DNA of 64,000 nucleotides. Origin: Sabellastarte sp. h YS-2021. Lineage: Eukaryota > Annelida > Polychaeta > Sabellida > Sabellidae. The notes beneath the pieces are model-generated. The model saw only the letters and a program-made list of their open reading frames with translations, was not told the origin of the DNA and did no database searches. The DNA lies in contig OZ024935.1 of the NCBI GenBank assembly GCA_964017235.1, forward strand, positions 4,216,001 to 4,280,000, written 5' to 3'. The translations under genes and the position numbers were made by a program. How positions within the stretch are numbered: position 1 is the first letter of the stretch; each line of letters begins with the position of its first letter. Below, piece by piece: positions 1 through 64,000 of this stretch.

Positions 1-84
1 TATGAACTTCAGCACATCAATCTACTCTGTTTATATCTCCCCAAGGAAGATGGTGTATCCCCAGACGCCGAATACATAACTCAA

Positions 85-370
85 ATTATATTTTCAATCT
101 TCCTGCAATGATAACTCTAAACCTATTTTCAAAGTATTTAAATGATTGATGATTGAATGTCCATTCTAAAATAATAATCCCAAAAGAGCATATCTGTTTC
201 TATATTTGTTGACAAATAAAATATTATTTTTAACTCAACTCATCATATTTTTCAATCTTCCTTCAAAGTATTTAAATGATTGATGATTCAATGTCCATTC
301 TAAAATTCATAATCCCAAAAGCGCATATCTGTTTCTATATTTGTTCACAAATAAAATATTATTTAAAAAA
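85..370. repeat. 134-bp tandem duplication
   Basis: The words CAAAGTATTTAAATGATTG, TGTCCATTCTAAAAT and GCATATCTGTTTCTATATTT occur twice, about 134 bp apart, with a few substitutions. It is AT-rich and has no coding potential. Confidence 0.7.
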
Positions 371-589
371 AAATTATTTATATTATTATTTTATTATATT
401 ATTTTTAGAATTTGCAAATTGTTTTCAGTTATTCATTTCCTCTATACCTATATATGTGGTCCATATATATGCAACCTAAATATGTGACACAATCTCAGTT
501 CTGACTCCCCTTTGTGTTATATGTAATGAAGCCCACCACCTCCCACCCCCACCCCTCTCCCCTTCTCCACACCTCTCTCACTATTACAC

Positions 590-815
590 AAGATCTGCAA
601 CCCCATTGAGTTCTTTGTTTCTCATCTGATATCATTAAATACCTTTGTTTATTTAGTGTCACTCAATATAGCTGGAGGTCCCAGAGGTGGGTGGGGGGAA
701 TCCGGGTGGGGGATGTGGGTTGAGCATAAATGGTAAACAAACAATCTATATAAAAGGGGTACTCAAATACAAAAAGAATTGAGAATTTTAAGTATGTGAT
801 TATCAACTGAAATGA
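590..815. repeat. Dispersed repeat, copy 1
   Basis: This segment matches 30655-31030. Shared words include TTTGTTTATTTAGTGTCACT and GCATAAATGGTA, and both end near ATCAACTGAAAT / GTCAACTGAAAT. Family unknown and non-coding. Copy 2 abuts a composite satellite element. Confidence 0.6.
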
Positions 816-1084
816 GTTCATAACTGTAGGAGCTGTGCCAAAATTAACTGAGGCAAGTTGAATAAAACTGGGCTAGTTGAGGGTTAAAAATCCCCTAGTT
901 TTACTACATAAGGATATAATTTCATTAATATTGGGACTTAAAGCTCACTTAAAGTGTCCATTTTGTCTACTTGAATATGTTTAACCAGTTTCATTTTAAA
1001 AAGTGAAAAACTCAGCAAGCAGAGGTATAACACACAAAAATAAGTTCTTAAAAGACTAAGATAGCCATAACATTATTAATATTC

Positions 1085-3096
1085 AAAATTTAAATAGACA
1101 GGCATTTCCTTTTAAAAATTCAAAGATTTCAGCTCTATAACCCACATAGTTTGACAGTTACTGGGCTTTAAAGTGGCATAATATCCATAAATTGGGTTTC
1201 TGTGGGCATTTTACAATTGTTAAAGAGACCTTAGCAATTAAACTACAGATCTGAAACTTTTTGGGGGACATACATAACAAACAAAAATTATATATAATAC
1301 AGTTTAAGACTTGTCACACTAAGCATTTCCAAATAACAGGGCAAAATACGGAAAAAATGTCCAAAAAGGCACTTGGGCGAGTGTCTATGGCCCTCATACA
1401 CAGGTTAAATGTCTACTAAAAACCTTGATTTTCGGCATATGTAAAAAGGACATAATAATGCATTCCCAGATGGGATTTCAGCTCCATCAATCACATAGTT
1501 TAACAGTTACAGGGCTTAAAGGTGGTAAAAAGTCCAAATATTGGGTCATTGTGGGCCTTTTAGAGATCTCGATGTGGCTTTCAAATTAAAGCTTCAGACT
1601 TAAAATTTGTTACATACTAAGATTACACATAGAATATGTATCTAATAAAGTTTGAAACTTCTCAGACTTACCATTTCCAAGTTACAGAGCAAAATATGTG
1701 AAAAATGTCTTAAAAGGGTCACTCAGGTGGGTGTTTAAGGTCCTCATACACAGGTTAAATGTCTACTTGAAGCCTTGATTTTTGGCACATGTAAAAAGAA
1801 CATAATAATGTATTCCCAGATGAGATTTCAGCTCTATCAGTCACATAGTTTAACAGTCACAGGCCTTAAAATTGGCAAAAAGTCCAAATACTGGGTCTTT
1901 ATGGGGCCTTCTAGAGACCTAAATGTGGCCTTCAAATTAAAGCTTCAGACTTAAAATTTGTCACATACTAAGATTACACATAGAATATGCATCTAATACA
2001 GTTTGAAACTTCTTAGACTTACCATTTCCAAGTTACAGGGAAAAATATGTGAAAAATGTCTAAAAATGGTCACTCGGGTGGGGATTTATGGTCCTCATAC
2101 ACAGGTTAAATGTCTTCTTAAAGCCTTAATTTTTGGCACATATAAAAATAACATACTAATATCTTCTCAGATAAGATTTGAGCTCTATCAGTCACATAGT
2201 TTGACAGTCACAGGGCTTAAAAGTAGCAAAAAGTCCAAATATTGGGTCTTTGGGAGCCTTTTAGAGACCTCAATTTGACCTTCAAAATTAAAGCTTCAGA
2301 CTTAAAATCTGTTACATACTAAGATTACACACAGAATATATATCTAATACAGTTTGAAACTTCTCAGACTTACCATTTCCAAGTTACAGGGAAAAAGATG
2401 TGAAAAATGTCTTATAAGGGTCACTCGGGTGGGTGTTTATGGTCCTGATACACAGGTTAACTGTCTATTAAAGGCCTAAATGTTGGGGCACATATAAGAA
2501 AACACATAGATATATTCCCAGATGATATTTAACTTAGATGAGAGACATAGTTTGAAAGCTACAGTGCTTGAAAGTGGCAAAAAGTGCATAAATTGGGTCT
2601 CTGTGGGCACTTTTGAGACCTTAAGTCGACCCCTTTGGGTAAACCTACAGCCCTAAAATTTTCTACAGACAAGGATTACATATCAAAGTTATACCTAGCG
2701 CAGTTTGAGACTCATCAGAATTATCACTTCCAAATTATAGGGCAAAATATGTGAAAAGTATAGCAAAAAATCCCTAAGTGGAGGTATTTATGGGCCTCAA
2801 ACACAATTTTCTCCTCAACTTAAAGTCATGATTTTTGGCACATGTACTAAGAACATATTAATGTGTTGTCAGGTAAAATTTCAGCCAGCTGAGCATCATA
2901 GTTTGTGACCTACAGGGCTCTAAGTGGCCAAAAGTGCAATTTCTGACCTTAAGGTGGCCATAAGTTATTTTTTACTGGGAGTTTAAGGTCACCTTAAAAT
3001 AGGGATCTTCCTTTGGGCACCCTTAACATGTGTACCAAGTTTGAAAAAAAAATATTAATTTGTTTTTGAGTTATCGCGTCCACAAGGAAATTTCTA
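1085..3096. repeat. ~350-bp satellite array
   Basis: About five to six diverged units with ~350-bp periodicity: CATAATAATG-type words recur near 1451, 1801, 2151 and 2501. Shared words include CATACACAGGTTAA, CAAGTTACAGG and CTTCAGACTTAAAAT. The last unit near 2860-3060 is the most diverged. Small ORFs inside it are not conserved between units, so I treat it as non-coding. Confidence 0.85.
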
Positions 3097-3120
3097 CGGC
3101 GGCGGCGGCGGCGGCGGCGC
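3097..3120. repeat. GGC trinucleotide microsatellite
   Basis: An uninterrupted run of about seven GGC units marks the edge of the 350-bp array and precedes the possible right terminus at 3153-3164. Confidence 0.9.
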
Positions 3121-3288
3121 GACGGACCTGAATCCAATATATCCCCTACTTTCGTCTGGGGATATAATAATTTATCAATAATAATAGTTACAGACTTTTC
3201 TCCAGACTATCAGACTTTTGGGAACATTATGTTTGAAAGTTCTTACAACAATGATGCAAAGCAACACAGAGAAATAAAAGTTCCTTAC

Positions 3289-3389
3289 CTGCAATGGCAA
3301 TCACTTTATCTTTGTATTCCCTTGGATGGTGCTTGTATTTCCTCACCAGAATATTCCTCCACCTGCTTTCTTGGTTGAACCACACATTT
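3289..3389 (-). other. Candidate isolated exon (weak)
   Basis: On the minus strand a frame with ~33 sense codons (containing WRNILVRKYKHHPREYKDK) runs into a good donor context, GCAG|GTAAGG, at 3288/3289. No convincing acceptor or neighbouring exon was found, and the frame is closed by a TGA just upstream. It could be a remnant of a host or transposon gene, or chance. Confidence 0.2.
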
Positions 3390-6240
3390 CATTAAAAGTT
3401 AATCATGCTTGAAAGTCCATTTTATCACTCAGCAACAAAAAAAAATAATAATAACTTTCCATGGTTTACAAAATTAATCACACAAATTAACCCAATCCAC
3501 TTTGATCCAACAAAAACTCATCCCTCTTCTTTTTGAAATCCCTTGCACATGGCAAGTGAAGTGTGTGGCACAGTCAAAATTAAAACCAGATGTTAAAATG
3601 TTCTGGACAGTTTAATCCTTGTTTTTTCTGTAGTCATCTTAAACTGAAAGTAATAGTGTCATCTAGAATCTGAAAATTTACTTAAGCGAAATATTTTTAA
3701 AAAGATGATCTCTTTGCTATACATTGAAATATTTAAACTTCTATATCAATAACAGTTTTAAATTAAATTATTTTGTCAGAATTTTAATAAATGGAATTAC
3801 AGGTGCAACTTAAACTGTTACAGGAAATCAGCCTTTTGGTTTTTCAGCTTTTCATACTTTAACCAGTATCTACAGTGTCTTCTTGGGGCCACAGTGCACC
3901 ACCAATATCTCAGTTATGTATTACATGATTTTTTTTTCAATACAAATTCAGCTTGAGCCATTATTTATGCATAGGCTTTGGTAATTTCATCCTTTAAAAA
4001 GTTGCTAGAGTAGATATAGCTTATATATTTTCCAATTATCATCTCACAAATGCATTCATTTATGTACAAAAATATTTTTGTTCATTAATTTTAAATCTCA
4101 ATTGGTCAATAAAAGACATTTTAAGATATTTCAGGGCCAATATTCACAAAAGGAACTAAAATAGATTTTAGTACTTATTTAATTTATTAAAACATAAAAC
4201 CCTTTATACTTAAGCCATTTTTTCACTGATCTTTCGCTAATCCCTTTTGTGAAAATGGCCCCAGGATTACTATCAAGAGCAACATATTCACTAACGTTAA
4301 CATATCTCAAGATTCTTGTGGATAGTTTCACAAAATTTTAGTTATTTTAAAGATTTCCTACAATCATAACACAAAATAAGATATTTTAACTTTTATTTCA
4401 ATACTATTGTGATAGGTAAGTATATATCTAGTTTGTGTCAACATAAATGTTATAAAATGTTTGAACACATTTCAAGCATTTGTAAGAAGCAAGACACAAC
4501 ACTGGAGTGCATTAGATTATTTTTTCTGTTCTACTGTTACAGCAGATACATATATACATGCAAACGTATTGTGTCCTGTTTGTCTTCTTGAGGCTATCAT
4601 AAACATGTCCCTGGAATATGTTTGCACATAGCCCACTGCAGTGAAACACAAGTCTTTATCATTAGGCTGAAATATCCTGTTTTAGTAACTGTTTATCTTA
4701 CAAACATGCTTCGGGAGGTATTTGTTAATTCTCTGTTGAAAGTAAACTTTGGAATTTTAATGCATCTAACTTATCACAGAATTATTTTAAATATCACATC
4801 AGGCAATAACAGAAAATTATACTTTCCTTCATGTATTTTACCAAATATAAATTAAGTTGCAGATTTACCTAATTTTTACCCTTTTTTTAAACTCTACACA
4901 TTAAACTACTTAATTTAAAATAATTTCATATAATTCTCAGAAGTGTAACAGAGTATTTGCTGAATACAGTTTCTCTAAAATTTATCAGTTCAGATGAAAG
5001 ACAGGGAAAACACAACAACAGACTACATATAAATGATCATATAGACACAGTACCAGCAGAAGAACTGGAAGAAAATTTAATATATATCTTACAGGTCCAC
5101 AAGAATATTAGAAAGCAGAAGTTATTGCTCCACCAAAGAAAAATGGAAGAACAGTTTTCAAACTAGAAAAAGCAATCAAAGAGCACAGCCCTCCACCAGA
5201 CCAGAGGGTCAATAGCATAAAAACCTCATTTTTCGACTTTAAGGTGGCTTTAATATCTGTGGCATTGGCAACTCCAAAAAATTCATCCACAAGTTTCTGA
5301 GGAATACCCCATTTTTATGAGTTTAACGTGACCTCAACAAGTTAAGTGTTGCAAATTAAATGTCAGAAGATTTTAGAAATGTTCGCCAAGGCTGACCTGC
5401 ATACTGACATACACCACGTTTGCTGCAGAAATTATGAAAACAAAAAAAATATGTGACTTTAAGGTGGCCATAACTTGATAAAAATAGAACATTTAAGGTC
5501 ACCATAAAGTCGGATTACATATTTATTCTGATACTGTGGTATATACAACAGGTATGATGGACCAAAATGAACCACAGTGCGAGTTATAGGATAAAAATCT
5601 CATTTTCAACTCATTTCCAGCTCCCCCTCCCAAGACAGTAAGAAATAATATGGGTTATATAATTTTTATTATTATTAAAAACATTAATGTTATTAGACAT
5701 TTCATTGTATTACACACATTATACAATTCTAACGATAATATGATGAAGTATGTCAATAAACAGACAGAAAAACAAAATAAGCTAGTAATTCCCCGAAAGT
5801 TAACCCCTAAGTACCAAAAATTACTGAGCTCGATCGGGTGAACAAAAGCATGCTAACCCGGGAGACAAAATTTTTGACCTAATACTTTAGCCTAATAAAT
5901 TTTATGACCAGTAGGCCATAACCTAATGATAATCACAACATGTCCCATATATGCGAGGACATTGTGAAATTTTGCATAAAGATATGCAACTTGAAAAACC
6001 CTGTCACTCATATGATAAAGAGACACAGTACAGAGTTGCCCCCACCCAAATTCGACTAAATCACAACCCCAAGTTCCCTGATAGACCCAGGGGGTAACGG
6101 GTGTACAAAAATAAATTTGCAAACCCGAAACCAAGAAAAATGAATTTCATATCATCTGTTATACTTTTCCCAGATTAAAAAGTGACAAAGCAGCCATGTT
6201 AATATATAATAATTCGCTTGAAATCATGAATACATGGCTT
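3390..6240. other. No gene seen; AT-rich intergenic DNA
   Basis: Only short ORFs, none recognised. Phrases such as TTTAAGGTGGCC(T/A)TAA near 5240 and 5455 resemble a phrase near 2945 and 11680, so old diverged repeats are probably present. The stretch 5840-6323 may contain the 3' non-coding end of R1, but its terminal repeats could not be located by eye. Confidence 0.5.
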
Positions 6241-6323
6241 AAAATGAAAATGTCATGGTATTAGATATGGTTTCACCATGAAAAATGTGAAATTTTTTGC
6301 AAAGTAAGGCGCCAAATGCCAAA

Positions 6324-7295
6324 CTACAATGAAAGATGATGGTGGAAAGCGCGAGAAACTTGAGAAGAAGAGGAAGGAACAGACTTAATGTATCTCCAAA
6401 CTGCCTGTGATGACCAGGTACCATGCTTCATTATTTCTTGCAAGGGCACACCATTGTGAAAAGCCCAAGTAGTGGCTGAGCGTCTGAAGCTATGAAATGT
6501 TAAATGAGGAGATACATTAAGCAAGGCTGAAATGGACTTAAGATGCTTCCTGGCAGCAGAGTCAGCTAATGGAAGTAATTTGCCTTGACTATGAACTACA
6601 AATAATGGTGAATTTTTGGAAGCAGGGACAGTTCTGTACATGGATTTCAAAGCTGCCACAGGACAGAGGGGGGAGGAACCTAACATGGGAAGTGAAATAG
6701 TAGTGGTTTCTTTACGATCCTGAATGGTTTTAGACCATTTAACTATGACAATGCAACCGTCGTTACCAAAAATAACATCTCCTCTAGTTAAATGCCTAGT
6801 TAAATCAAATTGAGCAGCAGAATGCGGCAAGATATTAGACAATCTCATAAAGGAGAAAAAGCAAAAAAGATATAAAGATTTAAACACCACTGGAAACTGC
6901 TTCTGATCGCACAATGCTACAATACTCTGCAACATATCAGTGGAGACAATTTTTGACATGGTAGGGGTGAAAACTGCATTGATTTTGAGAGATTTAATGT
7001 ACAAAGGCAGTCTATGATCTTTAAAACAATCTGTATTTAGCCCATGAACTATAAACATGGCTCTAACTGCAGATAAGTGATTAGAGATATTAGCCTGCGA
7101 GAGACCACTCTGATAACAGAACTCCATAAAGGAAAGCAAAACAATTGTGTTCACCTGCAATATGTGAATTTTCTGTAGTTCTAGAAATGCAAGGAACTGT
7201 GCAAACATTCGCTTGTATTGGAGCCATGTAGCTGGTCGAAAACCTTTCTTGAGCCTTTCCAAGGCTGATGTTGCCAGCTGTGAAGCATATGGCAA
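6324..7295 (-). CDS. R1 tyrosine recombinase
   Basis: About 323 residues of a phage-integrase-like tyrosine recombinase, which would insert the cDNA circle into the genome. Visible catalytic pattern: Arg in FMRLSNI (about residue 152), HSFRR (HxxR, about 268-272), HGTW (about 290) and the nucleophile Tyr in VWRYIKS (about 300). No ATG occurs at the N-terminus; the first in-frame Met is about residue 29, inside the fold. The frame is the same as the upstream RT ORF and is separated from it by one TAG at 7320-7322, with no other stop between. The protein may therefore be made as an RT-YR fusion by readthrough, or the TAG may be a recent lesion. Confidence 0.85.
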   Translation of the reverse strand: MPYASQLATSALERLKKGFRPATWLQYKRMFAQFLAFLELQKIHILQVNTIVLLSFMEFCYQSGLSQANISNHLSAVRAMFIVHGLNTDCFKDHRLPLYIKSLKINAVFTPTMSKIVSTDMLQSIVALCDQKQFPVVFKSLYLFCFFSFMRLSNILPHSAAQFDLTRHLTRGDVIFGNDGCIVIVKWSKTIQDRKETTTISLPMLGSSPLCPVAALKSMYRTVPASKNSPLFVVHSQGKLLPLADSAARKHLKSISALLNVSPHLTFHSFRRSATTWAFHNGVPLQEIMKHGTWSSQAVWRYIKSVPSSSSQVSRAFHHHLSL

Positions 7296-7319
7296 TACAT
7301 CTACAATGCAAAGAACATG

Positions 7320-10037
7320 CTATATATATTCGTTTAAATAAGTGTGATTCAGATGCACTGGCATCCAATCATAATTTGGCAGGAGGGAAGATAATTTGGC
7401 AAATTGATGATCAGTACCCTCCCACCTAGACAACAAGTCTGCTACTGTATTTTGGACCCCAGGTATATGAGTAACTGTGAGTTGTATATTAAAAATCGCA
7501 GTTAATAACCAAATATTTCTTGCACAAGTAGCTAAGATGGGGTCACGAGCTTTACCAGAGTTGAGAACTTCAACAACCGCCATGTTGTCACATCTAATGT
7601 CAATAATTTGATTCTTCCAAATATCTCCCCAAATTTTTAATGCAACAACTATATTCAATATTTCAAGGTGAACGATTGTATAATCTTTAAACGAAAGAGG
7701 GATTTGCAAAGCGTAGATTTTATCAGCGAAAACTACTCCAAAGCCAGTGAGGCATGCATCTAAGTAAACTGTATGATCTGGTTGTTTATAATCGAAAAAG
7801 GTAACCCCGTTGAACTGAAGCAAGAATGTATTGAACCAGTTAAGATCTCTGTGAAAGCCAGGACATAAATGGATGATAGATTTATTTGTATGTTCTCTTA
7901 ATAACTGAAGCATTCTATTGAGAAAAAATCTTGCGGGTTTGATGCATTTGGTAATATATAACAGGGAACCCAATAGGGACTGTAACTGATTTTTAGTAAC
8001 TTTACTTTTAGAAGCAAATTTTTGACATATACTGTGAATTTCCGATAATTTTTCAACAGGTATCTGCAATGTGCGTTGAACTGTATCAATTTCAATTCCC
8101 AGGCAAACAGCATTAGTTGTAGGTGGAACTAATTTAGACTGGCTGATTTCTAAACCTAATTCTTGTAACAAAGCAATAAGGGTAGTATACGAGCTTTGTA
8201 TTTCGTGTGGTAGACCCGTATATATAAGATCATCAATATAATTGCAAAGATAAGGAAAATTAAATATTTTTTTCATAATATACCGTACTGCATCCGTACA
8301 CCTCTGAAAGAAGACGGAACCATGACGAAATCCGAACGGCAGCGTACAATCAAGAAACAGCTGATCATGTTTAAGACCTAGAAGATCTAAGTCCCCAGGA
8401 TCAATCCTGATATGTCTAAAAGCACGACTGATGTCAATTTTATAGAGAAGTGCCTCAGAACCTAACTCTTTGAGACGGTTTACCACGGTATCAAGAGAAG
8501 GGTAATTCAATTCAAAGAATGTATTCAAGTATACGTCTTTACTAACCCCATCGTTAACTGATTTCCCTTGTGGAAAACTTAAGTCAAGTATGACCCTTTT
8601 GCTGTTGGAATTAGGCTTGTCTCTAGTTAAGAAGGGAGATACGTGACAATGGAAGGGAAATTCTTGAAAAGGACCCAATATGGCCTTATATTTTTGTTCA
8701 GTTTCAATGTAAGTTTGCACGTGATCTGGAAACTTTAGAGCAGAGGAATGATTAACATAAGTGCTTTCTAACACTTTTGATCTATCAAAATCTAAAGGAA
8801 AGCCAAATTGCAAGAGATCTGTAATTTGTTTATCCCAATATTGATCTAAATACGAGTTCCAAGCCTGAATATTAAATTGACTAGCTACAGGGATCCTAGC
8901 CCCCATAAAGTTAGGTTTTTTAGAATTTCGAACAATAGTATGGGCTTCAACAATGTTAGGAACCTGTGACCATACAATATCATCTCCTGTATAAACCATG
9001 AGGTTGTTCAGTGGTAGGAAACCGAAGTCCTTGCCATTCTGCTGAACACAATTGACATAATCTGAGGATAAGAATTTATCCTGATAAATGTGATCAGGTA
9101 TATTACGTTTGCGTTTCCTATAAGAATTAGAAACATCATAAAGGTAGACATAGTCGTCACCACTTCTTTCCTCCACGCATGCTAAATCATGACTTGTGGA
9201 ATTGCAGACACTTTGTGTGTCTATGGCTTTTGTGAAAGCAGTATGGTGTGAAGCCCTATTTGAAGAAATATCATTATGACATTGAGTAGAAATATCATTG
9301 TCAAGTAGCACCAGACCCAATTTTGCCCTAGGTCCGTTTTTATTGCCCCTGAAATTTGGAACTTGGTGCTCTGAATGATCTACAAGGCCTGACTGTTGGA
9401 CTTCCTGAGGTACCTGACCCAATTTATTCCCAGTTTTGTTTTTATTGCCCTTGGAAGTTGTGGAATAAGTACCATCAGGAGTACCACTACAGCATGTAAT
9501 CGTACCCAATTTTTTCCCAGTTTTGTTTTTATTGCCCTGCAAAGTTTTATAGAAACTGTCATGCTGTTCAATGAACTGCTGTGGTTGTACAATCGACTGT
9601 AAAGCTTCATATCTATTCTGCAATGGCAAAGAAAACTCTTGCACATAAGGCTGACCTTTAGGAAGTGAATTGCGTTTAGAAGACAAGACCTTACAGCTTG
9701 TGCTTGGTTTGTGGGAAATGCGTTGAGGAACGCAATCAACAGGAACGCAATGTAGGTTACTGTGTGCAGTTTGAAAGGAGGTAGATGCTTCAGCATTAAT
9801 GGGTACCTGGTGGCTATCACTGCCGAGTTTACTGTTTGTAGCATTGTTAGAGGTATTTTTTAATACTTCAGCATATGATCTACGGCCAACAGAAGTATTA
9901 AGAGATCTGTTAACCATAAACCATTTAGACCATGTGTCTGGAGTCGCCAACAATTCAGTGTTAACTCGAAATACATCAGTGTTCTTATTTACAAAAATTC
10001 GATCACAGTGGGTGAGCACCTGTGTGTGATCACCCAA
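7320..10037 (-). CDS. R1 reverse transcriptase-RNase H
   Basis: About 905 residues. The N-terminal third is low-complexity and contains three copies of a GNKNKTGxKLG-like repeat (about residues 165-240). RT follows: VILDLSFPQGKSVNDG, KIDISRAFRHI, LPFGFRHGS and NYIDDLIY (about residues 605-612). RNase H-like residues are seen as VYLDACLTG, HLEILN, RCDNMAVVEVL and HIPGVQNTVADLLSR. The first potential start is TTG, and the ORF lies -1 relative to gag. A slippery heptamer at 10046-10052 is upstream of the gag stop, so expression is probably a Gag-RT fusion by -1 frameshifting rather than independent initiation. No stop or frameshift is seen inside, so this copy may be active. Confidence 0.88.
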   Translation of the reverse strand: MGDHTQVLTHCDRIFVNKNTDVFRVNTELLATPDTWSKWFMVNRSLNTSVGRRSYAEVLKNTSNNATNSKLGSDSHQVPINAEASTSFQTAHSNLHCVPVDCVPQRISHKPSTSCKVLSSKRNSLPKGQPYVQEFSLPLQNRYEALQSIVQPQQFIEQHDSFYKTLQGNKNKTGKKLGTITCCSGTPDGTYSTTSKGNKNKTGNKLGQVPQEVQQSGLVDHSEHQVPNFRGNKNGPRAKLGLVLLDNDISTQCHNDISSNRASHHTAFTKAIDTQSVCNSTSHDLACVEERSGDDYVYLYDVSNSYRKRKRNIPDHIYQDKFLSSDYVNCVQQNGKDFGFLPLNNLMVYTGDDIVWSQVPNIVEAHTIVRNSKKPNFMGARIPVASQFNIQAWNSYLDQYWDKQITDLLQFGFPLDFDRSKVLESTYVNHSSALKFPDHVQTYIETEQKYKAILGPFQEFPFHCHVSPFLTRDKPNSNSKRVILDLSFPQGKSVNDGVSKDVYLNTFFELNYPSLDTVVNRLKELGSEALLYKIDISRAFRHIRIDPGDLDLLGLKHDQLFLDCTLPFGFRHGSVFFQRCTDAVRYIMKKIFNFPYLCNYIDDLIYTGLPHEIQSSYTTLIALLQELGLEISQSKLVPPTTNAVCLGIEIDTVQRTLQIPVEKLSEIHSICQKFASKSKVTKNQLQSLLGSLLYITKCIKPARFFLNRMLQLLREHTNKSIIHLCPGFHRDLNWFNTFLLQFNGVTFFDYKQPDHTVYLDACLTGFGVVFADKIYALQIPLSFKDYTIVHLEILNIVVALKIWGDIWKNQIIDIRCDNMAVVEVLNSGKARDPILATCARNIWLLTAIFNIQLTVTHIPGVQNTVADLLSRWEGTDHQFAKLSSLLPNYDWMPVHLNHTYLNEYI

Positions 10038-10052
10038 TGCTACTCGTTTTTT
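10009..10052 (-). promoter_or_regulatory. Programmed -1 frameshift signal, gag to RT (R1)
   Basis: In the gag frame the sense strand reads TCA AAA AAC GAG TAG, containing a canonical X_XXY_YYZ heptamer A_AAA_AAC at 10052-10046. RT lies in the -1 frame and is open through the site. A perfect 7-bp stem follows after a 9-nt spacer: TGGGTGA (10036-10030) with TCACCCA (10015-10009). A second complementarity, TCACA (10029-10025) with TGTGA (10007-10003), crosses it and might form a pseudoknot. Spacing and heptamer match known -1 sites. Confidence 0.75.
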
Positions 10053-11236
10053 GACTGACCTTTATGTTTGTTTTTGCATTCAAGTTCAGCATGAGGAAAT
10101 GTCTTTCCTGCTGAAGCAAAACACGAGGCACAGATATGCTTATAAAGGACCCCCCTGGTCTCATGAGACTTCTTTTGCAAACATGTACCTTGGTTAAAGT
10201 ATGTGCAAGGCATGGATTTTGTAATTTTTCCAAACTTTTTGGGAAAATTTGAAGTTTGAGGGGAAGTACCCGTTTGATTAGGCACATGTTTTTGAGCATT
10301 AGCTCTTCTGATCCGGTCAATGGCCGTAACATCCGAATATGATCTGACTTCGCCCTGTTCCATGCGACATAGTAACACTGCGTGGCTGGCTTTGGCAGAA
10401 ACCCACGAAAAATCATTAGCATCATCCATGAGGGAGATCATGTAATCAAGCATATGTTGTTTAATTTCCGGATCCGACTCTTCCCTCATGGTACGGCCAA
10501 AACCAGCCACCCATTGAGTAACCGAAAGTTGGTCATATGAAACTCGCTCTTTGTTGAGCCCGGACAATATATATTCGTGGGGCCATTTGACCCTATTTTT
10601 TACCATGACCTCAACTTGACCGCCCCTCTGAGACTTTAATTTTTGAATAGTACCTGTTTTAGCCAGTTCAGATAGTTCTTGTAATCTTTGCTCAACTTTC
10701 GACTGAATCACAGCATCTTCCTTAAGAGAATCAAATGTGGGAAGGTTGGAGTGATGCAATTCAGACTTTGCATCTGACTTCAAATCCGACTTAGCTGAGA
10801 CCAACTTCTTTGATTTTGAAGCACCTTTGCTAGTTTTAATTTTGCTTTTATCCGATGTCTTTTTGCATTCCACATTTTCTATTTTTTCAAGTCTTTTCCC
10901 AATTTTTTGCAACTGGTCCAAAATTTGTGAGTTTATCACAGACTGAACCTTGAACTGTGAAGCAATATCAATGCTATCCGAATCTAGAGTATCCGAATGT
11001 TTTTTGCCAAGTTTTGCAGAAGTGGACTGTGTTTCATTATCCGATTCTTGTATCAAAGCATCATAATCCACTTCACTATCCGAACTTTCATGCACAGAAT
11101 CCGACATATTTTCACTAGTATTAAGCAAAGAAGAGTTTTGATTCAATAAATCAGTTAAAAATTGATCATCATCCGCTACTTGAATTTGCACAGGAAATTG
11201 TATTGTATCTTTCTTATTGGACCTCAAGTTGTACAT
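10040..11236 (-). CDS. R1 Gag-like protein
   Basis: 398 residues starting with a good ATG (MYNLRSNKK). The first half is acidic and then Lys/Ser-rich. The middle holds a conserved-looking block (WPHEYILSG, VTQWVAGFG, DFSWVSAKASHAVLLCRMEQG) that I know from Gag-like proteins next to Ngaro/PAT RTs in invertebrates. A Cys/His cluster near the C-terminus (CTYFNQGTC, HICASC, ELEC, about residues 345-390) could bind zinc and RNA. It ends at TAG (10040-10042), right after the slippery heptamer. Confidence 0.8.
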   Translation of the reverse strand: MYNLRSNKKDTIQFPVQIQVADDDQFLTDLLNQNSSLLNTSENMSDSVHESSDSEVDYDALIQESDNETQSTSAKLGKKHSDTLDSDSIDIASQFKVQSVINSQILDQLQKIGKRLEKIENVECKKTSDKSKIKTSKGASKSKKLVSAKSDLKSDAKSELHHSNLPTFDSLKEDAVIQSKVEQRLQELSELAKTGTIQKLKSQRGGQVEVMVKNRVKWPHEYILSGLNKERVSYDQLSVTQWVAGFGRTMREESDPEIKQHMLDYMISLMDDANDFSWVSAKASHAVLLCRMEQGEVRSYSDVTAIDRIRRANAQKHVPNQTGTSPQTSNFPKKFGKITKSMPCTYFNQGTCLQKKSHETRGVLYKHICASCFASAGKTFPHAELECKNKHKGQSKNE

Positions 11237-12064
11237 AACGATTCATACAAATAACATACAGTCAAAATAAAGTAAAATATTGTTACGACTAAAATATGTA
11301 AAAGTCTTTGCTATAAAACACAATCATTCGTCATAGGAACAAAAATAATAACGGCACAACGAGTATAAATGAACAGTTGTAAATGTATATATTACAAAAT
11401 ACTAAAAATAAAATGACATAAAAAGAAAACCATACAGTCGCTGAATCACCACGTGTAGTATTGCACAGCATATAACTCAGTGCAGCATATGTAGAAAATA
11501 TGTGTGTCCTCGTTGCTTTCCAATGACAGAATGGAGGACTGAAGCCTGTAAAACAGAGAGGTCTCACGCTGGTCAGTCTTGACCAATAGCAATTATGTAT
11601 GCAAATTAGGTATGATACTAAATGCAAGGACAGGGAGAGCCGAAATGAGCCCACTGCCACCCAAATGGCATTTAACATTAAGGTGGCCCTAACACTGGTG
11701 GCAGTGGCATTGACACCTCCAAAATTTAATCATACTTCAGCATTTATGACCACTTTGAAAGCTTTAAAAATATCCATTCATAAGTTTTTGAGTTATGCTG
11801 GTCACGAACAAACAGACAGACTGACAAACCCCAATGATTACATAACTTCAGCTGGCACTCAGGACTATTGTTAAAGAAATATAATAAATTATGTAACACA
11901 CCAAAAGAGCTTATAATGCATATCAACTTCCAAATATAGCCTATTTTTAATTGGTAAAACATTGTTTATGATTCTAAATTGTAACATATTTTACAATTCC
12001 AATGATAAAATAAAACACTTAGGTTACAAGTTTGCCTAATATTATTCAGTTGATCATTTGAAAA
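11237..12064. other. No gene seen; probable R1 leader then AT-rich DNA
   Basis: 11237-11600 is likely the 5' non-coding region of R1, but no repeat end is recognised. 11600-11880 contains TTAAGGTGGCCCTAA-like and GACAGACTGACAAAC phrases typical of other diverged repeats here. Confidence 0.4.
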
Positions 12065-12345
12065 ATATTCACGAATGTATGATCTCATGAACTTCGGGAA
12101 ATTTGGTTACATACATTTCGAAGTTCACAAACTTTGGAGTTCACGAAAGCCACAGTTAGTGAAGTTCATGATATCTCAACAATTATTTCACGAACACTAA
12201 CGTGAAACCTGAAGTTCGTGAAATGGTAATATGTTACTTCATGAAGGTTCCCGAAGTAGAACGTCAAGTTCACGATAAATACGCCAAGTTCACCAAAGAT
12301 CACATATTTCACGAATTCCCATTCGCCGGGGTAGCAAAACACATG
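12065..12345. repeat. Cluster of TTCACGAA / GAAGTTCGTGAA words, copy 1
   Basis: At least twelve irregularly spaced variants of (A)ACTTCNNGAA(G) or its halves (for example AGTTCACGAA, GAAGTTCGTGAA, TTCACGAAC, ACTTCATGAAGG) in 280 bp, ending with CATTCGCCGGGGTA. A related cluster at 13920-14215 ends with CATTTGCCGGGGTA. Function unknown. Confidence 0.7.
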
Positions 12346-13919
12346 CTGCATAGCGAGACCACTCAGCAGCAATACTGTAAGATTTGTGAGGGTCTCAAAG
12401 CTGCATGGTGCACGAGGTCATGACTAAGAATAATATAACACCACATGAACTCAAGGGAGGCTGAGTATGATAAATAAATATACTGCTTGAACATATAATT
12501 TATCTGTATGGTTTAGTTTAAAAAATATATAACTGGCAATTGTATATAAATATGTATTGATAACCATGTGTCATCATTGAAATAAATCTTTGCCTATAAG
12601 TCCCACTTCAAAGACACAAAAGGAGAGTGCCCGTCAACGGGCACTGTGTCAGCTGACTGAGTGTTTTTGATTTGTGAAGGTAATAATGAGAGGAAAGCAT
12701 AATTATCAGGGAAAGTGCTGTACAGAAGTACAGTAAATGGTAATTGAACAGCATGTTCAAAGAAATTCTAAACCTGACAGAAGAAAAGGACCAAAAAGTT
12801 GTGCCCTGCAAATGGTTTTATGAAGGAAAGTAACAAGGTAACTGTTTAAGTGTAAAGAGTAGGTTAAAACATATTTAAAGAAATACTGCAAATGCAATAT
12901 CCTCGTACGACCTTGAAGGGGTCCAAGGTCAAATCTGACCACACAAAAATATTCCCAGCCCATGATTTCCTATAGGTTGGTTTACCATCCCAAACCTCTA
13001 GGACCAATAATAAGTGAGTTATAGGCACTTTTAAGTTTCGCTATATTTGTTTGACCTTGAAGAAGGGGTTCAAGGTCAAATCGGACAACATCAACAGATT
13101 CCCAGCCCATGATTTCCTATATGTCTGTTTACCATCCCAAACCTCTAGGACCAATTAAATAAAAAAGAAAGAAATTGGTGTTAAGCATAGTCCCACTCTA
13201 TTCTGTTTCTAATTGGACACTTACAGCACTAATAATCTCTGTAAAATACATTCTTGGGCAAAAAAGTCAAAGCAAAGGTTTTGTTTTCAAATACAAATCC
13301 TCCTTTAGTATGTAATTATGTGTTGCAATCCTATTTTCTAATCCAACCTGTCTAGCTCTTAATATCTGCAAGCATGAATGTTAAGTCAACATGATGGAAT
13401 GACGTAGTAAGTTGTGGTGACAAGATAGTAACTTGTGGGAATGAGGCACAAACTAAATGTGGGAATGAGATAGTATCTTATGGGACAGGGATACAAAAAA
13501 AACTGCAAAATAGTTTTATGTCCCTTCCTGGGCTCAGTAGTTATCTCACTTCTTCATATTAAATTATATAGCAGAGCTTTACACCTTCTGATTTCTCATT
13601 GTAATTTACTTTCAGGTTTATTGTATTAAATACCATGCATTATTAGTATTTGTATTGTAATATAAAATATTTATCTCTTTCTGCATTGACTGTTAAAAGT
13701 GCTAATTATATCTTTGAGCTGTCAATATGTAACTCTAATATTGTTTAAACTGATGTGCATTTATCAACAATAAAATTTCCATTTTTAATTTAATACACTG
13801 ATATTATTTTAACAGCTTAGCGAAGAATTTGTAGGTATGATAGGTTATATGATTGAAACACAAACTTTCAGACTATCTTGAGGGTTGTAAAGAATATGAC
13901 ATGGTCTTTTTGATTTAAA

Positions 13920-14215
13920 ATCATGTTTGACATTCGCAAAGTTTGCTGCTATTTAAAAAGTGTGATGAATTTATTTCGCCATGAAGTTATATGATGAAAA
14001 CATTTCATCATATTCTCCAAAAGACTATTGCGAACTTCGCGAAGGACAGGAAGTTCGCAAAATATTTCACTAACTTCGCCAAAAACAATGCGTGAACTTC
14101 ACGAAGGATGTGAAATTCGTCATATAATTTGGTATATTTCGCAAACTTCACGAAGTAATTTCCCAAACTTCATCAATTTTGATGAAGTTTGCGAAGTACC
14201 ATTTGCCGGGGTAAT
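13920..14215. repeat. Cluster of TTCGCGAA words, copy 2
   Basis: Dense variants such as GCGAACTTCGCGAAGG, GTGAACTTCACGAAGG, GAAGTTCGCAAA and AAACTTCACGAAG. It ends with CATTTGCCGGGGTAATAAGCGAG, running directly into a 146-bp satellite unit, and so interrupts composite copy i. Confidence 0.7.
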
Positions 14216-14719
14216 AAGCGAGTTATAAGCACTTTTAAGTTTGGCTATCCTCGTTTGACCTTGAAGGAGGGGTCAAAGGTCAAATCTGACCACACCAAAA
14301 GATTCCCAGCCCATGATTTCCTACAGGTTGGTTTACCATCCCAAACCTCTAGGACCAATAATAAGGGAGATATAAGCTCTTTTCATGACTGACAAAGAAA
14401 CACCAGTGGCAGCCATCTAGTTTTTCAAAATGAGCCCAAAAATATTCCCAGTCAAGATTTTATAATGAGGAACATATCCTGCGAATTTGAGATCTCTACT
14501 TATAATACCCTTTGCTCTAGAGGGCCAACAAAAGTCCTTTTTAAAGTTGAATAAACGTCCCTGGCGGTCATCTTGTTTTTCAAACTGAGGCCAAAAATAT
14601 TCCCAGACAACATTTTATGGTTATTAATATATTCTGCAAACTTGAGAAGGCTAGCTATAATATTTTTTTCATTAGAGCAGTAATGGTTAAATCTCTCTAC
14701 ACACTGCGGCTATCCAGTG

Positions 14720-17240
14720 GATACAATGATTTACTCAATAGTGAGAACCTGAAAGTAGCTATTGCTTAGCTATGCCATGACACAGAGGTCTGCAATTTCA
14801 CTATGATATAACTGACCAAAAATTATGTGAATAACATATTTAAACAAAATACTCTAAATGTAATAGTTTTCAAGTTACAACTGATTTACTCAACAGTGAT
14901 AACCTCAAAGTAGCTATTACTCAGCTATGCAATGAGCTACATGTCTGAATTTTTACTATATTATAGCTGACCCAAAAGTAGGTGAACAACATATTTAAGC
15001 AAAATACTGTAAATGCAATAGTTTTCAAGTTACAACTGATTTACTCAATAGTGAGAACCTGAAAATAGCTATTGCTCAGCTATGCCATGAGCTATAAGTC
15101 TGTAATTTCACTATGTTATAGCTGACCCAAAAGTAGGTGAACCACATATTTTAACAAAATACTCCAAATGCAATATTTTTCAAGTTACAACTGATTTACT
15201 CAACAGTCAGTACCTGAAAATGGTTATTGCTCAGTTGTGCCATGAGCTACAGGTCTGTAATTTCACTATGTTATAGCTCACCCAAAAGTAGCTGAATAAT
15301 GTATTTACACAAATTTCTGTTAATGCAATAGTTTTCAAGTTATAAATGATTTACTCAACAGTGATAACCTCAAAGTAGCTATTACTCAGCTATGCCATGA
15401 GCTACAGGTCTGAAATTTTACTATGTTATGGCTAACCCCATAATAGGTGAATAACATATCGAAACAAAATACTCTAAATGCAATAGTTTTCAAGTTACAA
15501 CTGATTTACTCAACAGTCAGTACCTAAAAATAGCTATTGCTCAGTTGTGCAATGAGCTACAGGTCTGTAATTTCACTATGTTATAAGTGACCCAAAAGTA
15601 GCTGAATAACGTATTTACACAAATTTCTGTAAATGCAATAGTTTTCAAGTTATAAGTGATTTACTCAACAGTGATAACCTCAAAGTAGCTATTACTCAGC
15701 TATGCCATGAGCTACAGGTCTGAAATTTTACTATGTTATAGCTGACCCCAAAATAGGTGAATAACATATTGAAACAAAATACTCTAAATGCAATAGTTTT
15801 CAAGTTATAAATGATTTACTCAACAGTGATAACCTAAAAGTAGCTATTACTCAGCTATCCCATGAGCTACATGTCTGAAATTTTACTATGTTGTAGCTGA
15901 CCCAAAAGTAAGTGAACAACATATTTAAGCAAAATACTGTAAATGCAATAGTTTTCAAGTTACAACTGATTTACTCAATAGTGAGAACCTCAAAATAGCT
16001 ATTGCTCAGCTATGCCATGAGCTATAGGTCTGTAATTTCACTATGTTATAGCTGACCCAAAAGTAGGTGAACAACATATTTTAACATAATACTCCAAATG
16101 CAATATTTTTCAAGTTACAACCGATTTACTCAACAGTCAGTACCTGAAAATAGCTATTGCTCAATTATGCCATCAGCTACAGGTCTGTGATTTCACTATG
16201 TTATAGCTGACCTAAAAGTAGCTGAATAATGTATTTACACAAATTTCTGTAAATACAATAGTTTTCAAGTTATAAGTGATTTACTCAACGGTGATAAACT
16301 CAAAGTAGCTATTACTCAGCTATGCCATGAGCTACATGTCTGAAATTTTACTATGTTATAGCTGACCCAAAATTAGGTGAACAACATATTTAAGCAAAAT
16401 ACTGTAAATGCAATAGTTTTCAAGTTACAACTGATTTACTCAATTGTAAGAACCTCAAAATAGCTATTGCTCAGCTATGCCATGAGCTATAGGTCTGTAA
16501 TTTCACTATGTTATAGCTGACCCAAAAGTAGATGAACAGCATATTTTACCAAAATACTCCAAATGCAATATTTTTCAAGTTACAACTGATTTACTCAAAA
16601 TACAGTACCTGAAAATAGCTATTGCTCAGTTGTGCCATGAGCTATAGGTCTGTAATTTCACTATGTTATAGCTGACCCAAAAGTAGCTGAATAACATATT
16701 TACACAAATTTCTGTAGATGCAATAGTTTTCAAGTTATAAGTGATTTACTCAACAGTGATAAACTCAAAGTAGCTATTACTCAGCTATGCCACGAGCTAC
16801 AGATCTGAAATTTTACTATGTTATAGCTGACCCCAAAATAGGTGAATAACATATTGAAACAAAATACTCTAAATGCAATAGTTTTCAAGTTATAAGTGAT
16901 TTACTCAACAGTGATAACCTAAAAGTAGCTATTACTCAGCTATGCCATGAGCTACAGGTCTGAAATTTTACTATGTTATAGCTGACCTAAAAGTAGCTGA
17001 ATAACATATTTATACGAAATTCTCTAAATGCAATAGTTTTCAAGTTACAAGTGATTTTACTCAAGATGGTAGTTACTGAAAAGCCCAAAAGTAGCTATTA
17101 CTCACTTAGCTATTGAAACAGACACCCAAGTTACTCACCATGTTGTAGCTATGAAAAAAGTAGCTGAATAACATATTTTAACAAAATGCTCTAAATGCAA
17201 CACTTTTCAAGTTATAAGTGATTTAGTGCATGATTTCATG
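14720..17240. repeat. 155-bp satellite array 1 (~16 units)
   Basis: GATTTACTCAA recurs about every 155 bp (for example 15039, 15193, 15348, 15503, 15658). Core words are AGCTATTACTCAGCTATGCC, TATGTTATAGCTGACCC and GCAATAGTTTTCAAGTTA. The last unit (from about 17045) is a distinct variant with AGCCCAAAAGTAGC and CACCCAAGTTACTCACC, and the same variant closes the other two arrays. Confidence 0.95.
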
Positions 17241-17794
17241 AATTTTAATGCATTAAAAATTATTAAAAAATTTATTTAAAAAAAAGTAAGACCGATCCAG
17301 GTCTCATACTCACACAAGAGAATCTACCTCTGGCCTAGTACATATATGCAAGATAGGAGAGAAATCCCTGCAATAGTCACTGAGAAAATTGTGATAAAGT
17401 GTTGAAATTTTCACACTTTTGGTGGGGGTACCTCCCTTGTAACGTTTCTAGCAAACAGACGAACAGACAGATTTTCATGCCTTGAACAATTTTTCATCCT
17501 CGATAGATAAGGTATCTTTTAAAACAAGAGGAGAGTGCCCGTGAACGGGCACTGTGTCAGCTGACTGAATGTTTTTGATTTGTGATGGTGATAATGAGAG
17601 GAAAGCATAATTATCAGGGAAAGGGCTGTACAGAAATACAGTAAATGGCAACTGAACAGCATGTTCGAAAGATATTCCGAAGCTGACAGAAGAAAAGGAC
17701 AAAAAAGTTGTGCCCTGCAAATGGTATTATGAAATAAAGTAACAAGGTAATTGTTTAAGTGTAAAAAGTAGGTTAAAAATATTTAAAGAAATAC

Positions 17795-18615
17795 TATAAA
17801 TGCAATATCCTCGTTCGACCATGAAGAAGGGATCCAAAGGTCAAATCTGACCATACCAAAAGATTCCCAGCCAAAGAATTTAGGATGGTTTACCATCACA
17901 AACCTGTCGGACCAATAATAAGTGAGTCATAGGCACTTTTTAAGTTTGGCTATCCTTGTTTGACCTTGACGGAGGGGTCTAAGGTCAAATCCGACCACAC
18001 AAAAAAATTCCCAGCCCATGATTTCCTGTAGCTTGTTTACCATCCCAAACTTGTAGGACCAATAATAAGTGAGTTATAAGCAATTGTAAGTTTGGCTATC
18101 CTCAATTGACCTTGAAGGAGGGGTCCCAGGTCAAATCTGACCACACCAAAAGAATCCCAGCCCATGATTTCCTATATGTTGGTTTACCATCCCAAACCTC
18201 CAAGACCAATAATATGCGAGTTATAAGCACTTTAAGTTTGGCTATCTTCGTTTGACCTGGAAGGAGGGGTCTAAGGTGAAATCCGACCACACCAAAAGAT
18301 TCCCAGCCCATGATTTTCTATAGGTTGGTTTTCCATTCCAAACCTCTAGGACCAATAATAAGCGAGTTATAAGCACTTTTAAGTTTGGCTATCCTCATTT
18401 GACCTTGAAGGAGGGGTCCAAGGTGAAGTCCGACCACACCAAAGAATTCCCAGCTCATGATTTTCTATAGGTTGGTTTTCATTCCAAACCTCTAGGACCA
18501 ATAATAAGCGAGTTATAAGCACTTTTATGTTTGGCTATCCTCATTTGACCTTGAAGGAGGGTTCCAAGGTCAAATCGGACCATATTAACAGATTCCCAGC
18601 CCATGATTTCCTACA
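17795..18615. repeat. 146-bp satellite array (5-6 units)
   Basis: GAGTTATAAGCA recurs at about 18071, 18218, 18364 and 18510 (146-147 bp). Shared words are TTTGGCTATCCTC, TTTGACCTTGAAGGAGGGG, AAATCTGACCACACC and CCCAGCCCATGATTTCCTA. Units of the same family are at 12895-13155, 14215-14365 and 31035-31480. Confidence 0.92.
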
Positions 18616-18624
18616 GGTTGGGTA

Positions 18625-21290
18625 CAATGATTTACTCAACAGTGAGAACCTGAAAGAAGCTTTGCTCAGCTATGCCATGACATAGAGGTCTGCAATTTCA
18701 CTATGTTATAGCTGACCAAAACGTCTGTGAATAACATATTTAACAAAATACTCTAAATGTAATAGTTTTCAAGTTACAACTGATTTACCCAACAGTGAGA
18801 ACCTCAAAGGAACTATTACTCAGCTATGCAATGAGCTACATGTCTGAATTTTTGCTCTGTTATAGCTGACCTAAAAGTAGGTGAACAACATATTTAAGCA
18901 AAATACTGTAAATGCAATAGTTTTCAAGTTACAACTGATTTACTCAATAGTGAGAACCTGAAAATAGCTATTGCTACGCTATGCCATGAGCTATAGGTCT
19001 GTAATTTCACTATGTTATAGCTAACCCAAAAGTAGGTGAACAATATATTTTAACAAAATACTCCAAATGCAATATTTTTCAAGTTATAGCCGATTTACTC
19101 AACAGTCAGTGCCCGAGAATAGCTATTGCTCAGTTGTGCCATGAGCTACAGGTCTGTAATTTCACTATGTTATAGCTGACCCAAAAGTAGCTGAATAACA
19201 TATTTGCACAAATTTCTGTAAAGGCAATAGTTTTCCAATTACAACTGATTTACTCAACAGTGAGAACTTCAAAGTAGCTATTACTCAGCTATCCAATGAG
19301 CCACAGGTCTGGAACTTCACTATGTTATAGCTGACCCCAAAATAGGTGAATAACATATTGCAACAAAATACTCTAAATGCAATAGTTTGCAAGTTATAAG
19401 TGATTTACTCAATAGTGATGACCTAAAAGTAGCTATTACTCAGCTATGCCATGAGCTACAGGTCTGAAATTTTACTATGTTATAGCTGACCCAAAAGTAG
19501 CTGAATAACATATTTATACTAAATTCTCTAAATGCAATAGTTTTCAAATTATAGGTGATTTACTCAACACTGAGAACTTCAAAGTAGCTATTACTCAGCT
19601 ATGCAATGAGTCACAGGTCTGGAACTTCACTATGTTATAGCTGACCCCAAAATAGGTGAATAACATATTGAAACAAAATACTCTAAATGCAATAATTTCC
19701 AAGTTATAAGCAATTTACTCAACAGTGATAACCTCAAAGTAGCTATTACTCAGCTATGCCATGAGCTACAGGTCTGAAATTTTACTATGTTATAGTTGAC
19801 CCAAAAGTAGGTGAACAACATATTTAAGCAAAATACTGTACATGCAATAGTTTTCAAGTTACAACTGATTTACTCAATAGTGATGACCTAAAAGTAGCTA
19901 TTACTCAGCTATGCCATGAGCTACAGGTCTGAAATTTTACTATGTTATAGCTGACCCAAAAGTAGCTGAATAACATATTTATACTAAATTCTCTAAATGC
20001 AATAGTTTTGCAATTACAACTGATTTACTCAATAGTGAGAACATCAAAGTAGTTATTACTCAGCTATGCAATGAGCTACAGGTCTGAAATTTCACTATGT
20101 TATAGCTGACTCAAAAGTAGGTGAACAACATATTTAAGCAAAATACTGTACATGCAATAGTTTTCAAGTTACAACTGATTTACTCAATAGTGATGACCTA
20201 AAAGTAGCTATTACTCAGCTATGCCATGAGCTACAGGTCTGAAATTTTACTATGTTATAGCTGACCCAAAAGTAGCTGAATAACATATTTATACTAAATT
20301 CTCTAAATGTAATAGTTTTGCAATTACAACTGATTTACTCAATAGTGAGAACCTCAAAGTAGTTATTACTCAGCTATGCAATGAGCTACAGGTCTGAAAT
20401 TTCACTATGTTATAGCTGACCCAAAAGTAGGTGAATAACATATTCAAGCAAAATACTGTAAATGCAATAGTTTTGAAGTTACAACTGATTTACTCAATAG
20501 TGATGACCTAAAAGTAGCTATTACTCAGCTATGCCATGAGCTACAGGTCTGAAATTTTACTATGTTATAGCTGACCCAAAAGTAGCTGAATAACATATTT
20601 ATACGAAATTCTCTAAATGCAATAGTTTTCCAATTACAACTGATTTACTCAATAGTGAGAACTTTAAAGTAGCTATTACTCAGCTATGCAATGAGCCACA
20701 GATCTGAAACTTCACTATGTTATAGCTGATCCCAAAATAGGTGAATAATATATTGCAACAAAATACTCTAAATGCAATAGTTTCCAAGTTATAAGAGATT
20801 TACTCAACAGTGATAACCTAAAAGTAGCTATTACTCAGCTATGCCATGAGCTACAGGTCTGAAATTTTACTATGTTATAGCTGACCCAAAAGTAGCTGAA
20901 TAACATATTTATATGAAATTCTCTAAATGCAATAGTTTTGAAGTTATAAGCGATTTACTCAATAGTGATAACCTAAAAGTAGCTATTACTCAGCTATGCC
21001 ATGAGCTACAGGTCTAAAATTTTACTATGTTATAGCTGACCCAAAAGTAGCTGAATAACATATTTATACGAAATTCTGTAAATGCAATAGTTTTTCAGTT
21101 ACAAGTGATTCTACTCATGATGGAAGTTACTGAAAAGCCCAAAAGTAGCTATTACTCACTTAGCTATTGAGACAGGCACCCAACTTACTCACCATATTGT
21201 AACTATGAAAAAAGTAGCTGAATAACATATTTTAACAAAATGCTCTAAATGCAACACTTTTCAAGTTATAAATGATTTTGTGCATGATTT
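18625..21290. repeat. 155-bp satellite array 2 (~17 units)
   Basis: Same unit as array 1. Between about 19870 and 20650 the array shows a dimeric higher-order pattern of ~308-310 bp: GATTTACTCAATAGTGATGA recurs near 19871, 20179 and 20489, alternating with an AATAGTGAGAAC variant. Confidence 0.95.
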
Positions 21291-21581
21291 CATGAATTTT
21301 AATGCATTAAAAATTATTAAAAAAATTTATTAAAAAAAAAGTAAGACAGATCCAGGTCTCATACTCACACAAGAGAATCTACCTGTGGCCTAGTACATAT
21401 ATGCAAGATATGATAGAAATCCCTGCAATAGTCACTGAGAAAATTGTGATTAAGTGTTGAAATTTTCACACTTTTGGTGGGGGTACCCCCCTTGTAATGT
21501 CTCTAGCAAACAGACGAACAGACAGATTTGCATGCCTTGAACAATTTTTCATCCTCGATAGATAAGGTATCTTTTAAAAAA

Positions 21582-21830
21582 AACAGCACGTCTCTAGGCC
21601 TTGTAGTTTTGGAGGAGAAGTTGTTCACGCGGACGCGTACGCGGACGCGTACGCGGACGCGTACGCCCACGCCGCAGAGTGACGACATAATGTCAGCTGA
21701 CTGACAAGTCAGCTGACATAAAAACAGCATGTCTCTAGGCCTTGTAGTTTTGGAGAAGAAGTTGTTCACGCGGACGCCCACGCCGCAGAGTGACGACATA
21801 ATGTCAGCTGACTGACAAGTCAGCTGACAT
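21582..21830. repeat. Duplicated tail with GCGGACGCGTAC minisatellite
   Basis: The ~125-bp tail (CAGCA(C/T)GTCTCTAGGCC to AAGTCAGCTGACAT) is present twice in tandem. The first copy has about three 12-bp GCGGACGCGTAC units (about 21628-21670) and the second has one partial unit. This GC-rich island contrasts with the AT-rich surroundings. Confidence 0.8.
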
Positions 21831-22083
21831 AAAAAATATTGCACACAGGGGACAATACACACTGATAATCATTTTGCAAGTAAATGGTAATTACTAAATA
21901 ATAATAATGGTTCATAAAACTCTTCATTAACAAATATGTTATTGATTTTTCCAAGGTTCTAGTTTATTTGTGTAAGTATTTAATCCTTGTGGTTTACAAC
22001 ATAGCATAATTTATTCTTGCAATAAAGAAGGTTTATAATTTTTGTGCGAAAAGCCATAATAATCTTAATCATTTGGTAGTATT
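21831..22083. other. AT-rich spacer, nothing recognised
   Basis: No ORF of note and no repeat match seen between composite copy ii and the MITE. Confidence 0.5.
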
Positions 22084-22389
22084 TACCCCACAGCCCTTAA
22101 GGGCTGTCAGGGTATTGTTTTCACCGGTGGCGTCCGGATGGGCCGGCAGAGGGGGTGGGCGGCAGGAAAAAGATTGTATCTCAGTATCTCAGTAACTGTA
22201 AAGTGCAGGAAGTTGATACTTGATAGGGACATTGGTTAGAGGGGTGTAGGTGTGCAACGTGATGATCTGACCTTGATTTGACCTTACCATAGTTACCTTG
22301 AGTTTCAAAATCTTGTCCGACACCAATCCGCCCATCCGGACACCATGGGTGAAAACAATACCCCGACAGCCCTTAAGGGCTGTGGGGTA
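22084..22389. mobile_element. 306-bp MITE with long TIRs
   Basis: The ends are inverted copies starting CCCCACAGCCCTTAAGGGCT and extending ~55-60 bp through GTATTGTTTTCACC and GTCCGGATGGGC with few differences. Each end is bordered by TA, consistent with a TA target duplication as in Tc1/mariner-type MITEs (family assignment is inference). Each TIR contains the palindrome CAGCCCTTAAGGGCTG. No coding capacity. Confidence 0.75.
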
Positions 22390-22569
22390 AAAACCCACTG
22401 ACACCCACCTATATCTCCATTACACCTCATCCCATCACTTACCTAAAGGACCTTATGGGCAATTCTTAAGACTAAGGAGAATTTGCACATATGATGATGA
22501 TTTTCAGAAAACTCAGAAAAAGTAATTTGCAAATTTAATAAGTAAATTAAATTTTTATAAGTTAATACC

Positions 22570-22741
22570 CTATCCAATGGACAATTGCTAATCCGGTCGG
22601 CGCAGACCGGCCCGCCAAACGCCAGAAAAAGACGTCCTGTGTTGCCACCGGCTGGCCGGTCCGTAGTACTGTGCACTCCCCAGATGGCGCCTCGTACTTC
22701 CTTCCTGTCTAGACAACCTGACGTCATAGCATCTTTTTCGT
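22570..22741. repeat. D4 ITR, 3'-side copy
   Basis: Inverted and apparently identical to 28385-28556. It contains CGCCAAACGCCAGAAAAAGA and a perfect CRE-like TGACGTCA at 22719-22726. Confidence 0.9.
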
Positions 22742-22801
22742 TGTCTAAACCTCTTAGACCCCTAGTAAGCTGATAGCGGGGTCGGTGGGAGGGTCTTGTG
22801 T

Positions 22802-22890
22802 GTCCATTGGATAGGGTATTAACTTATAAAAATTTAATTTACTTATTAAATTTGCAATTTTATTGCGTTAATACATCCTATCCAATGGAC
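22802..22890. repeat. D4 internal complementary region
   Basis: TCCATTGGATAGGGTATTAAC...AAATTTGC is the inverse of the outer 3' end, and ATTTTATTGCGTTAATACATCC...GGAC is the inverse of the outer 5' end. The two ends therefore appear fused back to back, the DIRS arrangement thought to template circle formation. Confidence 0.9.
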
Positions 22891-23098
22891 AATTGCTGAA
22901 TAACTACCGCTTGGTCGGCGGGTAAGTTACTAGGGACTTATGTGAACTCACAAGTAATAGCAAATTTTAACCTACGGTCTAGGCTGACTTTGTCAGGAGA
23001 CCTATAGGTCCAGGCCTGGGTTGACTTTAAGGTCAGGAAACCCTGCAAGGCCATGGTCGGTTGCCAGCAGCCGGTTACCCGGGGCTATACCGCCGTCG

Positions 23099-23116
23099 CC
23101 CCCCCCCCCCTTTTTT
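23099..23116 (-). promoter_or_regulatory. D4 A/G polypurine tract
   Basis: C12T6 on the plus strand, so A6G12 on the element sense strand, ~210 bp from the ICR and between the YR end and the ICR. Equivalent tracts occur in D1, D2, D6 and D7. Confidence 0.6.
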
Positions 23117-23269
23117 GCAGACCTGCTCTGAGGTAGGGGAAGAGAGGGATGAGTTCAGTCCCAGAATGCAAATAAACCTCCCGAAGGAAGCACGCCACAC
23201 TTAATTCTTATGTACATGAAGAACTGTTATGCACATATACAAAACTCCTCAATCTAAGGGCCACTTGTG

Positions 23270-24510
23270 GATCTGCTGAGCAGCCACTACCTAGCCCAAT
23301 GGTAAAGCTCTGAATCAGCCCAAGCCCCGCCCTTCATATAGAACTGTGTGAAGGTATTGTGACTTCAGTGGCGGGCTGACAAGATTGGATCTAAGGAGAC
23401 TCCCAACTGGAAGACCTTAGAAGCAGCAAAGGCCCTGACATCATGGGGTTTAACCTGATGTTAAAAGTGGGTCTCCTGGTCAGAGAGCTCATAACATAGG
23501 ATCACAGTCTGCTTGATCCAAGAGGGGATAGTGGCAGGTGAGCTGTCTTGTTGAAACCTTTCTTAAAGAGACAAAAATCACCTCCTTATTCTGCCTGATG
23601 TCTGAGGTCCTGTCCAAATAGTAGCACAATGCTCTGACCGGAAAGAGGGACCTGTCAGACTTGAGGGATCTATCCAGAGTTTGGGCCAGGGCTGCTATAA
23701 CCCCAGGGGCCACACTGGACACTCTATGGCCAGCTGATTCTAGGATAGAGAGCTGGGTGATGGATACAGGGACACCTTTGACCAATCGGATTGGTGTCCA
23801 ATATATCAGTTTTGCTATGCATGAATCTCACTTTTGCACTTGCCCGACCCAAGGGCCAAGAGGAATACCGTCTTGAAGGTCAAATGCTTCAAGGGGGCCT
23901 CCTTAATTGGATCAAATGGAGTCTTAGCTGGTGCACGGCCAGTAAGAAGTTCCAGGAGGGTATGCCACTCCTGCCTTTGGGTCTGTCTCTGAGGAATCTA
24001 TCCAGGAGACGAGCGAGATTTCCGTCCTTACTGATGTTGAAGGGTGAATTTCCCAGTTTATCAACAATGGGTGACCTATAACCATCAATGGTGCTGGGCT
24101 GTTTGCCAAGCATGTATCTCACTTCTACGCTTGCCCGACCCCAGGGCCAAGAGGAAAACTGCCTTGAAGGTCAAATACTTCAAGAAGGCCTATAATTGGT
24201 TCAAAATGAACCTTGTCAGCTGGTGCAAAAACCAGGGAGAGGTTCCAGGAGGGGGTTCCCCTCCGGCCTTTGGGTCTGTCTCAGTGGAAGGTATCCAGGG
24301 GACGAGTGAGATTTTCAGCCTTACTAACATTGATGGGCAAAATTTCCAGACTGTCAGCAATGGCTGACCTGTAACCATCAATGGGACTGGGCTGCAACTT
24401 CCTGTCCTGAAGCAGGTACCTAAGGAAGTCAGCAACTGACTTTACAGGTGGTGCCCGAAATCCACCTGATGAATGATACATCACTTGGTAAAAATGACCC
24501 ATTTGCCTCA
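23270..24510 (-). pseudogene. D4 tyrosine recombinase (broken)
   Basis: Short frame segments match the DIRS YR of D1 and D2 in order: SIDGYRS/TIDGYRS-like, RDRPKGRSGIPSWN, LDRSLKSDRSLFPVRAL and the C-terminal LLDQADCD region. Several indels separate them. Part of the domain is present as two similar blocks (RDRPKG...SWN-type near 23900-24080 and TDPKAGGEPPPGTS near 24250), so a local duplication is likely. Inactive. Confidence 0.8.
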
Positions 24511-26230
24511 TAGACTGATCTGATTGACCCCCCTTTGAGGAGCCTCAATTCTTGCTGCCACTGCCTCAGACAAGTCCTGCTCCTCGACTGCTGAGGCTCT
24601 AGGAGCCCTGCATGGAGATTAAGATTGTCAGATTTCTGTGAGGGATCTGATCGAATGGCTGTGAACAGGCTGGGCAGATTGGGCAGGCTCAGCGGGATGC
24701 GGCTGGACATGGCCACTAGCTCCCAAAACCAAGGCATGTTGGGCCACCCCGGAGCAATCAGAATGATTCTCTTACATGGGGAGTCTTGCAACTTCTCCAC
24801 CACTTTGCCCAATATGGCTGATAGTGAGGTGTATCCTTTTAGATCCTACCATGGCCGACTGAGAACATCCACTGCTGTGGCCAGGGGATCCGGTACCGGT
24901 GACACAAAACAGGTGACTTGTTGTTGAACCTCGTGGCAAATAAGTCTATTTTGGGCCAGTGCCACCTACTGCATAGAGTGGAAGACCTCTGGAAGGAGAA
25001 ACCACTGTTTGGATGGTCTGGCCTAGGCTGGACAGCCTTTCTGCTACCACATTAGGCCGTCCTGGAATGTGTCGTGCTTTAGAGTCACTTGTTTCCTGGT
25101 ACACCAGGTCAAGATTCTCCATAGTAGGGCACAAAGTGGGCCCAACCATATTCCTCCTTCCTTTATGTATGACACTACTGTGGTGTTGTCAGTTGCTACA
25201 AGTACTATCTTGTTTGAGTAAAAGTCTTAGAACTCTTAAAGTCAGAAAAAACTGCTTAAAGTTCTAGATAGTTATATACAACTTGCTTCCCGGAGGGGAC
25301 CAGGTTGCTCTTGCAAAGTGCTCATCTAAGTGAGCGCCCCACCCCTCTATTGATGCGTCTGTAAATATTTGCAGAGCATGTTTTATTGGGTGTAATGGTT
25401 GGCCTGTAAGTGCATCGTCTTCCTTCAGCCACCATTGTAAATGGGGGTGCAGGGACCTGGGGACTTGGATCACCTTTTCCAGTGATTCTGGTACCCTCCA
25501 GTTGTTTTTGAGATGCCACTGTATGGGTCTCATATGAAGTCTGCCTAGATTAACATGCTTTTCTGTAGATGTTAGTAACCTATCAAGGACATGAATTCCC
25601 GGACCGGGCAAGCCGGTAGGGATAGCAGTTTTAACAGTCTCTTGAAGGCTCTGTCACCAGTCCAGAGTCGGTCGGAACCGATCAGACCCGAAGACAAACT
25701 GGTAGCCTACAAAATCGAAGTCTTGTTTGGGCTCCAGCTCTGATTTCTCTAAGTTCATCAGCCAACCCAGTTGCTGACACATTATTTACTAGTTCCTGTG
25801 TATGTTGGAGACAAGCCTGGTGGGATCTGGCTCTCACCAACCAGTCGTCTAGGTACTGGTGGCTTCTTAAATCCTTGTGTATAGCCATCAATTTCACCCG
25901 CTGTGGACAAACCGAATGGCAGGGCCTTGAACTGGTATGCCCGACCTTGGATGTGAAATCTCAGTCATTTCCTGGATTGTTCTTGTATAGGTATATGGAC
26001 ATAGGTATCCCTCCTTCAACAGTTGTACTACCTAGGGTCCAGCCCCAAGGCTTCCTACGTTCCCAAAAAGGGCTTAGTCTGGATCCTATAGGCAGATAGT
26101 GTGCCACATTGGGACATTTGGTATTCTGACAAACATTTTCTGTCCCTCCGGACACTGGTCCAGTCTGGTGACAATGATCCCAGTTAACAGTCTCCCTGCT
26201 CTTATTGCGGTCCGGTGGGGCTGACACAAC
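24429..26230 (-). pseudogene. D4 RT-RNase H-methyltransferase (broken)
   Basis: Fragments in the expected order: IPMSIYLYKN and KLMAIHKDLRSHQYLDDWLV (RT active site YLDD, 25850 region), GRLHMRPIQWHLKNNW, IFTDASIEGWGAHLDEHF (RNase H, 25300 region), ARHIPGRPNVVAERLS (25050), and LIAPGWPNMPWFWELV (methyltransferase-like, 24720). Multiple frameshifts. Homologous to D1 and D2 pol. Confidence 0.85.
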
Positions 26231-26292
26231 TTTTCACATTAATAGACTCTTCGTCCCAGGCCAGCAGCCTGCAAGGTGTAGCATTTACAGAG

Positions 26293-26301
26293 CAATTGTC
26301 A
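26293..26301 (-). promoter_or_regulatory. Relic of gag stop readthrough context in D4
   Basis: The sense strand reads AAATGACAATTGCTCTG at the gag/RT border, matching AAATGACAATTA at the gag stops of D1 and D2. The codon after CAATTG is CTC, then TGT, compatible with the QLL...C start of the D2 readthrough domain. Confidence 0.45.
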
Positions 26302-26699
26302 TTTGTGAGATGTCTGACCCCTGGCCGGACATGATGACAAAATTTATTATCTCTCCAGTCAAGTCCAGCACCGATAACAGGTTGTTGAGAGGTGTGATAA
26401 GGGAAGGTTGCCTGGCAGTAGCTTGGGACACTGTCATATCCCTGTCATATCACCAAGACCACTGACCGGTCTAAGAATTCTCTGTAACCAAATTTACATT
26501 AGGCAACTCTGTCCGGTACCAAGACTCCATAACCGGTAACTCGCTGTAAACAGTAAGTCTCTGTAACCGGCACAAAAAACTGGCAAGCTGGGGTCACCAA
26601 TGAATTTAGACGGCTACTGGGCTTTTTTTCTTTTTTTTTTTTTGTTGAGGTGAAGCACTGTACAGTAAGGAGTTCTAAGGAATGTGTAGCCAGCACCCT

Positions 26700-26905
26700 G
26701 TTAGTAGACCTTGTAACCGGTAGGTTGAAGCAAGTGTACAAGACTGTGTAGCCAGTACCAGTCGGTACACTCTGTAACCAGTTGTTGAAGCAAGTGTACA
26801 AGGCTGTGTAGCCAGTACCAGCCGGTACACTCTGTAACCAGTTGTTGAAGCAAGTGTACAAGGCTGTGTAGCCAGTACCAGCCCGGCACACTCTGTAACT
26901 AGTTG
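26700..26905. repeat. 60-bp minisatellite in the D4 gag region
   Basis: Three near-identical 60-bp units (GTAACCAGTTGTTGAAGCAA...GCCAGTACCAGCCGGTACAC) plus partial ones. The unit is a multiple of three, so the frame would repeat, but the surrounding gag frame is broken. Confidence 0.9.
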
Positions 26906-27059
26906 TTGAAGCATTGTTGCAACTATCTTGTGTGTTGAATTCAGCTTGCTGTAGGTTTCATCCATTAATTAAAGTATTTCTTAAATCGCACGTCTTATTT
27001 GTAGATTTGACAGTTGCTGGGAAAGCCCTTGTGAACTATTTTTAGAAACACTTGGTGTT

Positions 27060-27575
27060 CGGTGTGTCACGTGACCAGCCTGCTGGTCGGAAAGACACGC
27101 GATTGGCTGAGTGGAACTCGTCAATAGTCGCGTTCTTTTGTGATACTTAAACACGCAAATGTGCAGTAATCTGTTAATCCACAAACCCCACTACCGACAA
27201 CGAAGGCCAGTCCATGAGAGAGGGACTGGTATCACAGTAGACGTGAGTTCTGAGAGAACGCACTTCCGACCTTCCTGGTCGGTGAAAACACGTGACCTGC
27301 TTCGTGATTGTTTGGAAGGACACGCGATTGGCTGACTGGGGATGACGTCAGTATTCGCGTTCTTTGTGTGATGCTTTACCAGCAACTTTACAGTCCACAA
27401 AATCCCACTACCGACAACCAGGCCGGGTCTGCAAAGCAGGGACTGTAGTCACAGTAGACGTGAGTTCTGAAGAACGCACTTCCGACCTTCCTGGTCGGTG
27501 AAAACACGTGACCTACTTCGTGATTGGTCGGAAGGACACGCGATTGGCTGACTGGATATGACGTCAGAGGTCGCG
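27060..27575. repeat. Tandem E-box/CCAAT/CRE modules in D4
   Basis: A ~217-bp unit occurs in about three copies. Each carries CACGTGAC (27068, 27289, 27505), then GATTGGCTGA, an inverted CCAAT box (27101, 27325, 27542), and, in the last two, TGACGTCA (27343, 27559), at constant spacing. It lies in the gag/leader part of the element. A promoter or enhancer role is inference. Confidence 0.6.
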
Positions 27576-28384
27576 TTCTTTTGAGCTGGCCGGTCGGCTG
27601 ATGCTTTAAAAGCAGAGAAGCCTGGACCAGTGCGCTCTGTAGATGAAATTCCTGGCCGGTCTGAAGTCGGTTCTTCTTCTCAGCCGGCTGTACACTCAAA
27701 CCAGTTTCCTGGCCATCCACTGCCCTTATTACCGACACAAAGGCCGGGTCCACAAGGGTGGGACTGAGAGTGAAAATTCCTTCTATGCAGAGGTCGGTTG
27801 AAGAATCTGAAGAATTCACCTCCTGCTTCTGATGAAAAATACTCGAGCTAGGCTGGTGTGACTGATGCTTTACAGCAGAGAAGTCGGTACCAGTGCGTTC
27901 TGATGAAGAATGAACCTTCCATAAGGGAATTCCCTCTATATACAGTATTCAAAACTACGTAGACTGAAGTTTGCCGTGATTTCTAATTGAAGTACTAGAA
28001 AAGACGTTTCTATGGTGATTGTAGCTGGAAGGTTACAGCAGGTACATTCAAACAAAAAAACACGGATAAAAATACCTTGTAAGTAGTATATCCATTATAT
28101 TTCTAAATATTGTCGATCTGCCCCTAACAACACAATTGTTGAATGGGAGGAAACTAGAAAATGGCTGCCTTCATATTCTCGTAGATTACTGCCCTATCAT
28201 CAACACAAATTGAGTCAGCTAGGGAGCGTTTCCAGCAGATTTCTTGAAGTATATCCGTGCTTGATATGTAGGTAACACTTTAACAATAAATTTGAAATTA
28301 AGGTAGAAAATCCGTCATAATGCACACTTTTCCTTAAAATATCTGGAGATCGTAGAAAACACGTCTACACAGTACACGCGCCAA

Positions 28385-28556
28385 ACGAAAAAGATGCTAT
28401 GACGTCAGGTTGTCTAGACAGGAAGGAAGTACGAGGCGCCATCTGGGGAGTGCACAGTACTACGGACCGGCCAGCCGGTGGCAACACAGGACGTCTTTTT
28501 CTGGCGTTTGGCGGGCCGGTCTGCGCCGACCGGATTAGCAATTGTCCATTGGATAG
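28385..28556. repeat. D4 ITR, 5'-side copy
   Basis: Inverted and apparently identical to 22570-22741; CRE-like TGACGTCA at 28400-28407. Transcription of DIRS elements is expected to start in this ITR. Confidence 0.9.
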
Positions 28557-28814
28557 GATGTATTAACGCAATAAAATGGATATTACATGAAAAGAGACTA
28601 TCCAGAAAAGGCACTTAAAATTTAAAAACACAAAAAAGGGCTGTTCATTACACCCAAGACCAATTATTGGAAGTAAAACCCAAAAAATGTATTACCTTTC
28701 CTGTCATGGTTACAAACTACAACCCATGCAATCCAAACATTAAACAAATTATCCACTGGAATATCCTAAAAAAAATAGTCCAGATTGTAGAGAATTGTTC
28801 AAAGATAAACCAAT

Positions 28815-29546
28815 TTGAAAATTTTAATTACTTAAATGCAGCTTTTATAAGCTACAAGCTTACCATGTGGGACTGAATGCTTTACTGGTTGCCGCGAGGC
28901 ATCACCACCAACGTCTAAGAAAAAAAGACATTTATAGTTGGGCGTAGCCTCAGGTTGTCGTCACGTGATCTGCCCCTTATGTTACAACTTTTCTCGTTGA
29001 GATTTAAACCCATACCCCTCAGCTGTAATACAGCGGGGAGGCAGGGTGGGACTCTCCTTATAAAAGCTACATTTAAGTAATTAAAATTTTCAATTTTATT
29101 GCGCTACAATAGCTTACCATGTGGGACTGAATGCTGAATCCAACCGTCCGGAGGAGGGATTACAGCTGAGACTGGCACATAAGTCTGTTTTTTCTTAGAA
29201 TTTTGATAATAATAATAGAATGAAAGATCAAAAGTACCAGTCTGAGTCCCGTTTACAGGGCCCCAATCCCGAGGACCAGGCCTGTAGAAGCTGAATGAAT
29301 GACAGTGCTAAAACTGTCAGGGTGTTTGACGAGAAGTGGATGTGTATCCTAGATACACAAGACGGGTAAGTCCCAAGGACGATCATGGAAGAACCTGAGC
29401 TTAAGGCTCAGGTACTGACTAAAAAGACAGCCTTAAGGTCCTTAATACAATATACAACTATAATGATTTAAAGACTAGATAGACTTTACCCGATACACCC
29501 TGATGAGGTAGACATATACCTAGACCCTGGGCTTAGACTCCTGAAG
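28815..29546 (-). mobile_element. D5: family C DIRS 3'-end fragment
   Basis: Starts with the family C outer end TTGAAAATTTTAATTACTTA. It contains the ITR (E-box TCACGTGA at 28961-28968) and an ICR-like region near 29050-29130 lacking part of one arm, and matches D7 (59034-59740) up to GACTCCTGA(A/G)G, where it stops abruptly. No coding region remains. Confidence 0.85.
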
Positions 29547-29609
29547 ATAAATACAATATTTTTATTTTGTAAGCAAAATGATTTCCCCAGATGACAGTTG
29601 TGTGCCCAA

Positions 29610-30235
29610 TGCAAACTCTATCCACAGGCACTTTGCCCACAAAGAACTTTGCCCACAACGATCTGACAGGGTAGGATGTTCACCCAGAATAGAAATTTTT
29701 CTAACCACATAGACATTTTCATTTTTTATCAACCAATCAATAAATTAATTAATCAATCAATCAATACTCCATTTAGATAACTACTCAGGATGTATAGTGT
29801 TGAAAGAGATAAACAATAACTGAACTAAAGTTGCACTATATAAAGTATGAAACTTGATTTCATTAGCATTTAATTCACTCTTGATAGATTACTCTTTACA
29901 TAGTACTGCAAAATGGAAACAATAAAAATACCACAGATAGCCAAAATCTTAGCAATGGAGAATGCATGTAGACAAAAAAGGTTTCAAGGAAGTCCAACAG
30001 TCATTGAGAATATTATTACATTGTAATACACACTTATAATTCAACAACATAATAAGCTGACCTTTAATATGGTAGATATTGCACACTTATACTTCCAAAA
30101 AACATTAAAAAGCTAATTATGTGGATATTATTTCATATCAATATTTTATGCAAGTTCCTCCCCTGTCAACAATGGTGGACAAAGTCCTTTGTGGGCAAAG
30201 GTCACGTGGGCAAGAGTCCTTGTGGGCAAAGGTCC
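29610..30235. mobile_element. Probable non-autonomous TIR element
   Basis: The left end has CACTTTGCCCACAAAGAACT and further TTGCCCACAA copies up to CTGACAGGG. The right end has the inverse, CCCTGTCAACA...TTTGTGGGCAAAGG, repeated three times. The ends are thus inverted and rich in TTTGCCCACAA subterminal repeats. The AT-rich interior encodes nothing recognisable. Exact ends and target duplication are unclear. Confidence 0.5.
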
Positions 30236-30654
30236 ACACATAAGTTTATCTGATTCTATGTGTTAATATATTAGTGGATAGATGAATATTATAAAACAAA
30301 TATGCAATTAGATTTTGTCTTTTTTTCTTCAGAATTTGACATGTATCCTTCCAAGTGTTCTACAAAGTAAATTTAAGCTGGTTTCACAGTTTCATTTATA
30401 ATAAGAAGAAACAGTAAAATCTGACAATATCACTTCTCAGTTCCTTACAAACAAAATGAAGTTTTAGTTATATATTGCTACATATGCCCTTTTACATATG
30501 CCGTTTTATACCATCATACTGCTTAAACAAAGAGGATGAGTGCTTTCTTCATATATCTGTGCAGAGCAAAGAAGATATGGTATAAATCTGACTGATGTAT
30601 GATGAACATCTAATTAAACATCTAACACTATTACTGAACACCTAACACTACTAC

Positions 30655-31030
30655 AGGATATCTGCAACCCCACTGACAGCCTGGTTCTTTGTTTCTCATT
30701 TGATATCATCAATGCCTTTGTTTATTTAGTGTCACTCAATTAGCCAGAGGTAGCCAGGAGGGTGGGGGACTACATTACCTAATATGACAAAGAATGGTGT
30801 TACTGCATAAATGGTATAACAAACACTCTGGTATTTATAAAAGGAGTAATAAAATAGTCAGAAATCATCAATGGTACAAAACCTCAGTTAATCTTATGAT
30901 CAAATATATAAATAAGGAATGTCCCCACAGGAAAATTATATCTCCAGATTTAAATATAAATTATTTACCAAAGAAAAAATGTATAATAATTCAGAATTGA
31001 GAACTATAAATGTGTGATTGTCAACTGAAA
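30655..31030. repeat. Dispersed repeat, copy 2
   Basis: Matches 590-815 with small indels and directly abuts composite satellite copy iii. Confidence 0.6.
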
Positions 31031-33096
31031 TACTAAGGACATATAATAAGCGAATTATACGCACTTTTAAGTTTGGCTATCCTCGTTTGACCTTGAAGGA
31101 GGGGGTCAAAGGTCAAATCCGACCACACCAAAAGATACCCAGCCCATGATTTCCTATAGGTTTATTTACCATCCCAAACCTCTAGGACCAATAATAAGCA
31201 AGTCATAAGCACTTTCAAGTTTGGCTATCCTCGTTTGACCTTGAAGGAGGGGTCTAGGGTCATATCTGACCACACCAAAAGATCCCCAGCCCATAATTTC
31301 CTATAGGTTGGTTTACCATCCCAAACCTCTATGACCAATAATAAGCAAGTTATAAGCACTTTTAAGTTTGACTATCCTTGTTTGACCTTGAAGGTCAAAT
31401 CCGACCAAACCAAAAGATTCCCACCCCATGATTTCCTATAGGTTGGTTTACAATCCCAAACCTCTAGGACCAATAATAAGGGAGATATAAGCATTTTTCA
31501 TGACTGACAAAGAAACGCCTCTGACAGCCATCTTCGTTTTCAAAATGAGGCCAAGAATATTCCCAGTCAAAATTTTATTGTGAGGAATATATCCTACGAA
31601 TTTGTGATCTCTACCTGTAATACCCATTGCTCTAGAGGGCCAACAAAAGCCCTTGTTGAAAGTCGAATAAACATCCCTGGCGGCCATCATGTTTTTCAAA
31701 ATGAGGCCAAAAATATTCCCAGGCAAGATTTTATGGTTATAAATATATCCTGCAAATTTGAGAAGGCTAGCTATAACATTTTTTTCATTAGAGCAGTAAC
31801 GGTGAAATATCTCTACACGCTGCAGCGGCGGCGTAACGAAATCAAATCCATAGTATCCACAAAAACAAAATTCTCTAAATGCAATAGTTTCAAGTTACAA
31901 CTGATTTACTCAACAGAAAAAACTCAAAGTAGCTATTGGTCAGCTATGCAATGAGCTACAGGTCTGAAACTTTACTATGTTAAAGCTGACCCGAAAGTAG
32001 GTGAACAACATATTTACAGAAAATACTCTAAATTTAATGGTTTTCAAGTTACAACTGATTTACTCAACAGCGAGAACCTAAAAATAGCTATTGCTCAGCT
32101 GTGAAATAACCTACAGGTCTGCAACTTTACTATGTTATAGCTGACCCAAAAGTAGCTGAATAACATATTTACACAAATTTCTGCAAATGCAATAGTTTTC
32201 CAATTACAACTGATTTACTCAACAGTGAGAATTTCAAAGTAGCTATTACTCAGCTATGCAATGAGCCACAGGTCTGGGACTTCACATGTTATAGTTGACC
32301 CCAAAATAGGTGAATAACATATTGAAACAAAATAATCTAAATGCAACAGTTTTCAAGTTATAAGTGATTTACTCAACAGTGAGAACCTAAAAGTAGCTAT
32401 TACTCAGCTATGCCATGAGCTACAGCTACAGGTACTATGTTATAGCTGACCCAAAAGTAGCTGAATAACATTTATACGAAATTCTCCAAACGCAATAGTT
32501 TTCAAGTTACAAGTGATTTTACTCATGATGGAAGTTACTGAAAAGCCCAAAAGTAGCTATTACTCACTTAGCTATTGAGACACACACCCAAGTTACTCAC
32601 CAAGTTGTAGCTATGAAAAAAGTAGCTGAATAACATATTTTAAAAAAATGCTCTAAATGCAACACTTTTCAAATTATAAGTGATTTAGTGCATGATTTCA
32701 TGAATTTTAATGCATTAAAAATTATTAAAATATTTATTTAAAAAAAATAAGAGAGATCCAAGTCTCATACTGACACGAGAGAATCTACCTCTGGCCTAGT
32801 ACATATATGCAAGATAGGAGAGAAATCCCTGCAATAGTCACTGAGAAAATTGTGATAAAGTGTTAAAATTTTCACACTTTTGGTGGGGGTACCTCCCTTG
32901 TAATGTCTCTAGCAAACAGACGAACAGACGAACAAACAGATTTGCATGCCTTGAACAATTTTTCATCCTCGATAGATAAGGTATCTTTTAAAAAAACAGC
33001 ATGTCTCTAGGCCTAGTAGTTTTGGAGAAGAAGTTGTTCATGCCCACGCCACAGAGTGACGACATAATGTCAACTGACTGACAAGTCAGCTGACAT
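31030..33096. mobile_element. Composite satellite element, copy iii
   Basis: Three 146-bp units (31035-31480), middle segment (31480-31855, homologous to 14367-14715), about five 155-bp units (31860-32520), the array-closing variant unit, the tail (32690-32990) and the terminal palindromic GTCAGCTGAC block. The hairpin head of copies i and ii is missing. Confidence 0.7.
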
Positions 33097-33658
33097 AAAA
33101 AGAAAACCTTAAAAACAAAAGAGTGGGCAGGCTGCCACTAATGTGGCCAAATGGCCATACTATGATATGTTGTCATTGTTAGACATCTTTTTGCAGAAGG
33201 CAAGGCAATATATTCCAGGACATAATTAAGCACCCCCTCCTCATCCATGGTATAAGTTAGACAATCTGTTAATTCAAATATTTGAAAAAAAAAATCAATG
33301 TAAATGATTTGCATGTTTCATAAGACATAACACATACTTTTTCTATGAATATTTACTAGATTTCTAAATCTTTTTGACAATGCAATCCAGAGCACACTTA
33401 AATGCAATTTGGATGCACTTTTTTCCATAGTAGACTTAAAATATATATTATCATACCTAAGTTTATGTATTTTCTTCCAGTTTGAAATGTCCTGGTACGA
33501 AATGCCCAACTCCCAGAAATAACATCACCCATCTCCCTTCCTCTCTCTTGTAAAATTATAATTGCCTAACTATTGCAAGGATTATTATAGACAAGTTTGT
33601 TTCTTTTCTTACTGACAGTACAGAGAGCAACTTAGAGTGGCATGGGTCACCTGCCAAG
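33097..33658. other. No gene seen
   Basis: AT-rich DNA between the composite element and the Harbinger remnant. It may contain the 3' end of the Harbinger transposon, but no TIR was identified. Confidence 0.4.
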
Positions 33659-33764
33659 TTATGAAAGTTTTCTTAGATGCAGAGTGTTCATCAGGTTTTC
33701 CCACTGCCTTTCCATTGCAGTCTCCTGTAGCAATAGCTCCTCCTGTATCCGCACCAGCTGCTGT
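33659..33764 (-). other. Candidate terminal exon, coiled-coil (weak)
   Basis: A good acceptor (TGTCTATTTACAG|ACAG) precedes a frame with the charged helical segment QEELLLQETAMERQWENL and a TAA stop. It lies ~460 bp downstream of the Harbinger transposase remnant on the same strand. PIF/Harbinger transposons often carry a second, Myb-like gene, and this could be its last exon; no DNA-binding domain was found. Confidence 0.25.
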
Positions 33765-34226
33765 CTGTAAATAGACACTCGGAGCATGCAGCTGCAGCGG
33801 ATACATTAGGAGTTCAGCAGTAGCCAATGGAAAAGCAGTGGGGAACGATCAACCCCAATGACATTCTGGCAGAAGCAATGCATTTAACATTTGCTTAAAT
33901 TTATTTGCCAGTCTGATCCATGTGCCTTACATTTACTTTTACGATATTCTATTTGTACCAACCGATTAAGATGAAGTGACATGTGACATGGAATATGCTA
34001 CAAATTTGAATTTTTATTTAAGAACTTTTCAAATAAACAGTTTTTGTAAGTTAATGCATGATACTATGAGTTATCTCAATAAAATTTAAAAAGAAATGCC
34101 TTGAATGTCCCTTGTTGGCTATGTAGACTTCACCATCTTGTCAGATATACTTCACAATCTTGTTCATTGGAACAGTCCGATGTGCACATGGGCATTTTGC
34201 CAGGTCAGAGGGTTGACATCCACAAA

Positions 34227-34755
34227 CTAATCCTTAAATTTGTTAAGTATTTCCATCGCTTCATCAGTGCCTCTGTACCCCATGGGCTCCATTTCCTGTA
34301 AACCTTCAGACACTGGAACATCACCCAGAACAAACAGCTCAGCTGGTGTGGTAACCCTCTGTACCATGTTGTGCAAAAGGCAAGTTGCCTTAATGATAAC
34401 ATTCACCATTTCCACACCTACAGCCATTTTTGTGTGATATATCCTCCACCTGGCAGCCAAAACTCCAAATCCGTTTTCCACAATCCTACGTGCCCTGCTC
34501 AGCCTATAAGTTAAATAGCCTCGCCTCTCCACATCAACATCCTGGAAAAGGCCTCATAATATTATGATCCAGCGGGAATGTCTCATCCACAACCATGACA
34601 TATGGCAAATGGCCAAAATGTGGTGCCTCTGGTATCGATACATCCGGTGGGATATAAAGTTTTCGCCCCGTTAATGCTCGCCCTAGAGTACTGTGGGAAA
34701 AAATCCCCCCATCGCTATTCCTGCCATAGGATCCAGTGTCAATATATACAAATTG
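34227..34755 (-). pseudogene. PIF/Harbinger transposase, C-terminal part
   Basis: DDE_Tnp_4-type transposase. This piece holds FVYIDTGSYGRNSDGG (second catalytic Asp block), LPYVMVVDETFPLDHN, IMRPFPG and, after one frameshift near 34530, YRLSRARRIVENGFGVLAARW with the Glu of the DDE triad, ending ILNKFKD. The upstream part is cut off by D1, whose insertion point falls inside the codons for DANIQFVY. Family assignment rests on strong motif similarity to HARBI1-like proteins. Confidence 0.9.
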
Positions 34756-34799
34756 AATGGAAAATTTAATAAGTAAATTAAATTTTTATAAGTTAATAC

Positions 34800-34982
34800 C
34801 TTACCTAGTGGACAGATGCATTTGTCCGGCGCCTTGCCGGTCACGCCAAACGTTAGAAAAAAACGTCCTGAGCTGGGCTCTGGCCGGGACCGGTAGCGTC
34901 CTGTTCACTCGCCAGGTGGCTGTATAGTCTCCCTGCCGGTGTACTGCGCACGCGCAGCGCATGCGCTCTTCCTCTTTTTGTT
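34800..34982. repeat. D1 ITR, 3'-side copy
   Basis: Inverse of 41115-41296 without visible mismatch. In place of the CRE found in families A2 and B it carries an NRF1-like palindrome GCGCATGCGC (34957-34966). Confidence 0.92.
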
Positions 34983-35042
34983 GCCTACCGTAGGAAATCC
35001 CCTAGGGCTAAAAATAGCGGGGAAGGTAGGGAGGGACTCCCC

Positions 35043-35135
35043 CTGTCCACTAGGTAAGGTATTAACTTATAAAAATTTAATTTACTTATTAAATTTTCCA
35101 TTTTATTGCGTTAATACATCTTACCTAGTGGACAG
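35043..35135. repeat. D1 internal complementary region
   Basis: 35043-35099 is the inverse of the outer 3' end (34757-34813), and 35100-35135 is the inverse of the outer 5' end (41282-41317). The junction between the halves shows what the joined circle ends look like. Confidence 0.93.
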
Positions 35136-35259
35136 ATGCAGAATAACTACCCAGTGGAAGGAGGGTAGCCATTAGGGGAATTCCTCAGAACTCCAAACTA
35201 TGTATAGGCAGGTGGATCCGGAATGATTAGAAGCCAGATACCTCGGATCACACCTACTG

Positions 35260-35276
35260 CCCCCCCCCCCTTTTTT
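35260..35276 (-). promoter_or_regulatory. D1 A/G polypurine tract
   Basis: C11T6 on the plus strand (A6G11 on the sense strand), ~125 bp from the ICR and ~240 bp past the pol stop. A further A7T30 homopolymer run lies at 35431-35467 in the same 3' region. Confidence 0.6.
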
Positions 35277-35433
35277 CTCAAAAGTCCAGTACTGGCTCAC
35301 TAGGAGCACCACAGGACTGAGGAGGGTAAAAGTTCTGACTAACGAGGAAGAACAGGACCTATAAGACTATCTCATAAGACCTTAGCCCCACTTTGGATCG
35401 CGGCAGACTAAGGACCCAGAATAGTAGAAGAAA

Positions 35434-35470
<37 letters not shown>

Positions 35471-35516
35471 TACAAAACACAGTGTATACATATGTACAAG
35501 CCTGCGGATAAAGGAG

Positions 35517-38500
35517 CTATTGTGTATCCTGAATCTGTTGGGCTGCCACCACCGGGCCCAAATGATACAACTCAGAATCCGCCCAGGCCAAGTCTTTCAG
35601 GTAAAACTGGGTGAATGTATTATGAGCCTTCCAGTGACAAGCGGAAAGGATCTGATCTAGAGAAATACCTCCCTGAAAAGCCCTAGAGGCTGCGAAAGCC
35701 CGGACATCGTGGGCTCTGACTTGATGTAAATCCTGAGCTTTCTGGTCGGAAAGCTGATAACACAACAGTACCGTTTGTTTAACCCAGGAGGAAATGGTGG
35801 CAGGGACAATGTCTTTCTGAAAACCTGCCTTGAAAGACACAAAAACCAGTTCCTTTCCCTGACGGGAATCCTTGGTCCGGTCCAGGTAGTAACGTAAAGC
35901 CCGTACTGGGCACAGAGACCTGTCCCCAGACAGGGACTTATCCAACGTTGGAGCTAGGGCTGGGATGACTACTGGAGCCACTGAAGTTGGTCCATCCCGA
36001 GCCAGCTGGTTTTTGGAGAGGAAACTGGGAGATGGATACAAGGAAACTTTACTCCAGTCCTCTTGGTGCCTGATATTCTTGGCTAACCATGCATGGATTT
36101 CGCTTCTTCTTTTGCCTGACCCCAGGGCCAAAAGGAAAACTGTCTTAAAGGTCAGATGCTTCAGCGAAGCCTTTCGTAGAGGCTCGAAGGGAGCCTTGGT
36201 AAGCTGGTGGAGCACTAGCGACAGGTTCCAGGAAGGGACCCCTCTTCTACCTTTCGGTTTGTCCCTATGAAAACTGTCTAACAGGCGGGTAAGGTTTTCA
36301 TCTGAGCTTATATTGAGCTTGTCATTACCCACCATATCTGCAATGGCTGTCCTATAACCATCGATGGTGCTGGGTTGCAGATTTCTTTCCTTAAAGAGGT
36401 AAAGGAGAAAATCCGCAATCTGATTTACAGAGGGTGACCTGAAGTCCACCTTGTTCGATTTACACCACTTGACAAATATGGTCCACTTTGACTTGTACAC
36501 GGCTGGTTGAACCCCTCTGAGGAGCCTCAATTCTTGCTGCCACCTCTTCAGAGAAGCCGTGTTTCCTGATAGCAGAGCTTCTAGGAGCCAAGCATGAAGA
36601 TTCAGATTCGGAAGGCTCCGGTGAACTAGCCCGTTGAAAGGCTGAGTCACTAGGTCCCTTGTTAGAGGGAGGGTGAAGGGGATCTGAACGGATAGGTCCA
36701 CCAGGTCCCAAAACCAAGGCATGTTTGGCCAACCCGGGGCAATCAGAATCATTCTGTGACAACCCTGATCCCTTATCTTTGAAACTACCTGAGGGAGCAG
36801 GGAGACTGGAGGGAATGCATAAGCGTTCAGACGCTCCCAGGACAAGCTCAGGGCATCTACTGCCCAGGCTGCCTGATCCGGGACCGGTGACACAAACCGG
36901 GGCAGTTTGTGATTGAACCTGGTCGCAAACAAGTCCACTAGCGGTGGGGGCCACCTGGAACACAACTGACTGAAAACCTGTGGGGAGAGAGCCCATTCGG
37001 TCTGAATCACTTGATTGTGCCGAGAAAGCTTGTCGGCTATCACATTTAACCGACCCGGAATGTGCCTTGCCCTTAACGTTATGCCTCTGTGATGGCACCA
37101 GGACAGGAGTCTCCAAAGGAGGGCACAGAGAGAGCCTGACCTCATACCCCCTTGTTTGTTTATGTAAGAGACCACTGTGGTATTGTCTGTTGCCACAAGA
37201 ACAATCTGACCCTTGCACAGATGCTCTAACTGTCGTAAGGCCAGAAGGACCGCTTTCATCTCGAGAAAATTTATGTGAAGGCGGCCTTCGAGGGGGGACC
37301 AAACGCCTCTTGCAGTGAAGTCTCCTAAGTGTGCGCCCCAACCTTCGTTTGAGGCGTCTGTAAATAGTTGAACGGCATGCTGAAGAGGGTGTAGGGGTTG
37401 ACCTTTCAGCACATTGGCCTCGTCCAACCACCAGTCCAAATGGGGATGGAGCGACTGGGGGACGGGAATAAGTTTCTCTAGAACTTCCGGGACATGCCAA
37501 TGTCTCTTCAAGTGCCACTGAATGGGCCTCATATGAAGGCGACCTGCACACACTTGTTTCTCGGTGGCCGTCAGGAGACCTATCAAGGACATGAACTGTC
37601 GAACCGTACAATGGTGACGGTCTTTCATGAACCTCAATTTTTCCTGAAGGGCTTCCCACCGGTCCTGAGTGGGTAGAACCCGGCCGGTGATCAGGTCGAA
37701 CCGGTAGCCTACGAAATTGAAGACCTGTTTGGGAACTAACTCTGACTTGGTCATATTTACTACCCATCCTAACTGCCGACATAGGGCCAAGAGGGTCTGG
37801 GTATGTTGTAGGCAGATCTCCGGGGAAGGGGCTCTCAGTAACCAGTCGTCTAGGTACTGGTGGATCCTGATACCCTTCGCTTGAGCCATAAGTTTCACTT
37901 CCTTGACCACCTTGGTAAACTCCAGGGGAGCTGTGGCCAGTCCGAATGGCAGGGCTGTGAACTGGAAAGTTTGATGAAAAAGGAAGAACCTGAGATACTT
38001 TCTTGATCTTGGGGCTATGGGGATGTGGAAGTAAGCGTCGCTGAAGTCCAGCGATGTGACCCACTCCCCCGCCTTCAAGGATAAGCGGATTGTCTCCGGA
38101 GTTTCCATCTTGAATGTTCCGGTATTGAGAAAGAGATTCAAACGACTTAGGTCCAAGATGGGTCTCCATTTGCCATTTGGTTTGGGAACCAGGAACAGGC
38201 GGTTGTAAAAAGCCAGGGACGACTTGACCACCACCTTTTCTACTACCAACTTTCGCATGAGGCTTACAAGAGCCTCTTTGAGATGCATGTTTTTGGACGG
38301 GTTTGCATAACCACTTTGAACCACTGGGAACCTGGTTAGAACTGGTCTTTGTTTGAAAGGCAAAGTGTAACCCCTTTTTAGGATAGAGACTACCCGGGGA
38401 TTTGAACCCATGGCTTGCCAAACTTGCCAAAACTCCTGAAGTCTGCCCCCTACATTGTGTTCGGAGACAGCACTGGGGACACTGGGCACAACAGGGGCAA

Positions 38501-39065
38501 AAACACAAGGATCTACACAAAAAACACTTTTGACAGACTTTATTTTGTTCAGACAATTGCCGGGGCTTACTCCTTTCTTTTGTAGATGCCCGTGTGAAAG
38601 AACAGAACGAACAGGACTGACAACAGGACAATACACAGCCCGAGGACTCTCGGGTAACAATGGAACTTTGTTTACAGTCTGAATTTTGTCCAAGTTTATG
38701 TTTGAAGACACACTTTTGTCCTGACACTGAGGGTCCAACTGAACCTGATGTATTGACTTTACTGTTGGACCACCTAGATAATTGTCATTTATATGGCTTA
38801 AAAGACTGCCCTTTAGAAAAACGGGGGTTAGAACCCCGGCCACGTCCCCTTCCTCTGGATCTATTTCGGCCAAACTGTCTCCATGGCTGACTCTGCTGTT
38901 GAGAGGATTGGTCATTGGAAGATGTTTGCTTCCTATCCTTACGGTCGTAAGGCTTATATCTTTGCGTACCCTTCCAAGTTGCGTGCTGAGTAGCACCCGG
39001 TCCGGGCCTCTGAGCAACGCTTTCAAATTTTTGGATATCCTGCTCCGCAGACATGATGGCTGCAT
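35517..39065 (-). CDS. D1 Pol: RT-RNase H-methyltransferase-YR fusion
   Basis: 1182-residue open frame; the homologous part starts near residue 205 (GGRLQEFW, ~38450). RT: WRPILDLSRLN, SLDFSDAYFHIP, LPFGLATAP and HQYLDDWLL (~residue 400). RNase H: FTDASNEGWGAHL (~570), ATDNTTVVSYIN, RHIPGRLNVIADKLSR (~670). DIRS-type methyltransferase: VDLFATRFN, LIAPGWPNMPWFWDL (~775). YR: SGKRRSEIHAW (~988), HDVRAFAAS (~1120), CHWKAHNTFTQFYL with Tyr (~1150). In D2 and D3 the YR lies in another frame; here a net 2-nt difference just before VYKSKW fuses it to RT. Pol lies +1 relative to gag and probably depends on recoding. The part upstream of ~38450 overlaps gag and the Cys-rich domain and may not be translated. 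Confidence 0.93.
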   Translation of the reverse strand: MQPSCLRSRISKNLKALLRGPDRVLLSTQLGRVRKDISLTTVRIGSKHLPMTNPLNSRVSHGDSLAEIDPEEGDVAGVLTPVFLKGSLLSHINDNYLGGPTVKSIHQVQLDPQCQDKSVSSNINLDKIQTVNKVPLLPESPRAVYCPVVSPVRSVLSHGHLQKKGVSPGNCLNKIKSVKSVFCVDPCVFAPVVPSVPSAVSEHNVGGRLQEFWQVWQAMGSNPRVVSILKRGYTLPFKQRPVLTRFPVVQSGYANPSKNMHLKEALVSLMRKLVVEKVVVKSSLAFYNRLFLVPKPNGKWRPILDLSRLNLFLNTGTFKMETPETIRLSLKAGEWVTSLDFSDAYFHIPIAPRSRKYLRFFLFHQTFQFTALPFGLATAPLEFTKVVKEVKLMAQAKGIRIHQYLDDWLLRAPSPEICLQHTQTLLALCRQLGWVVNMTKSELVPKQVFNFVGYRFDLITGRVLPTQDRWEALQEKLRFMKDRHHCTVRQFMSLIGLLTATEKQVCAGRLHMRPIQWHLKRHWHVPEVLEKLIPVPQSLHPHLDWWLDEANVLKGQPLHPLQHAVQLFTDASNEGWGAHLGDFTARGVWSPLEGRLHINFLEMKAVLLALRQLEHLCKGQIVLVATDNTTVVSYINKQGGMRSGSLCALLWRLLSWCHHRGITLRARHIPGRLNVIADKLSRHNQVIQTEWALSPQVFSQLCSRWPPPLVDLFATRFNHKLPRFVSPVPDQAAWAVDALSLSWERLNAYAFPPVSLLPQVVSKIRDQGCHRMILIAPGWPNMPWFWDLVDLSVQIPFTLPLTRDLVTQPFNGLVHRSLPNLNLHAWLLEALLSGNTASLKRWQQELRLLRGVQPAVYKSKWTIFVKWCKSNKVDFRSPSVNQIADFLLYLFKERNLQPSTIDGYRTAIADMVGNDKLNISSDENLTRLLDSFHRDKPKGRRGVPSWNLSLVLHQLTKAPFEPLRKASLKHLTFKTVFLLALGSGKRRSEIHAWLAKNIRHQEDWSKVSLYPSPSFLSKNQLARDGPTSVAPVVIPALAPTLDKSLSGDRSLCPVRALRYYLDRTKDSRQGKELVFVSFKAGFQKDIVPATISSWVKQTVLLCYQLSDQKAQDLHQVRAHDVRAFAASRAFQGGISLDQILSACHWKAHNTFTQFYLKDLAWADSELYHLGPVVAAQQIQDTQ
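38446..38450 (-). promoter_or_regulatory. D1 G-run at the Cys-rich/RT frame change
   Basis: Sense TGTAGGGGGCAGA. Protein conservation with D2 lies in the gag/Cys frame before this point and in the +1 frame (VGGRLQ) after it. D2 has G7 at the same place. A +1 shift site is inference. Confidence 0.5.
38451..38784 (-). CDS. D1 Cys-rich readthrough domain
   Basis: About 111 codons, in the gag frame, directly behind the gag TGA and without any stop. It includes ~20 Cys, with the block KVCQKCFLCRSLCFCPCCAQ. The D2 equivalent is KVCEKCFFCKSLCFCPKCAK. Cys spacing is conserved here, whereas the overlapping RT-frame translation is not, so this is the selected frame. There is no ATG at its start. Expected product: a C-terminal extension of Gag, or the linker in Gag-Pol, probably binding zinc and nucleic acid. 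I do not recognise a named family. Confidence 0.65.
38776..38790 (-). promoter_or_regulatory. D1 leaky gag stop, TGA CAATTA
   Basis: Sense TATAAATGACAATTA with the stop at 38787-38785. Stop + CAATTA fits the CARYYA rule of tobamovirus-type readthrough. D2 has the same 15 bases. Confidence 0.7.
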
Positions 39066-40998
39066 CAGGAAAGAGACCGTATCCGAACAAGGGGGCGTTC
39101 CTTAGCAAGTTCATGGTATCCTGTTTGACGCCCGGTTTCACAAAATCAAGATATGAGTCTCTCCTTAAGAGAACCAGGTTGGCCATATTCACAAACAAAC
39201 TGTCCGCCAAATGCTGAAGAGACGTGCCCATGGCCACCGACACCTTTTGATGAAAGGCCATGAGGTCACGCAGGTCATTCAAAGCATTGGCCACTTCCTG
39301 CGAACACTTTCCCTTGCCAAGACGAGAGGATAACAAAGAGATGTTTTGTGACATCTTCTCCTGAAGTTCAGTGGAACAGCGACTGAAGCCTGCCGCATGA
39401 TTAACGATATAACTGTCTTCACGTGCGGCACGTTCCCACCTGCGCAGGGATTCTTGGGCAATAGGCCTGGAGGGAGGGCCTGTGGACGGGTAAGCAGAGG
39501 CACGAGTTATCCTTGGGAAATGAGAATTAACCTTGGCCTCAGTGTTTCTCCAGTTGAAAACAGAACGACCAGGACGATGTGGTCCGTCAGTTTTAATCAA
39601 GTGCATTTTGTACCATTTCTCTTGAGACTTAGGCACCTTGATGAACTGGTCACGTCGCAAACCTGCCGAATCTTGTGAACGAGATGGGTAACCCTCTGCG
39701 ACCGTGAGATTCAACCTTTCCAACTTCTGGCACAACCAGTCGTCTGGGGGCATGGCCACTGAGATGCGTGTGGGTTTTCTGGGATTCTTCCCTTTCCACG
39801 GGTTATTTGATTTGTCCGGTTCTGAAAAGTCTGTTTCAAAAGCCGGAATGTGGTGCCAACCCATAAACGCTCTCACAGAACGTACCGTCTCCCTGTAAGA
39901 CATATCTTCAGTCTGCTCCGGTGGGTCCGCCACATCAGAAAAATGACCGTCCTCAGAACCGGAACCGGAAGCAGACCGGTCTAAATCATCGTCAGATACT
40001 TGTTCATAATGTTCTTGAGGAAAAGCACAGGCACCGGCACCGGTGATATCAAGACTGGTATCCTGTTCCGGTGGAGCCCGTGGAGTGGAAAATGCAGACT
40101 GGAAGAGTGAACCGGAAGACTGTTTCAAATCCTGACTCTGGCTAGACCTGTCCCCTTTAGGAGCAACTGACTGATGAGCAGACTCCGGTCCGGAGCTGGC
40201 ACCAGGCAAAGGGGAAGAAGAAGGAGCTTTAGTTTTAGACCTTGACACCGGTGTAGGTGACCGGTCACGTCTTTTCTCCGGTTTGGAAACCTCTTTGCTG
40301 CTCTTAGATTTAGAAGAAGATTTGAGGTCACTTTTATCAGAATGTTTGTCTTTTCTGGATTTGTGAGATTTCTTCTTATCCTTGGCATCTACCGGGGTAG
40401 CAGCAATGGGAGCCTCAACAGCTACCGGTACCTTCACCGGACCGGTGGGACGGGTAGCTGGAGCTAAGAAGGGGTTATCAGAAATGAGATTCTGAGTGTC
40501 GACCGGCTTGACTGAAGATACAGTGGTGGAGAACACGTTACCTCTAGAAAGAAGTGCCTCCATCCTAGCAAACTGCTCTGACCATTTATCCGCAATGGAT
40601 GCCAACTGGTCTGAGGTAACAAAACTAGCCGGTTGTTGAGATGAAGAAGGTGGAGTAGCAGGGGGAATAACAGAAGACTGAGCCTGCTGGTCAGAAGGAG
40701 ATTGAAAAGTTGGTTCATTATCCATACCTTCAACCGGCTGTAAAACTGTAACTTCTTTCGGGGAAACTAATAAACCTGCTTTCTTGTCTCTTCTAATCTT
40801 ATAAATTGGAGTAGACAACATTTCCTTCTGAGCCGGAGTAAAGCCATCACAAATCTTACACTGCTTGTCCTTCACACAATTGTCTTCCCCTATAAGCTTT
40901 TCGCGGCACCGCGCACATTTTTCATGCAAGTCGAAAAGAGCCATAACATGGCCACAGGAACCCCTTCTTTGTCCCTTCTTATCCCCCGGAGATGCCAT
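38785..40998 (-). CDS. D1 Gag
   Basis: About 737 residues from the ATG encoding MASPGDKKG; this start is chosen over a Met six codons upstream because D2 Gag begins MASPGQRKG. An N-terminal Cys/His cluster (CGHVMALFD, CARCREK, CKICDGF) resembles DIRS Gag zinc fingers. A Ser/Pro/Lys-rich linker follows, then a conserved helical block (SYRETVRSVRAFMGWHHIP, DDWLCQKLERLNL, QEKWYKMH, SYIVNHAAGFSRC, RRDSYLDFVKPGVK), and an Arg/Gly-rich RNA-binding tail (RGRGRGRGSNPRF). It packages the RNA in the particle. Ends in the TGA discussed above. Confidence 0.9.
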   Translation of the reverse strand: MASPGDKKGQRRGSCGHVMALFDLHEKCARCREKLIGEDNCVKDKQCKICDGFTPAQKEMLSTPIYKIRRDKKAGLLVSPKEVTVLQPVEGMDNEPTFQSPSDQQAQSSVIPPATPPSSSQQPASFVTSDQLASIADKWSEQFARMEALLSRGNVFSTTVSSVKPVDTQNLISDNPFLAPATRPTGPVKVPVAVEAPIAATPVDAKDKKKSHKSRKDKHSDKSDLKSSSKSKSSKEVSKPEKRRDRSPTPVSRSKTKAPSSSPLPGASSGPESAHQSVAPKGDRSSQSQDLKQSSGSLFQSAFSTPRAPPEQDTSLDITGAGACAFPQEHYEQVSDDDLDRSASGSGSEDGHFSDVADPPEQTEDMSYRETVRSVRAFMGWHHIPAFETDFSEPDKSNNPWKGKNPRKPTRISVAMPPDDWLCQKLERLNLTVAEGYPSRSQDSAGLRRDQFIKVPKSQEKWYKMHLIKTDGPHRPGRSVFNWRNTEAKVNSHFPRITRASAYPSTGPPSRPIAQESLRRWERAAREDSYIVNHAAGFSRCSTELQEKMSQNISLLSSRLGKGKCSQEVANALNDLRDLMAFHQKVSVAMGTSLQHLADSLFVNMANLVLLRRDSYLDFVKPGVKQDTMNLLRNAPLFGYGLFPDAAIMSAEQDIQKFESVAQRPGPGATQHATWKGTQRYKPYDRKDRKQTSSNDQSSQQQSQPWRQFGRNRSRGRGRGRGSNPRFSKGQSFKPYK

Positions 40999-41114
40999 GA
41001 CACTTGTTACACACAACTAACACAAATATTTGAAGCAATAAGCTTGAGAAGAGTATATAAATTAATATTTTTTTTAAAGTTTCTCTTAAATCCCAAGCGT
41101 TCTTCACGCGCCAA

Positions 41115-41296
41115 ACAAAAAGAGGAAGAGCGCATGCGCTGCGCGTGCGCAGTACACCGGCAGGGAGACTATACAGCCACCTGGCGAGTGAACAGGACGC
41201 TACCGGTCCCGGCCAGAGCCCAGCTCAGGACGTTTTTTTCTAACGTTTGGCGTGACCGGCAAGGCGCCGGACAAATGCATCTGTCCACTAGGTAAG
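41115..41296. repeat. D1 ITR, 5'-side copy
   Basis: Identical inverse of 34800-34982; GCGCATGCGC at 41131-41140. The 5' leader to gag is only ~120 bp. Confidence 0.92.
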
Positions 41297-41317
41297 ATGT
41301 ATTAACGCAATAAAATG

Positions 41318-41510
41318 TTTGCATCTACAAGTGCAAATAACAACTGAAAAAGTTCCCTTGTAATTGAAATGTCTAGAGCCAGTATTTTCTGGGGTCATAA
41401 CAATATGTGTATCATCGAGAGCTCTTATGCAATGTGGAAATTGCCATTTTAACATGAAATTTTCAGCGATCAGTCTCCAATCATCATGGTTTTAAGGAAT
41501 CAGAAGAAAC
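41318..41510 (-). pseudogene. PIF/Harbinger transposase, middle part
   Basis: Between D1 and D3. Reads DDWRLIAENFMLKWQFPHC, RALDDTHI (first catalytic Asp), TGSRHFNYKG and, after a one-base frame change, ALVDAN, which continues across the D1 site into IQFVYIDTG. A TAA lies just before NHDDW. Both flanking breaks are DIRS insertions. Confidence 0.88.
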
Positions 41511-41661
41511 TTGAAAATTTTTATTACTTAAATGTAGCTTTTATAAGCTACAAGCTTACCATGTGGGACTTAATGCTGTTCTCGGGTTGCCACACCCGGG
41601 GCCAACATCTTAGAAAAATTGCAAATTTTAATTAGTAAATTAAATTTTTATTAGTTAATAC

Positions 41662-41834
41662 CTTACCTACCAGACGATAGCTATAGCCCGGCGCCAGCCG
41701 GTCCCGCCAAACGAAAGAAAAAGACGTCCTGGGTTTCACCCCGGGCAGGACCGGTACACTACACTCCACTCGCCAGGTGGCCTAGTTCCTGCCTCACTCG
41801 CCAGAGGGACGTGACGTCATAGCATCTTTTTCGT
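41662..41834. repeat. D2 ITR, 3'-side copy
   Basis: Identical inverse of 47591-47763; TGACGTCA at 41812-41819 and CGCCAAACGAAAGAAAAAGA. Confidence 0.92.
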
Positions 41835-41888
41835 CCCCAAGGTTGAATTGTAAGGCTGAAAGCGGGGAAGGCTGGGTGGGAATTTCCC

Positions 41889-41980
41889 GTCTGGTAGGTA
41901 AGGTATTAACTAATAAAAATTTAATTTACTAATTAAAATTTGCAATTTCATTGCGTTAATACATCTTACCTACCAGACGA
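41889..41980. repeat. D2 internal complementary region
   Basis: Inverse copies of the outer 3' end (CTGGTAGGTAAGGTATTAAC...) and the outer 5' end (CATTGCGTTAATACATC...) joined back to back. Confidence 0.92.
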
Positions 41981-42113
41981 TAGCTAGAATAACTACCCAG
42001 TGGAAGGAGGGCAGCCTTCTGAGGATTGGAGAGAACTCTTATATTATACCTAGGTGTGAGGTTCTAGTCCTTTGAGGAGACATGTTAGTCTCGAGGGTAA
42101 CTAGACCCACCTG

Positions 42114-42131
42114 CCCCCCCCCCCCCTTTTT
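42114..42131 (-). promoter_or_regulatory. D2 A/G polypurine tract
   Basis: C13T5 on the plus strand (A5G13 sense), ~134 bp from the ICR. Confidence 0.6.
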
Positions 42132-42336
42132 GACTGCTCTGAGGGGAGGAAGAGAGTAAGAGTTCAAGTCAATGATTCCCACGGATAACCTGGAAGAGTA
42201 GGGAAAGTCCTATACCAGAGGATTACTCTGAAGTAAAAGACTTTGAGAAGCCAAGGCCTAGGCTAAAAGTGAGCCTACACCTAAAACTAACTAGTATGTA
42301 CACTATATATAATTATATACAAAGAAGCTTAGGTGA

Positions 42337-45300
42337 CTAGTGGTGGATCTGCTGGGCAGCCACCACAGGACCCAAGTGAAAAAGCTCCTTATCTGCCCAG
42401 GCAACATCCTTAAGGTAAAACTGTGTAAAGGTGTTGTGGGACTTCCAGTGGCATGCTGCTAGAATCTGGTCCAGAGATATGCCACCTTGAAAGGCTTTGG
42501 AGGCCGCAAAGGCCCTAACATCATGGGCCTTAACCTGATGTAAGGCCAAGGAATCTTGGTCAGAGAGATCATAACACAACACTACTGTTTGTTTGATCCA
42601 GGACGAGATAGTGGCAGGAGAGATGTCCTTGTTAAAACCTTGTTTGAATGAAACAAAAACTAACTCCTTTCCCGTTCTTAGGGCCTGCCTTTTGTCCAGG
42701 TAGTAGTGAAGAGCCCGAACGGGGCAAAGGGATCTGTCTTCCTTTAAAGACTTATCCAGAGTGGGGGCTAAGGCCGGGATGACCACAGGGGCCACGCACT
42801 CTGGTCCCTCTTTTGCCAAGTGATTTTTCGCCAAGAAGCTTGGTGAAGGGTAGAGGGAAACTTTGGACCAATCAGCTTGGTGTCTGATATTTTTGTTTAA
42901 CCAAGCGTGAATCTCACTCCTGCGTTTTCCCGAAGCCAGGGCTAGGAGAAAAACAGTTTTGAAAGTAAGGTGTTTCAGAGACGCCTTTCTGAGTGGCTCA
43001 AAAGGCGCTTTTGTAAGCTGGTGTAAAACCAGGGAGAGGTTCCAAGCAGGAACCCCCCGGCGCCCTTTGGGTCTATCTCTGTGAAAACTGTCTAACAGTC
43101 TAGTCAAATTGTCATCCTTGCCGACATTAACCGAGGTATTTCCCAGTTTGTCTGCAATGGCTGACCTGTAACCATCAATAGTGCTGGGCTGGAGATTCTT
43201 CTCCTGGAAAAGATGCAGGAGGAAATCTGCTATTTGTTTTATAGATGGGTTCCTGAAGTCCACCTGACTTGTTTCGCACCATCTAACAAAAAGGGCCCAC
43301 TTCGCTTCGTAGACTGCTCTGGTTGAACGTCTTTGAGGCGCCTCAATTCTTGACGCCACTGGGCTAGAGAACCCTTGCTCCCTGATTGTCTGGGCTCTAG
43401 GAGCCAGGCATGGAGATTTAGGCTTGCCAGATCCCTGTGACGGGCCTTGTTGAAAGGTTGGGTCACTAGATCTGGATGGTGTGGAAGACAAAGAGGAACC
43501 ATCGCTGACAGCTCTACTAGGTCCCAAAACCAAGGCATGTTGGGCCATCCCGGAGCAATCAGGATTGCTCTGTGATACCAGTGATCTGACAGCTTGCTGA
43601 CCACCTTCCCCATCAGAGACACTGGAGGGAAAAGGTACATGTCCAGGCCTTCCCAGGACATTGTCAGAGCGTCCACTGACCAGGCCTTTGGGTCTGGAAT
43701 TGGGGACACAAATTGGACTAGTTTGCAGTTGTACCTTGTTGCAAACATGTCCACTTGGGGATAATGCCAAGTTCGACAAAGGATGTCGAAGATCTCCTGA
43801 TGGAGGGACCACTCCGTCTGAATGATCTGTCCCTGGCGAGACAACTTGTCTGCAATTACATTTAGACGGCCCGGAATGTGTCTGGCCTTCAGTACTATTT
43901 GTCTGAGATTGCACCAACATAGGAGCCGCCAAAGAAGGGCACAGAGTGAACCTGACCTCATACCTCCCTCCTTGTTGATGTATGCCACAACTGTAGTGTT
44001 GTCTGTGGCAATCAGGACGACCTTTCCTTGCACTAATTGTTGGAATCTTTTTAGTGCTAACAACACGGCTTTTAGTTCTAAGAAGTTTATGTGCAACTTG
44101 CTTTCGGGCACTGACCAAGTACCGCTTGCTGTGAAGTCGCCTAAGTGAGCACCCCAGCCTTCTTTTGAGGCGTCTGTAAAGATTTGCACTGCGTGTCGTA
44201 GGGGGTGTAAGGGTTGACCCTTTAGGACATTTTCTTCTTGGGTCCACCACTGCAGGTACTGATGGAGAGAACTCGGAATTGGAATCTCCTTTTCCAGAGA
44301 TTCCGGGACTCTCCAGTGTTTCTTGAGGTGCCACTGAATAGGTCTCATGTGCAGTCTGCCTAGGGGCACCTGTTTCTCTGTCGCAGTGAGTAGACCTATA
44401 AGAGACATGAAGGTTCTCACTCGGCAAGATCTGTTCTGTAATAACCCTGTTACTTTTTGTTGAAGGGCTTCCCAACGGTTTTGAGTAGGTCTGACCAATC
44501 CGTTGAGTAGGTCGTACTGGTAGCCTACAAAATCGAAGACTTGTTGGGGTTCCAGTTCTGATTTTTGCATGTTTACCATCCAGCCCAACTCCTGGCAAAG
44601 GGCTAGGAGGGACTGGGTTCCCTGGTAGCAAGATTCTCTGGTAGGGGCTCGAATCAACCAGTCGTCTAGGTACTGGTGGATCCTTATACCTCGAGACTGA
44701 GCCATTAGTTTTACCTCTTTGACTACACAAGTGAACTCCATTGGAGCTGTTGACAGGCCAAAGGGAAGAGCCCGAAATTGGTAAGACTGGTTCTGGAAGT
44801 GGAACCTGAGGTATTTTCGGGAGTTGACATGGATTGGAATGTGGAAGTAGGCGTCGCTGAAGTCCAGCGATGTCACCCACTCTCCCTGTTGTAAGGAGGT
44901 TCGAATTGTCTCCGGGGTTTCCATTTTGAATGTTTTTACGCATAAAAACTGATTTAGAGTACTGAGGTCCAAGATTGGCCGCCACTTTTGGTTCGGTTTG
45001 GGAACAATGAATAGTCTGTTGAAGAAGGCTAGAGAGGTTCGAACCCTGACCCTCTCTACTGCCTTCTTCTTGATTAAGGCTTGTAGAGCCCCTTGCAAGT
45101 GGGAGTCTCTGATGGGATTGGCATAGCCGCTTACTATCAGGGGATCCCTCACTAGGCAAGGTCTGAGATTGAATGGGAGAACATAACCCTCTTTTAGTAT
45201 GGACACTACTCTTGGGTTTGCACCTAGTCGTGCCCATACTTCCCAGAACAATTGTAGTCGCCCCCCCACTGGCTGGGCATTTGCAACACTGTGGGCATTT

Positions 45301-45459
45301 GGCACATTTGGGGCAAAAACACAGTGATTTACAAAAGAAGCACTTTTCACAGACTTTATTGTATTTTTCATGTTTGATATTGGTCTTACGCCTTTCTTTT
45401 GCGGCTGCCCACTTTTTGATTTTGTTACAGAATGTACAAGACAAGCAACACTTTGACAT
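42337..45459 (-). CDS. D2 long ORF: Cys-rich domain ... tyrosine recombinase
   Basis: 1040 codons in the gag frame. Residues ~1-65 from the first ATG continue the Cys-rich readthrough domain. Residues ~70-690 overlap RT-RNase H-MT in another frame and look like its shadow (low conservation with D1 beyond what RT imposes). From ~700 comes a full DIRS YR: AVYEAKWALFVRWCE, STIDGYRSAIADK, SGKRRSEIHAW (Arg), HDVRAFAAS (HxxR) and CHWKSHNTFTQFYL (His/Trp and Tyr). The stretch is open in all 1040 codons and continues upstream to the gag TGA, so one readthrough event alone could link Gag to YR; separate initiation or splicing is an alternative. Confidence 0.85.
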   Translation of the reverse strand: MSKCCLSCTFCNKIKKWAAAKERRKTNIKHEKYNKVCEKCFFCKSLCFCPKCAKCPQCCKCPASGGATTIVLGSMGTTRCKPKSSVHTKRGLCSPIQSQTLPSEGSPDSKRLCQSHQRLPLARGSTSLNQEEGSREGQGSNLSSLLQQTIHCSQTEPKVAANLGPQYSKSVFMRKNIQNGNPGDNSNLLTTGRVGDIAGLQRRLLPHSNPCQLPKIPQVPLPEPVLPISGSSLWPVNSSNGVHLCSQRGKTNGSVSRYKDPPVPRRLVDSSPYQRILLPGNPVPPSPLPGVGLDGKHAKIRTGTPTSLRFCRLPVRPTQRIGQTYSKPLGSPSTKSNRVITEQILPSENLHVSYRSTHCDRETGAPRQTAHETYSVAPQETLESPGISGKGDSNSEFSPSVPAVVDPRRKCPKGSTLTPPTTRSANLYRRLKRRLGCSLRRLHSKRYLVSARKQVAHKLLRTKSRVVSTKKIPTISARKGRPDCHRQHYSCGIHQQGGRYEVRFTLCPSLAAPMLVQSQTNSTEGQTHSGPSKCNCRQVVSPGTDHSDGVVPPSGDLRHPLSNLALSPSGHVCNKVQLQTSPICVPNSRPKGLVSGRSDNVLGRPGHVPFPSSVSDGEGGQQAVRSLVSQSNPDCSGMAQHALVLGPSRAVSDGSSLSSTPSRSSDPTFQQGPSQGSGKPKSPCLAPRAQTIREQGFSSPVASRIEAPQRRSTRAVYEAKWALFVRWCETSQVDFRNPSIKQIADFLLHLFQEKNLQPSTIDGYRSAIADKLGNTSVNVGKDDNLTRLLDSFHRDRPKGRRGVPAWNLSLVLHQLTKAPFEPLRKASLKHLTFKTVFLLALASGKRRSEIHAWLNKNIRHQADWSKVSLYPSPSFLAKNHLAKEGPECVAPVVIPALAPTLDKSLKEDRSLCPVRALHYYLDKRQALRTGKELVFVSFKQGFNKDISPATISSWIKQTVVLCYDLSDQDSLALHQVKAHDVRAFAASKAFQGGISLDQILAACHWKSHNTFTQFYLKDVAWADKELFHLGPVVAAQQIHH

Positions 45460-45815
45460 TTTACAGAGTTCTTGACAAGCACATGAAAATCTGTCTGTTT
45501 TACATCTGACACATAATACTCCAATTTTGTTTGTAACTCCGGAGGAATTCTGCAGTAATTGTCATTTATAATTTTTGGGATCCTTGGAGCCTCGCGAACC
45601 GCGACCGGGTTGACCACCCCTGCCTCTGCCGCGTGCTCTGCCCCGGCTACCAAATGATTTCCATGCGGGGAGATCTTTCCCGGAAGCACCGGTGGTACTT
45701 GAGTCGTCTTGCTTCCAACTAGTGGAGTAAGGCTGGTAGCGATGCTGCTTTTTCTGTACACCCGCGAACCCAGCACGGCCCGGACCGGGCTGGTTGGTAC
45801 GCTTGTGTGTTTCAA
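43239..45815 (-). CDS. D2 RT-RNase H-methyltransferase
   Basis: 858-codon frame, +1 relative to gag; homologous protein starts at VGGRLQLFW (~45262). RT: WRPILDLSTLN, SLDFSDAYFHIP, LPFGLSTAP, HQYLDDWLIR (~residue 383). RNase H: FTDASKEGWGAHL (~549), ATDNTTVVAYIN, RHIPGRLNVIADKLSR (~648). Methyltransferase-like: VDMFATRYN, LIAPGWPNMPWFWDL (~755). It stops shortly after the YR begins in the other frame, giving a ~90-bp overlap with YR proper. The N-terminal ~185 codons overlap gag and the Cys-rich domain and are probably not used. Confidence 0.92.
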   Translation of the reverse strand: MKHTSVPTSPVRAVLGSRVYRKSSIATSLTPLVGSKTTQVPPVLPGKISPHGNHLVAGAEHAAEAGVVNPVAVREAPRIPKIINDNYCRIPPELQTKLEYYVSDVKQTDFHVLVKNSVKCQSVACLVHSVTKSKSGQPQKKGVRPISNMKNTIKSVKSASFVNHCVFAPNVPNAHSVANAQPVGGRLQLFWEVWARLGANPRVVSILKEGYVLPFNLRPCLVRDPLIVSGYANPIRDSHLQGALQALIKKKAVERVRVRTSLAFFNRLFIVPKPNQKWRPILDLSTLNQFLCVKTFKMETPETIRTSLQQGEWVTSLDFSDAYFHIPIHVNSRKYLRFHFQNQSYQFRALPFGLSTAPMEFTCVVKEVKLMAQSRGIRIHQYLDDWLIRAPTRESCYQGTQSLLALCQELGWMVNMQKSELEPQQVFDFVGYQYDLLNGLVRPTQNRWEALQQKVTGLLQNRSCRVRTFMSLIGLLTATEKQVPLGRLHMRPIQWHLKKHWRVPESLEKEIPIPSSLHQYLQWWTQEENVLKGQPLHPLRHAVQIFTDASKEGWGAHLGDFTASGTWSVPESKLHINFLELKAVLLALKRFQQLVQGKVVLIATDNTTVVAYINKEGGMRSGSLCALLWRLLCWCNLRQIVLKARHIPGRLNVIADKLSRQGQIIQTEWSLHQEIFDILCRTWHYPQVDMFATRYNCKLVQFVSPIPDPKAWSVDALTMSWEGLDMYLFPPVSLMGKVVSKLSDHWYHRAILIAPGWPNMPWFWDLVELSAMVPLCLPHHPDLVTQPFNKARHRDLASLNLHAWLLEPRQSGSKGSLAQWRQELRRLKDVQPEQSTKRSGPFLLDGAKQVRWTSGTHL
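45261..45267 (-). promoter_or_regulatory. D2 G7 run at the Cys-rich/RT frame change
   Basis: Sense CCAGTGGGGGGGCGAC. The Cys frame reads AGT GGG GGG GCG; the RT frame, one base later, reads GTG GGG GGG CGA (VGGR). Candidate +1 shift; G-runs also vary by polymerase slippage. Confidence 0.5.
45264..45561 (-). CDS. D2 Cys-rich readthrough domain
   Basis: About 99 codons behind the gag TGA in the gag frame, with no stop. Pattern: VLCVRCKTDRFSCACQELCK, CCLSCTFC, a basic stretch KERRKTNIKHEKYNK, then VCEKCFFCKSLCFCP and CAKCPQCC. An ATG lies one third of the way in (45459), so internal initiation cannot be excluded. Compared with D1, the Cys positions and the basic linker are kept. Confidence 0.65.
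45553..45567 (-). promoter_or_regulatory. D2 leaky gag stop, TGA CAATTA
   Basis: Sense TATAAATGACAATTA, stop at 45564-45562, identical to D1 across 15 bases although the flanking sequences differ. Confidence 0.7.
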
Positions 45816-47478
45816 AGTTGTTTATCTCATCTTCCGCTTTTCTTATGATGTCATCTGGGAATAAAGCCCGGGTTTGAAGAGGGCAATTCCTGAGAGAGGA
45901 AAAGGTATCCGGTTTCACTCCTGCCCTCAGGTGATCCAGATAGGAATCTCTGCGGACTAGAGTCAAGTTAGCCATTTGGACGAAAGTAAAGTCCGAAAGG
46001 TGCTGAAGAGATTTCCCGACCGCAAAACTGATATTCTGATTAAATGCTGTTAAAAAGTGAAGTTCGTCCAGAGCCCCCTGGGCTTTTGCGGAGGATTTAC
46101 CTTTGCCAAGTTCTGCTTGTAGGGTTTTTAACTGTTCCTGAACAGCATCCTGCACTTTGGTTATACATCTATTGAAACCAGCTGACTGGTTACAAATATA
46201 GCTTGTTTCTTTGGCAGCCTTTTCCCATTTGCGGAGAGTTTCCTGAGACAGTGGTCGGGAAGTAGGTTGAGATGAAGCAATAGTAGATTTAGCAACCCGG
46301 GCAAAGGAACTATTGAGCTTTGCGGCATCGTTGGGCCAGGAAGTTACGTATTTACCAGGCCTAGTTATGTCTTTGTTTTCTGCCGGGTGTATCCCGTACC
46401 ATCTTGTCTGAGATTTTGGTGGTCGGAGATATTGATCAACATGTAGACCGCCCGGTTCTGTTGATTTTGACGGGTAGCCTTCAATTAGTACTAGATTGAG
46501 GTTTTCCAATTTTTTGCATAACCAGTCCTCTGGTGGTAAGTCAATGGAAACTTTTCCAACCGGTTGAGCCCGGTGGCCAACCCAGGGGTTGTCAGATCTG
46601 GAGGTGGGAGTGTACTCAAGGTCTGGAATGTGATTCCAGCCCATAAAGGCACGGACACCCCTTACCGTCTCCCTGTAATTCTGATCTTCACTTATGGTTT
46701 TGTCAATGTCTGGAGAGTCTTGTTCAGATGGGTCTAGTACTTCTTCTTGATCAGAAACTTCACCCTCTTCTGAATGCTCCGGGGGTGGTTGAGTGATAGA
46801 TGAGGCCACCGGGCCGGAAGAGCTCTGAGAAGAGAATACCGGTTCCGGGTCTGGTTGCGGATAAACATTCTCCAGAGGAGAGGTCATATCCATAGAGCTG
46901 GTGATAGTAGCTGTTGCCTTTGTTCTATCCGTGCCATAAGCCGGACCGGCTTGGCCGGAAGGAACGGAGGGTAGCAGAAAAGGTGCTTGTGACAAAGAAC
47001 CAGCTGGAGCCTGATGCGTGACCGGTGCTTGGACCGGAGTGAAGGTAGGCTGTGGAGAGGGACGATGGCCCATGGTGATGAGTGCCTCCAAACGCGCCAT
47101 GCGAGTAGACCATTTATCATCTAGATCTTTTAAATCTTGACGGAAGTTTGGTTGAGGCAAGGTGAACTCCGTTTCAGTGTCATGAGGAGGGGAAGATGGA
47201 GCAACGTCCTGTTTTTCGAGCTGTGACACTACAGTAACGGTAGAGGGATCCACAAGTGATTCCTTACTCTTTAACTTCTCTTTACGGAGTTTGTAAGTCG
47301 GAGTAGAAAGCTGAAGCAATTGTTCGGGAGAAAGATTGTCACAAAACTCACAACTTAATTTGAGGACGCAAGGGTCGTCCCCCAAACCTTTGTCCCTACA
47401 TCTGGCACATCGAGAGTGTGGATCAAAATTAGCCATGATATGTCCGCAGGCTCCTTTTCTCTGTCCTGGAGATGCCAT
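45562..47478 (-). CDS. D2 Gag
   Basis: 638 residues starting MASPGQRKGACGH. N-terminal Cys/His cluster (CGHIMANFD, CARCRDKG, CEFCDNL), acidic/Pro-rich linker, conserved block (YRETVRGVRAFMGWNHIP, EDWLCKKLENLNL, SYICNQSAGFNRC, RRDSYLDHLRAGVK) and a Gly/Arg-rich tail (GSRGRARGRGRGGQPGRG). ~100 residues shorter than D1 Gag, the difference lying in the linker. ATG start, ~110 bp from the ITR. Confidence 0.92.
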   Translation of the reverse strand: MASPGQRKGACGHIMANFDPHSRCARCRDKGLGDDPCVLKLSCEFCDNLSPEQLLQLSTPTYKLRKEKLKSKESLVDPSTVTVVSQLEKQDVAPSSPPHDTETEFTLPQPNFRQDLKDLDDKWSTRMARLEALITMGHRPSPQPTFTPVQAPVTHQAPAGSLSQAPFLLPSVPSGQAGPAYGTDRTKATATITSSMDMTSPLENVYPQPDPEPVFSSQSSSGPVASSITQPPPEHSEEGEVSDQEEVLDPSEQDSPDIDKTISEDQNYRETVRGVRAFMGWNHIPDLEYTPTSRSDNPWVGHRAQPVGKVSIDLPPEDWLCKKLENLNLVLIEGYPSKSTEPGGLHVDQYLRPPKSQTRWYGIHPAENKDITRPGKYVTSWPNDAAKLNSSFARVAKSTIASSQPTSRPLSQETLRKWEKAAKETSYICNQSAGFNRCITKVQDAVQEQLKTLQAELGKGKSSAKAQGALDELHFLTAFNQNISFAVGKSLQHLSDFTFVQMANLTLVRRDSYLDHLRAGVKPDTFSSLRNCPLQTRALFPDDIIRKAEDEINNFETHKRTNQPGPGRAGFAGVQKKQHRYQPYSTSWKQDDSSTTGASGKDLPAWKSFGSRGRARGRGRGGQPGRGSRGSKDPKNYK

Positions 47479-47590
47479 AGTGGTTTATCCAACTAACAGA
47501 CAAATCTGAGAAAGTAACACCCAATATAACTTAAGATATATTTAAAAATAAAAGTGTTTCCACAAAATTCAAACTTGAATGTCGCGCCAA

Positions 47591-47763
47591 ACGAAAAAGA
47601 TGCTATGACGTCACGTCCCTCTGGCGAGTGAGGCAGGAACTAGGCCACCTGGCGAGTGGAGTGTAGTGTACCGGTCCTGCCCGGGGTGAAACCCAGGACG
47701 TCTTTTTCTTTCGTTTGGCGGGACCGGCTGGCGCCGGGCTATAGCTATCGTCTGGTAGGTAAG
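47591..47763. repeat. D2 ITR, 5'-side copy
   Basis: Identical inverse of 41662-41834; TGACGTCA at 47606-47613. Confidence 0.92.
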
Positions 47764-47927
47764 ATGTATTAACGCAATGAAAAAGACAGTTCTTGTTAGC
47801 CACTGGATATACTGCTTGTTGTCGTCACGTGATAACTTCTGACCAATCGCCTTACTTTCTCGTTGAAATTTTCTAAAACCTACCCCTCAGCTGTAAACAG
47901 CGGGGAGGCAGGGTGGGACTCTTCTAA

Positions 47928-48020
47928 GTCCCACATGGTAAGCTTGTAGCTTATAAAAGCTACATTTAAGTAATTAAAATTTTCAATTTTATTACGCTAC
48001 AATAGCTTACCATGTGGGAC
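47928..48020. repeat. D3 internal complementary region
   Basis: GTCCCACATGGTAAGC...AATTAAAATTTTC joined to AATTTTATTACGCTACAATA...GTGGGAC, the inverses of the two D3 outer ends. Confidence 0.88.
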
Positions 48021-49239
48021 TTAATGCTGAATCCAACCGAAAATAGAAAATACCAGTCTGAGTCCCATTTACAGTGCCCCGATCCCGAAGACCGGGCCTG
48101 TAACGAGCCAAAAACCTAAGTAAAATGAGGGACAGTGCTAAACCGTAAAAGGCCTTAGAGGCCGCGAAGGCCCGGATGTCATGCGGTTTAACTTGGACCA
48201 AGTCCAAGGCTTGTTGGTCTGCTTGTTTGTAACAAAGTAGAATGGTTTGTTTCAACCAGGAAGAGAGTGTAGCGGGTCTGATGTCTGAGGTATGTCCTTT
48301 CTTAAAGGAGAAGAAAAGGAGAGACCGAGACCCTCTCAGGTCTTTTGTTCGGTCCAGATAAAACCTCTGGGCCCGCACGGGACACAGGGTCCTGTCTTCT
48401 TTAAATTGTCTATCTACAATGGTAGTCAAAGCAGGAACAGTCACCGGAGACACACTTTCAGAACCTTCTCTTGCTAGTTGGTTTTTGGCTATGAAATCAG
48501 AAGAAGGGAACAAGGCAACCTTTTCCCATTGGCCTAGATTAGATACCTTGTTTGCGACCCAGGCATGGATTTCACTGCGGCGCTTGCCGGAGGCCAAAGC
48601 TAGCAAGAAAGCAGTTTTGAGGGTAAGATGTTTCAGGTCTGTGTCTTTTATGGGCTCAAATGGTGCTTTTGTGAGCTCGTTGAGGACAACCGAAAGGTTC
48701 CACTTGCGTAAATTTCTGGAACTTTTGGGACGATCCCTGTGAAAACTGGAGAGTAACCTATGAAGGTCTGCATTATGTGCAATATGGTGGGCCGTTGGGC
48801 CCAAAGTGTCAATGATTGCAGTCCTGTAACCATTAATGGTCAAGGGGCGCCTGTTTAGGTCTTGGTACAGGTACATGAAAAAATCTGAGATTTGTTTCAC
48901 AGATGGAGTGGAGAAATCCACCGAATTTTCTCTGCACCATTTTTCAAATAGGGCCCACTTTGACCTGTAGATGGTCCTTGTTGATGATCGCTGAGGGGCA
49001 GCAATTCTCTCTGCCACCTCCACAGAGAAGCCTTGTTCTTGGAGTTGTCCACTCCTAGACACCAGGCGTGGAGGTTCAGCTGCTGGGGGTTGTTGTGGAA
49101 CACATACTTGTGGGACTGTTTGAGTAGGGTCGTTGACACTGGGAGTTGTAGTGGGATCTCTGTTGAGAGCTGCACTAGGTCCCAAAACCAGGGCATCCCT
49201 GGCCAGCCTGGGGCTATCACGATGATCAGGCAATGACAT
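48007..49239 (-). pseudogene. D3 tyrosine recombinase, C-terminus deleted
   Basis: 410-codon frame. The YR part runs from TIYRSKWALFEKWCR through NGYRTAIID, SGKRRSEIHAW (Arg) and KPHDIRAFAAS (HxxR), then at AFYG jumps into unrelated codons (LALSLILLRF...). D7 continues with GVSVDQIMQAYHWKPHNTF. A deletion has fused the gene to 3' non-coding sequence and removed the W/H and Tyr residues, so the protein would be inactive. Like D2, the YR frame continues upstream over the MT region. Confidence 0.88.
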
Positions 49240-50390
49240 TGCTTGATCTTTTGGATCACCTTGTGAAGGAGAGCCGTAGGAGGGTAAGCATAGGCCGTGA
49301 GGTTGGTCCAGTTTATGTTTAGAGCATCTATGTCCCAGCCCTTGGGTCTGGGATAGGAGACATGTACAGTGGGAGCTTGTGGTTCAGGTGAGTAGCAAAT
49401 AAGTCTACATGAGGTGTGAACCACTTCTGGCAGATCTGTTTGAACACCTGTGGGTGCAGAGACCATTCTGTTGACTGCACTTGGTTGGACCTGGATAGTA
49501 GGTCGGCCATCACATTCAGGCACCCTGGGATATGCCTGGCTTTCAATGTTATGTGGTAGTGATGACACCAGGTCATGATCTTCCACAGGAGAGCACACAT
49601 CTCTGCTGAGTGAGTTCCTCCTTGTTTGTTGATGTAGGCTACCACTGTTGAGTTGTCCATTGCAACTAACACTGTTTGGTTCTGGTACTGGTCCTTGACG
49701 TCTCGAAGGGCCAGGGAGACCGCCTTCAATTCTCCTAGCACATTTATGTGTAGCCCTTTTTTTTTTTTTGATCTGACCACAGACCCTTTGTAAAATTTTG
49801 GTCTAAGTGAGCGCCCCAACCTTCGTTTGAGACGTCGGTAAAGAGTTGGATACTGTGGTCTTTGGGATGAAGGTCTGCGCCTTTCATCACGTTTGAGGGA
49901 TTTTGCCACCAATCCAGGTGGGCTGCAATGGATTCTGTCAAAGGAAGGAGGTTGTCCAGGGACTGAGGATATCTCCAGTGCTCCTTGAGATGAAACTGAA
50001 AGGGCCTCATGTGAAGGAGTCCCTCCGGGACCATTTTCTTTGTTGAGGCTAGCAACCCAATTAGCGACATCAAACATCTTGCAGTCAAAACATGTTTTGA
50101 CTTGAGGAGTAGGATCAAATCCTGGAGTTTGAGCCATCTCTCTTGAGTGGGTTTTACAAGGGCTGAATCTAGATGGTACTCGTAGCCCATGAACGAGAAC
50201 ACCTGAGTAGGTTTCAGTTCTGATTTTTTTTTTTTTTTTTGATTTATTATCCACCTCAAGGACTGGGTTAGGTCTACCACTGCCTGAGTGTTCACTGGGC
50301 TTCCTCCTGAGACTGGGATCTGATCAGCCAGTCGTCCAGTATTGGTGAATTCTGAGTCCTCTTGAGAGGGCCATTAGTTTCACTTCCTTT
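48897..50390 (-). pseudogene. D3 RT (C-terminal)-RNase H-MT, broken
   Basis: Three overlapping frames carry the pieces: YEYHLDSALVKPTQERW and MSLIGLLAST (RT C-terminus), FTDVSNEGWGAHLDQNF, AMDNSTVVAYINKQGG, HIPGCLNVMADLLSR (RNase H), DALNINWTNLTAYAYPP and IAPGWPGMPWFWDLV (MT). The YLDD region (~50330) reads out of frame, the RT N-terminus is missing, and two long plus-strand T-runs (49758-49770, ~50226-50241) sit inside the RT/RNase H sequence. Confidence 0.85.
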
Positions 50391-51900
50391 ACAATCATTG
50401 TAAGATTTGAAAAGAATGACAGGATTTGTTTGTCAGTCTTATCTGAAAGAACGGAGGCGACCTCCTACTGGTGGACTGAGTGAGGCTGGAGGAGTCATTG
50501 GGGGGGGAAGGGTGTTCATGCCCTCATCCCCTGGAGTGGGTCGTAAAGACCTTGGAGCCTCGGCTACTCGATTTCCCCCTACCTGGGGAAAACGATGGAT
50601 ACTGCTTGGGATGGAATGACCCCCATTGGGGTGGTTCCTGTAGGAGCCTCTAGATGTGGGGAATTGGAAAGGGTTGATTAATAGGGTCTAAACCCTAAGT
50701 GTTATTACAGGTGCCTTGATGAGGGACTCCTGTCCCTCCTAAAGTAGTTGTGAATGGGGAACTTTAAGATCTAAAGATCCAGTATCTCACCTGAATTCAC
50801 CATACCCCTTCTGACTACTTATATGCACCATGAAATTGAGCTTGACCTGTCTGGTAGTAGCCTTGCTACTGTCTTAACATATATCCATAACCAGGTTGTA
50901 TTGAGAAGAACCTAGTGGAGAGCAGCCTAAAGCTCAACTCTTGCTGACCAGAAGGGGAGGAGGGGCTTACCCAGGGAGGCCCCTAGGGAGATACAGATTT
51001 GAAAACTTGTGTTCAAAACAAGGTTGTTCCATTTTAATGGAAAATAACAGACCAACTTCCTGTTGGCCTAGTACATCATTCAGAGTCCAGACTGTGGGGG
51101 ATCTAGGCATAAAATTCCCTGGGGGCAGGGAGGTTAAAAAAACTGCCTAAGTTTCAATGTCCTCCAAAATGGTTAGGGTGAAGTCAGGCAACCTACTTTC
51201 CTAAAAATACAGAGTCAGGACTGAATGAAGGACCTTGTTTAGAAGCCCTCTTGGGCTTGAGGACTTGGACCCAAGCCTCCAATAAGTGATATTTACTGCC
51301 AGGCTGGTGAAATATTAGTCCAAGTGTGTGTTAGGATTGTTCAGAGTTCTGATCTCATCATCTGGAACCATCATCTGAACATCAGATTTGAGATCTGATC
51401 ATCCGAGGATTAGATCTAGATACAATCATCCGAGCATCGGATTTAAGATTAGACCATCCGAGCCTTGGAACTTGGTGTAACCTCGGATCTGATATCTGAG
51501 CATCAGGTCTAGATGCAATGAAAATCCGAGTATCAATCATAGTCGGATGGATAGAAGTTGGAAAATAATGCATCCGATTCTCCGGTGCATTAAATCCTCG
51601 GATGAACTAAGATGTTATCTGGCTTCAGATTTAAGTAGGGATCTGATCAACCCTGGAGAAAGAAGTTGGATATTACCAATTTCTATGTAAGCTTTCCTTA
51701 AAGTAAGCTTCCATGTAAGCTTTGCCTTTCCTTCTATGAAGGAACTACACAACTGGATTTACGTAAGTAAATCAACAGTGACACAAGGTCACCTGCCCCA
51801 CCCACCTCACTGCAGGTAGGGCTAGTTGTGAGATAAGGAAAGCAGTAATTACACAGAATTTGATTAAATAACATAGAATCTAAAAGGCAAGTACAATATT
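50391..51900 (-). pseudogene. D3 gag region, unrecognisable
   Basis: The stretch matching D7 just upstream of its RT (CGACCTCCTACTGGTGGACT / GAGTCATTGG) is present, then similarity fades. 51355-51600 is enriched in TCCGA/TCGGAT and ATCATCCGA words, suggesting a degenerate short tandem repeat. No long frame. Confidence 0.5.
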
Positions 51901-52049
51901 TCTTCTATAATAAAAGTGGATGAATTAAAATATGATTAAAATAATGGGAAACCAAGGTTACCTTAATCTGAAGAAACACGTAATGTCTAGACGATTTGAT
52001 GAAGGATTTTATTCCTGTTTATTTAAGTATTTACATTTTAGATGGTCAA

Positions 52050-52490
52050 TAATACACGAAAGAGGGGATAAAATATTTTATTTCATTTTATTTAATTTTA
52101 TTGGTAAACGTACTGCAAGAAACACGCGTCTCTCAGCACATGTAGTCTAGACGCGACGTCATCACAGGGGTTTCCCCGAGGATTCCCCCAAGTTAGTTTT
52201 GTGCTTTATGTCATATTTTAACCCTTAAAATGGACCAATATAGTAGAAGAATGGGGACAAACCCTTGCAAAATTTATTTTATTTGATTTCAACAGGCATA
52301 TATATTCCTGTATATAAACTACCAACACAAGACATGCTGTTTCGACAAAAAAACGGAAGTTGTTTCCGATGATTTCACTCGACAAGGACTTTTAAACCCT
52401 AAAAAGGTCCAATAATGAAGCAGATTGGGGTTAAATATTTTATTTTATTGTATTGACAGGCATATATATATATATATCCTGTACTAGAAA
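52050..52490. repeat. Leader tandem repeats in D3 (~175 bp)
   Basis: Two clear copies and one partial copy of a unit with AACCCT(T)AAAA(A/T)GG(A/T)CCAATA, TTTTATTT(T/G) and ACAGGCATATATAT...CCTGTA. It lies between the gag relic and the 5' ITR. Confidence 0.6.
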
Positions 52491-52733
52491 CCACATAAAC
52501 GAGTCGCTGTTTCTTTATTGTACTGTATTCTTATTTACAACGTGAACCCGGAAGTGGACTTCAGTTGTAAAATAGAGTAAACATACTTATCTGAACTATG
52601 AAAAGAGATCGAATTATGATTCTATGTAATAAAATAAAGAAACTGATGTAGTTTCCATATCCAACGACCAGAATATCCTTGTAAAAATGAAGAAACTTTC
52701 TTTGTAAAATAAAGCATTGTTAATTCGCGTGGC

Positions 52734-52883
52734 CAACGAGAAAGTAGGGCGATTGGTCAAAAGTTATCACGTGACGACAACTAGCAGTATATCCGGTGGC
52801 TAACAAGAACTGTCTTTTTTTCTAAGACGTTGGCCCCGGGTGTGGCAACCCGAGAACAGCATTAAGTCCCACATGGTAAGCTA
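52734..52883. repeat. D3 ITR, 5'-side copy
   Basis: Inverse of the split 3'-side ITR (41550-41614 plus 47785-47865) with about five or six differences. It carries TCACGTGA (52767-52774) and, next to it, GATTGG (inverted CCAAT). Confidence 0.88.
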
Positions 52884-52900
52884 TTGTAGCGTAATAAAAT

Positions 52901-53059
52901 CATCTTTTAGATGATCCCAGATCAATTTAAAAACTTCTGATACAATCAGAATGATACAAAACTTCTGATACAATCTAGAGGCTCCTACAGGATATCGGCG
53001 ATACTCCAATAAGAAAGTGGAAGGATAGTGATCTGAAAGGTTCCCCGGTTGCCAGAAAT
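52901..53059 (-). pseudogene. PIF/Harbinger transposase, exon 2 start
   Basis: After the acceptor TTCTCATTTCAG|A at 53060/53059 the frame reads (R)FLATGEPFRSLSFHFLIGVS, with a stop in the following stretch and a small local duplication (CTTCTGATACAATC twice). It ends IWDHLKD at the D3 junction, and the part beyond D3 resumes with EFLLIP, a good match to HARBI1-like proteins. Confidence 0.88.
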
Positions 53060-53589
53060 CTGAAATGAGAATACAATTGCCAGATAATACTGAAGTCTAC
53101 TGGTGTCTAGGGGCTGATTTCACTAAAGAATTAAGTCTGATTGTCTTTGATCTTTCAATTATGATCTTTGTTGACAAAACAATAATAACAGTGAAACTTA
53201 TTTAAGTATCAGTATACAATTCTGGTATACACCATAGGATACAGGATAGGATGCATGTAAACACAAGTATTAGAATAATCAATTTCAATATATTTCAAAT
53301 GTTCATTATTGCATATTTTTCATATACACATAAATTATGAATTTTAGGCTAAGTTTTATGAAATGATATGGATGATTGGATGGTGTCACAGGACGGTAGG
53401 CAATATTGTTTGTATAACTAGGATCTATAGGAGACATTAGGAGTACCATGTAGATATATGAGAAACTTATAAACCATCATGGCTGTCTTGAATATATATC
53501 TATATCTATCCTAATTGGGAGTCAAACCAACTACCTGCCTCAGATTAAGTGTCTGAAAAACTATAAAATGAAATAATTATTACACATAC
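53060..53589 (-). other. Intron of the Harbinger pseudogene
   Basis: Donor CTGAG|GTATGTG (53590/53589) and acceptor TTTCAG|A (53060/53059). Splicing joins AG to A, giving an Arg codon in TLRFLATG, a conserved motif of the family, which strongly supports the intron. Length 530 bp. Confidence 0.85.
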
Positions 53590-53954
53590 CTCAGTGTGAG
53601 AAAAAGTCCCTAGTCAGGTGATATTGTTCTTCTCGACCCATTTCTTTTCTTCAGATGGCCACCAATTTTGCTCAATACATATTCACATTGTTGTTTCAAT
53701 AAAGCGCAAGTATGTTTGAATTATTCTCCATCAAGTTGAGGCACTAAATTATGGAAAGCCCCATTAGCTTCCCTTTTGATAAAAATTTCCTGTACCCAAA
53801 ATCTGTGTTTCCTCTTATTTCTTCTTTTGATCAATTCTTGAGTGAGTAGGCACAGTACCAACAGTCTGTTAATGTGATATTTTTGCTGAATCCTTAATGT
53901 GGTTTTACAGGGAGCCATACAGATATACAGACACCATAACAACTCCAGAAGCAA
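53590..53954 (-). pseudogene. PIF/Harbinger transposase, exon 1
   Basis: RRNKRKHRFWVQEIFIKREA, GAFHNLVPQLDGE, then a TAA, YVLSKIGGHLKKRNGSRRTI, SPD, a TAG and GLFLTLR, matching the N-terminus of HARBI1-like transposases (KRRFWVRDIF-, ISPEERL-type motifs). At least two stops show that it is dead. The start is not certain: upstream codons to 53954 are unlike the family. Confidence 0.88.
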
Positions 53955-54029
53955 TAAGAATTCTTTTCAGAATAAAATAAAGTAAAAGTTTGTAGTCATC
54001 TTTGAAAATCTTCGTGTTACACACACACT

Positions 54030-54252
54030 GCAAAAACACGTCCGTACACTCCACGTGCCAAACGAAAAAGACACCGTGACATCATTCTGTCTAGACAGGA
54101 AGTATGCACGAGGCGACACCTGGCGAATGTACACTCTGAGACCTGTCCTGCCGGTATTTTATACAGAATGACTTTTTCTGTCGTTTGGCGGGACCGGTCG
54201 CGCCGACCAGTAAAGCAATTGTCCATTGGAGAGGATGTATTAATGCAAAAAA
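54030..54252. mobile_element. Family B DIRS 5'-ITR fragment, head to head with D6
   Basis: Contains CGTGCCAAACGAAAAAGACA, GTCTAGACAGGAAG and GTCCATTGGAGAGGATGTAT, i.e. a 5'-side ITR in the same orientation as 58560-58757 but with many differences. The expected 3'-side ITR arm of D6 is absent here. It ends in TTAATGCAAAAAAA against the D6 half-ICR ATTATTGCGTTAATACATCC, forming an inverted pair. Confidence 0.7.
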
Positions 54253-54619
54253 ATTATTGCGTTAATACATCCTATCCAATGGACAATGGCTGAATAACTA
54301 CCGCTTGGTTGGAGGGTAAGTTACTAGGGACATAGGTGAACTCATAAATGATAAGAAAATTCCCTCTGGCCTAGGTTATCTTTTAGTCAGGAACCTGTAG
54401 GCCTATGGTTGGATAACAGTGCCCGGTTGCCGGGGCGTATACCGATGTTGCCCCCCCCCCCCCCCCCCCCCCCCAATTTTATCAGACCTGCTCTGAGGTA
54501 GGGGAAGAGGGTGATGAGTTCAATCCCAGAAGGCAATAACCTCCTGAAGGAAGGCATGTATTTAGTTCCATGAACTATTAACACTACATATATACAAATC
54601 TCACCATATGTGGGCCAAT

Positions 54620-56330
54620 TATGGACCTGCTGAGCAGCCACTACTGGGCCCAATTGAAAAGGGCTCTGAACCAGCCCCAGCCACATCCTTCAAAGAGAAC
54701 TGTGTGAAGGTATTATGTTACTTCCAGTGGCCAGCTGGAAAATTGTTCTAAGGAGACTCCCAACTGGAATGCCTCAGAAGCAGCAAGGGGCCCTGACAAC
54801 ATGGGGTTTAACCCGCTGTAGGGTGAGGGCCTCCTGACAGTGGCAGGTGAGGTGTCTTGTCAAAAACCTTTCTAAAGGGAGACAGACTAACTCATTGTTC
54901 TGTTTGAGATCCTGTCCCAATAAGTAGCCCAGTGGTCTGAACAGACACAGGACCTATCAGACGAGGGACTTATCCAGAGTTGGGGCCAGGGTTGGTATAA
55001 CCACTGGGGCCACACTGTCCGGACTCTCCTTGGCCAGCTGGTTCTTGGAAAAATGACTGGGTGCTGGGTACAAAGACACCTTTGACCAGTCTAACTGGTG
55101 TCTGATGTGTTTCTTTTACCAAGTATGAATCTCACTCCTGTGTTTGCCAGAACCAAGGGTGAAGAGGAAAACCGTCTTGAAGGTCAATGCTTCAAAGGGA
55201 GCCCTGCCAATAGGTGCAGCACCAGGGGGAGGTTCCAGAAGGGGATGCCCCTACAACCTTTAGGTCTATCTCTGTAAACTGTCCAAGAGACGAGCAAGAT
55301 ACTCATTGTGCTGAAATTTGTTGGTGAGATACCCAGTTGTCAGCAATGACTGATCTGGTTGATCCTCTTTCAGGAGCCTCAATTCCTACTGCCACTGCTT
55401 TAGAGAAGGCCTGCTCCTCGATTGCTGAGGCTCTAGGAGACATGCATGCAGATCTAATTTTGACAGATTCCAGTGAGGAGTCTGACTAAATGGTTGAGAG
55501 AGCAGGTTGGACAGGTACCCAGGAATCTGACTTGACATGATCAAGAGATTCCAGAACCAGGCATGTTGGACCACTTGGCGCAATCAGAGTGATTCCCCTG
55601 CATGGGTAGTCCTGCAATTTCTCCACCACTTGCCCAAGATGGCTACCAGTGGGAAGGCATATGAGTCCACATCTTCCCATGGTAGACTGTATCATTGTCC
55701 ATATTGGGGGATCTGTCCCCAGTGATGCAAGTTGAGACAGTTTGTTGTTGAGCCAGGCGGTAAAAAACAGGCCAATAAGGCCTAGTGCCACCAGAAGCAT
55801 ATTGTTTGGAAAAAACTCTGACAGGAGGGACCATTCTGTCTGCTCTGTCTAGTTGCTTGAGACTGGATAGCTTGTGTGCTATGTCATTCAGCCCCCTGGA
55901 ATGTGTCGGGCTACAGTCACCTGTTTCCTGGAATACCAGGACAGGATTCCCCAAAGAAGGGCACAAAGAGGGCCTGACTTCATGTCCCCGACCCCCTCTT
56001 CCTTGATACAGGCAACCACCGTTGTGTTGTCTGTAGTTATGACAGTAATATTGTTCAACCAGATGTCCTGGAATTCTTAAAGGGCCAAATGACCACCTTA
56101 GTTCCAGATACTTTAATGTGTAACTAGCTTCTGGAAGGGACCATGGTTCCCCTTGCAGTATGTTCTCCTAAGTGAGAAACCCCACCCTTCTTGATGCATC
56201 TGTAAGGACTGAAGAGCATATTTAGTAGGTGTAATGGTTGACCATGAAGCCACATAGCCATTGAAAAACATTGGTGACCTCTGGTCTGATTAACAGATAT
56301 TTTTCCCATTGCTTGAGTTTTGAAAACTGG
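54620..56330 (-). pseudogene. D6 YR and RT-RNase H-MT, broken
   Basis: Many short frames. RT/RNase H remnants include FLEYQDRIPQRRAQ and CLRLDSLCAMSFSPLECVGL (plus-strand shadows of the HIPG region), ALSPYRC (TDAS region) and IALLNMLF. The MT piece reads LIAPSGPTCLVLESLD, and HACLLEPQQSRSRPSLKQWQ marks the link to YR. YR similarity continues through the 54900-55300 region. Clearly inactive. Confidence 0.7.
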
Positions 56331-57109
56331 CAGAACGGGTTATAATCTTGAGGAGAAAGCTGAGCTTGCAAACTCAGGACCCCTTGAGTCAGCTGACACT
56401 GGTCACAAGTTGGGTAAAAAGACAAACTGGATGGCCAGTCCACAAGGTGTGAGGTCTGATAAGGGGAGGTTGACTGGTAGTTGGGACAATACTTGCTTGC
56501 CAGTCTCCCTCTTATCTAAAGCCACTGTCTGACCAGCAAGGTCCTGAAATGGTAGGCTGGCCAGTGACTGGTCCAAGAATTCCTCTGTAACCTGTTCCTT
56601 AGGCTGCCACTGGTTGGCCTAAACAGCTGCTTGGGCCTTTAAGGAACTTCTGCTGGTCTGTTAGTTAGTCCTGGAGACCTGCCCATTACCAGGACCTAAC
56701 GGTTATACGTGAAGCAAAGCTCTGTAACCGGTTCCTGGTGGCTCCATAGTTCTGTATAAACTCGCCGGAGTTGGCAGAACTGGGTGAAGTGAACTACTTC
56801 TTAGCAGGGATAGGCTCATATGAAGCTGCCTTCTTCCTGTCCATAGTTCTCTGCAACCAACAAGCTCTGTAACTGGTCAAACCGGCAGGCTGGTGTCTCT
56901 CTGTAACCAAAATTCCTGTAAGAGGTCTCTGTAACCAAAGAATTGGGGCAACACAGGGCTGTACCCGATTACTTCACCAGTATCTCTAGTTCTTGTGAAG
57001 CAACTGTCACTGAAGGTTGTGTAAGCTGGCACCCAGTTGGTAGGCTCTATAACCGGTTGGTTAAGGGAATTTCACTGAAGAAACTTCCTGTCCAACTAAG
57101 TTGTCACCA

Positions 57110-57860
57110 TCAATTCTCTGTAACCGGTAAACCTCTGTAACCGGTGAACCTGTTGTCAGCACCGGAACCGGCAGCACTCCGGAACCGGCAACACTCCGGA
57201 GCCGGCAACACTCAGGAATCAGTAGCCCTGCTGTATGTCACCAGCAACTCTGTGTAACTGGTAATCATGTTTATCCGGTAGCCCTTGCTGGATTTCTGTG
57301 ACCATAACCGGCAGTCTGAGCAGAACTGGTGCCGGTATCCCTCATCACTGGCTGGCTAGTGACCCTACCGGTAGCCTGAACAGGACTGGTACCGGTCCAA
57401 AATTCTGCACTGGGGAGATAAGGGTCTCAATGGTCACCACAACTTCTGGTAGGGGAACCCTCTGAGCAGCCTCACCAGTGGTCTGAACAAGACTGGAACC
57501 GGCAGTCACACCAGAGGACAGACCACTGGTGGAGGTTACAGGATCAAAAAGGGCTGATCCCTGGAAACCACTGAAGGGGGGTTTTCTTCATAGAATTCAA
57601 AGGAATATGACTGGAACCGGTACCCCCAACAGTCACACCAGTGGGCAGGCCTCTGGTGGAGGTTCCAGTATCAAAATAGGGCTGATAACTGGGAACCACT
57701 GAAGGGGGGGGGGGGTTTCTTCACAGGTTTTACTGGAACATGACTGGAATCGGTAGCCCAACAGTCCCACCAGTGGAAATGCCTCTGGTGGAGTTTCCAG
57801 GATCAAAAAGGGGCTGATCACTGGTAACCACTGAAGGGGGGTTTCTTCACAGGAACAGCA
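57110..57860. repeat. Tandem repeats in the D6 gag region
   Basis: Short units CTCTGTAACCGGT and ACTCCGGA(A/G)CCGGCA(A/G)C at 57110-57220, then three ~130-bp units containing CCACTGAAGGGGGG, CACCAGTGG and CCTCTGGTGGAG at about 57565, 57692 and 57821. ACCGGT is strongly overrepresented. D4 has different repeats in the equivalent region. Confidence 0.75.
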
Positions 57861-58760
57861 CCCACCGGTAGTCTGTACAGACTGGTACCGGCAAACTCAT
57901 CACTTCTTGTCAGCTGAACCAGTCTGCTTGCTGGTAGTTGTGTTGAGATCTGTGAAATCACATGACCGGCACCGGCAAAAATTCGCAGATTTCTATGACC
58001 ATTTGTCATCTAATTTCTTCAGGTCAACACACGAGTTTGCTGGGTTTTTTCTTGCCAGTTAAAGTGGGAGTAAGGCAACAAAAGGTGGTCTTCTTCTAAG
58101 AAAACTTCTGTTGAAAACACGATTCCTCCACTGCCGAATGCGTATCACGTGACCAGGTCCGTGTCACGTGACAAGCATAAGCTGAAAGTGATGACGTCAG
58201 ACGATGCATTCTTCTTTCCTTCTAATTTCTTCTCGTCGATGTACACGCAGTGTTACTCGACTACACAGAAGTAAATGGAGGGTGAATCGTGGCAACTATA
58301 CACTTCTGTTCAGAAGAAGGAATGCTGCAGGGACGACACACGACCTCTCCCCCCCGACTTTATCTCGACGACAAGAACACAGAAATACTTCAAAACTGGC
58401 TATAAAAGCTGGATAATGCCTCGATTAAGTCCTGGAGAGGCCATGATATGTAAGAAACACAATATATATTTCTTCAGATAAAAATAAGCTTTAATTTCGT
58501 AGAATAAACCGCATTTTCTTCAAAACTTGGAGATAACTTCAAAACGTGTCTGCACACTACACGCGCCAAACGAAAAAGATGAACTGACGTCACTCTGTCT
58601 AGACAGGAAGCAAGTATGATGCGCCACCTAGCGAATGCACACTACTGACCGGTCCTGCCGGTATTATATATAGAACGTCTTTTTCTGGCGTTTGGCGGGA
58701 CCGGTCGAGCCGACCGGTGAAGCAATTGTCCATTGGATAGGATGTATTAACACAATAAAA

Positions 58761-59033
58761 GTACTTTTTCATGGGCCCTGAGCTGCGTGTGAGTTTGTGT
58801 TTACTTAATGTTGGACCTGTGTCTTTAATGGGGAACTTATGTATGTGTTTAAAATTTTTGTCTGTAGGCCGTTTCACTTCCAGAGCAATTCCAAAATGTA
58901 GTAAGAACCTTAAATTAGCTAAAAATCGGCTAAAATCGTAACAGGAAGTGCTTTGTCATGGGCCCTGAGCTGCGTGCGAGTTTGTATTTAGTCATTGTTA
59001 GACCTGTGTCTTCATTGAGAAACTTATATAAAT
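58761..59033. repeat. 188-bp tandem duplication between D6 and D7
   Basis: TCATGGGCCCTGAGCTGCGTG occurs at ~58768 and ~58956, followed by similar GAGTTTGT(G/A)TTTA and GACCTGTGTCTT phrases. Non-coding. Confidence 0.7.
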
Positions 59034-59824
59034 TTGAAAATTTTAATTACTTAAATGTAGCTTTTATAAGCTACAAGCTTACCATGTAGTACTGAATGCT
59101 TTACTGGTAGCCGCGAGGCACCACAATCAATGTCTAAGAAAAAAAGACATTTATACTTGGCCGTAGCCTCAGGTTGTCGTCACGTGATCTGCCCCTTTTG
59201 TTACAACTTTTCTCGTTGAGATTTAAACCCATATCTCTTAGCTGTAATACCGCAAGGAGGCAGGGTGGGACTCTCCTCAGTCCTCCATTGCGCTACAATA
59301 GCTTACCATGTGGGACTGAATACTGAATCCAACCGTCCGGGGGAGGGATTACAGCTGAGACTGGCAGTCTGTTTTTTCTTAGAATTTTGATAATAATAGT
59401 AGAATGAAAGATCGAAAGTACCAGTCTGAGTCCCGTCTACAGGGCCCCAATCCCAAAGACCGAGCCTGTAGAAGCCAAAAACCTGAATGAATGACAGTGC
59501 TAAAAAACTGTCAGGGTGTTTGACGAGAAGGAGATGTGTACCCTAGATACACAGACGGGGTCAGCCCCAAGGACGATCACGGAAGAGCCCGAGCTTAAGG
59601 CTCGGGTACTGACTAAAATGACAACCTTAAGGTCCTTAATACAATGTACAATTATAATGATTTAAAGATTAGATAGACCTTACCGGATACACCCTGATGA
59701 GGTAGACGTATACCTAGACCCTGGGCTTAGACTCCTGAGGACTTGGTTGTAGCGGATGTGGCCCCCCCCCCCCTTCCTTTCTTACCGAGGATGACTGGAC
59801 TGAGGAGAAGGGTCTAGGACCTGT

Positions 59825-60850
59825 TGTGCCGTTACTACTGGTCCCAGATACAGATTGTTGTCATTGTTCGACCAAGTAAGGTCTTTTAGATAAAATTGGT
59901 AAAAGTGTTGTGAGGTTTCCAGTGATAGGCTTGCATGATCTGGTCCACCGATACCCCACCGTAAAACGCCTTAGAGGCTGCGAAGGCCTGAATGTCATGC
60001 ACCTTGACTTGGACTAAATCCAAGGCTTGCTGGTCTGCTTGTTTATAACCAAGTAGGATGGTTTGTTTCAACCAAGAAGAGAGAGTAGCGGGTCTGATGA
60101 CTGATGTATGTCCTTTCTTGAAGGAAATGAAAAGGAGGGACCGGGAACCTCTTAGGTCCTAGGTTCGGTCCAGATAGTACCTCAGGGCCCGCACCGGACA
60201 CAGGGTCCTGGTCCTCTTGGACTGTCTATCCACAATGGTAGTCAAAGCTGGGATAGTCACCGGAAACACACTTGAGAATCTTCTCTTGCTAGTTGGTTTT
60301 TGGTTATGAAGTCAGAAGATGGGAACAAGGAGACCTTTTCCCAGTGGCCTTGATTAGATACTTTGTTTGCAACCCAGGCATGGATTTCGCTGCGGCGCTT
60401 GCAGGAGGCCAAAGCTAGCAAGAAAGCAGTTTTGAAAGTGCAATGTTTGAGGTCTGTGTGTTTCATAGGCTCAAAGGGTGCTTTTGTGAGCTCATTGAGA
60501 ACAACAGAAAAGTTCCACTTGGGGAGATTTCTGGGACTTTTGGGGGGATCCCTGTGGAAACTGGAGAGCAACTTAATTATGAAGGTCCTCATTATGAGCA
60601 ATATGTTGGCCCGATGGGCCCAAGGTGTCAACAATGGCAGTCCTGTAACCATCAATGGTGGAGGGGCGCCTGTTTAGGTCTTGGTACAGAAACATGAAGA
60701 AATCTGAGATTTGTTTCACAGATGGAGTGGAGAAATCCACCGAATTTTCTCTGCACCATTTTTCAAATAGGGGCCACTTGATTTGTAGATGGTCCTTGTT
60801 GATGACCGCTGAGGTGCAGAAATTCTCTCTGCCACTTTCACAGAGAGGAG
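59825..60850 (-). pseudogene. D7 tyrosine recombinase, broken
   Basis: C-terminal frame: VKVHDIQAFAAS (R of HxxR replaced by Q), GGVSVDQIMQAYHWKPHNTF with the region for Tyr following (NFI). Upstream frame: SSFHRDPPKSPRNLPKWN, LALASCKRRSEIHAW (Arg). Frameshifts near 60170-60260, 60590 and 60660. The HxxR to HxxQ change alone would impair catalysis. Confidence 0.85.
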
Positions 60851-62435
60851 TTGTCCACTCCTAGACACCAGGCGTGGAGGTTGAGGTGCTGCGGTTGCTG
60901 TGGAACACGTAGTTGTGGGACTGTTTGAGGAGTGTTGTAGACACCGGGAGCTGCAGTGGGATCTCTGTTGAGAGCTGCACTAGGTCCCAAAACCAGGGCA
61001 TCCCTGGCCAGCCTGGGGCTATTAGTATGATCAGACATTTGCAGTGCACACATCTCCAGTGTGTTCCCCCTTGTTTATTTATGGAAGCCACCACAGTTGA
61101 TTTGTCCGTAGCAACTAGCAATGTTGGTCCTGACACTGGTCTTTGAAGCGTCTCAAGGCCAGAAAGGCAGCTTTTAATTCTAGGACGTTTATGTGAAGCC
61201 CTTTTTCCTGGGGAGACAACAGACCTTGTGTAGAACTTGGTTCTAAGTGAGAGCCCCAACCTTCGTTTGAGGCGTCTGTAAAGAGTTGGATACTGTGGTC
61301 TTTGGGATGAAGGTGTGAGCCTTTCATCACATTTGCAGGATTCTGCCACCAACCAGGTGTGCAGATATGGCTTCTGTCCAAAGAAGGAGGCTGTCCAGTG
61401 GTTGAGGAAATTTCCAGTGCTCCTTGAGGTGAAACTGAAAGGGTCTCATGTGAAGTCGTCCCTCTGGTAACATTTTCTCCGTTGAGGCTAGCGACCCAAT
61501 TAGAGACACCAAACATCTTGTAGTCAAGAACATGTTTTGACTTGAGGTGTAGGATAAAATCCTGGAGTTTGAGCCATCTCTCTTGAGCGGGTTTTACAAG
61601 GGCTGAATCCACGTGGAACTCATAAACCACGAACGAAAACAGCTGAGTGGGATTCAGTTGATTTCATTTATTGATGATCCATCCCAAGGACTGGGTTAGA
61701 TCTACCACTGCCTGAGTGTTCACTAGGGCTTCCTCCCGCGACTGATCAGCCAGTCGACCAGGTATTGGTGGAGTCTGAGACCTGGAGCGGGCCATGAGCT
61801 ACACCTCCTTTACGATCATGGTAAAGACCTGGGGTGCTGTGGTCAGTGCGAAAGGTAGGGAGGTGAACTGGAAAACCAGAGACCTGTGGCAAAATCTTAG
61901 GTATTTCTTTTGAGTGAGGATGGATGGGGATGTGAAGGTACGCGTCTGATAGATCTATCGACGATACCCATTCTCCTGGAATCAGGGAGGTCATGACAAA
62001 CTCTGAAGTTTCCATCTAGAAATTTTTCTACATGTAGAAAGTGTTGAGCCTGCTTAAGTCTATAACTGGCCTCCACCTTTGTTGAGGCTTGGGTACTAGA
62101 AACAGGGGACTGTAAAACTCGAGAGATTTTGCATTTTCCACCCTTTCGATAACGTTCCTTGACAGAAGAGACTGGATGCAATGGGCCAAGGCTTCGTCCT
62201 TTGTGAGGGCCTTGTATTCTGACATTATCAGAGAAAATGTGACCAAGTTGGGCTTTGAGAGGAATAGCAGTACGTAGCCATTGGTGATAAGTTTTAATAC
62301 GTTGGATGAACAATTGTTTGTTTGCCAGTCTCTGCTGAAAGAACGGAGGCGAACTCCTACTGGTGGACTGCTTGAGGCTTTAAAGGAGTCATTGGGAAGA
62401 GGGATCCACGCCCTCTTCTCCTGTTGTGGGGTCAA
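60851..62435 (-). pseudogene. D7 RT-RNase H-MT, broken and internally deleted
   Basis: RT N-terminus SPLFLVPKPQQRWRPVIDLS (62050-62130), SSIDLSDAYLHIPIHP (61950), RT C-terminus EFHVDSALVKPAQERWLKLQ (61600), RLHMRPFQFHLKEHW, FTDASNEGWGSHL (RNase H, 61275), ATDKSTVVASINKQGG (61090) and IAPGWPGMPWFWDLV (MT, 60990). At ~61045 the frame jumps from the RNase H block (GGTHWRCVHCK) straight into the MT block, so the HIPG and VDLFAT region present in D3 is deleted. Confidence 0.85.
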
Positions 62436-64000
62436 AAAAACGACTCTTGGAGCCTCTTAAGTTCTGTTTTTCCCCTGTTGGAAGAAAAATGACTGGTTAC
62501 TGCTTTGTGAGGGATTGCCCCCATAGGGGCGTTTCCTGTAGGAGCCTCTTTGTTGTGGGGAGCATGAAAGGGCTTATTCTGGCAGGGTCCGAAATCCTGA
62601 GAATCTTTGAGGTGCCTTTAGGAAGGAAGTCCTTGCCTTCCTTCACCAACTATGATTTAAACAAGGAAGACGGCCAGAAGGACGCCTTCCGGAGTTCTTA
62701 AAGGGATTATTCTGGTAGGGTCCGAAACCCTGAGAACCTTTTGAGGTGCCTTTTTTAAGAAGGAAGTCCTCGTCTTCCTTCACCAACTAGTTCTTGGCGC
62801 CTGGTTTCTCCTAAGTGTGGTTGTAATAGGGTCATTTAGGCTTCGAGCCTAATCAAGTCAGTATTGCCCATTGAGTATAATTTTCTCTGGAGAATATGGA
62901 ACAAGGACTACTAAGGCAAGTCAAGGCCCTGTGTTGGATCAGGATGGTCTTATTCCACAGGTCCAGAGACTCGCAGGCTTCCTCATAACCACGTTTCACT
63001 ACTTTATCAGGGTCGGCACCTTTCCTGATTTGAGACTTGACCAGTTTTAAAAAGTGTTGCAGGCTATATTGACACTTCTCCAAAGTGACATGACAGAAGG
63101 AGGACGTCTTGGCCAAGGTAGTAGCGAAATTGAGAGTGGAAAAATTCTGTCTTGCCTGATGTTCCAATTCTTTAAGAATTGGAAGAGGAACCTTGACTAT
63201 AGGAGCCCAGATGACTTAGGAGAAATACAATTCTGGCAAAGTCTGTATTCAGCTCTTGTATTTTGACCTCATAACAAGACTGGTCTGGCTGGTACCACTT
63301 GACATTGGGAGGTGGTTGGATGTACTTACCCTCAGGTAAATTTTATTTGGAAGTCCTGATCAAATTTATCAAAGGCATTCTTAATGATTGAATTGAGAGG
63401 CAACATGGAGGAAGGACCTCTTGGACTAAGTTTTGCCTGCCTTTCTCATCATCAAGGCACATGACCGCAGTTGAAGATCTAGGTAAGGATTCCCTAGGTT
63501 CAGGCAAATTGAGGATACGTCGAAACGTTTCCACCTCCTCAGCGTATTGGAATGGGATGTCAGCCAATGCTACTTCCCTATAATAAGGAGGGTAGGGGTC
63601 ATACTTCCTTCACCAACTGTGAATTAAGTGGTCCTGATCAGGGTATGACTTCCTGGAGGGCTTAGGGAACCTATGCATAGGTTCAGGGTACTGATCCTCC
63701 TCTGAAGATGAGGGTGCGAATCTGGCCCTCGACTTGTATTGGCTTATCAGAGTGCTTTGGGCCTACTAGGGGCTGGTTGAGGGCTATAAGTAGTGTTCGA
63801 GGAACTCGGATCTACAGCATATTGACTGGAAGAGTGTAAATATTGTTTTGGGCTGGTCGAGGCAACCTACGAGGGATCCTCGGCCGAACTACAACCTTGA
63901 CACAAGTCATCTACGAGGCGACTAGAGGCGAGAAATTGTTAAGTTCTGAGGTGAACTCCACCTCCAGTGACTCGATAGCCCTACTGGATTCGAGGATTTG
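62436..64000 (-). pseudogene. D7 gag region, partial
   Basis: Frames with Gag-like character: a Gln/Asn-rich tail (62440-62700), then FSTLNFATTLAKTSSFCHV, LEKCQYSLQHFLKLVKSQIR (62853-63167) and MADIPFQYAEEVETFRRILN (63343-63567). Two similar ~110-bp blocks (TCTGGCAGGGTCCGAAATCC / TCTGGTAGGGTCCGAAACCC) show a local duplication. The family C Gag differs strongly from D1 and D2 Gag and I cannot align a zinc finger. Confidence 0.55.

Follow-up and report, generated by a model that had tools for sequence, protein, structure and literature searches.

The ORF that carries the tyrosine recombinase (YR) in DIRS1-like retrotransposons overlaps pol, as outlined in the available portion of PMC3266345. 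In natural cases, the stop codon that precedes the hexamer CARYYA and is read through is generally UAG, according to the accessible text of PMC3542737. UGA-CARYYA placed in the OPRL1 context gave about 15% readthrough, with UGA being similar to UAG and UAA much poorer (accessible text of PMC4132726). The parts of PMC9210276, PMC5941688, and PMC5633606 that are accessible make no mention of readthrough in YR retrotransposons. The sequence-only reading of the locus described here knew of no such report, and a search of titles and abstract openings, a scope that takes in little of the subscription literature, likewise returned no description of readthrough in YR retrotransposons, DIRS elements included.

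DIRS-type elements in the window

We analysed a stretch of 64,000 nucleotides (G000:C11:4216001-4280000), hereafter the window, and searched the genome to which it belongs (1.79 Gb, 647 contigs). The minus strand of the window carries D1 and D2, two elements of the DIRS type whose reading frames stay open over long distances, and all coding features of these elements given below lie on that strand. Both have the inverted terminal repeats (ITRs) that are a feature of DIRS1-like elements. In D1, the 3′ arm (34800-34982; 183 nt) is 100% complementary to the 5′ arm at 41114-41296, and in D2 the 3′ arm (41662-41834; 173 nt) is 100% complementary to the 5′ arm at 47591-47763; the inverted pairs I6, I7, I8, and I11 near the 3′ ends match parts of the ITRs and may represent internal complementary regions. 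In D1, Gag (38788-40998) starts with the Met of MASPGD and has the Lys preceding the stop as its last residue; it is homologous to the Gag of D2 (45565-47478), which starts with the Met of MASPGQ and ends at the corresponding Lys. RT (PF00078) scored above the Pfam cut-off in both elements and RNase H (PF17917) above it in D2 and below it in D1, while the tyrosine recombinase match (PF00589) stayed under the cut-off in both (E = 0.0012 in D2 ORF2 and 0.0018 in D1) and PF02899 just exceeded its cut-off in D1. No methyltransferase family was found behind RNase H at E 0.1 in Pfam, where a weak PCIF1_WW match appeared in D2 only.

As the sequence-only reading had proposed, the gag frame is open past the stop in both elements, and the Cys-rich stretch behind the stop is conserved between them. 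In D2, this gag-frame ORF2 has 1074 codons (42337-45561) and comprises the Cys-rich domain (45283-45450), the overlap with RT, and the part assigned to YR (42337-43260). RT and RNase H are read in an open +1 frame that spans 43239-45821, with the RT anchor near 45269, so that the YR ORF and pol share a long overlap. In D1, the gag-frame ORF2 has 774 codons (36460-38784), in which the Cys-rich domain (38467-38637) is followed by the RT overlap, and the +1-frame ORF (35517-39101) contains RT and RNase H together with YR. YR and RT share the +1 frame in the window copy of D1; in D2 and in P0201, a close relative of D1, YR is in the gag frame. We read the window copy of D1 as carrying a frame change near YR and not as a separate design.

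The window contains further elements. Remnants of three more DIRS elements, with ORF2 matches, lie at 48121-50224, 54621-56250, and 59812-62163, and no Gag match was obtained in them with 10 Gag queries. A Ngaro-like element occupies 6324-11729 on the minus strand; its RT ORF (7320-10061) is closed by a TAG, behind which a YR ORF of 331 residues (6324-7319) follows in the same frame. The stops of this element misfit CARYYA, the RT ORF having TAG CATGTT and the upstream ORF TAG CATTGG.

The stop context at the gag end

The Gag genes of D1 and D2 share a 15-base end, TATAAATGACAATTA (TATAAA-TGA-CAATTA), at 38779-38793 in D1 and 45556-45570 in D2; the coordinates given earlier for the D1 motif, 38776-38790, were 3 bases off. 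The TGA lies at 38785-38787 in D1 and 45562-45564 in D2, and the CAATTA hexamer that follows it (38779-38784 and 45556-45561) satisfies CARYYA in both, as had been claimed. A third element, D4, had been said to keep the motif at the same place. AAATGACAATTG is indeed present at 26293-26304 on the minus strand, but the copy is decayed, with stops within its frames, and the last base misfits CARYYA; D4 was excluded from the junction counts. The 9-mer TGACAATTA is not rare, with 1.07 occurrences expected per window and at least 2 seen in 28 of 100 shuffles. Its frequency within the window was dropped as evidence, since about one is expected by chance. Because the bare 9-mer is not rare, the weight is carried by its position at the gag end and by its conservation in other families.

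We compared the junction DNA of six families from one genome. TGA followed by CARYYA was present in 78 of 81 gag-frame junctions, a count in which the copies are related and come from a single genome and are not independent trials, and from which the decayed D4 and one further copy (L080, see below) were left out. The hexamers seen among the fitting junctions were CAATTA, CAATCA, and CAGTTA, which differ at R and Y only; the point of the survey is that nearly all differences, at the level of the sequences compared, sit on R and Y. D1 is represented by its window copy, which fits (1/1). The genome search with D2 ORF2, in which the best candidates were scored, gave at least 43 places with an identity of 98-100%, of which 39 lack internal stops, and among 28 of the 43 scored places the stop was TGA in 28/28 and TGA-CAATTA in 27/28. 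The exception, L021 (G000:C7:72329708-72335026), has lost six junction bases and reads TGA then CTGCAG. Family F10 (query P0010) had TGA-CAATTA in 20/20 junctions, sampled from 66 matches. For F90 (query P0090), 23 of 71 matches were picked for spread of identity, and 21/23 fit CARYYA (17 CAATCA, 3 CAATTA, 1 CAGTTA); the misfits were AAATTA in L057 and CCATCA in L063, a copy whose domain also contains a stop. F72 (query P0072; 5 of 65 matches sampled) had CAATCA in 5/5, and F117 (query P0117; 5 of 63 matches sampled) fit in 4/4 gag-frame junctions, 3 with CAGTTA and 1 with CAATCA. In the remaining F117 copy, L080 (G000:C14:50633120-50633600), Gag runs into the RT frame, in an open frame listed at 1560 codons, and TGACAGTTA is retained but lies outside the frame read.

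Random stop contexts were thus not seen among the relatives, and further stops close downstream occurred in single copies only, mainly in the older F90 set (4/23 in the stretch read). The proposal that the identical bases reflect selection for readthrough gains support from this retention of the motif at the gag end across six families. Against this, in F90, where the Lys codon and TGA are invariant, the diversity of the whole hexamer was 0.103, hardly below the 0.119 of the preceding 57 bases, and fell mainly on the Y position. Common ancestry or chance, without any function, could be invoked for the shared bases, as the families are related and the 9-mer turns up at the frequency given above. 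However, families with a Gag 35-40% identical to that of D2 retain CARYYA amid differing surrounding bases (Gag identity to D2: P0010 64%, P0072 and P0090 40%, P0117 35%), and the gag frame past the stop is under selection, as described below; we assign this explanation a vanishingly small probability.

The junction was also visible at the protein level. Relatives in the protein collection numbered 252 at E 0.001, of which 120 were listed, with full-length members of about 1040 residues. The RT anchor was found in 113 of 343 proteins, 74 of these with at least 100 residues upstream, and the +1-frame junction peptide ND[NS][YHQ] was present in 70 of the 74 proteins with enough upstream sequence. 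This peptide requires the DNA to be TGA-(C/T)A(A/G)(T/C)(T/C)A. Among the four proteins without it, P0342 has IDNY, which is still compatible, and P0275, P0306, and P0311 seem to be without the junction. Among 30 representatives that are under 80% alike, off-motif residues varied (1.4-3.7 bits from +5 and 1.9-3.4 before -1); the motif columns of this set were used for anchoring, and their constancy therefore rests on the 70/74 count. Gag C-termini among 120 listed proteins on the Gag side were YK in 54, FK in 8, and HK in 5, and many others look truncated; P0039 has NKK at its Gag end.

These peptides raise the alternative that the overlapping +1 frame needs (I)NDNY in an RT precursor and that the readthrough context is a by-product. 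RT is read in the +1 frame, and N and D are invariant there wherever the junction is covered (IDNY in P0342). Yet the peptide varies, Y/H/Q and N/S, precisely at the degenerate CARYYA positions, and the neighbouring +1 residues vary freely. Position +4 is free in the +1 frame, where C or T would serve (GAC or GAT), yet it is C in 80/81 junctions, and the sequence behind the peptide has the gag frame, and not +1, as its coding frame. A requirement for the peptide is on these grounds very improbable as the source of the motif.

Coding frames and start codons behind the stop

We compared substitution patterns in the three frames using pN/pS from simple counts, in which the overlap of frames is ignored. 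Over the 147 nt preceding the RT anchor, pN/pS was lowest in the gag frame in 10/10 pairs of five families, with summed values of 0.45 (0.28-0.62) for the gag frame compared with 0.82 for +1 and 1.26 for the third frame. When the entire stretch from the stop to the RT anchor was taken, the difference was less marked: D1 versus D2 gave a tie (0.64 in the gag frame and 0.65 in +1), and two other pairs gave 0.55 and 0.44 in the gag frame versus 0.80 and 0.79 in +1. Inside RT, the values were 0.14-0.30 in the +1 frame and 1.56-2.57 in the gag frame. By this contrast, the gag frame encodes the Cys-rich domain and the +1 frame encodes RT. The domain consists of an AKER-K stretch flanked by two Cys clusters (26 representatives of 60 sequences aligned); an AlphaFold2 prediction was uninformative, with a mean pLDDT of 40.5, and a search of viral contigs with the D2 YR gave no relative.

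The gag frame also remains open over RT. There were 0 gag-frame stops across this overlap in D1 (655 codons), D2 (676), F10 (405), and F90 (399). When RT codons were permuted among positions of identical amino acid, the shuffle means were 26.8, 24.2, 13.2, and 12.7, respectively, and 0/2000 shuffles reached 0. A gag frame that is stop-free over RT, yet with unconserved amino acids, is what one would predict were ribosomes obliged to traverse it on the way to YR, and it seems from these codon comparisons to be kept open for access to YR. The sequence-only reading had understated the case in this respect: the frame behind the stop makes up a full ORF with the tyrosine recombinase at its end, and its maintenance as an open frame is measurable. 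The +1 frame from the stop to RT has no stops, yet shows no depletion relative to shuffles (294, 1140, and 226 of 2000 as low). Stops of the third frame over RT exceed the shuffle means (58 versus 40.8 in D1, 55 versus 43.9 in D2, 32 versus 24.7 in F10 copy L029, and 34 versus 30.1 in F90).

A separate start of ORF2, by reinitiation or internal initiation past the gag stop, would also give access to this frame. The stop shares bases with an ATG (AAATGA), and gag-frame ATGs lie downstream in D2 (+105), F10 (+117), and some copies of F72. Among the five F72 copies, such ATGs were found at +9 in two, at +222 (inside the domain) in three, and at +255 in one, with none in one copy. Reinitiation at the overlapping ATG was rejected, as that ATG belongs to the third frame, where a stop follows shortly in both D1 and D2. 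Considering AUG starts, no gag-frame ATG between the stop and RT is common to the families; it is absent in the copies read of 3/6 families, namely D1, L049 (F90), and four F117 copies. A separate start would moreover leave CARYYA unexplained, and we consider it distinctly unlikely. Nor did the RT frame have a start codon common to the families. Its ATGs were at -278, -128, and +376 in D1, +193 in D2, -20 in F10, -209 in L049, and +13 in F117, with none in the F72 stretches, and those at -290 in D2 and -266 in F10 are followed by +1-frame stops. If the stop were instead taken out by splicing or RNA editing ahead of translation, CARYYA would not be required, and this explanation is highly unlikely as well.

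Nested RNA structure past the stop, computed over 121 nt counted from the final gag codon, did not differ from shuffles (z = -0.42 in D1 and +0.28 in D2). Type I readthrough does not depend on downstream structure. In six aligned sequences, no clear slippery site was seen at which ribosomes might move into the RT frame.

Proposed expression of the recombinase and comparison with known systems

Motif conservation, gag-frame coding of the domain, stop exclusion over RT, and the lack of a common ATG are direct observations, and from them we infer readthrough, its rate, and the fusion protein. The gag UGA is very probably a programmed type I readthrough stop (tobamovirus type, UGA-CARYYA) that yields Gag and Gag-Cys-YR, and, given the readthrough reported for UGA-CARYYA in the OPRL1 context (accessible text of PMC4132726), Gag-Cys-YR is its most likely product. 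The majority of ribosomes would terminate at the UGA and release Gag. A fraction would insert an amino acid at the UGA and continue in the gag frame through the Cys-rich domain, which we conjecture to be possibly metal-binding. These ribosomes would then traverse more than 600 codons that overlap RT/RNase H, open but without selection on the sequence, and finish with the tyrosine recombinase, which would give a Gag-Cys-YR fusion whose ratio to Gag is low and fixed. RT/RNase H, whose +1 frame starts just past the Cys domain, would be reached via a second event and is probably also recoded, conceivably by a +1 shift of the read-through ribosomes. A layered recoding of one RNA, in which UGA readthrough gives Gag-Cys-YR and a +1 shift past the Cys domain gives Gag-Cys-RT-RNase H, is a tentative proposal that we hold to be somewhat less than an even prospect; if it is true, the YR/pol overlap is a translated passage without sequence constraint, open only for reaching YR. 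Together, these comparisons suggest that the DIRS-type elements here exploit a leaky gag stop to produce the enzyme that inserts their DNA. A conserved readthrough stop would offer a testable mechanism for expression of the YR ORF, a fixed ratio of Gag to Gag-YR, and a reason for the open overlap.

Tca2 of Candida albicans is a retrotransposon of the LTR type, a different order from DIRS. It resembles the present elements in having a UGA between gag and the following ORF and differs from them in its potential pseudoknot, and the bypass of its UGA is called unclear in the accessible text (PMC2194720). DIRS1-like elements, as presented in the available portions of PMC3266345 and PMC9210276, share with D1 and D2 Gag, RT/RNase H, YR, and ITRs, with the recombinase in the 3′ end of a YR ORF that overlaps pol; unlike our account, those portions give the overlap without a readthrough stop, an initial Cys-rich domain, or an expression route for the YR ORF. 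The type III gag-pol readthrough of murine leukemia virus, in the available text of PMC3542737, similarly places Gag and an enzyme ORF in one frame across one leaky stop. That stop is UAG with a 3′ pseudoknot, in contrast to UGA-CARYYA with no nested structure beyond chance, and the in-frame enzyme here is a tyrosine recombinase, with RT in +1. The type I tobamovirus cases in the same portion of that source (PMC3542737) likewise have a stop followed by CARYYA and a conserved frame behind it, but they are from plant viruses and generally have UAG, whereas here UGA stands between a retrotransposon gag and a recombinase ORF. Readthrough at this stop would take the type I mechanism beyond plant viruses and into a large retrotransposon group, where UGA replaces the usual UAG.
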